Below are positions 1 to 64,000 of a stretch of DNA of 64,000 nt, in pieces. Where the stretch lies: contig JASXTE010000007.1 of NCBI GenBank assembly GCA_030280995.1, forward strand, positions 17,956,001-18,020,000, written 5' to 3'. Positions within the stretch are counted from its first letter, which is position 1. Every line of letters starts with the position of its first letter. This DNA comes from Hemileia vastatrix. Taxonomy: Eukaryota > Basidiomycota > Pucciniomycetes > Pucciniales > Zaghouaniaceae. The notes beneath the pieces are model-generated. The model was given only the letters and a program-made list of their open reading frames with translations. It had not been told where the DNA came from and searched no databases. Position numbers and translations under genes: made by a program.

Positions 1-1021
1 TTGAAAGGTCATTATATTTATTACTCAATGAATCATATTTAAGAGTTAGAGACAAATGTTCTTTCTCTAATTCTTTATTACGTGTTGCTAATTGAGAAAT
101 GTTCAATGTTAAGGATGAAATTGTATCACTAGTGAGCTTAACTGTCTGTTCCTCACAATCAGTCATTCTATTCCACAATGCTGAAACAATTCTATGGACA
201 GTTGGATTATTGTTAAAATATTCCATGTCCTCCTTTTCAATTCTCTCACTCTCCTGTGAAGTACTCATCTCACTAGTAGGTGGTTGCAACTGAGGATTAA
301 CTGTATTATCATTGTATATAGTACTGTTATTATGGATAAAAGACAAGTCAGGTGTATCTACTCTAAAACCCAAATTTCTTAAATCCTCCTCTATTTTTTG
401 TACAGATTTAACATCAATAGAATTACCTATATTGTAATTATCAGTATTATGTCTAATCTGAGAGGGTAAGTTACTTACCAAGGGATGGTTGCCAGGCCTG
501 ATTTTTGGCGCTTTTTTCCCTTGTAAGGGTGAGCTGAGGAAGTCAGATGAGGGGGTGGATCCCTGTTGCAACTGTGGCTTGTCCACTGTTGGTGAAACCA
601 GTCCCATTTCCATTTGTCTACCAGGATTTTCTCCTGGGAGTGAGTGGACCCTCCTTGGATAGGGGGTTGCTGATTTGATTGACTGGGCAGGCCTCCCTTT
701 AATTCTGCCATTGCCTGATTCATCTGCTGAAATCCTACCTTGCAATTGTTTTGCAACTGCTCTACTTCTTTGAACATGAGAGATTTTGATTCCTCTAGCT
801 TCAGAACCTGTTTGGCCAGGTGGGACAGTTGATCCTGAAGAGGAGGAGACGTCTTTTTGATAGTTATCTTTTTTAAGAGGGCGTCCTTTTCCTCTACACT
901 CATGCTTTCTGGTTGGGGGTACTGTTGTCCCTCCATGGTGATGTCCTGGAAAGTTTTTATTAGCTTTAGACCTGGTATTATAAGCAGGCTGTTCACTTAC
1001 ACTATCCTGAGGAGCACTCAT
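1..1021 (-). CDS. Gag polyprotein, N-terminal part (family II gypsy element, runs off window)
   Basis: An open frame starts at an ATG at 1021 and stays open for all 340 codons to the window edge. It begins MSAPQDSVSEQ. The first ~190 residues are Ser/Pro/basic and low in complexity; later residues (about 250-340) look helical and coiled-coil-like, with many Glu/Lys/Leu/Ser. The layout matches the N-terminus of the family I Gag at 5799 and 13810, including MEMGL near residue 140. It lies downstream of a recognisable primer site and LTR on the same strand, so it is the gag of a second, related Ty3/gypsy element. The capsid, zinc knuckle and Pol would lie left of position 1. A second conserved frame overlaps residues 8-182. 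Function inferred: virus-like particle protein. Confidence 0.75.
   Translation of the reverse strand, partial: MSAPQDSVSEQPAYNTRSKANKNFPGHHHGGTTVPPTRKHECRGKGRPLKKDNYQKDVSSSSGSTVPPGQTGSEARGIKISHVQRSRAVAKQLQGRISADESGNGRIKGRPAQSIKSATPYPRRVHSLPGENPGRQMEMGLVSPTVDKPQLQQGSTPSSDFLSSPLQGKKAPKIRPGNHPLVSNLPSQIRHNTDNYNIGNSIDVKSVQKIEEDLRNLGFRVDTPDLSFIHNNSTIYNDNTVNPQLQPPTSEMSTSQESERIEKEDMEYFNNNPTVHRIVSALWNRMTDCEEQTVKLTSDTISSLTLNISQLATRNKELEKEHLSLTLKYDSLSNKYNDLS
475..945 (-). CDS. Overlapping alternative-frame protein inside gag (family II), candidate spliced exon
   Basis: In a different frame from Gag, this stretch encodes a coherent protein: a Lys-rich segment, a heptad-like helix (about DQLSHLAKQVLKLEESK), a Pro/Gln-rich part, a WKWDW motif and a C-terminus reading IPW before TAA. 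The same arrangement (IKK, Pro-Gln, helix, WKWDY, PLPW-stop) occurs in family I within the same part of gag. The frame joins the gag start in phase if a 55-nt intron (946-1000) is removed, giving MSAPQDS followed by DITMEG. The stop codon overlaps a GTAAGT donor-like sequence. Either a second product made by splicing or an overlapping ORF; no function is known. It could still be a by-product of Gag composition, but the cross-family match argues against that. Confidence 0.45.
   Translation of the reverse strand, partial: DITMEGQQYPQPESMSVEEKDALLKKITIKKTSPPLQDQLSHLAKQVLKLEESKSLMFKEVEQLQNNCKVGFQQMNQAMAELKGGLPSQSNQQPPIQGGSTHSQEKILVDKWKWDWFHQQWTSHSCNRDPPPHLTSSAHPYKGKKRQKSGLATIPW
946..1000 (-). other. 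Candidate 55-nt spliceosomal intron at the start of family II gag
   Basis: GTAAGT begins directly after the seventh codon. A CTAAT branch-like sequence lies upstream of a TTTCCAG acceptor. Length 55 nt is typical of small fungal introns. Removal changes frame from Gag into the conserved alternative frame. Family I has GTAAGT at the equivalent place, but there I could not find an acceptor that joins the two frames. Confidence 0.4.
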
Positions 1022-1532
1022 ATTGTTCAGAATAACAATATTTTACGTCTACAAAAGGAAAAAACTCTGTGGAATTAGTAGACAAAAGATATTAGCAATT
1101 ATATTACTAATAAAAAAGCAATGGAGCTTACCCTGAATTTATATCTTTATTTATTTAAATAAAATATAAGAAAAATTCGAAAAAATCTGTTAAAAATATA
1201 ATAATAAGTTTAACTAGACCTCTATAAGGGTGATTAATTAGCTTACCAAGCTTTAGCCAAATACCAATTTTATTGGGTGTTATATTGGTGTCCAAATACC
1301 AAGTGAAATTGGGTTTATATTGGGTACAGTTACTACTGTAAATATCTAATTTTTATGATAAAAAATTAGTACAATTATTATAAGGATTCTTTTCCGCAAT
1401 CAATGAGTTATGATGACCCACTAATATGCAGCAGACACAAATATTTGGTTAATTTTGAGTTGTACTAAGGTAAAAATCACGTCCCAAGGCTTATACTAAA
1501 TAATAAGTAAAATATAAGGAAAGACCCCCAAT
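1022..1532 (-). other. 5' leader and primer-binding site of family II element
   Basis: Untranslated leader between LTR and gag. Directly after the LTR end (1533), with a 2-nt spacer, the minus strand reads TGGGGGTCTTTCC (1530 to 1518), the candidate primer-binding site. Family I has TGGGGGCCTTTCC at the same place. I could not assign the primer tRNA. The rest is AT-rich with no convincing gene. Confidence 0.55.
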
Positions 1533-2709
1533 TGTCAGTACTGTCTAGTATATAAGTATGATATAATAGTGTTATTTTATGGTCCAACTACTTATTAATA
1601 AATGATTTAGTGATTAAACCTCAGGGGAAGACTAATAGAATAGTTATACTCAAGTTAAACTCACAATACTTGGATTTAAATGCGTGCTAGTGGTGGAAAA
1701 TAGAAGAATAAAATATAGTTATAGCTTTTATAAAGATAATATCAATTTATAAGGGCTTTATAATATATTTCTAGATGTTAATAATTGTAGTGTAGTGTTT
1801 ATTTGAAGTGTAGTAATTGAATGATTATCATAAACCGTCAAAATCCCTCCTTACTTATACCCAAATCCACTGGAGTGCACAGACCTTCAATCCAGATGAT
1901 GTCACTGCTATCCCCGGCAATTACAGCACTGTGAGGGCCCATCACCTCCCCATGGCGTCCACTTCAAGCAGTTTCAACACCCAGACCTCCAGTAAGGACC
2001 CTCCATCACTATTAATAATAACACAGAGTCATACCATAAATAGAAAACCCAGATAAAAGCGGATACCATAAAGAAACAGGTAAAATAAAAGATCAAAAAG
2101 AGATTTAATGAAACTAAAAGCATATAAAGGAAACAAATAAAATGTCCAAGCCCCCAATAACATCCCCAAGCATCCACATTAACCCAAAAACATATTTCCA
2201 ACCCATAAATCCGTGAATAACCATCCAAGGAAGTAATTTTAGTTGTCCAAACTGGGTGTATGCGCCTGATATAGGTGTCTATGCTTCTGTAGGCGTTGTG
2301 AGTCCACTGATTTCGTCCATATGACCTAAAATAAGCAGAAAAACAAAGGTTATAGGCTATTAAGGGGCTAAAACCCACTTATATACCTAAATATACATTA
2401 TATACTGCATATTTCACTGAATATGAGATTTATGTATACATATAAGCTTATGTATGTCAATAATTACTTCATATCACTTAAGATAAGTATATTATGACTC
2501 CATTAACACCTTAATAAGTATTATTAGGCCATGGATAAGCTATTTAAACTATTATAAATTATATAATAGAATAATAATTATATATATATATAATAAAATA
2601 ATATATATTATTATTTTAACCTTATTTTTAAGATATAAGCTTAATCTAGTTAAGGTTATCTTATTTTAAGCATAAGAAATACTCAGTCCTAAGGATATTT
2701 AGGCTGACA
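1533..2709 (-). mobile_element. 5' LTR of family II Ty3/gypsy element, inserted in copy A
   Basis: On the minus strand it starts TGTCAGCC at 2709 and ends GACA at 1533 (1177 bp), with the same TGTC/GACA ends as family I. The right boundary abruptly interrupts copy A of family I; the adjacent AAAAG (2710-2714) is the likely 5-bp target duplication, whose partner lies outside the window. A GC-richer stretch lies at about 1830-2000. Confidence 0.75.
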
Positions 2710-5700
2710 AAAAGAAGCAGTATTTATTTTATGTAATAAATCATCCATTTCAGTTTTTGTTCTACCTTTACATTGGGTCAGTGAGTTACAAGATTTCAAC
2801 AAATGCCCAGAAGGTCTAGGAGAAGAAATTTTGAATTTTCTTTTCCCATTCATTCCTAAGGTAAAGCAATTATTTGCTGGGTCCAGTTTCACACCAAACA
2901 TGGTTAAAATATCATTTCCCATAATAAACCAATTGCTCAAATTATCATTTTTCATGACAACAAACTCACAAATATCTCTGACAAAACCACCATTATATTT
3001 GAAAAATACAGAGGTTTTGTATTTGCCAATAGGAAATAAGGTAGAACCATACCCTCTCCATTTTTCAGAAGTTATAGGCAATAATTTACCCAAATATTCC
3101 TTATCCACTGAAGCCAAAGCTTTTTCAGATACTACACTTCCTCCAGCACCAGAATCAAGAACTACATCAACATTTTTACCATTAATGATAACAGGTGCCT
3201 TTAAAGGGGATATAGGAATAGAATTGTTAGTAATATCTTTAATTATCTCAGCATTTTCTACTGAAGATAAATTCAATACACAATCTTCAGATATATTATT
3301 TAAATAATGGACATCATGTTCCAACATTAAAACATCTTTAACAGATTCATTGTCATAGGAGATATTACTTTCACAGTCACTGGAAGAATTATTGACATCA
3401 AGTTCAACTTCATCAGTGTCTTCATTTTGTTCAACAAGATGAATTTTCTTGTCACAAACATGACCCTTCTGCCACGGTTTGTTACATTTATAACAAGTAT
3501 TTGTTGCATATTTTTTAGGTGCAACTGGGGCAGAGGGTTTACCAGATTTTTCTGGGAGCTTTATAGAAGGTTTATTCTGATCATTATAAGATTTACTAAG
3601 GTAATTCTTTGGTTCATATCTATGGTTGAGTAGTACTTCATTACAGATATTAATGAAAGAAGAATTTTCCCTTACATGCTCAGTTCTAGCAACAATCAAA
3701 TCCCTAAGAGAATTTGGTAATTTATACAAGATTTTATCTCTCCAAATATCATAATCCAACTTTGGATCAATTGCTCTAAGGATTTTAGTTATTTTCATCA
3801 GAAAAAAAATGGGCTTTTCAACAGAGGAGGATACATATTTAGTATTCTCATACAGTCTCTGCTGAGCTAACCTGAATTTTGAACCACCAAACTGATTCTC
3901 AATCAAGGATTTCCAATCATTCCATGTATAATGATTGTTATCTAAGAGGACAGATTCATACCACATCAAGGCTACATTGGAAAATAAAGAAATTAGCTTA
4001 GAAACAATTTCTTCATCAGGTAGTTTATAAGATCTCTTTAAATTATCAATTCTCTGGATAAAGTGTTGCCAATCAGAGGAAGAATCACCATCAAAGGTAG
4101 GATATTGGTCTAACTTAGGCCAATTTTTCTGACTACTGGGATGGTCCACTTTTTGGTTTGAATTATTTATTATTAATAATTCCTGAAGTTTAGCCAGGTG
4201 TTCAGAAATTTCATTATTTACAGAAACAGCTGGTGCATGACCATCACAAGATTTTTTGCTAGTAGCAAAAGATTTTACAGACTCATTGTCAGTTTGTTTA
4301 ATGGTTGAAATATGAGGAAGAAAGGATGAACTTTGCTCAGGTCTTTTCCCTTTATTTTTATGCAGCTTATTTACAGAAATCTCATTTAATTCATTATTGG
4401 TGTTTAAGGTTGAGAACTTTTCCTGTAGGTCAGACACATAGTTTCTTATTCTTGGAATTTCAGACATCTGGTCATTTACTTTTGCAAGAGATAGAACATT
4501 TCTGTCCTCAGAAACTGAGTGTTTGGTACTTAGTGCATGGAAATCATTTTTTAGCTTCTTAAACTCATTTTGCAGAGATTTTATTTCATTTTTGAATGAA
4601 TAATTTTCCTCAATAAGGGGTTTCAATTCACTCAAGGTCTTATGTAGACTGATATTTCTATCTGAGATAGCTCTATGGTCACTTCTTATTTGTTTTTGTT
4701 GACTAAGAACAATATTCAATGTTTCTTTGATTTTTAAATAAGCTGTATCTTGTACAGAAGAACTCACTTTAAATTGCAAGTGTAAATTATTTAATCTATC
4801 ATTTTCATGGATTAACACATCTCTCACATGTTTGTCTTTTACAATATTAAAATCAAGGGTATCTTTCAATATTTCCTCAGAAGTTTTTTCAATTAAGGTA
4901 TAGATTTCAGGGGGAACAGAATCATTTTTAATTGCAAGAGAAGGATTAATTAAAGATGTAGAAGTTAAATGTAAAGGTTCATCAAATGACAATTTGCTAA
5001 TTACATCAATAGGGCTACTAGTTATAGGAAGCTGTCTTTTAACAGGTTTAACTGTTCTTTCACCATGTTCAATAATATTACCTGCAGAAGAAGATTTATT
5101 AGAAAACATACCCAAGTGACTATCAACAAAATTACTTACCATGGCAGAGGAGGAAACTTCCCCTGAGACTGGGTTTGGGATTGTGCTTGGGCCTTCTTTC
5201 TCCTGCCTTATTGGTAGGGATGAGGAGGTGGATGGAAATTGGGTGTTCTGGATGGGCCAGGCTGATGATGAGGAGGGTGTTGCACATTCTGTTGGTAGTG
5301 ACTCACTAGATAATCCCATTTCCATTGCTCTACTTCCATAGTATTTGGATTTTGGATGGTTGAGCTGGGTGGCTGTGAAGGTTGATTGGGAGGCAACTGA
5401 GGAGGGGCCTGGGCCTGAATCTGGTTCCTGAGTTCTTGGACCTGATCCCACAATGTGTCTACCTTTGCTTTGTACGTCATATTTTCTGTCTTCAACTCTT
5501 TTATATGACTGGATAGGTTGCTGATTTGTTGTGGCAGAGGAAGCTTTTTTATTTTGAAGCCTTTTGGAAGACCTTCTTGAGGCACTAGAGGCTTTACTTC
5601 CTTCTGTGGTACTGGGGGAAGGGGGTTTGGTTTGTTTGCATTTCCTGTCATTTCCACATCGTGCAGTATGTGAATTCTTTGTGTTAGTATAAGATTTTTT

Positions 5701-5799
5701 ATGACCAACTTTAGAAGAACTTACAGTGTCAGCATCATAGTCAATTTCTATTTCATCCACTTGCATGTTATCCATTTTTTCTGCCAAATTGTTGGACAT
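2689..5799 (-). pseudogene. Gag-protease of family I copy A, truncated by the family II insertion
   Basis: Same protein as at 13810 in copy B, with few substitutions. Start MSNNLAEKMDNMQ; coiled coil at about residues 330-465; retrotransposon Gag core around 560-660 (WPKLDQYPTFDGD, FIQRIDNL); zinc knuckle C-x2-C-x7-H-x-C near 770 (CYKCNKPW, GHVC); aspartic protease with DSGAGGS near 878. The element sequence stops at 2710, and the last residues (about CQPKYP) are read from the inserted LTR. The C-terminal end of the Gag-Pro frame and all of Pol are missing here; they should lie left of the family II element, beyond the window. A TAA shortens the overlapping second frame after HPYQ, as in copy B. 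Confidence 0.85.
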
Positions 5800-6491
5800 A
5801 CTAGTGGGAAGATTTATAATTTACTTTTTATTTTATAAAAAATAATAAAAGTTAGTCAATAATTGCTCCAAATAATAAAAAAAAATTTTTATTAATTAAA
5901 TTATAGAAAAAATAATTTTCAATATAAAGTAATAATTAAAAAAAATTAATTTTTTTAAAAAAAATGGATTGCAAGGTTAAATTGGGAATAACAATCAAGT
6001 TAATTCAACCAATTAATTACCAATATTAAATATGGCAATATATTTGGGACTAAGCACAATGTACTTTTAAGTCAACCAAAATTAACAATAATTAATAATA
6101 AAAAAAATTAAATTAATAATTCAATTTGTATTAATAAAAAATGTCAATTCTTCTCGGACTAAGAGGATTTAACACAATATAATGGTCAACTAGGAAAAAA
6201 AAAAATTTTAAAAATTGAACACTTACACTCAGTGAATCAGCAATTAAGCCACAATCACTGTTATTGCAATAAAAATATAGTAATGTGAGTGAGAGGCGCA
6301 AAGGTGAACTTAATATAGTGATCAAAAAATCACTTCAAAATAATATAAAAATTAATATTATATAAACCTAAGATGTCGAACCCAATTTCAAAACACAGTC
6401 GCGGAAAAAGTTTCATTTTGCTAGGTGGTCCGTGCGTTTTGTCGTTTGTCGCCAGGCTCGATCGTCGTCGTCGTTTGGAAAGGCCCCCAGT
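5800..6491 (-). other. 5' leader and primer-binding site of copy A
   Basis: 692 bp between LTR and gag, AT-rich with long A/T runs. The primer-binding site TGGGGGCCTTTCC reads from 6489 to 6477 after a 2-nt spacer. A GC-rich block with GTCGTCGTC repeats (about 6410-6520) follows. Small frames here are not credible genes. Confidence 0.6.
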
Positions 6492-7627
6492 TGTCGGTCA
6501 GTCGTCTAGAAGAGGTAAGAAAAATAGGAGAAAAAGGAGGAGAAAAGGAGGAGGACAAAGGAAAATAAAGAAATAAACCAAATCTATATATATAATTTAT
6601 TTGAGAGGGAGACAACGGTGAGCAACTTTGAGAGGTGACAAAAACTTAGATTTTATTAATAATAATATTATTAAATGTAAGGGTACTGCGCGGCAAACAA
6701 TTTTAATTACTATTAGACTTAAAGCAACCTTTGATTTGTTGTATAGAATTTAAATTAGATCTGTATTACTAATAAAAAAATATAAACGTAATAAAATGGT
6801 TATTTAATTTGTTGAGTGTATAATAAGTGATGAGGCTACAGGGGATTATCCAAGGCCCTTTTATAGGAAATGGGTCCTCTGAAGCGCTACTATCTTTTTA
6901 AATACAATGATTAGAATGGAATAAAACAAATATATCAAAAGAGTAAAGGAAACATAACAATATAGAGAAAAACATGAAACAAATAATTAAAACCCCAATT
7001 AAGAATCCAATTTCCCCACCATTAATTCCCAAATCAGTAAGTGACAATAGTGAATAACTAAACAAGATTGTAAACATAGGAACTATGCGAAATATAATTC
7101 CAAACAGATGGTACATTCTGATTAAAGGACATTTTAAGTGAAACAAAAAATAATTTGACGCAACAAAACAAGCAATTAATCTCAATTTAGTCCAAATTAA
7201 TTTATTTGTTTTTTCTAACACAATTAAGGGTCAAAAGAAGCGTCATTAATTATTGTTTAGTATCATATGAGAGGTATTATTTAATATATAAATTTAAGTA
7301 ATTAATTTAAATATATTATAAATCAATTTTACACTTGTAATTATAATATATGTTTTTTAATTAATTAAATATAAATTTATAATTATTAAATACATAAAAA
7401 TGCGCCATTATTTGTAGAATATATTATATTATGCTCAATTTAATTGTATATAAAAATATATATAACCAATAAATTTAATGTAACACTTGTATATAATAAA
7501 ATTCTTATATAATTTCATTATGCAATAAAATATTAAGTTATATTCATTAAATACAAGTCTTACCCACTCTTTAAGGTTTTATAATTTATATATCATTTAC
7601 TGGACTCCTGGAATAGCCTGGCTGACA
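6492..7627 (-). mobile_element. Family I LTR 1 (3' LTR of copy B, 5' LTR of copy A)
   Basis: 1136 bp, starting TGTCAGCC at 7627 and ending GACA at 6492 on the minus strand. Shared between copies A and B. It differs from the LTR at 14503-15638 by only a few bases, so the array is young. It contains a TATAAAAG box (6858-6865) and a frame for a hydrophobic peptide of about 107 codons. Confidence 0.9.
6858..6865 (-). promoter_or_regulatory. TATA box of family I LTR
   Basis: TATAAAAG on the minus strand, followed by GGCCTTGGATAATCCCCTGTAGC. The same block is present in every family I LTR (14869-14876, 23144-23151, 29766-29773, 37774-37781) and in the diverged solo LTR at 39130-39137, which supports a conserved U3 core promoter. 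Confidence 0.6.
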
Positions 7628-7661
7628 CTCCCTCACTCTAAAAAAAACAATAAAAAAAATG

Positions 7662-10627
7662 CTAAGATTTTTTATTTTTGTATTTTTTCAACAGAGCAGG
7701 CAGATTTGAAATTTCCTTGCCAGGTATCCATGCATCATGTTCAGATGATTTGTTCTTATATCTCAATAAATATTCAGTACCTCTCTCAGAAGTGATAATT
7801 CTATCATTGCGAATTTTATCAATTTCTGCTGTTTCTGTGACATCCTGAGGGTTCTTCTTAGGTCTTCCTCTTCTTTTTGGAAATAAGTCACTGTTGGAAG
7901 TATAAGGTTTAAGCAAAGAAATGGGAAAAACAGGATGTTTCCTATCATATGGAGAATACAATACAACTTCTACTGCATTATCACCTACCATTCTTTTAAC
8001 AACAAATGGTCCTACAAAAGGATCTTTTAATTTGTGGTTACCCTGTAAATTGAAATGGACAGTAGAGATCAACACTTCATCACCCTTGTTAAATGTGTAT
8101 TCTTTATGGGATTTATCCCATCTTTTCTTTTCATATTCAAATGCTTTATCAATACAACTTTGAGCATGTTTTCTGCATAGCTGTTGCATTTGCATAAAAG
8201 ATTTTACACCAGGGTGTAGTTCCAACTTAGGTAATTTATTATTGAGAATCTGAGCAGGAGTGTTTGGGACATAACCTAACCAAAGCTCAAAAGGCTTTTT
8301 CTCAGTGACAGAATGAACAGTGCTATTATATGCAAATTCAAGACCAGGCAAAAGAGTGACCCAATCATGAGTAAATCTGTCATTGTCTTTATATTCTAAA
8401 CCAAAGGCACAATACCTTCTAATCATATCTTCCAGAGTTTGAATCATTCTTTCAGCTAGACCGTCAGTCTGAGGATGGTGAGCTGTAGACAATTTTAACT
8501 CACAGCCACAAATATCCATCAAAGAGGTCCAAAACTCAGAAGTAAATTTTGGATCCCTATCAGAGATAATGGATTTTGGAAAACCAATAATATTAAACAT
8601 GTAAGACCACCATAAGAAAGCTAATTCTTTGGTGGATACATCTTTGTGGGTTGGAATAAATTTGCACATTTTTGTGAATCTATCCACTATTACCCAACAA
8701 GAGTTAAAGCTGTCTTTACCTGCAACAAGAAGACCAGTGACAAAATCCATATTAATGATTTGCCAGGGAGCACTAGGTGCTTCAATATGTTGTAATAACC
8801 CTGCTCTCTTACCTGTTAACCTTTTAGATTTTTGGCAGGAATCACAAGATTCAACATATAATTTTGTGTCTTCAGACATATTAGCCCACCATGCAGTGTT
8901 TTTGATTCTAATCAATGTTTTTTCAAGATCAAAATGACCAGCTAATATGTCATCATGACAAAGTTTGAGGATAGTTTCTTTCATTGAAGGAGGAATAACA
9001 ATTACATTGGTAAGCTTCCTTCTATAATATATATAACCATCTTCAATAGAAAACTTTCCTTTATGTAAAGCATTTTGGTACTTTGCAGGAAGAGTTTTTA
9101 TTAATGCTTGAATTGAAGCATTCTTAGGATCATTCAAAATAGTAACTAATTTATTTAAGTCAGAATCCTTATCATATGAATCCAGTATTAACTGTAATAA
9201 CTCTTCTTCCATATCAACTATAAATATACCATGTATATGAACAGTATCATCTTCAGGTACATAAGCAGGATTGGAGTCATTATTTGGCAGAGGCAATATG
9301 GAGAGAATATCAACATTAGAATGAACATTTCCAGCTCTATGGATAATAGTCATCCTTCTTCTGTATTCTTGAACAGCAAGTTGCCACCTGAACATATGTC
9401 TGTTAGGTGTTTTGAGGTTTAAGAGAGATTTCACAGCACTACAGTCAGTTACCAACTCAAATTTTTGGTCATCCAAGTAGTAATGAAGTTTCTCAAGAGC
9501 CCAAACAACTGCTAAGCACTCCAATTGAGTGGCACCATATTTCAATTCACTATTTCTTAAGGTTCTTGAAATATAACAAATTACAACCTCTGAGGATTTA
9601 TCATTAATAATTTGCTTTTGGTGAAGGGCAGCACCCAGACCAATAAAGCTAGCATCTGTATAAAGTACAAATGGCTTGTTAAAATCTGGAAGAGCCAATA
9701 TAGGGGCTGCCATTAAGCAACTTTTTAATGTATTAAAAGCTTTCTGACAGTCATTATTCCAGAGAAAAGCAACATCTTTTCTGGTTAGTTTTGTAAGAGG
9801 CAAGGCTATGACCTGATAATTTTTAATATATTGTCTATAATAGCCACACATACCCAAAAAACTTTGGATTTCCCTTACAGAAGTTGGTGCTTTCACATTC
9901 TGAATGGCAGCAACTTTATTATGGTCTACACAAATTTGTAAGCCTGACACAACATGGCCAAGGACTTTCAAAGATTGAAAACCAAATTTACACTTTTTTA
10001 AAGATAAGGTCATATTGATTTCATCCATTTTTTGGAAAACTCTATTCAAGTGAATCATATGTTCATCAAAAGTTTTAGAAAAAAAAATAATATCATCAAT
10101 ATAAACCATGAGCCAACCTTCAATAATTTCTTGATGGAAAGTGTTATCCATGACCTTCTGGAAAACTGAAGGAGCATTTTTAGGGCCAAATGGCATCCTA
10201 ACATACTTATATATTCCCATATGAGTAGCAATAAGCAAAAATTTTTGAGAATTTTTCTCAACTGGAACTTGATGATACCCTTTATTACCATCCAGACAAC
10301 TAATAAATTTTGCACCTTGCAAGGTAGCATGTATTGAATTAATTCTGGGTAAAGGATAAATATCATCAACAGTATAAGTTTTAAAGCTCTGTAATCTCCA
10401 CATAATCTAGCTTTATCTTTTTCATAAGAAATTAAGACTGGGGAGATGACACAATATTTGGGGGTGACATCCACTTTCTCAATGATATTCATTTTCAATA
10501 ATGTTACAATATTATCTTCAATATCTTTTCTTTTTGATGGAGAAGCAGGATATGGTTTTTTCTTAAGGGTAGGAGGAATATCACTCAAATTACAGGATAA
10601 GGCAATCTTCATTTCTTCCTGAACAAT
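7662..10627 (-). CDS. Pol polyprotein of copy B: RT, RNase H, integrase, AT-hook, chromodomain
   Basis: The RT N-terminus (KKKPYPASPSKRKDIEDN) is in frame with the protease but behind a TGA (10628-10630). At 10379-10385 the frame moves by -1 and then runs open from ATG 10403 to 7662 (913 codons). Features in order: RT catalytic YIDD (WLMVYIDDII); RNase H (VLYTDASF, then a DILS end); integrase zinc finger (H...H...CDSC); catalytic Asp in MDFVTG, Asp in SDRDPKF, Glu in AERMIQ; RRGRPKK AT-hook; chromodomain (EYLLRYKNKSSEHDAWIP) at the end. The chromodomain suggests targeting of integration to marked chromatin (known for chromoviruses). Copy-specific changes: GLP to GLL in integrase and R to I at the RNase H end. 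Possibly still functional only if both recoding events occur. Confidence 0.85.
10379..10385 (-). promoter_or_regulatory. Candidate -1 ribosomal frameshift heptamer (T TTA AAA) in RT, copy B
   Basis: In the incoming frame the codons are GCT TTA AAA CTT, so T TTA AAA is set as a classic X XXY YYZ slippery site. A -1 slip gives AAA then ACT TAT ACT, exactly the RT frame (TYTVDDIYPLP). The same bases occur at 18654-18660 (copy C) and 34251-34257 (copy D). The related relic E is in one frame here (DPNTFTVDD), so the shift is a derived trait of family I. An old single-base deletion in the source copy is the alternative. Confidence 0.45.
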
Positions 10628-13600
10628 TCACAAGACATGAGACCCATGAGCAAAAGCCATAGGGAAAGAGGTAATAGAGGCAACAATAGAATCTTTTTGT
10701 TCACAAGTCAACTGATCACCAAAAGAAGCAGTATTTATTTTATGTAATAAATCATCCATTTCAGTTTTTGTTCTACCTTTACATTGGGTCAGTGAGTTAC
10801 AAGATTTCAACAAATTCCCAGAAGGTCTAGGAGAAGAAATTTTGAATTTTCTTTTCCCATTCATTCCTAAGGTAAAGCAATTATTTGCTGGGTCCAGTTT
10901 CACACCAAACATGGTTAAAATATCATTTCCCATAATAAACCAATTGCTCAAATTATCATTTTTCATGACAACAAACTCACAAATATCTCTGACAAAACCA
11001 CCATTATATTTGAAAAATACAGAGGTTTTGTATTTGCCAATAGGAAATAAGGTAGAACCATACCCTCTCCATTTTTCAGAAGTTATAGGCAATAATTTAC
11101 CCAAATATTCCTTATCCACTGAAGCCAAAGCTTTTTCAGATACTACACTTCCTCCAGCACCAGAATCAAGAACTACATCAACATTTTTACCATTAATGAT
11201 AACAGGTGCCTTTAAAGGGGATATAGGAATAGAATTGTTAGTAATATCTTTAATTATCTCAGCATTTTCTACTGAAGATAAATTCAATACACAATCTTCA
11301 GATATATTATTTAAATAATGGACATCATGTTCCAACATTAAAACATCTTTAACAGATTCATTGTCATAGGAGATATTACTTTCACAGTCACTGGAAGAAT
11401 TATTGACATCAAGTTCAACTTCATCAGTGTCTTCATTTTGTTCAACAAGATGAATTTTCTTGTCACAAACATGACCCTTCTGCCACGGTTTGTTACATTT
11501 ATAACAAGTATTTGTTGCATATTTTTTAGGTGCAACTGGGGCAGAGGGTTTACCAGATTTTTCTGGGAGCTTTATAGAAGGTTTATTCTGATCATTATAA
11601 GATTTACTAAGGTAATTCTTTGGTTCATATCTATGGTTGAGTAGTACTTCATTACAGATATTAATGAAAGAAGAATTTTCCCTTACATGCTCAGTTCTAG
11701 CAACAATCAAATCCCTAAGAGAATTTGGTAATTTATACAAGATTTTATCTCTCCAAATATCATAATCCAACTTTGGATCAATTGCTCTAAGGATTTTAGT
11801 TATTTTCATCAGAAAAAAAATGGGCTTTTCAACAGAGGAGGATACATATCTAGTATTCTCATACAGTCTCTGCTGAGCTAACCTGAATTTTGAACCACCA
11901 AACTGATTCTCAATCAAGGATTTCCAATCATTCCATGTATAATGGTTGTTATCTAAGAGGACAGATTCATACCACATCAAGGCTACATTGGAAAATAAAG
12001 AAATTAGCTTAGAAACAATTTCTTCATCAGGTAGTTTATAAGATCTCTTTAAATTATCAATTCTCTGGATAAAGTGTTGCCAATCAGAGGAAGAATCACC
12101 ATCAAAGGTAGGATATTGGTCTAACTTAGGCCAATTTTTCTGACTACTGGGATGGTCCACTTTTTGGTTTGAATTATTCATTATTAATAATTCCTGAAGT
12201 TTAGCCAGGTGTTCAGAAATTTCATTATTTACAGAAACAGCTGGTGCATGACCATCACAAGATTTTTTGCTAGTAGCAAAAGACTTTACAGACTCATTGT
12301 CAGTTTGTTTAATGGTTGAAATATGAGGAAGAAAGGATGAAATTTGCTCAGGTCTTTTCCCTTTATTTTTATGCAGCTTATTTACAGAAATCTCATTTAA
12401 TTCATTATTGGTGTTTAAGGTTGAGAACTTTTCCTGTAGGTCAGACACATAGTTTCTTATTCTTGGAATTTCAGACATCTGGTCATTTACTTTTGCAAGA
12501 GATAGAACATTTCTGTCTTCAGAAACTGAGTGTTTGGTACTTAGTGCATGGAAATCATTTTTTAGCTTCTTAAACTCATTTTGCAGAGATTTTATTTCAT
12601 TTTTGAATGAATAATTTTCCTCAATAAGGGGTTTCAATTCACTCAAGGTCTTATGTAGACTGATATTTCTATCTGAGATAGCTCTATGGTCACTTCTTAT
12701 TTGTTTTTGTTGACTAAGAACAATATTCAATGTTTCTTTGATTTTTAAATAAGCTGTATCTTGTACAGAAGAACTCACTTTAAATTGCAAGTGTAAATTA
12801 TTTAATCTATCATTTTCATGGATTAACACATCTCTCACATGTTTGTCTTTTACAATATTAAAATCAAGGGTATCTTTCAATATTTCCTCAGAAGTTTTTT
12901 CAATTAAGGTATAGATTTCAGGGGGAACAGAATCATTTTTAATTGCAAGAGAAGGATTAATTAAAGATGTAGAAGTTAAATGTAAAGGTTCATCAAATGA
13001 CAATTTGCTAATTACATCAATAGGGCTACTAGTTATAGGAAGCTGTCTTTTAACAGGTTTAACTGTTCTTTCACCATGTTCAATAATATTACCTGCAGAA
13101 GAAGATTTATTAGAAAACATACCCAAGTGACTATCAACAAAATTACTTACCATGGCAGAGGAGGAAACTTCCCCTGAGACTGGGTTTGGGATTGTGCTTG
13201 GGCCTTCTTTCTCCTGCCTTATTGGTAGGGATGAGGAGGTGGATGGAAATTGGGTGTTCTGGATGGGCCAGGCTGATGATGAGGAGGGTGTTGCACATTC
13301 TGTTGGTAGTGACTCACTAGATAATCCCATTTCCATTGCTCTACTTCCATAGTATTTGGATTTTGGATGGTTGATCTGGGTGGCTGTGAAGGTTGATTGG
13401 GAGGCAACTGAGGAGGGGCCTGGGCCTGAATCTGGTTCCTGAGTTCTTGGACCTGATCCCACAATGTGTCTACCTTTGCTTTGTACGTCATATTTTCTGT
13501 CTTCAACTCTTTTATATGACTGGATAGGTTGCTGATTTGTTGTGGCAGAGGAAGCTTTTTTATTTTGAAGCCTTTTGGAAGACCTTCTTGAGGCACTAGA

Positions 13601-13810
13601 GGCTTTACTTCCTTCTGTGGTACTGGGGGAAGGGGGTTTGGTTTGTTTGCATTTCCTGTCATTTCCACATCGTGCAGTATGTGAATTCTTTGTGTTAGTA
13701 TAAGATTTTTTATGACCAACTTTAGAAGAACTTACAGTGTCAGCATCATAGTCAATTTCTATTTCATCCACTTGCATGTTATCCATTTTTTCTGCCAAAT
13801 TGTTGGACAT
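10628..13810 (-). CDS. Gag-protease polyprotein of copy B
   Basis: 1060 codons from ATG 13810 to TGA 10628. Residues 1-290 are Ser/Pro/Thr-rich and probably disordered; 330-465 form a coiled coil; 560-690 are the Gag core; a C-x2-C-x7-H-x-C zinc knuckle lies near 770; an acidic Asp/Glu/Ser stretch follows; the protease has VLDSGAGGSVVS and GNDILTMFG. Gag should assemble particles and package RNA; the protease cleaves Gag-Pol. The TGA at the end (also in copy C) corresponds to GGA in copy D and Gly in relic E, so it is probably a nonsense change shared by B and C rather than the family's normal end. Start chosen because all copies share it after a long leader. Confidence 0.9.
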   Translation of the reverse strand: MSNNLAEKMDNMQVDEIEIDYDADTVSSSKVGHKKSYTNTKNSHTARCGNDRKCKQTKPPSPSTTEGSKASSASRRSSKRLQNKKASSATTNQQPIQSYKRVEDRKYDVQSKGRHIVGSGPRTQEPDSGPGPSSVASQSTFTATQINHPKSKYYGSRAMEMGLSSESLPTECATPSSSSAWPIQNTQFPSTSSSLPIRQEKEGPSTIPNPVSGEVSSSAMVSNFVDSHLGMFSNKSSSAGNIIEHGERTVKPVKRQLPITSSPIDVISKLSFDEPLHLTSTSLINPSLAIKNDSVPPEIYTLIEKTSEEILKDTLDFNIVKDKHVRDVLIHENDRLNNLHLQFKVSSSVQDTAYLKIKETLNIVLSQQKQIRSDHRAISDRNISLHKTLSELKPLIEENYSFKNEIKSLQNEFKKLKNDFHALSTKHSVSEDRNVLSLAKVNDQMSEIPRIRNYVSDLQEKFSTLNTNNELNEISVNKLHKNKGKRPEQISSFLPHISTIKQTDNESVKSFATSKKSCDGHAPAVSVNNEISEHLAKLQELLIMNNSNQKVDHPSSQKNWPKLDQYPTFDGDSSSDWQHFIQRIDNLKRSYKLPDEEIVSKLISLFSNVALMWYESVLLDNNHYTWNDWKSLIENQFGGSKFRLAQQRLYENTRYVSSSVEKPIFFLMKITKILRAIDPKLDYDIWRDKILYKLPNSLRDLIVARTEHVRENSSFINICNEVLLNHRYEPKNYLSKSYNDQNKPSIKLPEKSGKPSAPVAPKKYATNTCYKCNKPWQKGHVCDKKIHLVEQNEDTDEVELDVNNSSSDCESNISYDNESVKDVLMLEHDVHYLNNISEDCVLNLSSVENAEIIKDITNNSIPISPLKAPVIINGKNVDVVLDSGAGGSVVSEKALASVDKEYLGKLLPITSEKWRGYGSTLFPIGKYKTSVFFKYNGGFVRDICEFVVMKNDNLSNWFIMGNDILTMFGVKLDPANNCFTLGMNGKRKFKISSPRPSGNLLKSCNSLTQCKGRTKTEMDDLLHKINTASFGDQLTCEQKDSIVASITSFPMAFAHGSHVL
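13219..13719 (-). CDS. Overlapping alternative-frame ORF within gag (family I, copy B)
   Basis: A second frame within gag codons ~30-200 encodes a Pro-rich start (NPLPPVPQKEVKPL), IKKLPLPQQISNL followed by a helix, a QAPPQLPPNQPSQPP stretch and EQWKWDYL. It ends early at HPYQ by a TAA in A and B; copy D continues to FPPLPW. Copy C stops after NTM. No ATG begins the frame; an internal ATG (near codon 20, MTGNANK) is available. It parallels the family II frame at 475-945. GTAAGT lies after gag codon 25 here, but no acceptor restores phase, so the way it would be expressed is open. Confidence 0.35.
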   Translation of the reverse strand: MVIKNLILTQRIHILHDVEMTGNANKPNPLPPVPQKEVKPLVPQEGLPKGFKIKKLPLPQQISNLSSHIKELKTENMTYKAKVDTLWDQVQELRNQIQAQAPPQLPPNQPSQPPRSTIQNPNTMEVEQWKWDYLVSHYQQNVQHPPHHQPGPSRTPNFHPPPHPYQ

Positions 13811-14502
13811 ACTAGTGGGAAGATTTATAATTTACTTTTTATTTTATAAAAAATAATAAAAGTTAGTCAATAATTGCTCCAAATAATAAAAAAAAATTTT
13901 TATTAATTAAATTATAGAAAAAATAATTTTCAATATAAAGTAATAATTAAAAAAAATTAATTTTTTTAAAAAAAATGGATTGCAAGGTTAAATTGGGAAT
14001 AACAATCAAGTTAATTCAACCAATTAATTACCAATATTAAATATGGCAATATATTTGGGACTAAGCACAATGTACTTTTAAGTCAACCAAAATTAACAAT
14101 AATTAATAATAAAAAAAATTAAATTAATAATTCAATTTGTATTAATAAAAAATGTCAATTCTTCTAGGACTAAGAGGATTTAACACAATATAATGGTCAA
14201 CTAGGAAAAAAAAAATTTTTAAAAATTGAACACTTACACTCAGTGAATCAGCAATTAAGCCACAATCACTGTTATTGCAATAAAAATATAGTAATGTGAG
14301 TGAGAGGCGCAAAGGTGAACTTAATATAGTGATCAAAAAATCACTTCAAAATAATATAAAAATTAATATTATATAAACCTAAGATGTCGAACCCAATTTC
14401 AAAACACAGTCGCGGCAAAAGTTTCATTTTGCTAGGTGGTCCGTGCGTTTTGTCGTTTGTCGCCAGGCTCGATCGTCGTTGTCGTTTGGAAAGGCCCCCA
14501 GT
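13811..14502 (-). other. 5' leader and primer-binding site of copy B
   Basis: Near-identical to 5800-6491. Primer-binding site TGGGGGCCTTTCC reads from 14500 to 14488. AT-rich, no gene. Confidence 0.6.
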
Positions 14503-15638
14503 TGTCGGTCAGTCGTCTAGAAGAGGTAAGAAAAATAGGAGAAAAAGGAGGAGAAAAGGAGGAGGACAAAGGAAAATAAAGAAATAAACCAAATCTATAT
14601 ATATAATTTATTTGAGAGGGAGACAACGGTGAGCAACTTTGAGAGGTGACAAAAACTTAGATTTTATTAATAATAATATTATTAAATGTAAGGGTACTGC
14701 GCGGCAAACAATTTTAATTACTATTAGACTTAAAGCAACCTTTGATTTGTTTTATAGAATTTAAATTAGATCTGTATTACTAATAAAAAAATATAAACGT
14801 AATAAAATGGTTATTTAATTTGTTGAGTGTATAATAAGTGATGAGGCTACAGGGGATTATCCAAGGCCCTTTTATAGGAAATGGGTCCTCTGAAGCGCTA
14901 CTATCTTTTTAAATACAATGATTAGAATGGAATAAAACAAATATATCAAAAGAGTAAAGGAAACATAACAATATAGAGAAAAACATGAAACAAATAATTA
15001 AAACCCCAATTAAGAATCCAATTTCCCCACCATTAATTCCCAAATCAGTAAGTGACAATAGTGAATAACTAAACAAGATTGTAAACATAGGAGCTATGAG
15101 AAATATAATTCCAAACAGATGGTACATTCTGATTAAAGGACATTTTAAGTGAAACAAAAAATAATTTGACGCAACAAAACAAGCAATTAATCTCAATTTA
15201 GTCCAAATTAATTTATTTGTTTTTTCTAACACAATTAAGGGTCAAAAGAAGCGTCATTAATTATTGTTTAGTATCATATGAGAGGTATTATTTAATATAT
15301 AAATTTAAGTAATTAATTTAAATATATTATAAATCAATTTTACACTTGTAATTATAATATATGTTTTTTAATTAATTAAATATAAATTTATAATTATTAA
15401 ATACATAAAAATGCGCCATTATTTGTAGAATATATTATATTATGCTCAATTTAATTGTATATAAAAATATATATAACCAATAAATTTAATGTAACACTTG
15501 TATATAATAAAATTCTTATATAATTTCATTATGCAATAAAATATTAAGTTATATTCATTAAATACAAGTCTTACCCACTCTTTAAGGTTTTATAATTTAT
15601 ATATCATTTACTGGACTCCTGGAATAGCCTGGCTGACA
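14503..15638 (-). mobile_element. Family I LTR 2 (5' LTR of B, 3' LTR of C)
   Basis: 1136 bp; offset from LTR 1 by exactly 8011 bp at both ends. TGTC/GACA ends, TATAAAAG at 14869-14876. Sharing of one LTR by two complete internal regions defines the tandem array. Confidence 0.9.
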
Positions 15639-15672
15639 CTCCCTCACTCTAAAAAAAACAATAAAAAAAATG

Positions 15673-16514
15673 CTAAGATTTTTTATTTTTGTATTTTTTC
15701 AACAGAGCAGGCAGATTTGAAATTTCCTTGCCAGGTATCCATGCATCATGTTCAGATGATTTGTTCTTATATCTCAATAAATATTCAGTACCTCTCTCAG
15801 ATGTGATAATTCTATCATTGAGAATTTTATCAATTTCTGCTGTTTCTGTGACATCCTGAGGGTTCTTCTTAGGTCTTCCTCTTCTTTTTGGAAATAAGTC
15901 ACTGTTGGAAGTATAAGGTTTAAGCAAAGAAATGGGAAAAACAGGATGTTTCCTATCATATGGAGAATACAATACAACTTCTACTGCATTATCACCAACC
16001 ATTCTTTTAACAACAAATGGTCCTACAAAAGGATCTTTTAATTTGTGGTTACCCTGTAAATTGAAATGGACAGTAGAGATCAACACTTCATCACCCTTGT
16101 TAAATGTGTATTCTTTATGGGATTTATCCCATCTTTTCTTTTCATATTCAAATGCTTTATCAATACAACTTTGAGCATGTTTTCTGCATAGCTGTTGCAT
16201 TTGCATAAAAGATTTTACACCAGGGTGTAGTTCCAACTTAGGTAATTTATTATTGAGAATCTAGCAGGAGTGTTTGGGACATAACCTAACCAAAGCTCAA
16301 AAGGCTTTTTCTCAGTGACAGAATGAACAGTGCTATTATATGCAAATTCAAGACCATGCAAAAGAGTGACCCAATCATGAGTAAATCTGTCATTGTCTTT
16401 ATATTCTAAACCAAAGGCACAATACCTTCTAATCATATCTTCCAGAGTTTGAATCATTCTTTCAGCTAGACCATCAGTCTGAGGATGGTGAGCTGTAGAC
16501 AATTTTAACTCACA
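15673..16514 (-). pseudogene. Copy C pol, C-terminal part (integrase end, AT-hook, chromodomain)
   Basis: Continuation of the copy C integrase after the MITE. 16514 to about 16260 encodes the integrase core segment with TAHHPQTDGLAERMIQ, then a 1-nt deletion near 16261 shifts the frame. The remainder (16236-15673) carries the integrase C-terminal domain, RRGRPKK and the chromodomain. Together with the MITE insertion this makes copy C Pol non-functional. Confidence 0.85.
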
Positions 16515-16775
16515 CACTACGCAATATAGGGGGTGGACTTGCTAGCAAGTCCCCAACCTGAACTCAGGCACAACTCAGATGGAACTCAGACTGAACTCAT
16601 ACTGAACTCATATTGAACTCTACTTGAAGACCCACCTAAAACTTTTCTGCTGAGTGGTGTTTATCCCTGATTGTATGGTTCCTTTGTTAATAGCACAATG
16701 TGTGTTCAATCTGTGGTGAACTTGAGTCCAAGGTTGCGGACTTGCTAACAAGTCCGCCCCCCATATTGCGTGGTG
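16515..16775 (+). mobile_element. CACTA-type MITE, 261 bp, in integrase of copy C
   Basis: Terminal inverted repeats of about 38 bp begin CACTACGCAATATAGGGGG and CACCACGCAATATGGGGGG. The 3-bp target duplication ACA (16512-16514, 16776-16778) is proven by comparison with the uninterrupted copy B (8501-8520). CACTA ends and a 3-bp duplication are the marks of the CACTA/EnSpm superfamily. Just inside each end lies an 18-bp palindrome with GCTAGC or GTTAGC in its centre (16535-16552, 16738-16755). No coding capacity, so mobilised in trans. A second 261-bp copy is at 63007-63267. Confidence 0.92.
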
Positions 16776-16778
16776 ACA

Positions 16779-18902
16779 GCCACAAATATCCATCAAAGAG
16801 GTCCAAAACTCAGAAGTAAATTTTGGATCCCTATCAGAGATAATGGATTTTGGAAAACCAATAATATTAAACATGTAAGACCACCATAAGAAAGCTAATT
16901 CTTTGGTGGATACATCTTTGTGGGTTGGAATAAATTTGCACATTTTTGTGAATCTATCCACTATTACCCAACAAGAGTTAAAGCTGTCTTTACCTGCAAC
17001 AGGAAGACCAGTGACAAAATCCATATTAATGATTTGCCAGGGAGCACTAGGTGCTTCAATATGTTGTAATAACCCTGCTCTCTTACCTGTTAACCTTTTA
17101 GATTTTTGGCAGGAATCACAAGATTCAACATATAATTTTGTGTCTTCAGACATATTAGCCCACCATGCAGTGTTTTTGATTCTAATCAATGTTTTTTCAA
17201 GATCAAAATGTCCAGCTAATATGTCATCATGACAAAGTTTGAGGATAGTTTCTTTCATTGAAGGAGGAATAACAATTACATTGGTAAGCTTCCTTCTATA
17301 ATATATATAACCATCTTCAATAGAAAACTTTCCTTTATGTAAAGCATTTTGGTACTTTGCAGGAAGAGTTTTTATTAATGCTTGAATTGAAGCATTCTTA
17401 GGATCATTCAAAATAGTAACTAATTTATTTAAGTCAGAATCCTTATCATATGAATCCAGTATTAACTGTAATAACTCTTCTTCCATATCAACTATAAATA
17501 TACCATGTATATGAACAGTATCATCTTCAGGTACATAAGCAGGATTGGAGTCATTATTTGGCAGAGGCAATCTGGAGAGAATATCAACATTAGAATGAAC
17601 ATTTCCAGCTCTATGGATAATAGTCATCCTTCTTCTGTATTCTTGAACAGCAAGTTGCCACCTGAACATATGTCTGTTAGGTGTTTTGAGGTTTAAGAGA
17701 GATTTCACAGCACTACAGTCAGTTACCAACTCAAATTTTTGGTCATCCAAGTAGTAATGAAGTTTCTCAAGAGCCCAAACAACTGCTAAGCACTCCAATT
17801 GAGTGGCACCATATTTCAATTCACTATTTCTTAAGGTTCTTGAAATATAACAAATTACAACCTCTGAGGATTTATCATTAATAATTTGCTTTTGGTGAAG
17901 GGCAGCACCCAGACCAATAAAGCTAGCATCTGTATAAAGTACAAATGGCTTGTTAAAATCTGGAAGAGCCAATATAGGGGCTGTCATTAAGCAACTTTTT
18001 AATGTATTAAAAGCTTTCTGACAGTCATTATTCCAGAGAAAAGCAACATCTTTTCTGGTTAGTTTTGTAAGAGGCAAGGCTATGACCTGATAATTTTTAA
18101 TATATTGTCTATAATAGCCACACATACCCAAAAAACTTTGGATTTCCCTTACAGAAGTTGGTGCTTTCACATTCTGAATGGCAGCAACTTTATTATGGTC
18201 TACACAAATTTGTAAGCCTGACACAACATGGCCAAGGACTTTCAAAGATTGAAAACCAAATTTACACTTTTTTAAAGATAAGGTCATATTGATTTCATCC
18301 ATTTTTTGGAAAACTCTATTCAAGTGAATCATATGTTCATCAAAAGTTTTAGAAAAAAAAAATAATATCATCAATATAAACCATGAGCCAACCTTCAATA
18401 ATTTCTTGATGGAAAGTGTTATCCATGACCTTCTGGAAAACTGAAGGAGCATTTTTAGGGCCAAATGGCATCCTAACATACTTATATATTCCCATATGAG
18501 TAGCAATAAGCAAAAATTTTTGAGAATTTTTCTCAACTGGAACTTGATGATACCCTTTATTACCATCCAGACAACTAATAAATTTTGCACCTTGCAAGGT
18601 AGCATGTATTGAATTAATTCTGGGTAAAGGATAAATATCATCAACAGTATAAGTTTTAAAGCTCTGTAATCTCCACATAATCTAGCTTTATCTTTTTCAT
18701 AAGAAATTAAGACTGGGGAGATGACACAATATTTGGGGGTGACATCCACTTTCTCAATGATATTCATTTTCAATAATGTTACAATATTATCTTCAATATC
18801 TTTTCTTTTTGATGGAGAAGCAGGATATGGTTTTTTCTTAAGGGTAGGAGGAATATCACTCAAATTACAGGATAAGGCAATCTTCATTTCTTCCTGAACA
18901 AT
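16779..18902 (-). pseudogene. Copy C pol, RT to first half of integrase
   Basis: Near-identical to copy B. The RT N-terminus reads from about 18887; the slippery heptamer is at 18654-18660. RT continues in the -1 frame (18678-18349) to YIDDII. One extra base in the following A/T run (about 18353-18361) shifts the frame, after which RNase H (VLYTDASF), the integrase zinc finger and the first two catalytic Asp are open down to the MITE. Here integrase keeps GLP and the RNase H end keeps DILSR, both changed in B. Function lost by the run shift and the MITE. Confidence 0.85.
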
Positions 18903-21900
18903 TCACAAGACATGAGACCCATGAGCAAAAGCCATAGGGAAAGAGGTAATAGAGGCAACAATAGAATCTTTTTGTTCACAAGTCAACTGATCACCAAAAG
19001 AAGCAGTATTTATTTTATGTAATAAATCATCCATTTCAGTTTTTGTTCTACCTTTACATTGGGTCAGTGAGTTACAAGATTTCAACAAATGCCCAGAAGG
19101 TCTAGGAGAAGAAATTTTGAATTTTCTTTTCCCATTCATTCCTAAGGTAAAGCAATTATTTGCTGGGTCCAGTTTCACACCAAACATGGTTAAAATATCA
19201 TTTCCCATAATAAACCAATTGCTCAAATTATCATTTTTCATGACAACAAACTCACAAATATCTCTGACAAAACCACCATTATATTTGAAAAATACAGAGG
19301 TTTTGTATTTGCCAATAGGAAATAAGGTAGAACCATACCCTCTCCATTTTTCAGAAGTTATAGGCAATAATTTACCCAAATATTCCTTATCCACTGAAGC
19401 CAAAGCTTTTTCAGATACTACACTTCCTCCAGCACCAGAATCAAGAACTACATCAACATTTTTACCATTAATGATAACAGGTGCCTTTAAAGGGGATATA
19501 GGAATAGAATTGTTAGTAATATCTTTAATTATCTCAGCATTTTCTACTGAAGATAAATTCAATACACAATCTTCAGATATATTATTTAAATAATGGACAT
19601 CATGTTCCAACATTAAAACATCTTTAACAGATTCATTGTCATAGGAGATATTACTTTCACAGTCACTGGAAGAATTATTGACATCAAGTTCAACTTCATC
19701 AGTGTCTTCATTTTGTTCAACAAGATGAATTTTCTTGTCACAAACATGACCCTTCTGCCACAGTTTGTTACATTTATAACAAGTATTTGTTGCATATTTT
19801 TTAGGTGCAACTGGGGCAGAGGGTTTACCAGATTTTTCTGGGAGCTTTATAGAAGGTTTATTCTGATCATTATAAGATTTACTAAGGTAATTCTTTGGTT
19901 CATATCTATGGTTGAGTAGTACTTCATTACAGATATTAATGAAAGAAGAATTTTCCCTTACATGCTCAGTTCTAGCAACAATCAAATCCCTAAGAGAATT
20001 TGGTAATTTATACAAGATTTTATCTCTCCAAATATCATAATCCAACTTTGGATCAATTGCTCTAAGGATTTTAGTTATTTTCATCAGAAAAAAAATGGGC
20101 TTTTCAACAGAGGAGGATAAATATCTAGTATTCTCATACAGTCTCTGCTGAGCTAACCTGAATTTTGAACCACCAAACTGATTCTCAATCAAGGATTTCC
20201 AATCATTCCATGTATAATGGTTGTTATCTAAGAGGACAGATTCATACCACATCAAGGCTACATTGGAAAATAAAGAAATTAGCTTAGAAACAATTTCTTC
20301 ATCAGGTAGTTTATAAGATCTCTTTAAATTATCAATTCTCTGGATAAAGTGTTGCCAATCAGAGGAAGAATCACCATCAAAGGTAGGATATTGGTCTAAC
20401 TTAGGCCAATTTTTCTGACTACTGGGATGGTCCACTTTTTGGTTTGAATTATTCATTATTAATAATTCCTGAAGTTTAGCCAGGTGTTCAGAAATTTCAT
20501 TATTTACAGAAACAGCTGGTGCATGACCATCACAAGATTTTTTGCTAGTAGCAAAAGATTTTACAGACTCATTGTCAGTTTGTTTAATGGTTGAAATATG
20601 AGGAAGAAAGGATGAACTTTGCTCAGGTCTTTTCCCTTTATTTTTATGCAGCTTATTTACAGAAATCTCATTTAATTCATTATTGGTGTTTAAGGTTGAG
20701 AACTTTTCCTGTAGGTCAGACACATAGTTTCTTATTCTTGGAATTTCAGACATCTGGTCATTTAATTTTGCAAGAGATAGAACATTTCTGTCCTCAGAAA
20801 CTGAGTGTTTGGTACTTAGTGCATGGAAATCATTTTTTAGCTTCTTAAACTCATTTTGCAGAGATTTTATTTCATTTTTGAATGAATAATTTTCCTCAAT
20901 AAGGGGTTTCAATTCACTCAAGGTCTTATGTAGACTGATATTTCTATCTGAGATAGCTCTATGGTCACTTCTTATTTGTTTTTGTTGACTAAGAACAATA
21001 TTCAATGTTTCTATGATTTTTAAATAAGCTGTATCTTGTACAGAAGAACTCACTTTAAATTGCAAGTGTAAATTATTTAATCTATCATTTTCATGGATTA
21101 ACACATCTCTCACATGTTTGTCTTTTACAATATTAAAATCAAGGGTATCTTTCAATATTTCCTCAGAAGTTTTTTCAATTAAGGTATAGATTTCAGGGGG
21201 AACAGAATCATTTTTAATTGCAAGAGAAGGATTAATTAAAGATGTAGAAGTTAAATGTAAAGGTTCATCAAATGACAATTTGCTAATTACATCAATAGGG
21301 CTACTAGTTACAGGAAGCTGTCTTTTAACAGGTTTAACTGTTCTTTCACCATGTTCAATAATATTACCTGCAGAAGAAGATTTATTAGAAAACATACCCA
21401 AGTGACTATCAACCAAATTACTTACCATGGCAGAGGAGGAAACTTCCCCTGAGACTGGGTTTGGGATTGTGCTTGGGCCTTCTTTCTCCTGCCTTGTTGG
21501 TAGGGATGAGGAGGTGGATGGAAATTGGGTGTTCTGGATGGGCCAGGCTGATGATGAGGAGGGTGTTGCACATTCTTTTGGTAGTGACTCACTAGATAAT
21601 CCCATTTTCATTGCTCTACTTACATAGTATTTGGATTTTGGATGGTTGAGCTGGGTGGCTGTGAAGGTTGATTGGGAGGCAACTGAGGAGGGGCCTGGGC
21701 CTGAATCTGGTTCCTGAGTTCTTGGACCTGATCCCACAATGTGTCTACCTTTGCTTTGTACGTCATATTTTCTGTCTTCAACTCTTTTATATGACTGGAT
21801 AGGTTGCTGATTTGTTGTGGCAGAGGAAGCTTTTTTATTTTGAAGCCTTTTGGAAGACCTTCTTGAGGCACTAGAGGCTTTACTTCCTTCTGTGGTACTG

Positions 21901-22085
21901 GGGGAAGGGGGTTTGGTTTGTTTGCATTTCCTGTCATTTCCACATTGTGCAGTATGTGAATTCTTTGTGTTAGTATAAGATTTTTTATGACCAACTTTAG
22001 AAGAACTTACAGTGTCAGCATCATAGTCAATTTCTATTTCATCCACTTGCATGTTATCCATTTTTTCTGCCAAATTGTTGGACAT
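18903..22085 (-). CDS. Gag-protease polyprotein of copy C
   Basis: 1060 codons, same domains as copy B: coiled coil, Gag core, CYKCNKLW knuckle (P to L beside the zinc ligands), DSGAGGS protease. It ends at the same TGA (18903-18905) as copy B. The frame is open throughout. The overlapping second frame is cut by a stop after NTM (about 21620) through a change that is only missense for Gag, so in this copy Gag survived and the second frame did not. Confidence 0.88.
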   Translation of the reverse strand: MSNNLAEKMDNMQVDEIEIDYDADTVSSSKVGHKKSYTNTKNSHTAQCGNDRKCKQTKPPSPSTTEGSKASSASRRSSKRLQNKKASSATTNQQPIQSYKRVEDRKYDVQSKGRHIVGSGPRTQEPDSGPGPSSVASQSTFTATQLNHPKSKYYVSRAMKMGLSSESLPKECATPSSSSAWPIQNTQFPSTSSSLPTRQEKEGPSTIPNPVSGEVSSSAMVSNLVDSHLGMFSNKSSSAGNIIEHGERTVKPVKRQLPVTSSPIDVISKLSFDEPLHLTSTSLINPSLAIKNDSVPPEIYTLIEKTSEEILKDTLDFNIVKDKHVRDVLIHENDRLNNLHLQFKVSSSVQDTAYLKIIETLNIVLSQQKQIRSDHRAISDRNISLHKTLSELKPLIEENYSFKNEIKSLQNEFKKLKNDFHALSTKHSVSEDRNVLSLAKLNDQMSEIPRIRNYVSDLQEKFSTLNTNNELNEISVNKLHKNKGKRPEQSSSFLPHISTIKQTDNESVKSFATSKKSCDGHAPAVSVNNEISEHLAKLQELLIMNNSNQKVDHPSSQKNWPKLDQYPTFDGDSSSDWQHFIQRIDNLKRSYKLPDEEIVSKLISLFSNVALMWYESVLLDNNHYTWNDWKSLIENQFGGSKFRLAQQRLYENTRYLSSSVEKPIFFLMKITKILRAIDPKLDYDIWRDKILYKLPNSLRDLIVARTEHVRENSSFINICNEVLLNHRYEPKNYLSKSYNDQNKPSIKLPEKSGKPSAPVAPKKYATNTCYKCNKLWQKGHVCDKKIHLVEQNEDTDEVELDVNNSSSDCESNISYDNESVKDVLMLEHDVHYLNNISEDCVLNLSSVENAEIIKDITNNSIPISPLKAPVIINGKNVDVVLDSGAGGSVVSEKALASVDKEYLGKLLPITSEKWRGYGSTLFPIGKYKTSVFFKYNGGFVRDICEFVVMKNDNLSNWFIMGNDILTMFGVKLDPANNCFTLGMNGKRKFKISSPRPSGHLLKSCNSLTQCKGRTKTEMDDLLHKINTASFGDQLTCEQKDSIVASITSFPMAFAHGSHVL

Positions 22086-22777
22086 ACTAGTGGGAAGATT
22101 TATAATTTACTTTTTATTTTATAAAAAATAATAAAAGTTAGTCAATAATTGCTCCAAATAATAAAAAAAAATTTTTATTAATTAAATTATAGAAAAAATA
22201 ATTTTCAATATAAAGTAATAATTAAAAAAAATTAATTTTTTTAAAAAAAATGGATTGCAAGGTTAAATTGGGAATAACAATCAAGTTAATTCAACCAATT
22301 AATTACCAATATTAAATATGGCAATATATTTGGGACTAAGCACAATGTACTTTTAAGTCAACCAAAATTAACAATAATTAATAATAAAAAAAATTAAATT
22401 AATAATTCAATTTGTATTAATAAAAAATGTCAATTCTTCTAGGACTAAGAGGATTTAACACAATATAATGGTCAACTAGGAAAAAAAAAAATTTTAAAAA
22501 TTGAACACTTACACTCAGTGAATCAGCAATTAAGCCACAATCACTGTTATTGCAATAAAAATATAGTAATGTGAGTGAGAGGCGCAAAGGTGAACTTAAT
22601 ATAGTGATCAAAAAATCACTTCAAAATAATATAAAAATTAATATTATATAAACCTAAGATGTCGAACCCAATTTCGAAACACAGTCGCGGCAAAAGTTTC
22701 ATTTTGCTAGGTGGTCCGTGCGTTTTGTCGTTTGTCGCCAGGCTCGATCGTCGTCGTCGTTTGGAAAGGCCCCCAGT
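22086..22777 (-). other. 5' leader and primer-binding site of copy C
   Basis: Same as the leaders at 5800 and 13811. Primer-binding site reads TGGGGGCCTTTCC just below the LTR end at 22778. Confidence 0.6.
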
Positions 22778-23913
22778 TGTCGGTCAGTCGTCTAGAAGAG
22801 GTAAGAAAAATAGGAGAAAAAGGAGGAGAAAAGGAGGAGGACAAAGGAAAATAAAGAAATAAACCAAATCTATATATATAATTTATTTGAGAGGGAGACA
22901 ACGGTGAGCAACTTTGAGAGGTGACAAAAACTTAGATTTTATTAATAATATTATTATTAAATGTAAGGTTACTGCGCGGCAAACAATTTTAATTACTATT
23001 AGACTTAAAGCAACCTTTGATTTGTTGTATAGAATTTAAATTAGATCTGTATTACTAATAAAAAAATATAAACGTAATAAAATGGTTATTTAATTTGTTG
23101 AGTGTATAATAAGTGATGAGGCTACAGGGGATTATCCAAGGCCCTTTTATAGGAAATGGGTCCTCTGAAGCGCTACTATCTTTGTAAATACAATGATTAG
23201 AATGGAATAAAACAAATATATCAAAAGAGTAAATGAAACATAACAATATAGAGAAAAACATGAAACAAATAATTAAAACCCCAATTAAGAATCCAATTTC
23301 CCCGCCATTAATTCCCAAATCAGTAAGTGACAATAGTGAATAACTAAACAAGATTGGAAACATAGGAACTATGAGAAATATAATTCCAAACAGATGGTAC
23401 ATTCTGATTAAAGGACATTTTAAGTGAAACAAAAAATAATTTGACGCAACAAAACAAGCAATTAATCTCAATTTAGTCCAAATTAATTTATTTGTTTTTT
23501 CTAACACAATTAAGGGTCAAAAGAAGCGTCATTAATTATTGTTTAGTATCATATGAGAGGTATTATTTAATATATAAATTTAAGTAATTAATTTAAATAT
23601 ATTATAAATCAATTTTACACTTGTAATTATAATATATGTTTTTCAATTAATTAAATATAAATTTATAATTATTAAATACATAAAAATGCGCCATTATTTG
23701 TAGAATATATTATATTATGCTCAATTTAATTGTATATAAAAATATATATAACCAATAAATTTAATGTAACACTTGTATATAATAAAATTCTTATATAATT
23801 TCATTATGCAATAAAATATTAAGTTATATTCATTAAATACAAGTCTTACCCACTCTTTAAGGTTTTATAATTTATATATCATTTACTGGACTCCTGGAAT
23901 AGCCTGGCTGACA
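22778..23913 (-). mobile_element. Family I LTR 3 (5' LTR of copy C, right end of tandem array)
   Basis: 1136 bp, TGTCAGCC from 23913 and GACA at 22778. TATAAAAG at 23144-23151. The neighbouring TGCAG (23914-23918) would be the 5-bp target duplication; its partner is outside the window. The array inserted at the start of a satellite unit. Confidence 0.9.
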
Positions 23914-24470
23914 TGCAGTCAGATGGGATCAATTCTCTGTATGGCAACAAAAAAAATTTTTTATCAAATTTCACTAGAAGTAGTTTGGTTTAGCTGAATC
24001 ATCCACCTGCTGGTCTGCCCAATATCAGGTGTATAATTTTTTATCTTTAAAGAAAAGGTCACTTATTAAAATTAAGCCCTGATGGCTCCCATTTGCTTTA
24101 ACACCTCTACAGGCTCTTGATAGCAGGAATTTTACCAGTATTTTTTTCATATTTTAACTCTTTGACTTTTATTTTACTCTTTTATTCCTCTTTTTACTTT
24201 TAAATTTCAATTTAATTTTTGTAAAACTATTCCTTTCCATATTTATTTACATCTATTTTAAAAAATTATTGAAGGTATAACTTCACATGGTATGCATTTG
24301 GCACACAAGTTTTTTCTATACTAATAACATTAATAATATAATTGTGATAAAATATTAATTGGATGATAAATATGAAAGATACAGACTGATCAAATATTAG
24401 TAGACATGTTTATGAGAAATACAAGATGAACGAACTGAAGAAAATTTTCACTCAAGCTACTCTCCATCAT

Positions 24471-24516
24471 AAAAGTGTCCAGCACAAGTTCAGCCAAACT
24501 TGTGCTGGACACTTTT
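24471..24516. repeat. Perfect 20-bp palindrome, 6-nt loop
   Basis: AAAAGTGTCCAGCACAAGTT (24471-24490) and its exact reverse complement (24497-24516) around CAGCCA. Separates satellite units 1 and 2. Confidence 0.9.
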
Positions 24517-25084
24517 AGTCATGTGCAGTCAGATGTGATCAATTCTCTATATGAAAACAAAAAAACATTTTTTCATTAAACTTCACTACAAGCAGTTTTG
24601 TTTAGCTGAATCATCCACCTGTTGTTCTTCCCAACCTCAGGTGTATAATTTTTTATCTTTAAAAAAAAGGTCACTTATTACAATTTAGCCCTGATGGCTA
24701 CCATTTTTTTCATCACTTCTACTGGCTCTTGAGAGCAAGAATTTTACTAGTATTTTGTTTTTCATAATTGATCTCTTTGAGATTAATTTTACCTTTTTAT
24801 CCCTCATATTGCTTTTGTATATCAATTTATTTTTTGTAAAACAAATCATTTTCATATTTTTTTACCTTTATTTAATAATATTATAAAAGGTGTAACATCA
24901 CCCAGTATGCATTTGGCACACGAGTTTTGCTATACTTATAATATTAATAATATAATGGTGACAATTAATTAATCAAATGATATATATGAGTGAGGCACAA
25001 AGATCAAGTACCAAGGGACATGTTTATAAGAAATACCAGATTAACTGAAGAAAAATTCTACCCTAGCTACTCTCCGTCATAAAT

Positions 25085-25122
25085 GTGTCCAGCACAAGTT
25101 CGGCTGAACTTGTGCTGGACAC
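25085..25122. repeat. Perfect 17-bp palindrome, 4-nt loop
   Basis: GTGTCCAGCACAAGTTC and its reverse complement around GGCT. Separates units 2 and 3. Confidence 0.9.
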
Positions 25123-25658
25123 TTTTTGTCACATGCAGTCTGGTGTGATCAATTCTCTCTCAATCATTGAACTAGAAGTTGTTTGATATGGCTAAATGGT
25201 TATGCTGAAGTTTTTTAAACCTCAGATTGGCACTTTTTTGTTTTTCAAAAAAGCAATTATAGTCCAAGTTTAGACTCACTGGTGGACATTTGCCCCAACA
25301 TGTCTACTTGCTCTTGATGGCAGTATATTTATTTTAATTTTTTATTTCATATTTTATTCCTTTAATTTTACCTTTTTATACCTCATATTGCTTTTGTATA
25401 TCAATTTATTTTTTGTTAAACAAATCATTTTCATATTTTTTTACCTTTATTTAATAATATTATAAAAGGTGTAACATCACCGGTATGCATTTGGCACACA
25501 AGTTTTTGCTATACTTATAATATTAAAACATAATGGTGACAAAAAATCAATCAAATGATAAATATGAGTGAGGCACAAAGATCAAATACCAGTGGACATG
25601 TTTATAAGAAATACCAGATGAACTGAAGAAAAATTCCACCCTAGCTAACCTCCATCAT

Positions 25659-25704
25659 AAAAGTGTCCAGCACAAATTCGGCCAAACTTGTGCTGGACAC
25701 TTTT
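25659..25704. repeat. 20-bp palindrome with one mismatch, 6-nt loop
   Basis: AAAAGTGTCCAGCACAAATT (25659-25678) against AACTTGTGCTGGACACTTTT (25685-25704). Separates units 3 and 4. Confidence 0.9.
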
Positions 25705-26198
25705 GGTCACATGCAGTCTGATGTGATCAATTCTCTCTATTGCAATGAAGATGAATTTTTCTTCAATAATTGCACTAGAAGTTGTTTGATATGGAAAAAT
25801 TGTCATCCTGAAGTTTTGGTAAAGCTCCAGTGGATTTTTTTTTATTTTTACAAAAAAGAAATTATAGTCCAAGTTTAGTGCCACTGGTGGGCGTTCACCC
25901 CATCATGTCTACTTGCTCTTGATGGGAGGAATTTCACTTTAATTTTTTATTTCATATTTGATCCCTTTAATTTTACCTTTTTGTCCCTCATATTGCTTTT
26001 GGATATCAATTTATTTTTTGTAAAACAAATCATTTTCATATTTTTTTACCTTTATTTAATAATATTATAAAAGGTGTAACATCACCCGGTATGCATTTGG
26101 CACACGAGTTTTTGCTATACTTATAATATTAATAACATAATGGTGACAAAAATCAATCAAATGATAAATATGAGTGAGGCACAAAGGTCAAATACCAA

Positions 26199-26804
26199 TT
26201 AATCAATAGTTCTTTTTAATATTATAAATTTTTTGATTAAATAAAATGGTAATAATGAATTATATTTTTCATCCACAATTCCACTCTAATGATTCCCACT
26301 GCACAAAAAGAGTTCACTTGGTCCTTTCATTACTGCTTGTGCATATATTTTATTGCCCACAGTACTACAATTTTTTGTAGTGATTATCCCACATCTGATT
26401 CAGGAATATTTTTAAACAATATAAGTTTTTTTAAAAAAAGACCTTATCATATCCAATATCCCACAAAAAATACAACCTGTTTTTGTATTAAAGCCTGTTA
26501 ATTATTAAGAAATTGTTAAAATAATTAGATTAGACCCTGGCACAGCTAGATCCATACCAACCGACCTAAAGTCTTTTCAATATTGAAAACAATTAAATAA
26601 AATTATGATATCATACTAAATTATGGGCACCAACCATAATTCAGCACTTCTCATTTGCTCTGCTACAAAATGAGTGCATGTAGCATTTTTCTAACGTCAG
26701 ACTGTTTTTCTTCCTTCCCTCACACCTTTAGTCCAGAATGAAAATTTAGTATGAGTTTTGGTCAAAATGGTTTGCCAGTGTTATCTGTATGCAATATGAA
26801 TTCA
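26199..26804. other. AT-rich stretch without recognisable gene
   Basis: No convincing frame, repeat or terminus seen. Small frames are random in character. Confidence 0.5.
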
Positions 26805-27180
26805 TATTGCATATTTCTATTTATGCATAAAATATACTCGTTAAGCATAATTTTTTTTGCATTTTTCAATCATTATGCATACTTATGCATATTCATATGC
26901 ATATTCATTATAAAGATTTATATGCATATTAATATATTTTATTCATATACATATATGCACCTTTTTTTTGCATATTCAATATGCATATTTTTAATATATA
27001 TTCATTATGCATATTTTTATGCATATTTTTATGCATAATCACTATGCATAATCACTATGCATATTTTTATGCATATTCAATATGCATATTTTTTATGCAT
27101 AATCACTATGCATATTTTTTATGCATATTTTAATGCATATTTTTTATGCATATTTATTCTTCATAGTCATTATGCATACA
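26805..27180. repeat. ATGCAT-rich simple-sequence tract
   Basis: Dense runs of ATGCATA spaced by T or A runs, spreading into irregular arrays (for example around 27000-27150). The 95-codon Ile/Tyr/His frame over it is a by-product of the repeat. Confidence 0.75.
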
Positions 27181-27520
27181 CTTTGGATAGGGAATTCACA
27201 TCAATTTTTAGCATGCAATAAGTATCCACCATGCAAATTCAAATGCATATGCATCTATATCATACACGCAACATATATTCAAGTTTAATATTTGAATATT
27301 AAGGTATGCTAAGTGATGTTGTTCAACTTTTTGCCAAACCTGAGATTAACTGATGTTCAATGTGGTTCTTAAGCTCTGCTCAAGGAGGGATTGTTCTGGA
27401 TTCAATCTGTGACAGTTTATTTTTTCAATGTTTTTTCATCAGATTTAAAAACATCTTTCTGACAGTTTCAGGATGGTTTCCCAACAGTTTCCTGACAAAT
27501 TCCTAATAGTTTCAAAAAGA

Positions 27521-27559
27521 GGGAACTGCTAGCAGTTCACCCCCAGATTTCACGTGGTG
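27521..27559 (-). mobile_element. Terminus of a second CACTA-like family
   Basis: Reading inward from 27559 on the minus strand: CACCACGTGAAATCTGGGGG, then a 16-bp palindrome GAACTGCTAGCAGTTC (27523-27538). Same architecture as the MITE at 16515 but different arms. AGG at 27560-27562 would be the 3-bp duplication; I could not find the other end. A diverged copy of this terminus lies at 42838. Confidence 0.55.
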
Positions 27560-28200
27560 AGGACTTATTGTCAGCTGAAATAATTTCAATGACCAGGACT
27601 TACAGTCAACTGAAATAATTTTTATGACCATTACTTAATGTCAACTGAAATAATTTAAATATTATTGATTAAATTAATTTTAAAAATTATTAACTTTCTT
27701 TCAGGACAATTTGTCAACTGAAACAAGAATGAAATTTTAATAATCAGGACAGAGGTCAACTGAAATAATTAAAAAAAATATAAAATAATTAAATTAAATT
27801 TTAATATTACTTCTAGGACCAAGAAAAAGATAGTTATATCTTGGTAAACTAGGAAAAAAAATTTATTTACCAAGCACCTCCCCCTGTAAAATGAGCAAAG
27901 TAATGCCACTTACAGAGTGCTGAGTAAAAAGATATAAATGGACAATGAATTGTGCAAAATGACCCACACATAGTAATCAATATAATTACCACAAATATAT
28001 ATGACTATTGTCAATATATAAACCTAAATTTTGAAGCACTTTCTGATTCCCGGTCGCAGAAAAAAAAATAAGTCATGTGGTCAATGGCATTTGTCGTTTT
28101 TGTTGTCTACTTGTCCTACTGGTACCTTGTTGTTGATGGTCCCTTGTTTGCCCGCTTCAAGATATTGATGTGTCATTAACAATTCAGAAAGGGCCTCAAG
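27560..28200 (-). other. Leader region of family III LTR element
   Basis: Resembles the family I leader in order and motifs: TATAAACCTAA, GGTCGCAGAAAAA, TTGTCGTTTTTGTTGTC. A primer-site-like GAGGCCCTTTC sits next to the LTR end. Between 27575 and 27790 a phrase like GGACTTACAGTCAACTGAAATAATTT is repeated about four times. No gag frame is left; the element is cut by the CACTA-like terminus. Confidence 0.5.
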
Positions 28201-28993
28201 TGTCAAAGGGTCCTGATAGTTTAGAATGTTTTTAACATAGGGCTAACAGCGGTGATAGGTGGATTTGGGGTTTCAGAGTCAAAGGTATGTATAATTTATG
28301 TGTTATTTATTTTACTCAATTGAAAAGAGGTATAAATATTTTAATAATTATTATTATATTTTAAAATCTTAGAATTACGGAGATGTAAATACCAAAGTAA
28401 TAAATATTAATAAAATAATTAGTATAATAAATGTTTTAATGGAATAATAAATAAGTAAATTGATGATGCAAACAACCAGAAAAGGGGAGGCCTTATATAG
28501 GCAAAAAAGAGATAAAGCACGGAATAAAAATCCTATATACAGGTTTATAAAATAAGGAAAAGAATATTACAGAAGATATTTTCAAATAATAAGTTTTTTC
28601 TATAAAGAATGTGTAAAAAATGTATATTTACTGTATATTTCAGAAATAAATTGGTTTATTTAAAAATCACGGTAATTTTCATTTTTAAATAAGTAATTTG
28701 AATTTCCTGTATATACTTATTTTTATTTCAATATTAAATTTTAATTAATATAAATATTTATCTCTCTTAACCTGTCATTGAACATGGTGTTTTGAAATAA
28801 AATATAAGTGAAATTTAATATTAATTTGAATTATTTACTAATTTTACTGTTTTGTAGCTAGTTAATTTATTACAAGTAAATTTAGAGTAAATACATTATA
28901 ATTAATAATAATATATGAGAATTAAAAAGGCATGGCTTCATCCCAGTAAATAATTATTTATTTTACTGGTTAAGTCTAGCAGCCTGGCTGACA
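28201..28993 (-). mobile_element. Family III LTR (793 bp)
   Basis: Starts TGTCAGCCAGGCTGC at 28993 and ends GACA at 28201 on the minus strand. TATATAAGG at 28491-28499 is a TATA box. The right flank CAGGG (28994-28998) is the probable target duplication; it belongs to relic E. Shares only its first bases and the promoter style with family I. Confidence 0.65.
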
Positions 28994-28995
28994 CA

Positions 28996-29000
28996 GGGTG
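28996..29000. repeat. 5-bp target site duplication of copy D, left
   Basis: GGGTG, repeated at 38148-38152 directly after the 3' LTR. Confidence 0.9.
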
Positions 29001-30139
29001 TGTCAGCCTGGCTATTCCAGGAGTCCAGTAAATGATATATAAATTATAAAACCTTAAAGAGTGGGTAAGACTTGTATTTAATGAATATAACTTAATATTT
29101 TATTGCATAATGAAATTATATAAGAATTTTATTATATACAAGTGTTACATTAAATTTATTGGTTATATATATTTTTATATACAATTAAATTGAGCATAAT
29201 ATAATATATTCTACAAATAATGGCGCATTTTTATGTATTTAATAATTATAAATTTATATTTAATTAATTGAAAAACATATATTATAATTACAAGTGTAAA
29301 ATTGATTTATAATATATTTAAATTAATTACTTAAATTTATATATTAAATAATACCTCTCATATGATACTAAACAATAATTAATGACACTTATTTTGACCC
29401 TTAATTGTGTTAGAAAAAAAAACAAATAAATTAATTTGGACTAAATTGAGATTAATTGCTTGTTTTGTTGCGTCAAATTATTTTTTGTTTCACTTAAAAT
29501 GTCCTTTAATCAGAATGTACCATCTGTTTGGAATTATATTTCTCATAGTTCCTATGTTTCCAATCTTGTTTAGTTATTCACTATTGTCACTTACTGATTT
29601 GGGAATTAATGGCGGGGAAATTGGATTCTTAATTGGGGTTTTAATTATTTGTTTCATGTTTTTCTCTATATTGTTATGTTTCATTTACTCTTTTGATATA
29701 TTTGTTTTATTCCATTCTAATCATTGTATTTACAAAGATAGTAGCGCTTCAGAGGACCCATTGCCTATAAAAGGGCCTTGGATAATCCCCTGTAGCCTCA
29801 TCATTTATTACACACTCAACAAATTAAATAACCATTTTATTACGTTTATATTTTTTTATTAGTAATACAAATCTAATTAAAATTCTATACAACAAATTAA
29901 AGGTTGCTTTAAGTCTGATAGTAATTAAAAGTGTTTGCCGCGCAGAACCCTTACATTTAATAATATTATTGTTAATAAAATCTAAGTTTTTGTCACCTCT
30001 CCAAGTTGCTCACCGTTGTTTCCCTCTCAAATAAATTAAATATATATTTTTGATTTATTTCTTTATTTTCCCTTGTCCTCCTCCTTCTCTCCTCCTTTTT
30101 CTCATATTTTTCTTACCTCTTCTAGACGACTGACCGACA
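29001..30139 (+). mobile_element. 5' LTR of copy D (1139 bp)
   Basis: TGTCAGCC to GACA. TATAAAAG at 29766-29773. Differs from its 3' LTR at scattered positions. Holds a 151-codon hydrophobic frame (29407-29862) that runs over the TATA box. Confidence 0.92.
29766..29773 (+). promoter_or_regulatory. TATA box, copy D 5' LTR
   Basis: TATAAAAG, followed by GGCCTTGGATAATCCCCTGTAG and TTATTACACACTCAAC, the likely start region of the genomic RNA. Confidence 0.6.
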
Positions 30140-30828
30140 ACTGGGGACCTTTCCAAACGACGACGACGATCGAGCCTGGCGACGAACGACAAAACGCACG
30201 GACCACCTAGCAAAACGAAACTTTTGCCGAGACTGTGTTTCGAACTTGGGTTCGAAATCTTAGGTTTATATAATATTAATTTTTATATTATTTTGAAGTG
30301 ATTTTTTGATCACTATATTAAGTTCACCTTTGTGCCTCTCACTCTTATTACTATATTTTTATTGCAATAACAGTGATTGTGGCTTAATTGCTGATTCACT
30401 GAGTGTAAGTGTTCAATTTTTAAATTTTTTTTTTCCTAGTTGACCATTATAGAGTGTTAAATCCTCTTAGTCCTAGAAGAATTGACATTTTTTAATACAA
30501 AATTGAATTATTAATTTAATTTTTTTTTATTAATTATTGTTAATTTTGGTTGACTTAAAAGTACATTGTGCATAGTCCCAAATATATTTCCATATTTAAT
30601 ATTGGTAATTAATTGGTTGAATTAACTTGATTGTTATTCCCAATTTAACCTTGCAATCCATTTTTTTTAAAAAAAAATTAATTTTTTATAATTATTACTT
30701 TATATTGAAAATTATTTTTTCTATAACTTAATTAATAAAATTTTTTTTTATTATTTGGAGCAATTATTGACTAACTTTTATTATTTTTTTTTAAAAATAA
30801 AAAGTAAATTAAAAGTCTTCCCACTAAT
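30140..30828 (+). other. 5' leader and primer-binding site of copy D
   Basis: After a 2-nt spacer the primer site reads TGGGGACCTTTCC (30142-30154), one base different from A-C. The rest is AT-rich and non-coding. Confidence 0.6.
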
Positions 30829-30919
30829 ATGTCCAACAATTTGGCAGAAAAAATGGATAACATGCAAGTGGATGAAATAGAAATTGACTATGATGCTGAC
30901 ACTGTAAGTTCTTCTAAAG

Positions 30920-31492
30920 TTGGTCATAAAAAATCTTATACTAACACAAAGAATTCACATACTGCACGATGTGGAAATGACAGGAAATTCAAACAAACCA
31001 AACCCCCTTCCCCCAGTACCACAGAAGGAAGTAAAGCCTCTAGTGCCTCAAGAAGGTCTTCCAAAAGGCTTCAAAATAAAAAAGCTTCCTCTGCCACAAC
31101 AAATCAGCAACCTATCCAGTCATACAAAAGAGTTGAAGACAGAAAATATGACGTACAAAGCAAAGGTAGAAACATTGTGGGATCAGGTCCAAGAACTCAG
31201 GAACCAGATTCAGGCCCAGGCCCCTCCTCAGTTGCCTCCCAATCAACCTTCACAGCCACCCAGCTCAACCATCCAAAATCCAAACACTATGGAAGTAGAG
31301 CAATGGAAATGGGATTATCTAATGAGTCACTACCAACAGAATGTGCAACACCCTCCTCATCATCAGCCTGGCCCATCCAGAACACCCAATTTCCATCCAC
31401 CTCCTCATCCCTACCAACAAGGCAGGAGAAAGAAGGCCCAAGCACAATCCCAAACCCAGTCCCAGGTGAAGTTTCCTCCTCTGCCATGGTAA
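30920..31492 (+). CDS. Overlapping alternative-frame ORF in gag, longest version (copy D)
   Basis: 190 codons in the second frame, the only family I copy where it is uninterrupted to its conserved end (FPPLPW, TAA overlapping GTAAGT). Order: Pro-rich start, KGFKIKKLPLPQQIS, helix with heptad spacing (SSHTKELKTENMTYKAKVETLWDQ), Pro/Gln linker, EQWKWDYLMSHYQQN, His/Pro part, basic QGRRKKAQ, Gln-rich tail. The frame opens without ATG; an ATG is at MTGNSNK. Compare the equivalent frame of family II at 475-945. Product and role unknown. Confidence 0.42.
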   Translation: MVIKNLILTQRIHILHDVEMTGNSNKPNPLPPVPQKEVKPLVPQEGLPKGFKIKKLPLPQQISNLSSHTKELKTENMTYKAKVETLWDQVQELRNQIQAQAPPQLPPNQPSQPPSSTIQNPNTMEVEQWKWDYLMSHYQQNVQHPPHHQPGPSRTPNFHPPPHPYQQGRRKKAQAQSQTQSQVKFPPLPW

Positions 31493-31546
31493 GTAATTTG
31501 GTTTATAGTCACTTGGGTATGTTTTCTAATAAATCTTCTTCTGCAG
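31489..31546 (+). other. Candidate 58-nt intron in gag (copy D and equivalents)
   Basis: GTAAGTAATTTG donor, TTCTAATAAAT branch-like sequence and CTTCTTCTGCAG acceptor. The donor sits on the stop codon of the alternative frame, as in family II (475-480). Splicing would change the Gag frame (58 is not a multiple of 3), and no combination I tried gives a long fused protein. It may be a remnant or part of an alternative transcript. Confidence 0.3.
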
Positions 31547-34008
31547 GTAATATTATTGAACATGGTGAAAGAACAGTTAAACCTGTTAAAAGACAGCTTC
31601 CTGTAACTAGTAGCCCTATTGATGTAATTAGCAAATTGTCATTTGATGAACCTTTACATTTAACTTCTACATCTTTAATTAATCCTTCTCTTGCAATTAA
31701 AAATGATTCTGTTCCCCCTGAAATCTATACCTTAATTGAAAAAACTTCTGAGGAAATATTGAAAGATACCCTTGATTTTAATATTGTAAAAGACAAACAT
31801 GTGAGAGATGTGTTAATCCATGAAAATGATAGATTAAATAATTTACACTTGCAATGTAAAGTGAGTTCTTCTGTACAAGATACAGCTTATTTAAAAATCA
31901 AAGAAACCTTGAATATTGTTCTTAGTCAACAAAAACAAATAAGAAGTGACCATAGAGCTATCTCAGTTAGAAATATCAGTCTAAATAAGACCTTGAGTGA
32001 ATTGAAACCCCTTATTGAGGAAAATTATTTATTCAAAAATGAAAAAAATCTCTGCAAAATGAGTTTAAGAAGCTAAAAAATGATTTCCATTCACTATGTA
32101 CCAAACACTCAGTTTCTGAGGACAGAAATCTTCTATCTCTTGCAAAAGTAAATGACCAGATGTCTGAAATTCCAAGGATAAGAAACTATGTGTCTGACCT
32201 ACAGGAAAAGTTCTCAACCTTGAACACCAATAATGAATTAAATGAGATTTCTGTAAATAAGATGCATAAAAATAAAGGGAAAAAACCTGAGCAAAGTTCA
32301 TCCTTTCTTCCTCATATTTCAACCATTAAAGAAACGGACAATGAGTCTGTAAAATCTTTTGCTACTAGCAAAAAATCTTGTGATGGTCATGCACCATCTG
32401 TTTCTGTAAATAATGAAATTTCTGAACACCTGGCTAAACTTCAGGAATTATTAATAATGAATAATTCAAACCAAAAAGTGGACCATCCCAGTAGTCAGAA
32501 AAATTGGCCTAAGTTAGACCAATATCCTACCTTTGATGGTGATTCTTCCTCTGATTGGCAACACTTTATCCAGAGAATTGATAATTTAAAGAGATCTTAT
32601 AAACTACCTGATGAGGAAATTGTTTCTAAGCTAATTTCATTATTTTCCAATATAGCCTTGATGTGGTATGAATCTGTCCTCTTAGATAACAATCATTATA
32701 CATGGAATGATTAGAAATCCTTGATTGAGAATCAGTTTGGTGGTTCAAAATTCAGGTTAGCTCAGCAGAGACTGTATGAGAATACTAGATATGTATCCTC
32801 CTCTGTTGAAAAGCCCATTGTTTTTCTGATGAAAATAACTAAAATCCTTAGAGCAATTGATCCAAAGTTGGATTATGATATTTGGAGAGATAAAATCTTG
32901 TATAAATTACCAAATTCTCTTAGGGATTTGATTGTTGCTAGAACTGAGCATGTAAGGGAAAATTCTTCTTTCATTAATATCTGTAATGAAGTACTACTCA
33001 ACCATAGATATGAACCAAAGAATTACCTTAGTAAATCTTATAATGATCAGAATAAAACTTCTATAAAGCTCCCAGAAAAATCTGGTAAACCCTCTGCCCC
33101 AGTTGCACCTAAAAAATATGCAACAAATACTTGTTATAAATGTAACAAACCGTGGCAGAAAGGTCATGTTTGTGACAAGAAAATTCATCTTGTTGAACAA
33201 AATGAAGACACTGATGTAGTTGAACTTGATGTCAATAATTCTTCCAGTGACTGTGAAAGTAATATCTCCTATGACAATGAATCTGTTAAAGATGTTTTAA
33301 TGTTGGAACATGATGTCCATTATTTAAATAATATATCTGAAGATTGTGTATTGAATTTATCTTCAGTAGAAAATGCTGAGATAATTAAAGATATTACTAA
33401 CAATTCTATTCCTATATCCCCTTTAAAGGCACCTGTTATCATTAATGGTAAAAATGTTGATGTAGTTCTTGATTCTGGTGCTGGAGGAAGTTTGTATCTG
33501 AAAAAGCTTTGGCTTCAGTGGATAAGGAATATTTGAGTAAATTATTGCCTATAACTTCTGAAAAATGGAGAGGGTATGGTTCTACCTTATTTCCTATTGG
33601 CAAATACAAAACCTCTGTATTTTTCAAATATAATGGTGGTTTTGTCAGAGCTATTTGTGAGTTTGTTGTCATGAAAAATGATAATTTGAGCAATTGGTTT
33701 ATTATGGGAAATGATATTTTAACCATGTTTGGTGTGAAACTGGACCCAGCAAATAATTGCTTTACCTTAGGAATGAATGGATAAGAAAATTCAAAATTTC
33801 TTCTCCTAGACCTTCTGGGCATTTGTTGAAATCTTGTAACTCACTGACCCAATGTAAAGGTAGAACAAAAACTGAAATGGATGATTTATTACATAAAATA
33901 AATACTGCTCCTTTTGGTGATCAGTTGACTTGTGAACAAAAAGATTCTATTGTTGCCTCTATTACCTCTTTCCCTATGGCTTTTGCTCATGGGTCTCATG
34001 TCTTGGGA

Positions 34009-36999
34009 ATTGTTCAGGAAGAAATGAAGATTGCCTTATCCTGTAATTTGAGTGATATTCCTCCTACCCTTAAGAAAAAACCATATCCTGCTTCTCCATC
34101 AAAAAGAAAAGATATTGAAGATAATATTGTAACATTATTGAAAATGAATATCATTGAGAAAGTGGATGTCACCCCCAAATATTGTGTCATCTCCCCAGTC
34201 TTAATTTCTTATGAAAAAGATAAAGCTAGATTATGTGGAGATTACAGAGCTTTAAAACTTATACTGTTGATGATATTTATCCTTTACCCAGAATTAATTC
34301 AATACATGCTACCTTGCAAGGTGCAAAATTTATTAGTTGTCTGGATGGTAATAAAGGGTATCATCAAGTTCCAGTTGAGAAAAATTCTCAAAAATTTTTG
34401 CTTATTGCTACTCATATGGGAATATATAAGTATGTTAGGATGCCATTTGGCCCTAAAAATGCTCCTTCAGTTTTCCAGAAGGTCATGGATAACACTTTCC
34501 ATCAAGAAATTATTGAAGGTTGGCTCATGGTTTATATTGATGATATTATTGTTTTTTCTAAAACTTTTGATGAACATATGATTCATTTGAATAGAGTTTT
34601 CCAAAAAATGGATGAAATCAATATGACCTTATCTTTAAAAAAGTGTAAATTTGGTTTTCAATCTTTGAAAGTCCTTGGCCATGTTGTGTCAGGCTTACAA
34701 ATTTGTGTAGACCATAATAAAGTTGCTGCCATTCAAAATGTGAAAGCACCAACTTCTGTAAGAGAAATCCTAAGTTTTTTGGGTATGTGTGGCTATTATA
34801 GACAATATATTAAAAATTATCAGGTCATAGCCTTGCCTCTTACAAAACTAACCAGAAAAGATGTTGCTTTTCTCTGGAATAATGACTGTCAGAAAGCTTT
34901 TAATACATTGAAAAGTTACTTAATGACAGCCCCTATATTGGCTCTTCCAGATTTTAACAAGCCATTTGTACTTTATACAGATGCTAGCTTTATTGGTCTG
35001 GGAGCTGCCCTTCACCAAAAGCAAATTATTAATGATAAATCCTCAGAGGTTGTAATTTGTTATATTTCAAGAACCTTAAGAAATAGTGAATTGAAATATG
35101 GTGCCACTCAATTGGAGTGCTTAGCAGTTGTTTGGGCTCTTGAGAAACTTCATTACTACTTGGATGACCAAAAATTTGAGTTGGTAACTGACTGTAGTGC
35201 TGTGAAATCTCTCTTAAACCTCAAAACACCTAACAGACATATGTTCAGGTGGCAACTTGCTGTTCAAGAATACAGAAGAAGGATGACTATTATCCATAGA
35301 GCTGGAAATGTTCATTCTAATGTTGATATTCTCTCCAGATTGCCTCTGCCAAATAATGACTCCAATCCTGCTTATGTACCTGAAGATGATACTGTTCATA
35401 TACATGGTATATTTATAGTTGATATGGAAGAAGAGTTATTACAGTTAATACTGGATTCATATGATAAAGATTCTGACTTAAATAAATTAGTGACTATTTT
35501 GAATGATCCTAAAAATTGCTTCAATTCAAGCATTAATAAAAACTCTTCCTGCAAAGTACCAAAATGCTTTAAGTAAAGGAAAGTTTTCTATTGAAGATGG
35601 TTATATATATTATAGAAGGAAGCTTACCAATGTAATTGTTATTCCTCCTTCAATGAAAGAAACTATCCTCAAACTTTGTCATGATGACATATTAGCTGGT
35701 CATTTTGATCTTGAAAAAACATTGATTAGAATCAAAAACACTGCATGGTGGGCTAATATTTCTGAAGACACAAAATTATATGTTGAATCTTGTGATTCCT
35801 GCCAAAAATCTAAAAGGTTAACAGGTAAGAGAGCAGGGTTATTACAACATATTGAAGCACCTAGTGCTCCCTGGCAAATCATTAATATGGATTTTGTCAC
35901 TGGTCTTCCTGTTGCAGGTAAAGACAGCTTTAACTCTTGTTGGGTAATAGTGGATAGATTCACAAAAATGTGCAAATTTATTCCAAACCACAAAGATGTA
36001 TCCACCAAAGAATTAGCTTTCTTATGGTGGTCTTACATGTTTAATATTATTGGTTTTCCAAAAGCCATTATCTCTGATAGGGATCCAAAATTCACTTCTG
36101 AGTTTTGGACCTCTTTGATGGATATTTGTGGCTGTGAGTTGAAATTGTCTACAGCTCACCATCCTCAGACTGATGGTCTAGCTGAAAGAATGATTCAAAC
36201 TGTGGAAGATATGATTAGAAGGTATTGTGCCTTTGGTTTAGAATATAAAGACAATGACAGATTTACTCATGATTGGGTCACTCTTTTGCCTGGTCTTGAA
36301 TTTGCATATAATAGCACTGTTCATTCTGTCACTGAGAAAAAGCCTTTTGAGCTTTGGTTAGGTTATGTCCCAAACACTCCTGCTCAGATTCTCAATAATA
36401 AATTACCTAAGTTGGAACTACACCCTGGTGTAAAATCTTTTATGCAAATGCAAAAGCTATGCAGAAAACATGCTCAAAGTTGTATTGATAAAGCATTTGA
36501 ATATGAAAAGAAAAGATGGGATAAATCCCATAAAGAATACACATTTAACAAGGGTGATGAAGTGTTGATTTCTACTGTCCATTTCAATTTACAGGGTAAC
36601 CACAAATTAAAAGATCCTTTTGTAGGACCATTTGTTGTTAAAAGAATGGTTGGTGATAATGCAGTAGAAGTTGTATTGTATTCTCCATATGATAGGAAAC
36701 ATCCTGTCTTTCCCATTTCTTTGCTTAAACCTTATACTTCTAACAGTGACTTATTTCCAAAAAGAAGAGGAAGACCTAAGAAGAACCCTCAGGAAGTCAC
36801 AGAAACAGCAGAAATTGATAAAATTCTCAATGATAGAATTATCACTTTTGAGAGAGGTACTGAATATTTATTGAGATATAAGAACAAATCATCTGAACAT
36901 GATGCATGGATACCTGGCAAGGAAATTTCAAATCTGCCTGCTCTGTTGAAAAAATACAAAAAGAAAAATCTTAGCATTTTTTTTTATTGTTTTTTTTAG
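34009..36999 (+). pseudogene. Pol polyprotein of copy D
   Basis: RT N-terminus in frame with protease to the slippery heptamer at 34251-34257, then RT-RNase H open in the -1 frame 34233-35576 (YIDDIIVFSK, VLYTDASF, DILSRLPLP). A one-base insertion near 35515 shifts the frame. Integrase follows, open 35503-36999: zinc finger (H, H, CDSC), catalytic MDFVTGLP, SDRDPKF, AERMIQ, AT-hook RRGRPKK and chromodomain. The end is extended past the usual stop into the polypurine tract side. The insertion makes this copy defective. Confidence 0.88.
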
Positions 37000-37009
37000 A
37001 GTGAGGGAG

Positions 37010-38147
37010 TGTCAGCCAGGCTATTCCAGGAGTCCAGTAAATGATATATAAATTATAAAGCCTTAAAGAGTGGGTAAGACTTGTTATTAATGAATATAAC
37101 TTAATATTTTATTGCATAATGAAATTATATAAGAATTTTATTATATACAAGTGTTACATTAAATTTATTGGTTATATATATTTTTATATACTATTAAATT
37201 GAGCATAATATAATATATTCTACAAATAATGGTGCATTTTTATGTATTTAATAATTATAAATTTATATTTAATTAATTAAAAAACATATATTATAATTAT
37301 AAGTGTAAAATTGATTTATAATATATTTAAATTAATTACTTAAATTTATATATTAAATAATACCTCTCATATGATACTAAACAATAATTAATGACACTTC
37401 TTTTGACCCTTAATTGTGTTAGAAAAAAAACAAATAAATTAATTTGGACTAAATTGAGATTAATTGCTTGTTTTGTTGCGTCAAATTATTTTTTGTTTCA
37501 CTTAAAATGTCCTTTAATCAGAATGTACCATCTGTTTGGAATTATATATCTCATAGTTCCTATGTTTCCAATCTTGTTTAGTTATTCACTATTGTCACTT
37601 ACTGATTTGGGAATTAATGGCGGGGAAATTGGATTCTTAATTGGGGTTTTAATTATTTGTTTCATGTTTTTCTCTATATTGTTATGTTTCATTTACTCTT
37701 TTGATATATTTGTTTTATTCCATTCTAATCATTGTATTTACAAAGATAGTAGCGCTTCAGAGGACCCACTGCCTATAAAAGGGCCTTGGATAATCCCCTG
37801 TAGCCTCATCATTTATTACACACTCAACAAATTAAATAACCATTTTATTACGTTTATATTTTTTTATTAGTAATACAAATCTAATTAAAATTCTATACAA
37901 CAAATTAAAGGTTGCTTTAAGTCTGATAGTAATTAAAAGTGTTTGCCGCGCAGAACCCTTACATTTAATAATATTATTGTTAATAAAATCTAAGTTTTTG
38001 TCACCTCTCCAAGTTGCTCACCGTTGTTTCCCTCTCAAATAAATTAAATATATATTTTTGATTTATTTCTTTATTTTCCCTTGTCCTCCTCCTTCTCTCA
38101 TCCTTTTTCTCCTATTTTTCTTACCTCTTCTAGACGACTTACCGACA
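37010..38147 (+). mobile_element. 3' LTR of copy D (1138 bp)
   Basis: TGTCAGCC follows the polypurine tract GAGTGAGGGAG; it ends GACA and is followed by the GGGTG duplication. TATAAAAG at 37774-37781. Confidence 0.92.
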
Positions 38148-38232
38148 GGGTGTATATCTAGACTTGGTAATTTATTTAGATGATTTACTGGGGTATTTGG
38201 TACATATCCCAAACAGAGTTTAAATGGTTTTT
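38148..38232 (-). pseudogene. Relic E, integrase fragment left of solo LTR
   Basis: On the minus strand this aligns with family I integrase around KLPLELHPGV and GYVPNTPAQI, but is clearly diverged. Continues at 39506 behind the solo LTR. Copy D and the family III LTR both entered here. Confidence 0.7.
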
Positions 38233-39505
38233 TGTCAGCCAGGCTATACCAGGAGCCCAGTAAATTTTATGTCAATTTACTGGAACTAAAAGAGGGTGTA
38301 AAACATGCTTATTATGTATATAAATTAATATTATATTGCATGGTGAAAAAATATAAATATTTTATTAAATATATATAATAAGTATTATATTAATTTTAAA
38401 ATTATAAAAATTATATATAAATTTAAATTAAGCAAAATAAATATTATATTCTATAAATTATGGCGCATTTTTATGTATTTAATAAACATGAATTAATAAA
38501 TAATTAATTATAAACATATATTATAAATTATAAGTGTAAGATTAACTTATAATTTAATTAAATTAATTAATTAAAATTATATATTAAATAAAGCCATACA
38601 TATCTTATTAGACAATAATATTGGGTGCTTTTTTTGACCATTAATTGTGTCAGTAAAATTATTAAATAAATTAAAACACTTATTTAATAAGATTGTATTA
38701 AAATTCTCACTTTAAATTGAAAATATCATTAAATTATTTATTTGTTTCATTTAAATTAGTTATTGAATTAATTACATAGTTAAAACAATTAATTAAATTT
38801 GCTTTATAATGGATTAAAATAATTACATAGATTTTTTCATGAAAATCATTCTATTTGTTTTAATTAAACCCTTTACATCCCACTGTAATATCTGTTTTAA
38901 GTTATTCACTAACTTTTCTTATGTTTCAGACTTACATAGTTACTGATTATTTTAATTAATTTTTTTGGGAATTTATGGTGGGAAAATTGGTTACTTACTC
39001 ATGGGTTTAGTTTATTGTTTCATGTTTTTCTCTCAATATTTATGTTTTAGTTATCTTCTTTTATATTCTTGTTTTACCTTATTTCTCTTTTTTAATTACT
39101 CATTTTGGCGCTTCAGAGGATCCCTTGCCTATAAAAGCCTTTGGATAATCCCCTGTGGCTACATCACTTATTATACACTCACCATTTAAACATAATTTTT
39201 TTGAATATATTATAGTATAATTCTAATTTAAATTCTATATAAATATCTAAGGTTAAAATAAGTCTATTAGTAATAATAGTGTTTGCCGCGCAGAGATAGT
39301 AATACTTATTTTAAATAAATATATTATAATTTAATAAGACTCACCATTGTGTCAAAACCCAAGAAGTTCTTGTTGCCTTATTTTCTAAAAATAATTATAT
39401 GAATTTATCAGTCCACTTCTCTACCTTTCAAGCCTGTTTCCTATTTTTCCTTGTCCTCCTCTTTATTCTCTCCATCTTCTTCTTCTTCTAGACAACTGGC
39501 TTACA
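38233..39505 (+). mobile_element. Solo LTR (1273 bp), family related to I
   Basis: TGTCAGCCAGGCTATACC to TTACA, flanked by TTTTT on both sides (38228-38232, 39506-39510). No internal region, so formed by LTR-LTR recombination. TATAAAAG at 39130-39137. It interrupts the integrase of relic E. The same family occurs at 47200-48491. Confidence 0.88.
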
Positions 39506-42500
39506 TTTTTTCTCTGTTACAGAATGAGTTGTACTATTATAAGAAAATTCAATTCCTGGAATTAATATTTCCCAGTGATGTGTGAATTTCTCATTGTTTT
39601 TGTATTCTAATCCAAAGGCACTATATCTTCTGATCATATCTTATAGAGACTGTATCATTTTCTTAGCCAATTCATCAGTTTGTTGATGGTGTGCTGTAGA
39701 AAATTTCAATTGAAAATCTGATACTTCCATCAAAGATGTCCAGAACTTTGAAGTAAATTTAGGGTCTCTGTCAGAGACTATGGCTTTGGTGAACCAAGAA
39801 ATTTTCATCACTAGATTCCACCATATTAATTCCAAATCTTTTGCAGATACCTATTTATGGGTAGGAATTAACTTACATATTTTTGTTGTTCTATCCAAGA
39901 TTACCCAGAAATATTTGAAGCTCTCTTTTCCTGCTAATGGCAAGCCAGTTACAAAGTCCATGGTTATAATTTACCATGGAGTCTATGGCTGCTCTATTTA
40001 TTGTAAGTACTCAGCTCTCTTCCCAGTTAATCTTTTAGATTTTTGGAAAGAGTCACATGTGTCAATCTATTTTTGTACATCTTCTTTCATGTTTATCCAC
40101 CAGGCTGTTTTTTTATTTCTATTTAATATTTTGTTAAAGTCAAAATGACCATCTAAGATTTCATCATGAAAAATACTTAACATTAACTCCATCATAGATG
40201 GAGGTATAACTATTACATTACTTAGATTTTTTCTGTAATATATGTATCCATCTTCAATTGACAGTTTACGTTTCTCCAATGCATTTTTATACTTTTTAGG
40301 TAAAGTTTAAATTAATATACTCATTGAGGCGTTTTTTGGATAATTTAGACAAATCTTCATCAGATGAATAGTTTTCTAATATTTTTTGCATAAATTCCTT
40401 CTCTAAATCCACCAAATAGATCCCAAATATATGTATTACCTCATTTTCAGGCACATAAGCTAGGATGTCAGTATCATTTTGAAAAGAATTTCTGGATAGT
40501 AACTCCACATTAGAATGCAATGTTCCTGCTTTGTGAGAGATTTTCATTCTTTATTTGTACTATTGTACAGCAAGTTACCATCTAAACATGTGCCTATTAG
40601 GTGTTTTCATGTTGAGTAAGAATTTTACTGCACTGAAATCTGTTATTAATTAAAACTTCTGGTCTTTCAGATAGTAATGAAGTTTTTCCAGGGCTCACAC
40701 AGTGGCTAAACATTCCAGTTGGGTGGCACCATACCTTAATTCAGTCTTTCTCAAGGTTCTGGATATATAACAGATAACTACTTCAGATAATTTACCATTT
40801 ATTATCTGTTTTTGCAGTAAAGAAGCACATAACCCTGTAAATATTGCATCAATATACATGATAAAATGTAGGTTAAATGCTGGCAGTCCCGAAATTGGAG
40901 ATGTAATTAAACATTCCTTTAATTTATTAAAGGCATGTTGTCTTTCATTATTCAAAATGAAAGCTTAATTTTTCCCAATTAATGTTGTTAAAGGTTCTGA
41001 AATGGACTAGTAGTTTTTTATATACTGCCTATAATATCCACAAATACCCAGAAATCTTGGAACATCTTTCACATTTTTAGGTATATTAATGTTTTTCATT
41101 GCTGCAACTTTATTCTGGTCAACACAAATATGTAATACAGATACGACATGTCCAAGTAATTTCAAGGATTGAAACTCAAACTTACATTTCTTTTATGCAA
41201 TTTTTATTTTAATTTCATCCATTTTTTGAAATACTCTTTTCAGGTTATTTAAATTAACATCATATGTTTTTGAAAACACAATGATGTCATCAATGTTAAC
41301 TAAAAGCTATCCTTCAACCATTTCCTGATGAAACACACTGTCCATCAAGTTTTTTCAGACTTAAGGGGAATTCTTTGGGCCAAAAGGCACTTGCACATAT
41401 TTATATATCCCAATATTTTTGGTTATCAGTAATGAATTCTGAGAATTCTTTTCCACAGGAATCTGATGGTAGACTTTGTTTCCATCCAGAAAGGAAATAT
41501 ATTTTGCTCCTTGTAAGGTAGCATGGATAGAAGTGATCCTTGGAAGATGGTAAATATCATCCACAGTGAATGTATTTGGATCTCTGTAATAAACACATAA
41601 TTTTGCCTTATCTTTTTCATAAGAGGTTAAGACTTGTGAAACAACACAATACTTAGGCTTTGTGTCCACATTTCCTGCAATACCCATTTCTAACAACATC
41701 TTAATGTAGTCTACAATGTCTTTCCTTTTTCCAGGAGAAGCTGGGTAAGGTTTCTTTTTTAAGCTACCAGGAATATTTTCCAAATAAAAACTCAAAGAGC
41801 TTTTCATCTCATGGTGTTTGACAAATCCTAGTTCATTTGAAACATGAGAAAATGCCATAAGATAAGATTTTATCAATCTCAAAATATAGTTTTCTTCAAT
41901 TTTTGAGATTTGAGGACTGAAAGAGGCATATTGGATTTCATTTTCCAATTCAACCATTTCAGAGGTGGGTCTTCCACCTTTCACTTGTTCTTCTTTAGAT
42001 GAAATGAAATAAATTGTATTTTTAGAGTTAATCTCCAATTTTTTTTTCCATTCATGCCTATAGTGAAGCAACTATTTTTAGGATCTAGTTTGATGCTAAA
42101 CTTGGTCAATAAGTAATTGCCAATAATAAACCAATCACTACAATAATTATTATCCATAACCACAAATTCACATACTGCTCTTAAATATCCATTATTATAT
42201 TTAAAGAATATAGAAGTCTTTTATTTGCCAATTGGACGTAATACTTAACCAAAACCACTCCAGTTCTTTCTCTGTACAGGCTCTAGTTTTCTTTATACTT
42301 ACTATCAAGTTTCATTAAAGTACTAAAGAAACTATACTACCAGCAGCCCCAGTGTCAAGAATTGAATTCATTTCATTTCCACATATAATAAAAGGTGCTT
42401 TAATAGGTGTGATTTTTTGAGTATCATGATTCAAATCTTTTATTATTTCAGCTTCCTCAATGGAAGTTAAAGATGTTTCTTCTGGAGATTTAGCATCATT

Positions 42501-42838
42501 CAGGACCATAATATCCTGTTCTAATACAAATATCTCATTTCAAGCATCACTGTAAGAGATATTACTTTTAAAATCCTTACTTGAATCTTCCTTTTCATCT
42601 TCATGATTACTGAGTTCAGAATCTTGTGAGTTTTCAATCACATTTATCCTCTGTTTACAAGCATGACCTTTAACCCAAGTTTCATTACATTTGTATCAAG
42701 TGTTACTTTCTTTTCTCTTAGGTACAAGAGGTGCAGATGGTTTTTTCTTCTCCACTGGGAAATTATTTGTAGCAGTTTTTACTACCTCAACATTTTGTTT
42801 ATAATAATTATACCTTGTCTCATATTTGTGGTTTAATC
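39506..42838 (-). pseudogene. Relic E: degenerate gag-pro-pol of a related chromovirus
   Basis: Pieces in minus-strand order from right to left: Gag zinc region remains (about 42650-42838); protease (ILDTGAAGSIVS at about 42330); RT N-terminus and RT (42071-41361, KKKPYPASPGKRKD, TFTVDDIYHLP, IPVEKNSQ); RNase H (about 40955-40695, ISRTLRKTELRYGATQLECLA); DNA-binding linker and integrase (40547-39641, SDRDPKFTSKF, TAHHQQTDELAKKM). Many stops and shifts. Protein identity to family I is moderate, so it is an older sister family. RT is in one frame here, with no slippery-site shift. The right end is cut by a CACTA-like terminus at 42838. Confidence 0.85.
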
Positions 42839-42873
42839 AACATGGGAAATCTAGGGGTGAACTGCTAGCAATC
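42838..42873 (+). mobile_element. Diverged CACTA-like terminus, left end
   Basis: CAACATGGGAAATCTAGGGG followed by GAACTGCTAGCAAT matches, with changes, the inward-reading terminus at 27559. The subterminal palindrome has decayed. It cuts the gag of relic E; AAT before it may be the duplication. The other end was not found. Confidence 0.45.
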
Positions 42874-43556
42874 CCCTCTTCTGAATTTAGATTGTCCCTT
42901 CATTATTTCAGGTTTATGAATACTTTATAAACATAAGTAAATTAGAGTTAGATTTACATTAATTCTCAGATTGGTCAAAAAATGAACCTTGATTGATCTC
43001 AAGTTATGCATAATTTGGTTAGATATAACCATAATTTTATTCTTCCTTGAGAACACATTGAGCACATATTTATCCAACATTAGTTATTGAACATCCAATA
43101 TGATTATCAAGTTAGAGGTGGAAAATTATTCCTTAACATACCTAAGCATTACTTTGTATCCAAAAGATAAAACTTAAAATTATGAGAGTAAATTTAATTT
43201 ACAATAATGATATCTTTTACTACATAATTGCAACAATAGATAAATTTAGAAATTTTTTTGACTACAAATATTAATAACTATAGGGATTGAAATAACTAAT
43301 GCCATTCCTATCTTCAAATCTTAAAAATAAAATATTTACTTCTCACTTAAAATCTATTGAGTCTTTGTAAAACTAAATTTTGAATATTTTTTTTTATTTT
43401 ACCTAAAATATAAGACCTACAGGCTATAAAAAATAAAATCCTCAGTTACTTAATTAAAAAAATATTTAAATTTAAATAGAAATAAAAAGAGTCCTTAAAG
43501 TGTATAACTTGAAATATTTTTATGGAAATTAATGAAGAAATGCATTTTGGTAAAAA
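42874..43556. other. AT-rich stretch, possibly inside the CACTA-like element
   Basis: No convincing gene. Contains GAACACATTGAGCACAT and TTGAACATCCAATATG, weakly like phrases in the interior of the 261-bp MITE and 27320-27420. Confidence 0.35.
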
Positions 43557-44141
43557 TTTCCAGTACAAGTTTGGCCGAACTTGTGCTGGACACTTTTTTG
43601 AGGAACACTGCACTTCTCTTAAATAAAAATGCGTCTTATCCACTTCATATTGGAAAAGTGTCCAGAACAAGTTTGGACTAACTTGTGATGGAGACTCTGG
43701 AAAAAAAAAGTGACTAAAAATTGCAAGGAAAACCAAAATAAATAGGCCATATAATGAACATAATTGATGGCATCAAATTGTTTTTTGGTAAAAGTTTCCA
43801 GCACAAGTTTGCACAAAATTGTGCTGGACACTTTTACTATATGAAGTTGGTTATGTGCATATTTTTTATAAGAGAAGTGAGGCGTTCCTCATAAAAGTGT
43901 CCAGCACAAGTTCAGGAAAACTTGGTCTGGACACTTTTAACAAAAAAAATTTGATTCCATCAATTATGTTCATTATATGGCCCATTTATTTGGTTTTCCT
44001 TGCAATTTTTAGTCACCAATTTTTTCCAAAGTGTCCAGAACAAGTTCAGCCAAACTTCTTTTCTAATGTGAAGTTGGCAAGGTGAATTTTTATTTAAGAG
44101 AAGTGAGGTGTTCCTTATAAAAGTGTCCAGCACATTTTATT
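43557..44141. repeat. Cluster of inverted modules delimited by six palindromes
   Basis: Palindromes of the GTGTCCAGCACAAGTT type lie at about 43557-43596, 43654-43696, 43795-43837, 43893-43938, 44028-44062 and (half) 44118-44141. Between them are two modules, a (43600-43653) and b (43700-43794), then a inverted (43838-43892), b inverted (43939-44027) and a inverted again (44063-44117). The result is a large fold-back structure made of smaller ones. The palindromes are the same as those of the satellite at 24471-25704. Confidence 0.82.
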
Positions 44142-44344
44142 GAAGTAAGGGATGCATATAACCAAAATTTCAAGTCATTTTTTTTGCAAGACTCATAGGA
44201 AAATTTGGCAACACCCCCCTTTATTTTTTTGAATTGAATGGAGGAGTATCATCAAATTTTCATGTTAATTTTTTTTTTAAAGTCTGATATGAAAACTTGG
44301 CAATACCCCCCTTGCAATTAATTTAATTAAAGAAATCATATAAA

Positions 44345-44885
44345 AAATTTTAAAAATGAAAATTTCATCAACCAATTATTTTCACCAGTCCAAATCAAGT
44401 TTTCAATTTTATATGTTAGCCGGTAGAACAGCCTAGTCCAGATGCACCATCATATAAAACCAGAAAATTATCTTGACGTAACTTTAAAAAATAATTGGAA
44501 GAAAAAAATCCTAAATTAAATGAAAAAAATTAAAAATGAAAATTTCATCAACCAATTATTTTCACCAGTCCAAATTAAGGTTTCTTATTTTATATAATAG
44601 CCAGTAGAGAGGCCTAAGGCAGATGAAACATCATATAAAACCAGAAAAATATCTTGTCGTAACTTTAAAACATAATTGGAAGAGACAAATCCAAATTTAA
44701 ACTGAAAATGAAAATTTCATCAACAAATTATTTTCACCAGTCTGAATCAAGTTATACAATTTTATGTAATAGCCAGTAGAACAGCTTAAGGGTAGATGCA
44801 TTATCATATAGAACCAGAAAACTATCTTGACGTAATTTTAAAAAATAATTTGAAGAGAAAAATCCAAATTCAAATTCAAAAAAAA
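44345..44885 (+). repeat. Three tandem copies of a ~175-bp repeat
   Basis: The phrase TGAAAATTTCATCAACCAATT recurs at 44357, 44537 and 44709, followed each time by TTTTCACCAGTC, a TAGCC(A/G)GTAGA phrase and CCAGAAAA(T/C)TATCTTG. Non-coding, moderately diverged. Confidence 0.75.
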
Positions 44886-45041
44886 TTTAAATGAAAAATA
44901 AAATTGAAAAAAATAAAATAAAAGAAAATTTAAAAAAATTAAAAAATATAAAATATAAAATATAAAAAAAATTAATAAATGGGAAAAAAAAGAAAACAAT
45001 ATGGATGAAAATATTTAATGATAGAAAGAATTTTTTAATAT

Positions 45042-46131
45042 TTTAGTTACCATACTTGAAAGATCTACAAAGAACAATTCTTTCATCTAATTTTTTATTA
45101 TTATTAATACAATTAATAAGACCTTCATTTATTTGGAATGAACAGTCAAAATAGGTGAACTGTTGACAATACACTAAAGATGGAGGTGCTTTAGTTGTTT
45201 GATTCTGATGTTGAGAAGAATTCCATATAGCCTCAACTATTCCATTGGCACCACCAAAAACAATAATACATTTATGGTCAGGAAAATAAAGGCTATGTCC
45301 CTCATCAAAAGAGGGTGATGGAATAGAAAGACCAGTCTCTGGATTGTAATAAGAGAAAATTGCAAATTTTAAACAATTCTTATCATGTTTATCTAGATGA
45401 ACTTCATTGTAGAATCCTTTATAATTGATGATAACATTAGAACAAAAAACATAATCATTTATTGCTTCTTCCCATTCAGGATCAGAAAAATTTGGTGAAA
45501 CAGATTTTAAAGTAAGTTGATGGTTTTTTTGAAAAGCTTGAATAAATAAGTTTTTAAATCAATTTTCCAAGAGAATATTAAATGATCCTAAAGAATTCCA
45601 TTGTTTCAGATCTTCTTCCATTTGCTCCAGTTTAAAATTTTTCAATTAAGAATAAATTCCTGAAATATATGACAAAATTAAAAATTACTTATATTAAAAA
45701 AATATTTACACACCAAAAGAAACTCCTAGATCATATCCTTGTTGCCAACCAAAACCCTTCATGACACCAGAAATCAGATTTTTATTGGATAAGGGGTGTC
45801 AAACCAAAGCCATTTGATAGAGAGTAGAAATTAAATCAGAAAGCTGGAAAAAAAAATTATCCTTTTTCCCATTTAATGAATGAACTTCTAAGATTAATTG
45901 AGTTTTGCATCCGTCATTGACAGCTGCAACAATGACATCTATACCCCCTTTTGTAAGTTTTTTGACGTTTTTGTAAAAACCTTTTTTCTTAAGATTTGAT
46001 AATGAAGTCTTAAAAAATTTGAGATTTTCCAAATTTCCAAAGAATGTTTTTCAAAATATCTTCATCCTAATAGACTTTCTATTTCAATGAAATTTTGTCT
46101 TTGAATTTCTTCTTTCTTTAGCTGGTTCCAT
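45042..46131 (-). pseudogene. Tet-like 2OG-Fe(II) oxygenase relic
   Basis: Minus-strand translation gives, in order: NVKKLTKGGIDVIVAAVNDG; VMKGFGWQQGYDLGVSFGV; EQMEEDLKQWNSLG; NYKGFYNEVHLDKHDKNC with an H-x-D metal motif (near 45385-45405); FAIFSYYNPETGL; HSLYFPDHKCIIVFGG; GIVEAIWNSSQHQNQTT, where a distal His is expected; INEGLINCI near the end at 45042. This order matches the Tet/JBP-like 2OG-Fe(II) oxygenases that are highly expanded in rust and other basidiomycete genomes. A TGA after LLEN, stops and shifts upstream, and an AT-rich intron-like break (about 45660-45735) show decay. If functional, relatives are proposed to oxidise methylated bases. Family call is from pattern memory. Confidence 0.6.
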
Positions 46132-47199
46132 GATTTTCTGCTTTTATTTTCTGGTAAGAAAGCTCAGAATGATTGGGAGAAGGATTAGAATTGAAGGACA
46201 TTGAAGAGATAGAAGAAAGTAAAGATAAAGAAGAAGAAGTTGAATATATTTGATGGTTATTTTTGGAGTTTTCAAGATTTGAAGACAATAAAGAAAGAGA
46301 GGATAAATATGATTCAGAAGAAATTTATGATAATGTAGATGAGAGAGTTAAATTTTCCATAGTAAGGTCCTAGAAAAAAAAATTTATAAAAGAAAAAAAA
46401 AATATAATAAAAAAAATGCAACAATTAATAACTATTGGTAAAATAATTGAAAAGAAAACCTTTTTTTTGGTTAAAAAAAACAAAAAAAATTTCAAAAAAA
46501 TCAATAAAATTTTTTGAAAAAATAAAAATTCAAAATAAATACCTGAATTATGTTTGAAATACCAGGTAACATCCTAGAAAAATATTTCTAAAAAAAACAA
46601 AACAAAACAAAAAAATTTTATATAAATTGCAAAAACATAAAAATCAAAATAAAATCCTGAATGGTTTTGTAAATACCACATAAAGTTCTTGATAAAACAA
46701 ACAAAAAATCACCAAAAAAAGGAGTAAATCAAAAAAAATTAAATTAATATAAATTCAGTAAATTTTATTGCAAAAAAAGAAAATTACTTACCTGCTATTG
46801 GAAATACCACTTGATGTTATTCAATCCAATTTATTAAAATAAAAAAAATTTAATTCAGTAAATTTCAGAATAATTATTTGCAAAAATAAAGACAAAGAAA
46901 AAAATTAAATTACCTGATTTATTTTGGAAACAGGGGGAATTTCCAGAAACTAAGGGAAATAAAAAAATATTCTGTAAAAAAATTATAAAGCAGAGATTAG
47001 TCTTTTTTTCTAGCTTCAAAATTCCCCCCTTTAACCCCTCCTTTCCTGCCTCAAACCCCCCCTTTAACCCCTCCTTTCCTGCCTCAACCTCCCCTTCACC
47101 CCCTCAAACCTGTCTCAAACCCCCTACAGCCAACTTAAAAAATCAGTATAAATTCAATAAGTAGACAGTGGGGGGTTGAAGGGGTAAAGGGGGGGTAAA
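46132..47199. other. Low-complexity A-rich and pyrimidine-rich DNA
   Basis: Long A runs to about 46980, then repeated CCCCTTTAACCCCTCC-type pyrimidine tracts (47020-47130) and G-rich GGGGTAAAGG (47167-47199). No gene seen. Confidence 0.5.
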
Positions 47200-48491
47200 T
47201 GTAAGCCCGTCATCTAGAAGAAGGAGGAAAAAGGAGAAATGAACAGAGAAAGGAAATGAAATATAAAATTTATAAAATTTTAGATTTAAAAAAAAGCATA
47301 AGAAATTTAAAGTGAGAAATAAGGAAATTCAATGACAAAAGCTTGAGGAGTGACACAACGGGAGGTTCAATATATAATATTTAAATTTTGTAAGTTATGT
47401 ATCAATGCACAGTTCAAAATTATTATTATTAACAGACCTAGAGCAACCATAGATATTTATATAGAATTTAGATTAGAATTTTAGTACTAATAAAAATAAT
47501 AATAAATGTATTATATTAGTAAATATGGTTAAATTTTGAGTGTATAATAAGTGGTGAGGCTACAGGTGGTTACACAAGGCCTTTATATAGACATGAGGCC
47601 CTCTGAAGCGTCATAATAGAGTATATACAAAGGGTAATAAAAATGTAATAACAATTAAATGATTTTGAGTAAGTATAAGGGGAAATATGACACAATTAAC
47701 TAAAAAACATGAGTTAGAGCCTAAATATCTACCAATTTAATCCCAAACAGTTACCATAAAATTAATGAGTAATTAAATAAGTTTGAAACGCATAAAAATA
47801 ATTAAATTAATTTAAAACATGTATTATAATCTTTTAAATAATAAACAATTTAAGTGAAACATGGAAATAACTTATTTTAACACGTGAAAAATAATTTAAT
47901 TAATTAATTTAGTATAAAAAATCAATAATCAATTATTTTAGTTACTTTTATTAGTGTAATAATTAATTTAATTGAAAACAAATACTTATTATAACAACAT
48001 TACTAATCTTTAGAATGAAATATTAATAATATACTTAAATAAGTGTTTTAAATTGTTAAATATTTTGATGACACAATTTGGAGTCAAAAAAGCGCCCAAT
48101 ATTATTGTTTAATAACATATGTAAGGTTTCATATAATATATAAATTTAATTAATTAATTTAATTACATTATAAGTTAATTTTATACTTATAATTATAATA
48201 TATGTTTATAATTAATTAATTATTAATTTTTTATTTATTAAATACATAAAAATGCGCCATAATTTATAGAATATAATATTTATTTTGCTTAATTTAAATT
48301 TATATATAATTTGTATAATAATGAAATTAATATAATACTTTATTATATATATATTTAATAAAATACTTATATCATTTCATTATACAATATAATATTAATT
48401 TATATACATAATAAGCATTATTTTACGCCCTCTTTTAGTTTCAGTAAATTGAAATAACATTTACTGGGCTCCTGGTATAGCCTGGCTGACA
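47200..48491 (-). mobile_element. Solo LTR (1292 bp), same family as 38233-39505
   Basis: Minus strand starts TGTCAGCCAGGCTATACC at 48491 and ends TTACA at 47200; flanked by GTAAA on both sides (47195-47199, 48492-48496). TATATAAAGG lies at about 47579-47588. Confidence 0.88.
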
Positions 48492-49090
48492 GTAAAGGTG
48501 TGGTAAAGGGGGGGTAAATGTTGGGTAAAGGTTGGGTAAAGGGGGGATTGAGGATACCAAGAAGAGGAGAAAGGGGGGTATGAAGGCAGACATGGAGGGT
48601 TGAAAGGGGGATGATGGAGGATGAAAAAAAGATATATAAAAAGATTTTGTATAACCTTGAAAACCAAAAAAAAGAACTTACAGGACAATAAAAAACAACA
48701 AAAAAATAAGAAGGAGAAAAAAGGAGAAAAAATAAATAATTAGGAAGTAAAAAATAAAAAATAAGAAAAAAATGTCTTACCTGAAATGATGAGATGAGAA
48801 AATAGATGAATTGAAAAAATTGGAAGGATGTTTGAGGAGAAGAGAAAATGGATATGAGGGATGAACAAAAAAATGAGACAGTGAAAAATTATGCAATTCC
48901 ATAAAATATGCAATTTCATGTTGAGGTGATGAAATAAAACAAATGAGACATCCAATAAAGAGAATTGACAGCAAACTCCAAATTTTAGTTATGCAAAAAA
49001 AATAAATATCCAACACAAGTGAATAAAACATGGAACATGAAAATAACACAAGTTAAAAAAACAAGGAACTTTAAAATTGGGAGAGTACAA
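48492..49090. other. G-rich then A-rich non-coding DNA
   Basis: GGTAAAGG-type repeats (48492-48620) continue the tract left of the solo LTR, followed by A-rich sequence with no supported gene. Confidence 0.45.
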
Positions 49091-49098
49091 AAAATAAT

Positions 49099-49900
49099 TT
49101 ACAAGGGTGGTGAAGAGAAATGTTGGAGAGTAATATGCATAATGACAGAGCATATGCTGGTGGAAAGAATGTTTTTTGAATCAAGGGCAGGGAGAGCTGG
49201 TGCAGTTTTAGGATCATATTCTTCATAAAGATCATTACACTCATTGCTCAAATCATCTACCATATTATGGAGTATAACACAAGTCATGATCCAATGATTT
49301 TCTGTTTTGATATCCAATTTTTTTTGAAATTGGATTCTGAGCTCCTGGAGACTAGAAAATCTTCCCTTTAAAATACCAATAGCATTTTAAATCCATACTC
49401 ATGATTGTGCCAGGTTATAATTAAAGGTGTTTTGGGGGTCATTTTATAAAGTTGCACCACGGAAAGCAGGTATAATGTACTTTCCACTTGCATATTCTGA
49501 GTCTGCAAGGAGGTACTGGGATTCATCAACGTATGAGTCAGGAGTTTGATAAATCCTCATTCTTTGGAGGGTGTAAGAGGCATGACATGATCCAGGGCAG
49601 CCACTTTGAAAGGCAATATTTTTTTTTTGAAATTTCATACAAGTTGAACAGCAATAGAGTATCTAGAAGGAAGATAAAAGTTAGTTCATGAATGATGAGA
49701 AATTGGAGAAGATTGGGGCTAGTGGATAAGAATCTTCTGCAATTAATGATGTCTGATCCTGGAAAATAAACTCTTGATCCCTAATTGTGGATTGGTAAAC
49801 TTTGATACCCCCTATTAATTGAATCTGTTGTGGCATTCCACATCTGGGTAGGCCACTTAGTTGAAATTTTGATTTAGTATTGGTTAAAAGGAAGATATGG
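49099..49900 (-). pseudogene. PIF/Harbinger-type DDE transposase relic
   Basis: Minus-strand pieces: DQTSLIAEDSYPLAPIF (about 49770); after an intron-like CTTCTAG, RYSIAVQ-like ILYCCST; FQSGCPGSCHASYTLQRMRIY; YLLADSEYASGKYIIPAFRG (second catalytic Asp); FNYNLAQS; AIGILKGRFSSLQELRIQFQ; ENHWIMTCVILHNMVDDL. This is the order of DDE_Tnp_4 / HARBI1-like nucleases (ADSxYxxxxxLxPFRG, N..xARxxxExxFGxLKxRF, ILHN). Several stops (near 49440, 49390 and 49650) disrupt it. No terminal repeats were found. The gene at 50364 diverges from it and may belong to the same element. Confidence 0.65.
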
Positions 49901-50363
49901 TGTTACCAGGTGTTAATTTGGTTATTATGAATTTTTTGGTTGATTTGTCGCATTTTGGAATGGTTATATGGTGGTATTTTTATTGTGATTTGATGGTTTT
50001 ATTGATTTGGTAATGGTTTCACTGGATTTTGAGGAGGATTCTCCAATTTTCAGGTATTTTCTAGGGCTTTCTCAGGTTTATTTAAGGAAAATTATAAGAT
50101 ATTTCCTGGATTTTCAAGCTGGATATTTGAAATTGTGGAAGTTTATTATTATCAATAGATAAACCTGAAATTTCATATATTTTATGTCTTTATGTTTTTT
50201 ATTTATCATATTTTTCTGTTTCCTCAGTGTTTTAGTTGATTTGTTGTTTTTCAGTCTTTTTTTGTGTGGATGAAGTGTGCTCAAGGAATGACCACTTTGC
50301 TCCACTGCGCTCCAGTACGTTCTGGTTTTCCCATTTTATTTTTATATTTCTAATTTTCAAATA

Positions 50364-52429
50364 TTGACAAGAAAAAAAGTTGTTATGACTGATCCTCAGG
50401 AAGACCCTGAGTCACCACACTCTCAATCATCTGAATCTGTAATTAGAGAACGCCTGCAGCACCAACACAGTCATCAAAGAAGCCTTTTTCAACACCCAAA
50501 TCCTTCTGAACATGATTCTCAATTACGCTACTATTTTGATCTGTATATTGGTTCACCTAGTACTAGATCTGATTCTATCCCTTTTACCCAAGACTCCCCT
50601 GGCCCATCACATACTGCTTCCCCATATCCACCACCACCTATACAACTCCCACAATTCTCATTCAACCCTCAACCTCCTCCTCCTCCTCCTCCTCCTCCAT
50701 CCCCATATCATCAATAACCTTTACCACCACCTGGTCCACCAGGTCCACCAGGTCCACAAGGCCCACCACCACCAACACCAGGTCCACCACCTCCACCACC
50801 TCCACCCCCACCAAATCCTCCCGATGTACCATCCAATCCACCTGGTCCCAGTGGTGGGGAAACTGGTGAAAATCCAAATGGTAAATAAAATTAATGTTTG
50901 ATTTTTTTATTGCAAATAATATAAACTTATAACTTATTAAATATTTTTTTTTTGGTAACAGGTTAGTATTTTCAAATGATTGGTTTTTTCATATGGAACA
51001 ATGACAGATAATCACATATTATCTTTTTCAGAAACAGCGCAACCTCCTGATGATAGAGAATTTTCAGAATTTTTTGCTAGTGATGATGATTCTGCAGAGT
51101 GTGGTATGTTTGAAAGATTCATTATTTTTGTATATAACTTCTAATCTCTATGTGGCCCATTTCAGGTACAGCTGGCTTGGATCCTAAGTCATATATCAAA
51201 TTTCACAAGCATCATGAACACAACTCCAAGAAGAGAAAAACTGAAAATGCTACAAAAATGAAAACTGCCAATTTGGCTTCTAAATCACCTATTCCTTCTG
51301 CCTCCGCTCCATTGGGTCACTCCATTATTTCTTTTGCTAGACTCCTCCTAGGAATTGACCCAGCTACTCATAAAATTCCTGATCCTCCTTCCAATGAGAT
51401 AGTCAATCAATGGCGCACTTCCCAAACTGAGAGGGAGAAGATGATTAAAGCAATTCAGGATAAGCCACGTAAAAAATTAACCCCAGCTCAGCAACAGTTA
51501 GTCATTAAATCTGAAACCCAAAAACTTGTTTCAACCTTCAAAAATCCAAAATTTGTCCCAACTACTGACTATGCTTTACCTCCTGGCCAGATGATTAATA
51601 CAAAGTGGAAATGTCAAGCTGAAGCATAATTGGCCAGAAATGGTATAAGCTGTTTTTGATATCTTTGGGGATCTAGTATGGATGGTGAGTGGAACTCTAT
51701 CATAATCACTCACATTGTTCTTGGATGGAAGGCCTGCTATCATGGGAAGGGTTTGATAAACCTTTCAGTTTCAGATGAGTCTGTTACAGATGAAGCAGTT
51801 TTTAGCATCCTAGAGAGGTGGATCTCTGGGCAGTCTAAAAAATTTGCTGATATGTCAAAAGATAAATCATCTGAAACTCAAAAGATTGAAAAGTTGAAGT
51901 TGAAAAAAATGAAGGTTCAAATATCTAAAAGAAGAAGAGAGGTAAGCATGTTCATTTTATAGCTTTTCAAATGTTTTTGAGACTAAATATAATATTTTTA
52001 TAGTTGCGTGATGGATGAATAAACATGGCTTCATCTTTTTTGGTCCCTGATATGGCTGGATTATTCAAAGATATATGTATTCACTCTGATACTGAGGAAG
52101 GCCAAGATGGGAGTAGATTAAAACTTCCAATTCTTTGGAGAATTGCAGGTTTGGTTCGATGTTTGAATGGACTTGACAGGGGGTCAATGTCCAAATCACT
52201 TGCAAATTCTAAATCTCAAACAGCCAAGGCAGCTATCAAAAAAAAGTTTGATCGAAAATTGAAGGTCCCTCAACCCCCAGGAACGGAAGGTGGTCAACCT
52301 GTTGCAGGTCCCAGCAGTTTCCCTATGGATGATATTGGTGAAGAAGCTTTTCCTGGGGATCTTCCAAAAGCCTTTTTAGATGAAACATACTGCAATAATT
52401 TGTCTGTGGTAGAGCAGTTCCTTTGTTGA
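50364..52429 (+). pseudogene. Multi-exon gene of unknown function, four nonsense codons
   Basis: Four exons join in phase: 50364-50880, 51032-51103, 51166-51941, 52004-52429, with introns of 151, 62 and 62 nt (GTAAAT, GTATGT, GTAAGC donors; TTTCAG, TTTCAG, TTATAG acceptors). N-terminus Ser/His-rich then long Pro runs; middle basic (KHHEHNSKKRKTEN) with LGHSIISFARLLLGIDPATH; then a Lys-rich helix, LRDG, LVPDMAGLFKD, LKLPILWRIAGLVRCLNGLD and VAGPSSFPMDD. Stops in frame at 50715, 51627, 51660 region and 52016 (TGA). I do not recognise the family. It may be the second gene of a Harbinger-like element, since such elements carry a divergent non-transposase gene, but no Myb/SANT domain is evident. 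Could also be a host multigene family member. Confidence 0.55.
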
Positions 52430-53700
52430 TACTGAGACAAAAGTCAATTTGGAAGATTTAGCAACTGTTATAGAATTTTACTGTTGCAAAAGTCAAGCTA
52501 CTTTGAATGCAGAACAACTTAAATTTTTAAACAAAAAATGAATGCATTACTTGTTCAAACTTATTGAAGCTATACTATATTTGGTAAAAAGACTTTCTAA
52601 ATATTAACCTTATTTTTCATCATAGCTTGGAGGATACATGTAATTCCTTTTACATACTCTTAATTTCCTTTCCCTAAGTTTATAAAGTTTCCTATAAGCT
52701 AAAAAATATTTAAAAAAAGAACTAAAATTAGAATGAGTATTAGAAGGAGTTTGATTGACTATTGATGATTAGTGAAAATATTTAATTTTTTCACCTTTTT
52801 ATAACTCTAACTACAGTGTAATATTTTTTTACAACTCCTTTTGTTTATTGCTATAGGTGAAACCTCACTTGAACAAATCATATAAGTTTTTTTTTGAACA
52901 TGGTGAACTATATCCCTGAAACTATGATGCAATTTTATAAATTACACGTTTGAGTATAATCTGAGTATGTTCTTTTTATTGTATATATTTGTTTTTAAAA
53001 ACTTTATAAGTATAAGTCTATTTTCCGATTGATATTATACCTCTTCTACCATCAAAAAGTCACTAAATCATTCTAAAAATTGACATTTTTGGCCATTATT
53101 CATCTTTGAAATACAGTAATATTAAGAAGATTATAATAGTCCCTGTAGGATAAATTTTCATGACTGAATCATAATTACCTTTGCTTAAAAATAACAGGGT
53201 ATGGGGCTTTTCTATGTGCCTCCATTGATTTTTGTCCTGGTAAATTCTATGATGCCAACCTACAGAAAGAAAATTATGAAAAGTTATTTAATCGGCCTTG
53301 AATAAATGGTGTAAGCATAGCTAAAATGGAGGACTTCTTACCAGGAAAAAAAGCTAATAGAGCACTGAGGCACAATTTCCAGAAGTCACTCATGATCAAA
53401 TAAGATAGAAAGTTTTAACAATAAGCAGTGCAATATACTTTCACTAAAATTCTTTTTGGTACAGAGACACTAAGAGTTTTGGTCTGACTTGTAAGTTATT
53501 TAAGCACTGAAGTTACTTCAAAGGTTACTTCTGATGTTACTTTAAGATACCTGAAAAACCACTTGACTGCAAGTCGTCTAACTTCTGACCTGGTGATTGT
53601 TGTTATCAGTATTTCTTTCTCAACAGCCACTTTTATTTAAATCTCAATAAGAGTTAAATATTTTAGAGTTTCATTACTTTTATCAATCAGATCTAAGTAG
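52430..53700. other. No supported gene
   Basis: AT-rich, no frame, repeat or terminus recognised. The distal part (about 53400-53834) should hold the 5' LTR of element IV, but I could not match it to a 3' partner. Confidence 0.4.
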
Positions 53701-53835
53701 ACTGGTTAGCTTAGTGATTTAGAATTCCCATTTTTGTTATTTTTGTTGGAAGGACGGGGTTCTCAGCTAAATCCACATATCTCCTCTGGATTCTGCTTAC
53801 AGCAAGGCGACTGTAAGAGTTTACCTTACCATAGT

Positions 53836-53855
53836 TGGCCCCCAACGTGGGGTTC
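53836..53855 (+). promoter_or_regulatory. Primer-binding site like tRNA-Lys (family IV)
   Basis: TGGCCCCCAACGTGGGGTTC differs by one base in the overlapping part from the known tRNA-Lys(CUU) site TGGCGCCCAACGTGGGGC. It marks the end of the 5' LTR at about 53833. A 7-bp stem CTTACAG/CTGTAAG lies just upstream (about 53798-53819). Confidence 0.65.
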
Positions 53856-53903
53856 GATTTCTCTAGCTTTCTTTAAAGACTTACTTGGATCAAGAACGTT
53901 TTT

Positions 53904-53966
53904 AGCCTGCAAGAGGCTTATTTTCTGGAAGTCTAATTGGATTTTTGTTATTGGCCTGCAAGAGGC
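53904..53966 (+). repeat. Two small hairpins in the family IV leader
   Basis: AGCCT-GCAAG-AGGCT (53904-53918), followed by TATTTTCTGG, and GCCT-GCAAG-AGGC (53954-53966). Their design (4-5 bp stem, small loop with CAA, T/A-rich tail) resembles the hairpin repeats farther down. Confidence 0.5.
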
Positions 53967-54009
53967 TTGTTATTTTATTGATTGTTAACGCTTTTCATTA
54001 CTTATTGGG

Positions 54010-55938
54010 ATTTCTTCTTCTGCTGTTGCTTCTGGATCTCCTCAAACTCTTACTCCCTCTGTTAGGATTATTTCTTGGGATGGCCCAAAGTTTGATGGGG
54101 AGGAGGTTAAATGGTTCATTAGCAGGTATGAAGCTGCTGCTTCGGTTGATGGTGCTTCTCATGTGGATATGGTGAAGCAAGTTAGATTTTTTATTGCCGA
54201 TAGGGAGGTGGAAAAAGAGGTTATTTCTATGCAGGCATTTAAGGACAAGGATTGGGTTAAGCTTTCTAAAGCTATGGTTGATAGATGGGATGTTAGGTTT
54301 ACTATGATGGACCTCAATAAAATTGTTGGAGACTGGCAAGCAAAAGGTGGAGTTTCTTCTATGGCTGACTTCAAAAAGCTCTGTGTTCAGTTTGATGAAG
54401 TGGTGGAATATCTCATACTGGTGGACAAGTTAGTGCATGAGAACCAGGCAAAAGATTTGTTTTTGTCAGCATGCAGTAGGGATATTTGAATGGACGTCTT
54501 GAAGGATCTTTCAAGAAAAGATTTGATGAAGGAACTGCCTAATGGTGAGCAGAAACTGCCGGCTCTGGAGGTTATCAAGGACAACATTCAAGCCCATCTA
54601 AAGTTATTGGCGTTGGACAAATATAAAGAGTCATGCACTCAATATGTTAGCAAGGTCAGCGAAGTTTTGGCCGAAAACAACGATATTATAGTCAAAGCCT
54701 AGGAGGCCAAGAAGGCACAAATGGGATTACCTGCTGCTAAAGTTGAGGGCAATGTAGATAATAAGATGGTCAATCACTTGGCCGATTTAACGAAAAAATT
54801 AAAAATATTTGTTCAAGAGACTCAGAAGCCTAACAAGGCCCCAATTTCTTCTTCGTCGACGTCAACTTCTTATCAGTCCAGAGGTTTTGAACGTCAAAAT
54901 TATAATGGCAATAATAATGGTAACTGCTTCTCAGGCAATGGGAGAAATTTTGGGAATGGTGGTAGTAGTTATAGAGGTGGCTATGATGAGCCAAAGGTGT
55001 GCTCCTATTGTAATAGGAGTGGGCACAGAGCAACAGTTTTTTTTGCTCTTGATAAGGATATGGATGCTGGGCAAGTTTTATTTGATGGTAAAGTTTATAA
55101 ATTTCCTGATGGTTTGTTCATCAAGCCCAGTGATGGACAGTCTCCTTCTGATTTGGTCAGAAGAAATTTAATGGCTGAAAGGAGAGCCATATTTGAAGAG
55201 ATAAATGATGAAGATGTTAATGCCAAGAGTGGCAAAAATGGAAATGGTAATGGTGGAAAAGCTGACAAAGGTAAAGAGAAAGAGGTCAGTAAAGCCACAT
55301 TTTCTAATTCTTTTGGTGGTTTAGAGCTGGAGATGGTTGCCCAGGTGGAGGGTAGCTGTATGGCTGGCGAATACAATGTTAATGCTGCTAGAAGAGCAGC
55401 TGCTACTAAGGCTAAGAGTAGCATTCAGAGCCAATTGAGGGCTAATCCTGGCAAGGCCAATAACAAAGTGAACCCTTACTCTAAGGACGAGAATTCTAGT
55501 GTAAAAACTGCCGCCAACAAATTGAACCCTTACTCTAAGGACAAATTATATAAAATGCAGAAGGGGATTGCTGAGATGGGGCCCCCTAGTTATGGCAAGT
55601 TTGATTTAAATGGTGAGCCTATGCCAGAGGATGATTCAGATTCTGAGGAGGATGTACCGTTGGCGTCTCTACCCAGACCGAGTTTTAGCGGTCCCATCCC
55701 AATGGAGGGTGTAAGAAGGACTAGCAATGGATCAGGATTAGTGCAAGAAGCTGGTGACGGAGTCAGGGTTATAGAAAGTGAAGATGGCTCGGTTGGACCT
55801 CAAGAGGTACCCAGGGCCAAGGTTGTTAAATCAAAGGTCCAGTATGAGCGGCCAGTAGTTTCTGGTCAAGCTAATGCAATGGACGTAGTTCTGAATAGGG
55901 TGAATCAACTGCAGATTCCCTTATCTTTGGGGGATTAA
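54010..55938 (+). pseudogene. Gag of family IV element
   Basis: One frame with two stops (TGA 54487-54489, TAG about 54700-54702), both explainable by C-to-T change. No ATG is left at the expected start; the frame is recognisable from TPSVRIISWDGPKFDGEEV. Gag core runs about 54070-54480 (WFISRYEAAA, KIVGDWQAKGG, FDEVVEYL). The zinc knuckle reads CSYCNRSGHRATVF (about 54997-55040): the fourth ligand, normally Cys, is Phe. A basic/acidic linker follows with two copies of NPYSKD and DSDSEEDVPLASLP. Typical of basidiomycete gypsy Gag. Defective. Confidence 0.8.
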
Positions 55939-55947
55939 TTTACCATT

Positions 55948-56598
55948 AGTCTGGCGCTTGTTGAAAAGCAAAAGAAGCACTTGACGAGGCGTCAGGTTTC
56001 CACTGGAGAGGTGGAATATATTTGTGAAAATGCTGAAAAGTTTGGGGAAGATGTAGATACACATTTTTCTGCTCCCCTGGGTTACCTGTTGGTAACTCTT
56101 AACGGTAAAGAAGTAAAGGCCTTGGTCAATTTAGGGTCTCAAATTAATTTAATTTCATTGGAGCAAGCAACAAGTATAGGCTTGCCAATTAAAAGTGGAA
56201 CTGGGGGAAACCTCAGAGGCATTGGAGGGCATGCAACAGAGCTGATGGGTACAGCTGAGCATGTCAGGTTAGGCATTGGTGGATCTGTTGGTAAGTTTCA
56301 CTTTTATGTGGCCAGAGGAGCAGTCAAAACTGTTCTTGGTGGTCCTTTTTTGATGGATTTTGAGGCCAGGATAGGGTATCAAGCTGGCATGGAGATTAGT
56401 TTGGAGATCACTGGTGAAGATATGCAGAGGTTACATATGCGGTTAGCGCCTCCTGGAGATGAAGGTTGGGAAACACGGCCAGGGATTACTACTCTGTGCC
56501 AGTGTTGTGTTTGCACCAAGAGGCGGCATATAAAACGGACGGCTTCTGGTGAATTATGTTTGTTGGGAAGGGATGAATGCCCTCATTTTTTGGGGTAG
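55948..56598 (+). pseudogene. Aspartic protease of family IV element
   Basis: Open from about 55981 to 56598. The flap and fold are recognisable: YLLVTLNGKEVKALVNLGSQINLIS and VLGGPFLMDFEARIGY. The catalytic Asp of the D-x-G motif is Asn (VNLGS), a G-to-A change that should abolish activity. A Cys-rich tail (CQCCVCTKRRH) follows. Frame not continuous with the following RT region. Confidence 0.75.
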
Positions 56599-56837
56599 CA
56601 AGGGCTGATCACTCTAATGTTGTAATATCTCCTCAGGATGAGATCCCGGATTGCAATAGGTCAGCTCACTTGGAGATAATTCAAGTGGATTCTCAAATAT
56701 TTTCTGCTAACATTACCTTGGAGTGCAAATAAGTTTTGTACTTTTCCATATGTTTATTGGATTTACCCTGTTTTTCTATTAAATTTAAAAATGGTGAAAA
56801 AGGCAATATGGGCCAAATTAGGTTGGATAAAAATTGA

Positions 56838-57929
56838 ATGGGTATGTTTCTGGACCTCCAGCAAGAGGTTAAACTGCAAGTATCTCCTTCTATTTTGGAC
56901 CTCCAGCAAGAGGGTAAACTGCGAAAATCTTATCAAAATCCAATAAAAAATCTTAGTATAATTAAAACACAAAAAAATAATTTTTGTGAAAATTCAATTA
57001 CGGACCTCCAGCAAGAGGTTAAACTGCAAGTATCTCCTTCTATTTTGGACATCCAGCAAGAGGGAAAACTGCAAATATCACATCAAAATCCGATAAAAAA
57101 TCTTAGTATAATTAAAACACAAAAAAATAATTTTTGTGAAAATTCAATTCCGGTCCTCCAGCAAGAGGATAAACTTCCAACTTTCTTTACGGGCAATTTA
57201 CTGTTGGATAAGGGAAGCAAAGGTGTTGGAAAATCTGTTTATAAATTAGACGAGGGAAAAGAGAAAAGGGTAGAATTTAAAAATGAAATAAAATATTTTT
57301 CTAATTTTTCTTCTTCCGATTCTGACGATGAAGAAGATTCATTTGATGAAATTTTTAATGGCAATACAAAAGAAAATGTTTTACCTCAAGTTTATTTAGA
57401 TGCGGAAGCAGCCAAATATAAAAAAGTAGCAAATAAAGTTAGACCAATTAATGAACAGCTACCTGCCAAATTAAATTCACCCTTGAGAAGACCAAGGTTA
57501 TCAAGAGATCCTCATGAAATTCCCTTGGTAAAGAATCTGCCTGAATTTTCTGAGACATCAAGAATCACTTTTGACAGACTGGGTGTTGTTAATTTTGGAC
57601 CTGATGGTTGGTTGTTTGGAGAAGAGAAGAAGTTGTTGTTGGATGTGATGTTCAAGCAAGAGAAGGCCATTGCTTTTGTAGAAGAGGAGAGGGGTGTGTT
57701 GAAGCATTCCTATGGGGAGCCTTACAAGATTCCTGTGGTATGTCATGAACCGTGGCTTCAGAAACCGATTCCTATTCCGGCTGCATTAAAAGAAGCCTAT
57801 ATTGAAGTTGTCAGAGAACGGATACGAACTGGACTGTATGAGCAATCAACATCAAGTTATTCTAGTCCGGTATTTTGTATCAAGAAACTGATGGCAAGCT
57901 TAGAGTTGTTCATGATCATAGGTAATTAA
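56838..57929 (+). pseudogene. Linker with LQQExKL repeats and RT N-terminus (family IV)
   Basis: The first 120 codons contain five repeats reading LQQEVKL, LQQEGKL, LQQEVKL, IQQEGKL, LQQEDKL, embedded in two ~145-bp duplications (56855-57000 and 57001-57150). The underlying DNA forms CCTC-loop-GAGG hairpins. An acidic stretch (SSSDSDDEEDSFDE) and the RT N-terminus follow (RPINEQLPAKLNSP, ARxRxDP-like KLNSPLRRPRLSRDPH, KPIPIPAALKE, SSYSSPVFCIKK). The frame is lost at 57890 by a one-base deletion. Confidence 0.7.
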
Positions 57930-59167
57930 ATAGGGTTACAATAAAGGATGCTGGGATACCGCCTAGTGCTGAGGAGTTTGTTGAAGCGTTTGCAGGGAGA
58001 GTGTTTTATGGTTTGGGAGATATTATGGGTGGATATGATGAGAGAGAGTTACATCCAGACTCAAGGCCTCTCACTACATTCGATATGCCAATATGACGTT
58101 TACAGTTAACAAGATTAACTCAAGGAGCAACAAATTCGGTTGCAGTTTATCAAGCTCAGATGGCTTGGATCCTTCAAGACAAAATTCCACAATATGCTGG
58201 AATCTTTATAGATGATGGAGGAATTAAGGGACCAACAACCAACTATGATAACCAGGTGTTGGAAGAGAATACCGGGATACGCAAAGTCATTTGGGAGTTT
58301 TCAATTACATTAGAAAGAATCTTGTTTCGAATTGAAGAGGCTGGGTTAACTATTTCAGGGTCAAAATTTTCATGTTGTGTGCCAGCCTTAGAAATATTAG
58401 GCCATGTGGTGTTTAGAGAGGGTAGGATTATGTCCAAGAAGGAAGTTAACAAAATTCAGTCCTGGCCAAGACCCGAGAATACAACCGAAGTTAGAGGGTT
58501 TTTAGGTGTTTTCATATATGTTAGAATGTTTATTAAGGACTTTTCCTCATTGGCAGCTCCATTGAGACGGTTAACAAGAAAGGATGCAGACTGGGAGTGG
58601 GATGAAGAGTGTGAGAAGGCGTTTGTGAAGTTGAAGGAGGTTGTGGGGAAGGATTTAGTCCTGCACAAGTTGGATTATGGAAAAGATGCTGGCAGAATTT
58701 ATTTAGCATTTGATTCAAGTCAGGTTGCATCTGGGGCATTTTTGTCTCAGATGGATAAAGCTGGTTACATCAGGCCAGTTAGGTATGAATCTGTAGTATT
58801 TACTGAGGTCGAATCAAGATATTCTCAACCAAAATTGGAATTATGTGGTGTGGCGAAAATACTGAAGAAACTTCAGAATATTTTGTGGGGGCAACATTTT
58901 GAGTTGCAAGTGGATGCAAAATTGTTAATCCAGATGATTAATTCCCCAAGTTTACTGAAAGCACCCATGACGAGATGGGTAGCTTTTATTCAACATTTTG
59001 TGTTTGATTTAGTTCATAAGCCTGGAAAAACTTTTACTATGCCAGATGGTTTATCAAGGAGACCACCCACTGAAGAAGATTCAGACTCAGAAGAGTTCAA
59101 TGAAGATATAACTATTATCAAAGCCAGCACTAAAGGAGCTGAAGACTTTCCATACCTCCCCCATTAG
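57930..59167 (+). pseudogene. RT and RNase H of family IV element
   Basis: Frame resumes after the shift: RVFYGLGDIMGGYDER, TGA at about 58094, TRLTQGATNSVAVYQAQM, catalytic GIFIDDGG (about 58195), LEILGHVV, EVRGFLGV, thumb and connection (LAAPLRRLTRKDADWEWD), RNase H (IYLAFDSSQVASGAFL, ESRYSQPKLELCG, LQVDAKLLIQM), TMPDGLSRRPP. It ends at a TAG (59165-59167) that lies inside a hairpin unit; the same frame continues behind it, so the stop is a nonsense change. Confidence 0.8.
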
Positions 59168-60892
59168 GTTAAACTGGCAGGATTATTGTGTTTAGATTAT
59201 GGTGATGATGACCTCCACCAAGAGGATAAACTGGAAAATAGTTTTTATGTTAATAAAGGTGTTGGAAAAGGTGTAGATAAATTTGGTAGAAAGAAGATAG
59301 AAGAAGATGTGGTGTATGTAGAGGAAGATGGATTGGTAGTGTGGGATCGTAGTAAGTTAAGAAATGGTGTATATGTTGGAGAATTAGAGAATTTAAATAA
59401 AAAGGTGGATAAAGAGAAAGAGGTATTTTCGAATACGGTTTACAAAGTATCCAAAGGTTCAGAGGAAAAGCGTTGACATAGCTCGATTAAAGATCTATTT
59501 AGCGGCCAAAGATTATTGGCTCATTCATTTGCAGGTGATATTGGTGATAGAGAAGTCCCTATTGATGTTATATTAATCAATTTTCAAGATGAAGTCTGGG
59601 GTCAGACTGGATTTTATTTTTTGTTAGTCAAATATTTGTTGACTTTAGAGAGGCCAGAAGATTGTGAAGACGATGAATGGGTGGCTATCAAGAGGAAGTC
59701 ATTTACGTTTTACCTATCTGGTCGACATTTAATGAGGAGAAGGTATCCAAATCCTCAAGTAGTTATAACTCAACAGAAGGGGCAAGAATTAGTTTTGAAA
59801 TCACTGCATGAAGATCTTGGGCATAGAGGCGTTGGAGAAACGTTTAGAAGAATTTCTGATCAATTTTGGTGGCCTGGCATGAAGATGGCTGTTAAACAGT
59901 GGGTTCAGTCATGCGAAGAATGTCAAAGACAAAGTTATTTAAGGCCAAAAGAACCTGGACGCGCGACTGGTGAATATATGCTCTTTGGAAGAGTTAGTTT
60001 AGATGCCGTTCATATAAAAGAGGGACGGTATAAATATTTAATTGTGGCCAGAGATGATTTATCTGGTTGGGTAGAGGCAGCACCTCTTATTAATTTAACT
60101 GCCAAAAATGTGGCAGAATTTTTGTTGAACAATTGGGTATATAGGTATGGGGTGATGAAGTTGGTGATGGTAGATGGAGGTCCTGAATTTGGGACAGAGT
60201 TTAAAGAGGCCGTATTGAAAGTTGGATCAAAGGTTAGGGTAGCAACCCCATATTATCCTGAAGCTGAAGGCATGGTTGAAAGAGGGCATCAAGTTATTAA
60301 GGATGCTTTAGTTAAAATGTGTGGGACAAGTGCTGAAAAGTGGAGGCACTATTTACCTTTTGTTTTATTTGCTGATCAAATCACTGCCAAAAGGACGACC
60401 GGATTTTCACCTTATGAACTTGTTTTTGGACAGAAAGCAGTTTTACCGGTTGATTTAGAAGCTGAATTATATCTTGGAGTTGACTGGGACACGGTCAAAA
60501 CTACTGATGAATTATTGTGTGCAAGAATGATGCAGCTAGAAAAGAAAGAAGAATATTTAGAAAAGGCATATTCACGGATGATGAAGATCCAAAGTCAATC
60601 AGTTAGATATTGGGATGAGCGGTTGGCACATCGATTAAGGAAACCTTTGAACCCAGGAGATATGGTCTTGGTGTATAATAGGAGTTAGGAAAGTCAGTGG
60701 GGAAAGATGTTTTCAGATAGGTGGAATGGATCGTATAAAAGCAAGGAGCAAGTTTCCGGCGGTTCATATGTGTTATAAGAGTTGGATGGAGTTGAATTGA
60801 AGAAGAGGGTAGCGGCCGATCAAGTGAAGCGGTTCTATCCTAGAGGCACCAGGAGTGCCAAAGTCTACCTCCGCAATGAGAATAAACTATGA
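59168..60892 (+). pseudogene. Linker and integrase of family IV element
   Basis: Same frame as RNase H with TGA at 59474. Linker holds DLHQEDKLEN (hairpin unit at 59212). Integrase: zinc finger HEDLGHRG then SCEECQ; catalytic Asp in SLDAVHIKEG, Asp in MVDGGPEF, Glu in AEGMVERGHQ, all present; C-terminal LNPGDMVLVYNR, TAG at 60686-60688, then VKRFYPRG. Core is intact in sequence, so integrase is the best preserved part. No chromodomain. Confidence 0.82.
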
Positions 60893-61124
60893 TATTGACG
60901 GAATTTTATGGATTCCTCCGCAATGAGGATAAACTATGATATCGAAAAAATTTTATGGATCCCTCCGCAATGAGGATAAACTATGACATTTATTAAATTT
61001 TATGGATTCCTCCGCAACGAGGATAAACTATGATATCAACGAAATTTTATGGATTCCTCCGCAATGAGGATAAACTATGATGTTTATAAAAATCTTATCA
61101 ACCTCCGCAACAAGGATAAACTAT
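60868..61124 (+). repeat. Six tandem units with CCTCCGCAAYGAGGATAAACTA (about 46 bp)
   Basis: Units at 60868, 60915, 60962, 61009, 61056 and 61102. Each has stem CCTC, loop CGCAAT or CGCAAC, stem GAGG (GAGA in the first, AAGG in the last), then ATAAACTA and a GATAT...TTTTATGGATT spacer. Lies in the 3' region after integrase. Confidence 0.88.
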
Positions 61125-61336
61125 CTTCTTTTTATCAAAATAATTTACTATTGTTACACTGCATATGGGCGACGAAACTGTGATGAAAATTAACGAAATG
61201 CGAGAAAACCTTCTTTGAAAATTTTCAAAATTTAAAATTCTTAAAATATGGGTGAAGATAGTGTTGGAAAATTTTAAAAATTTATTGGAAGAAGTGTTCA
61301 CAGGGGAACCTTCTTAATTTAATATTGGCAAGTGTG

Positions 61337-61377
61337 GGGGTAATTGATGGGCTGGCTGCTCTATACACAATTACCCC
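61337..61377 (+). repeat. 10-bp inverted repeat near the putative polypurine tract of family IV
   Basis: GGGGTAATTG (61337-61346) and CAATTACCCC (61368-61377), 21-nt loop. The purine run AAGTGTGGGGGTAA would be the polypurine tract, placing a 3' LTR start at about 61344, but no matching 5' LTR sequence was found. Confidence 0.55.
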
Positions 61378-61399
61378 ATAATGTTAGTTTCCAAAATTT

Positions 61400-62245
61400 T
61401 CCCTGTTTCTAGTTGAATCCTGGCTTTGTCTTTTAATTATAGGAAGTCCACTAAGACTATAAACTGGAACGAATCAAGAGACACCGCTCTCAACGCCGGA
61501 TTCAAGATTCTTTTTATTTTATTTTGTTTTTGATTTTTTTATGTTAGATTGTGATTTCTTTTCTTTAATATATATTATGAATTATTGTAAAGGTGATGCT
61601 CACTGGTGGTCTCTAATCATTTTTATAAATTGGATGGAGCCCACCCAGTGATCATCATTTTAAAATTATCTTCTAAAAACTTTCATTTATTTTCTTTTCT
61701 TTTAAATTTCTCAAATTGTGTAACCACATCAAGTTGCACTTGGATGTGGGTATGATGTCGAGGGTACGGCTCATCATATGGCCGGGGGGCATCTTTTAAA
61801 AATTTTATTTTGAAATTTTTTTACTATTATTACTTTTTTTATCTTTCTTTTCACATTTGTTTATCTTTCTTTAAATATTTAATTTTAATTTTTATTTCAA
61901 ATCTATCTTTTCTAAAATCTTTTATTTTAAATTAAAAACAAATTAAAATTAAAAATAAATACAAATAAAATAAATAAAATAAAAAATAAATTAAAAATTA
62001 AAAAAAATAATATGATATAATAAAATAAAATAAATAAAAATAAAAATAAAAAATAAATAAATAAATAAATAAAAATAAAATAAAAAAAAAATTAAAAAAT
62101 TAATTAATTAAATCAAAATTATTATTATATTTCTCAGTTTTATTTTTCAGTCTCCATTATTTTTAGTTTTATTCATTTAGTTTAGACAGGAAACAGTGTC
62201 TAGGGGAACTCAATACCTATGGGATTTTACTTCAAGACATCTGTT
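61400..62245. other. Non-coding 3' region of family IV, including A/T-rich low-complexity DNA
   Basis: Contains one hairpin unit (61445), another possible fold (CCACATC...GATGTGG around 61723-61747), and a long A/T tract (61880-62100). No gene. Confidence 0.5.
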
Positions 62246-63006
62246 AGTCCTCCAAGACTTTAAACTGGCTACTGTTCAAGACATTCTTTAAGGTTTTTAT
62301 TATACATATTTTGGATCTGTTAGTCCTCCAAGACTTTAAACTGGCTACTGCTCAAAATATTCTTTAAGGTTTTTTATACATATTTTGGATCTGTTAGTCC
62401 TCCAAGACTTTAAACTGGCTAATTTTCAAGACTGTCATTAAATATTTTATATTGGAGCTGTTAGTCCTTCAAGACTTTAAACGGAATTTCAAGGATGTTC
62501 AAGATTTATGGATATTTTTGGAGACAGATTTTTTTATATAAATCAAATGTTAGGTCCACCAAGACCCTAAACTGGACTATTATCAAGCTGTTGGATCCCT
62601 CATGATCTTAAACTGGATTTCTTATCGATCAAATGTTTGGTCCACCATGACTTTAAACTGGTAGTTCATTCATTGTTTAGTCCACTATGACTTTAAACTG
62701 GAAAATTAATATCTGCAGGATAATTCAACATTCATTGGTCCACTATGGCCCTATACTGGATTACTTGTCAATCAAATGTTTGGTCAACTATGACATTAAA
62801 CTAGATTATCAAGTTTATTCAATCTTTGGTCAAGCCTAGGCCTTACTTAGAAATATTTCAAGTTATTTATGCACTTAAACAATCTTTGGTCCACCAAGAC
62901 CATAAACTGGCAATTGATTATATGTTTGGTCCACCAAGACTTTAAACTGGAATGTCAATCTTGTTTGGATAACTCAATTAAATCTTTTAATTTATCACTG
63001 TCCACT

Positions 63007-63267
63007 CACTATGCAATATAGGGGGTGGACTTGCTAGCAAGTCCTCAACCTGAACTCAGATGGAACTCAGATGGAACTCAGACTGAACTCATACTGAACC
63101 CATACTGAACTCTACTTGAACACCCACCTAAAACTGTTCTTCTGAGTGGTGTTCATTCCTGATTGTATGGCTCCTTTATCAATAGCTCAATGTGTGTTCA
63201 ATCTATGGTGAGTTTGGGTCCAAGGTTGCGGACTTGCTAGCAAGTCCGCCCCCCATATTGTGTGGTG
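63007..63267 (+). mobile_element. CACTA-type MITE, second 261-bp copy
   Basis: Starts CACTATGCAATATAGGGGG, ends in ATATTGTGTGGTG; same length, interior and subterminal palindromes as the copy at 16515. 3-bp duplication ACT at 63004-63006 and 63268-63270. It sits inside a hairpin repeat unit, splitting loop from stem. Confidence 0.92.
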
Positions 63268-63289
63268 ACTAAGACTCTAAACTGTTTAT

Positions 63290-64000
63290 TCAATTATTTC
63301 TGGAATTGGGTGCTGATAAACTTTAGGAGATTAAAATTTTAGGTGGTGATGATGCTAAGAAAAGCAAAATGGTTAATTAGGTGAAATTTGTGGCGCTTTA
63401 ACATGGTCTAAAGTTAATATTATTAATGGAAGCCTGGCAAAAGTATTTTATGGGTTTGCTGCATAGCAAAGTTTGAAAATTGTGATGAAGGAATCAGAAG
63501 TTAGGATGGTAGTTGGATTTTAGGGAATGATTTTTTTAGTGCCTCATAGTTAGGCCATTTTTTTTGGTGTGAAGCTTGGAGGACCTTATGGCGAGATTGG
63601 AATAATAGAATTTGGCTCAGTGGGGGGCTCTATGAGATTGGAATCAGGAGTATTTGGCTCATTAGGAAGATCCACTCTCTCAATGCTGTGACATGAAGGA
63701 AGACTGGTATATGGGAGTCTGAAGGGATTCAAACCTTGCTCTCAGTAGTGGAATCATCACAAGATTTATTTTATTTTATGTTATATCAAGCCAGAGAAGA
63801 AAGAAACAACGTTTTTATTTTTAAAAATTAAAAAGAAGACCAGCTAAAACAAATTTATCAAATTATTTTATTAGAAAAGATAATTCTTTTGGAATTGCTC
63901 AATCACTTATGCAAAGTTTTAAGAATGGGGACATTCTCAATTGGAGGGAGGATGTGGTAGCCTAAAGTTTAGTATGGCACCTAAGTACGTAAATGGAGTT
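63290..64000. other. No confident gene; possible decayed protease-like sequence
   Basis: Plus-strand phrases such as INGSLAKVFYGFAA around 63410-63470 faintly recall an aspartic protease of a gypsy element, but stops are frequent and the match is too weak to call. Confidence 0.25.

Follow-up and report, generated by a model that had tools for sequence, protein, structure and literature searches.

The 64,000-nt window analyzed here (the whole stretch of DNA under study) contains a broken Ty3/gypsy-type retroelement in which a short hairpin-like unit recurs many times, and the locus raises the question of what these units are and whether they are read as RNA, as DNA or as protein. A preliminary description had counted about 28 copies running through the retroelement and its 3' region. 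This total holds, being made up of 26 intact units, one unit split by a MITE and one decayed unit. We put a probability of roughly 0.4 on the reading that all units derive from a single cis-acting recognition element, read as RNA and bound by a protein, most simply Gag, for packaging or assembly.

The unit and its host element

The host was assigned to the gypsy type from the domain order protease, RNase H, integrase, the position of the reverse transcriptase (RT) between protease and RNase H being known from homologues. Most of the close protein relatives that carry a name are from rust fungi, and the element itself probably comes from one. All features described below lie on the + strand. 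A primer-binding-site-like TGGCCCCCAACGTGGGG, read in the sequence (53836..53852), would set the 5' limit of the internal region. It is followed by two leader hairpins of -6.7 kcal/mol each, AGCCT-GCAAG-AGGCT (53904..53918) and GGCCT-GCAAG-AGGCT (53953..53967). The first shares GCAAGAGG with the units and is possibly a distant cousin; both resemble the units only loosely, which counts against the RNA reading. A gag-like ORF (54703..55938) gave no Pfam match at E 0.001 and contains a CCHC-like stretch, CSYCNRSGHRA, recognized by eye. Next come an aspartic protease (55939..56598; PF13650, E 4e-07) and an ORF that holds linker units and, by homology, the N-terminal part of the RT (56838..57929); many of its 83 homologues carry PF00078, and its own sequence has no Pfam match. 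The C-terminal part of the RT and RNase H (58097..59167; PF17917, E 5.3e-20; PF17919, E 1.7e-19) terminate at a TAG within unit 59155. The integrase (59477..60688) comprises zinc-binding (PF17921, E 5.3e-19) and core domains (PF00665, E 2.3e-07, at 31.4 bits slightly below the cut-off of 32.6). Neither a search of 46-64 kb for repeats nor a blastn comparison of 46-54.1 kb with 60-64 kb found an LTR pair.

Each unit is 23 nt long and consists of a 4-bp stem, a 6-nt loop, one spacer base and a TAAACTGG-like tail. The intact units (56855-62950) all lie on the coding strand of the element (26/26), in favor of the RNA reading. They were searched for with a core, TCCNNYAWGANNNTAAACTGG, of 16 defined positions. 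With at least 13 of 16 positions matching, the core occurs at 24 sites on the + strand within 56,800-63,300, once elsewhere on the + strand (42,082) and never on the - strand; in twenty dinucleotide-shuffled versions of 54-64 kb the core averaged 0.5 sites, with at most 2 in any one. At 12 of 16 or better there are 39 sites on the + strand (27 inside the region) and 13 on the - strand. The 26 units are the 24 core sites together with 61009 (score 12) and 61102 (score below 12). This core search detected no unit in gag-protease, another point against the RNA reading. A covariance model recovers all 26 training units, by construction, and one further site, 63243-63285 (E 0.042), which belongs to the split unit; the next-best matches in the 64 kb are two on the - strand (E 0.74 and 0.96), and no second array was found elsewhere in the window.

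The preliminary description had located units inside coding as well as non-coding DNA, and indeed eight of the 26 lie in the pol frame and 18 are non-coding, 3' of the pol stop codon. A first cluster (56855, 56900, 57005, 57050 and 57155; 56855..57177) is in frame in the protease-RT linker and holds a 150-nt duplication. Units 59155 (59155..59177; LPH*VKL) and 59212 (59212..59234; LHQEDKL), the latter with the full consensus score, occupy the RNase H-integrase linker, and unit 60868 (60868..60890) closes the pol frame (...VYLRNENKL-stop), which in this broken copy is already interrupted by two in-frame stops further upstream. Five non-coding units follow at a spacing of 46-47 nt (60915, 60962, 61009, 61056 and 61102; 60915..61124). 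The remaining units, termed group B, are 61445 (61445..61467) and, 67-76 nt apart, 62246, 62322, 62396 and 62463 (62246..62485), all with AGTC/GACT stems, and eight at 62553, 62594, 62639, 62679, 62737, 62782, 62888 and 62928 (62553..62950), with the stems GGTC/GACC, GATC/GATC, GGTC/GACT, AGTC/GACT, GGTC/GGCC, GGTC/GACA, GGTC/GACC and GGTC/GACT in this order. The decayed unit (GGTCAAGCCTAGGCC...; 62828..62850) was read in the sequence and stands outside all counts that follow. In the last unit (62999..63285) the loop is interrupted by a MITE (63007-63267) with an ACT target duplication; the halves, 62999-63006 and 63270-63285, when rejoined match unit 61445 at 20 of 23 positions.

The tail, earlier called constant, is largely so for TAAACT, present in 23/26 units, but reads exactly TAAACTGG in only 12/26. 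It ends in CTGG or CTAG in 14 units and otherwise in 12. The 3' end of a Helitron is a hairpin followed by CTRR at the end of the element; this identity was rejected on account of those 12 tails and of the units being internal and many. Loops end in AA or AT, as had been described, in most units, those of 61009 and 61102 ending in AC instead.

Pairing and covariation of the stem

The claim that stems vary yet stay paired is largely borne out. A 4-bp helix was the best among 325 geometries, with 99/104 cells paired, in support of the RNA reading; one stem position is unpaired in five units (57050, 59155, 60868, 61102 and 62782), and a fifth pair is present in just 9/26. Both outer pairs vary on both sides and each occurs as C-G, G-C and A-T, as reported before, with G-T in addition at the outermost. 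The inner arms are TC...GA. Here two pairs had been called constant: the one adjoining the closing pair is paired throughout (25 T-A, 1 T-G), whereas the closing C-G pair is kept in 24/26.

Several comparisons favor the RNA reading. Among the 21 distinct units 94% of cells are paired, against 69.7% in shuffles, and the covariation score is 0.555 against 0.144, neither value being reached in 500 shuffles; in slid-register controls at most 50% of cells are paired. When the 253 column pairs of the full set of units are ordered by corrected mutual information, the two variable stem pairs take places 1 and 2. Under a tree-based null with a paired root, which rests on a single FastTree tree of 35-nt rows, three root states were tried and the observed total pairing was reached in 0, 1 and 4 runs out of 20,000, a retention of pairing beyond the null at P <= 5e-4.

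Other results count against the RNA reading. For the 21 distinct units two of five measures, the number of pairs changed on both sides and the further pair types, are no higher than in shuffles, and in a strict, R-scape-like test per pair no pair attained E <0.05 (E 0.2-0.3). The check for covariation over the unit phylogeny that the preliminary description had proposed gives a mixed result: total pairing exceeds the tree-based null, and no single column pair is significant. Much of the covariation reflects a single division of the units into two groups. Within group B alone, 3/500 shuffles reach the observed pairing and 1/500 the covariation score, in favor of the RNA reading; against it, corrected mutual information there places the stem pairs no higher than 4th and 8th, and the further pair types again fail to surpass shuffles. 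The stem hypothesis was also drawn from the data on which it was tested, which weighs on the same side. So does predicted folding: the stem is short, at -1.3 to -3.5 kcal/mol in fully paired units, mean pair probability in 40-nt native flanks exceeds 0.5 in 9/26 stems, and native flanks outdo shuffled ones in 10/26, with one tie. These predictions do not bear out the folded RNA or cruciform in situ of the preliminary description, whose binding partner and whose suggested roles in packaging, localisation or integrase binding are putative.

The same figures bear on a reading, somewhat unlikely in our judgment, in which the units are functionless, minisatellite-like sequence generated by tandem duplication and template switching of the reverse transcriptase, their pairing being inherited or maintained by mutation that affects the symmetric arms in the same way. 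Template switching preserves orientation. Local duplications of 150, 47 and 76 nt, the broken state of the element and the non-significant covariation per pair are consistent with such an origin. Changes from G-C to A-T pairs could be parallel deamination in mirror-image contexts, and PMC8063080 reports that old TEs of A. psidii have lost CpG and GC. As the copy is broken, part of the unit variation is drift, a further point against the RNA reading. However, clusters with unrelated spacers still share the unit: over 265 pairs from different clusters its identity is 65.5%, compared with 29% and 32% for the flanks of 17 nt, and conservation is confined to about 20 nt, which also speaks for the RNA reading. 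The change between C-G and G-C in both variable pairs consists of transversions on both sides, not deamination, and the tree-based null is rejected. If the units were read neither as RNA nor as DNA, duplication and drift would imitate a covarying RNA family well, which matters for calling structures from repeats.

Coding frame and peptide

The units in the pol frame raise the question of whether a peptide, L-x-Q/N-E-x-K-L, is what is selected, for instance for protease cleavage or as a linker, the non-coding copies being relics; we consider this very improbable. All eight are in the same codon phase, and their places are the protease-RT linker, the RNase H-integrase linker and the C-terminus, in keeping with a protein-level repeat. 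Those of the first cluster read, in order, LQQEVKL, LQQEGKL, LQQEVKL, IQQEGKL and LQQEDKL. A 96%-identical integrase from a second copy, P0084, ends in the unit peptide (FLRNEDKL), a match that favors the RNA reading too, and the IQQEE near the unit-peptide position in the integrase tails of some relatives may be its source. In 203 relative proteins, however, a regex for the peptide matched only P0084, P0032, P0059 and P0187. The first match is true and the last is at an unrelated place; those in P0032 and P0059 fall in a homologous linker, where P0035 reads LLQNESKI, and were judged to be chance; they are two of the 14 relatives with at least 30 linker residues. The peptide is terminal in one of 25 relatives with sequence shown after the PRG motif, namely P0084.

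Spacings within the non-coding clusters range from 40 to 106 nt, many not multiples of 3, and stop codons interrupt all three frames across 62,231-62,980. Over all 26 units offset 15, a third codon position, carries 1.76 bits, against 0.26 and 0.39 at positions 1 and 2 of the same codon, in favor of the RNA reading. Conservation over the whole set is therefore at the level of nucleotides rather than codons, as first proposed. Peptide selection was rejected as the main cause because 18/26 units are non-coding and because third codon positions are among those fixed over the whole set.

A possible recognition signal and its published counterparts

Rfam returned no match at gathering score for 53-64 kb, against the RNA reading, and an Rfam family was accordingly rejected as the identity of the units; of seven weak matches (E 0.28 to 4.4), one (snoR639, 21.9 bits vs 42) overlaps units. 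A tRNA-like unit was likewise rejected, ARAGORN in its bacterial setting finding no tRNA in the window. In IMG/VR, where records of the own or very near genomes may be omitted, a loose unit pattern matched 21 contig stretches once apiece, which we take as chance; three further unit patterns gave no match, and tblastn with RNase H, integrase and P0084 no relative. GTDB contigs, with the same possible omission, held neither P0084 relatives nor tandem unit pairs. With the unit-rich linker as protein query, none of 1112 candidates reached E <=10. The full-text literature covered, to which most subscription papers do not belong, yielded no fungal or rust retrotransposon with such hairpin or palindromic repeats. 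PMC12210899 does not mention hairpin, palindrom, tandem repeat, motif or stem-loop, nor PMC8063080 hairpin, palindrom, tandem repeat or stem-loop.

We infer that the units act as RNA and are bound by a protein. A hairpin read by a protein as RNA is expected to have a variable stem and a constant loop and tail. An RNA-binding protein, for which the Gag nucleocapsid of the element itself is the simplest candidate, would recognize the loop (mostly CNNCAW), which the short stem displays along with the (N)TAAACT(GG) tail in single-stranded form. Many weak sites along the genomic RNA would raise specific binding, for packaging or particle assembly, and pol copies would survive only where the protein tolerates them, at domain borders and in a stop-free phase. 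It is doubtful that a Ty3/gypsy-type lineage in rust fungi has a strict RNA hairpin code, present in many copies along pol and the 3' region, which Gag reads for packaging or assembly; if true, dispersed packaging signals would extend to an LTR retrotransposon. Provided that the units are read as RNA, the element would offer a clean natural setting for testing, within a retrotransposon, the idea of multiple packaging signals, with many similar, countable sites and natural stem variants.

The case for dispersed packaging signals has been made for RNA viruses and for hepatitis B virus; the available part of PMC6281560 describes stem-loops with a common motif along the genomic RNA, as the units are in sequence, and contains no case from an LTR retrotransposon. 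The likeness lies in the sequence; predicted folding in context is weak. Whereas the motif of these signals is short (e.g. xxYA in the MS2 loop; PMC6281560, same part), that of the units is longer and stricter, has a 3' tail and is partly in tandem.

Among the published systems found, none comes nearer than the repeated palindromic motif (RM) of plant Sireviruses, as given in the accessible sections of PMC2829016, to which all statements on Sireviruses here refer. The preliminary description knew of no family like the units; the RM, however, is of the same kind, in another superfamily and without a one-sided tail. RMs have inverted arms, number 8-32 per element in the linker and 3'LTR and are of unproven function; arm letters vary between elements while the symmetry is retained. 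Like them, the units are a short inverted-arm motif in many copies per element, and, at 26 intact copies, they lie above the minimum of eight per element in Sireviruses. By analogy, the units may be a dyad-symmetric regulatory DNA motif of the 3' region to which a transcription factor or a chromatin protein of the host binds. Inverted arms belong to DNA motifs just as well, and the position of 18/26 units beyond the pol stop codon would suit it, in which case the Sirevirus-type dyad motif would extend from plant copia to fungal gypsy elements. We nevertheless think it unlikely: the tail is one-sided and the orientation single, eight units lie inside the pol frame, and a dimer that reads sequence does not need complementarity to be kept despite differing arm letters. 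Further differences are that Sireviruses are plant Ty1/copia elements and the host of the units is of gypsy type, that the CGG-CCG core of 12 of 13 RMs is absent from the units, with their TC...GA arms and 6-nt loop, that the listed RM consensus sequences have no one-sided tail, and that RMs lie in the LTR, the linker (when an ENV gene is present) and the start of ENV and not in pol, whereas the units lie in the pol frame and after pol.

Retand, a Ty3/gypsy element, has family-specific short tandem repeats between pol and the 3'LTR, according to the part of PMC11963269 available. Both are short-repeat arrays located towards the 3' side of a Ty3/gypsy element; that of the units lies 3' of pol, no 3'LTR being identified within the window. 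Unlike the Retand repeats in that source, the units are a 23-nt core among unrelated spacers and occur in the pol frame as well.

Placement of the units in a decayed retroelement

The ORFs of the host element follow the gypsy order (gag-like, aspartic protease, RT, RNase H, integrase), the RT assignment resting on homologues, and the stops and frame breaks between them show that this copy is broken. Database searches returned 83 homologous proteins for the RT-region ORF and 129 for the integrase. Named homologues of both include Austropuccinia psidii, Puccinia and Cronartium, and many others are metagenome proteins (for the integrase, among the matches listed, 120 of 129). A primer-binding-site-like sequence lies at 53,836. 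No LTR pair was found among repeats in 46-64 kb or by blastn of 46-54.1 kb against 60-64 kb.

Within this element, 26 intact units of 23 nt were identified between 56,855 and 62,950. In each, two complementary arms of four bases enclose a six-base loop, and a single free base after the second arm leads into a tail that resembles TAAACTGG. By position they form six clusters of 5, 2, 6, 1, 4 and 8 units. Sites were scored against a consensus of 16 defined positions with a threshold of at least 13; 24 such sites were detected on the plus strand of the unit region, one elsewhere on that strand and none on the minus strand, while 20 dinucleotide shuffles of 54-64 kb yielded 0.5 on average and two at most. 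Units 61009 and 61102 (named by start coordinate) score below 13/16 and were added to the 24. A covariance model built from the 26 units recovers these by construction, together with the 3' part of one further unit, and its next-best matches over the 64 kb had E values of 0.74 and 0.96. A decayed copy near 62,828 was excluded from all counts; the preliminary description had placed about 28 hairpins at 56,854-63,281. A tandem pair of units was absent from the prokaryote and viral collections (GTDB contigs, IMG/VR), as expected for a fungal element, a result that bears on prokaryotes and viruses and not on other fungi.

The further unit recovered in part by the covariance model is split within the loop by an inserted MITE of 261 bp (63007-63267), which has a second copy, 91% identical, at about 16,511-16,777. 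When rejoined, with one ACT target duplication removed, the split unit and unit 61445 agree at 20 of 23 bases. The MITE has inverted arms of 46 nt and ends in CACTATGC.../...GTGGTG, which we take to be CACTA-like; its apparent 3-bp target duplications are ACT at 63007-63267 and, by eye, ACA at the second copy, there delimited as 16515-16775.

Downstream of pol, at 61330-61377, a polypurine-tract-like stretch with a 10-nt inverted repeat (AAGTGTGGGGGTAATTG ... CAATTACCCC) was observed, a possible candidate for the 3'LTR start. The final 13 intact units may lie either between pol and the 3'LTR or within the 3'LTR. Another Ty3/gypsy-type element, with a gag-like ORF of about 1043-1067 aa, is present in several near-identical copies at 2689-22106 and 30808-36999 (three on the minus strand, one broken copy on the plus strand), and these copies carry no unit array.

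Conservation of the nucleotide pattern

Eight of the 26 units lie in the pol frame, in one shared codon phase with a1 at codon position 3. They are found in the linkers that separate protease from RT and RNase H from integrase, and at the C-terminus; the last three of the eight stand at or past in-frame stops of this copy. Selection on the encoded peptide is very improbable. Across all units, information content is 2.0 and 1.76 bits at the third positions of codons 1 and 5, as against 0.26 and 0.39 bits at the two preceding positions of codon 5. The remaining 18 units lie in non-coding sequence; within their clusters they are spaced 40-106 nt apart, in many cases by a distance not divisible by 3, and all three frames carry stops across 62,231-62,980. 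The non-coding majority and the third-base information thus indicate that a nucleotide pattern is conserved.

An integrase homologue filed under Xanthomonas sp. A2111 (P0084, from a 21.9 kb contig) is 96% identical to the window integrase over 229 residues and is probably fungal DNA contaminating a bacterial assembly. It ends in ...FLRNEDKL, compared with ...YLRNENKL-stop in the window, hence the C-terminal unit peptide is present in a second copy. GAGAAT in the window unit leaves one stem position open, which GAGGAY would pair; the D for N in P0084, known here from protein alone, would fit GAGGAY. Another homologue, P0140 (54%, filed under Streptomyces fumigatiscleroticus), may be a similar contamination case. 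The integrase tails of five homologues (P0087, P0088, P0091, P0093 and P0113) carry IQQEE a few residues past the PRG motif, resembling the unit peptide LQQEVKL, and the unit could have originated from such tails in the C-terminal codons of pol.

Neutral multiplication could have spread the units, and stretches of 150, 47 and 76 nt are clearly duplicated locally; we regard this explanation as rather unlikely. Between clusters (265 pairs), identity is 65.5% in the unit as against 29% and 32% in the 17-nt flanks, so that the conserved entity is the 23-nt unit and not a longer repeat. Two plus-strand hairpins stand between the primer-binding-like site and gag, at 53904-53918 (arms AGCCT and AGGCT, loop GCAAG) and 53953-53967 (arms GGCCT and AGGCT, same loop). 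Both share the 8-mer GCAAGAGG with unit cluster 1; its seven occurrences in the window are all on the plus strand within the host element. These leader hairpins are possibly akin to the units.

Pairing of the unit stem

Standard pairs fill 94% of stem cells in the 21 distinct units versus 69.7% after shuffling (0/500 shuffles as high), the stem hypothesis having been drawn from the same data used to test it. With the partner shifted one to three columns, at most 50% of cells pair. Among 325 four-pair geometries tried across the unit and 12-nt flanks, the unit stem ranked top (95%, 99/104), followed by an overlapping geometry (81%) and others at 73%. A fifth pair is possible in 9/26 units. At the outer pair C-G, A-T, G-C and G-T are seen, and at the second G-C, C-G and A-T; over all units, corrected mutual information among 253 column pairs is highest for these two variable pairs. 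In a tree null (FastTree tree, paired root, 20,000 simulations for each of three root states), observed total pairing was matched in 0, 1 and 4 runs, and pairing in the two variable pairs reached the observed level in 2 to 5 per 10,000.

The preliminary description had taken covariation as pointing to a folded RNA or cruciform, and here the evidence is divided. When every column pair was scored under a phylogeny-preserving null, none fell below E 0.05, the two stem pairs reaching 0.21 and 0.30. Pairs changed on both sides and further pair types showed no excess over shuffles in the 21 distinct units. Much of the covariation signal is a single split between two unit sets, CC/GG in group A and AG/CT or GG/CC in group B (13 units from 61445 onward, 11 distinct). 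Within group B alone, 3/500 shuffles reached the observed pairing and 1/500 the covariation score, and corrected mutual information placed the stem pairs 4th and 8th. Some A-T/G-C changes could arise by deamination acting alike on mirror-image arms; C-G/G-C swaps lie outside its reach. Predicted folding is weak: mean pair probability exceeded 0.5 in 20/26 stems with 2-nt flanks and in 9/26 with 40-nt native flanks, which outperformed shuffled flanks in 10/26 (one tie). That the units act in DNA, as a regulatory dyad, is unlikely.

Favoured reading and known systems

We favour, at a probability of roughly 0.4, a repeated recognition signal in the RNA of the element, perhaps read by Gag; the part on Gag and packaging, taken alone, is unlikely. 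Among published systems, the nearest counterpart found is the palindromic motif repeated in Sireviruses, which belongs to another superfamily, has another core and, in the consensus sequences listed, carries no tail (PMC2829016). On these differences the units are not members of that motif class, although the likeness stands. Dispersed packaging signals (PMC6281560) and the 3' arrays of Retand (PMC11963269) offer further systems for comparison.
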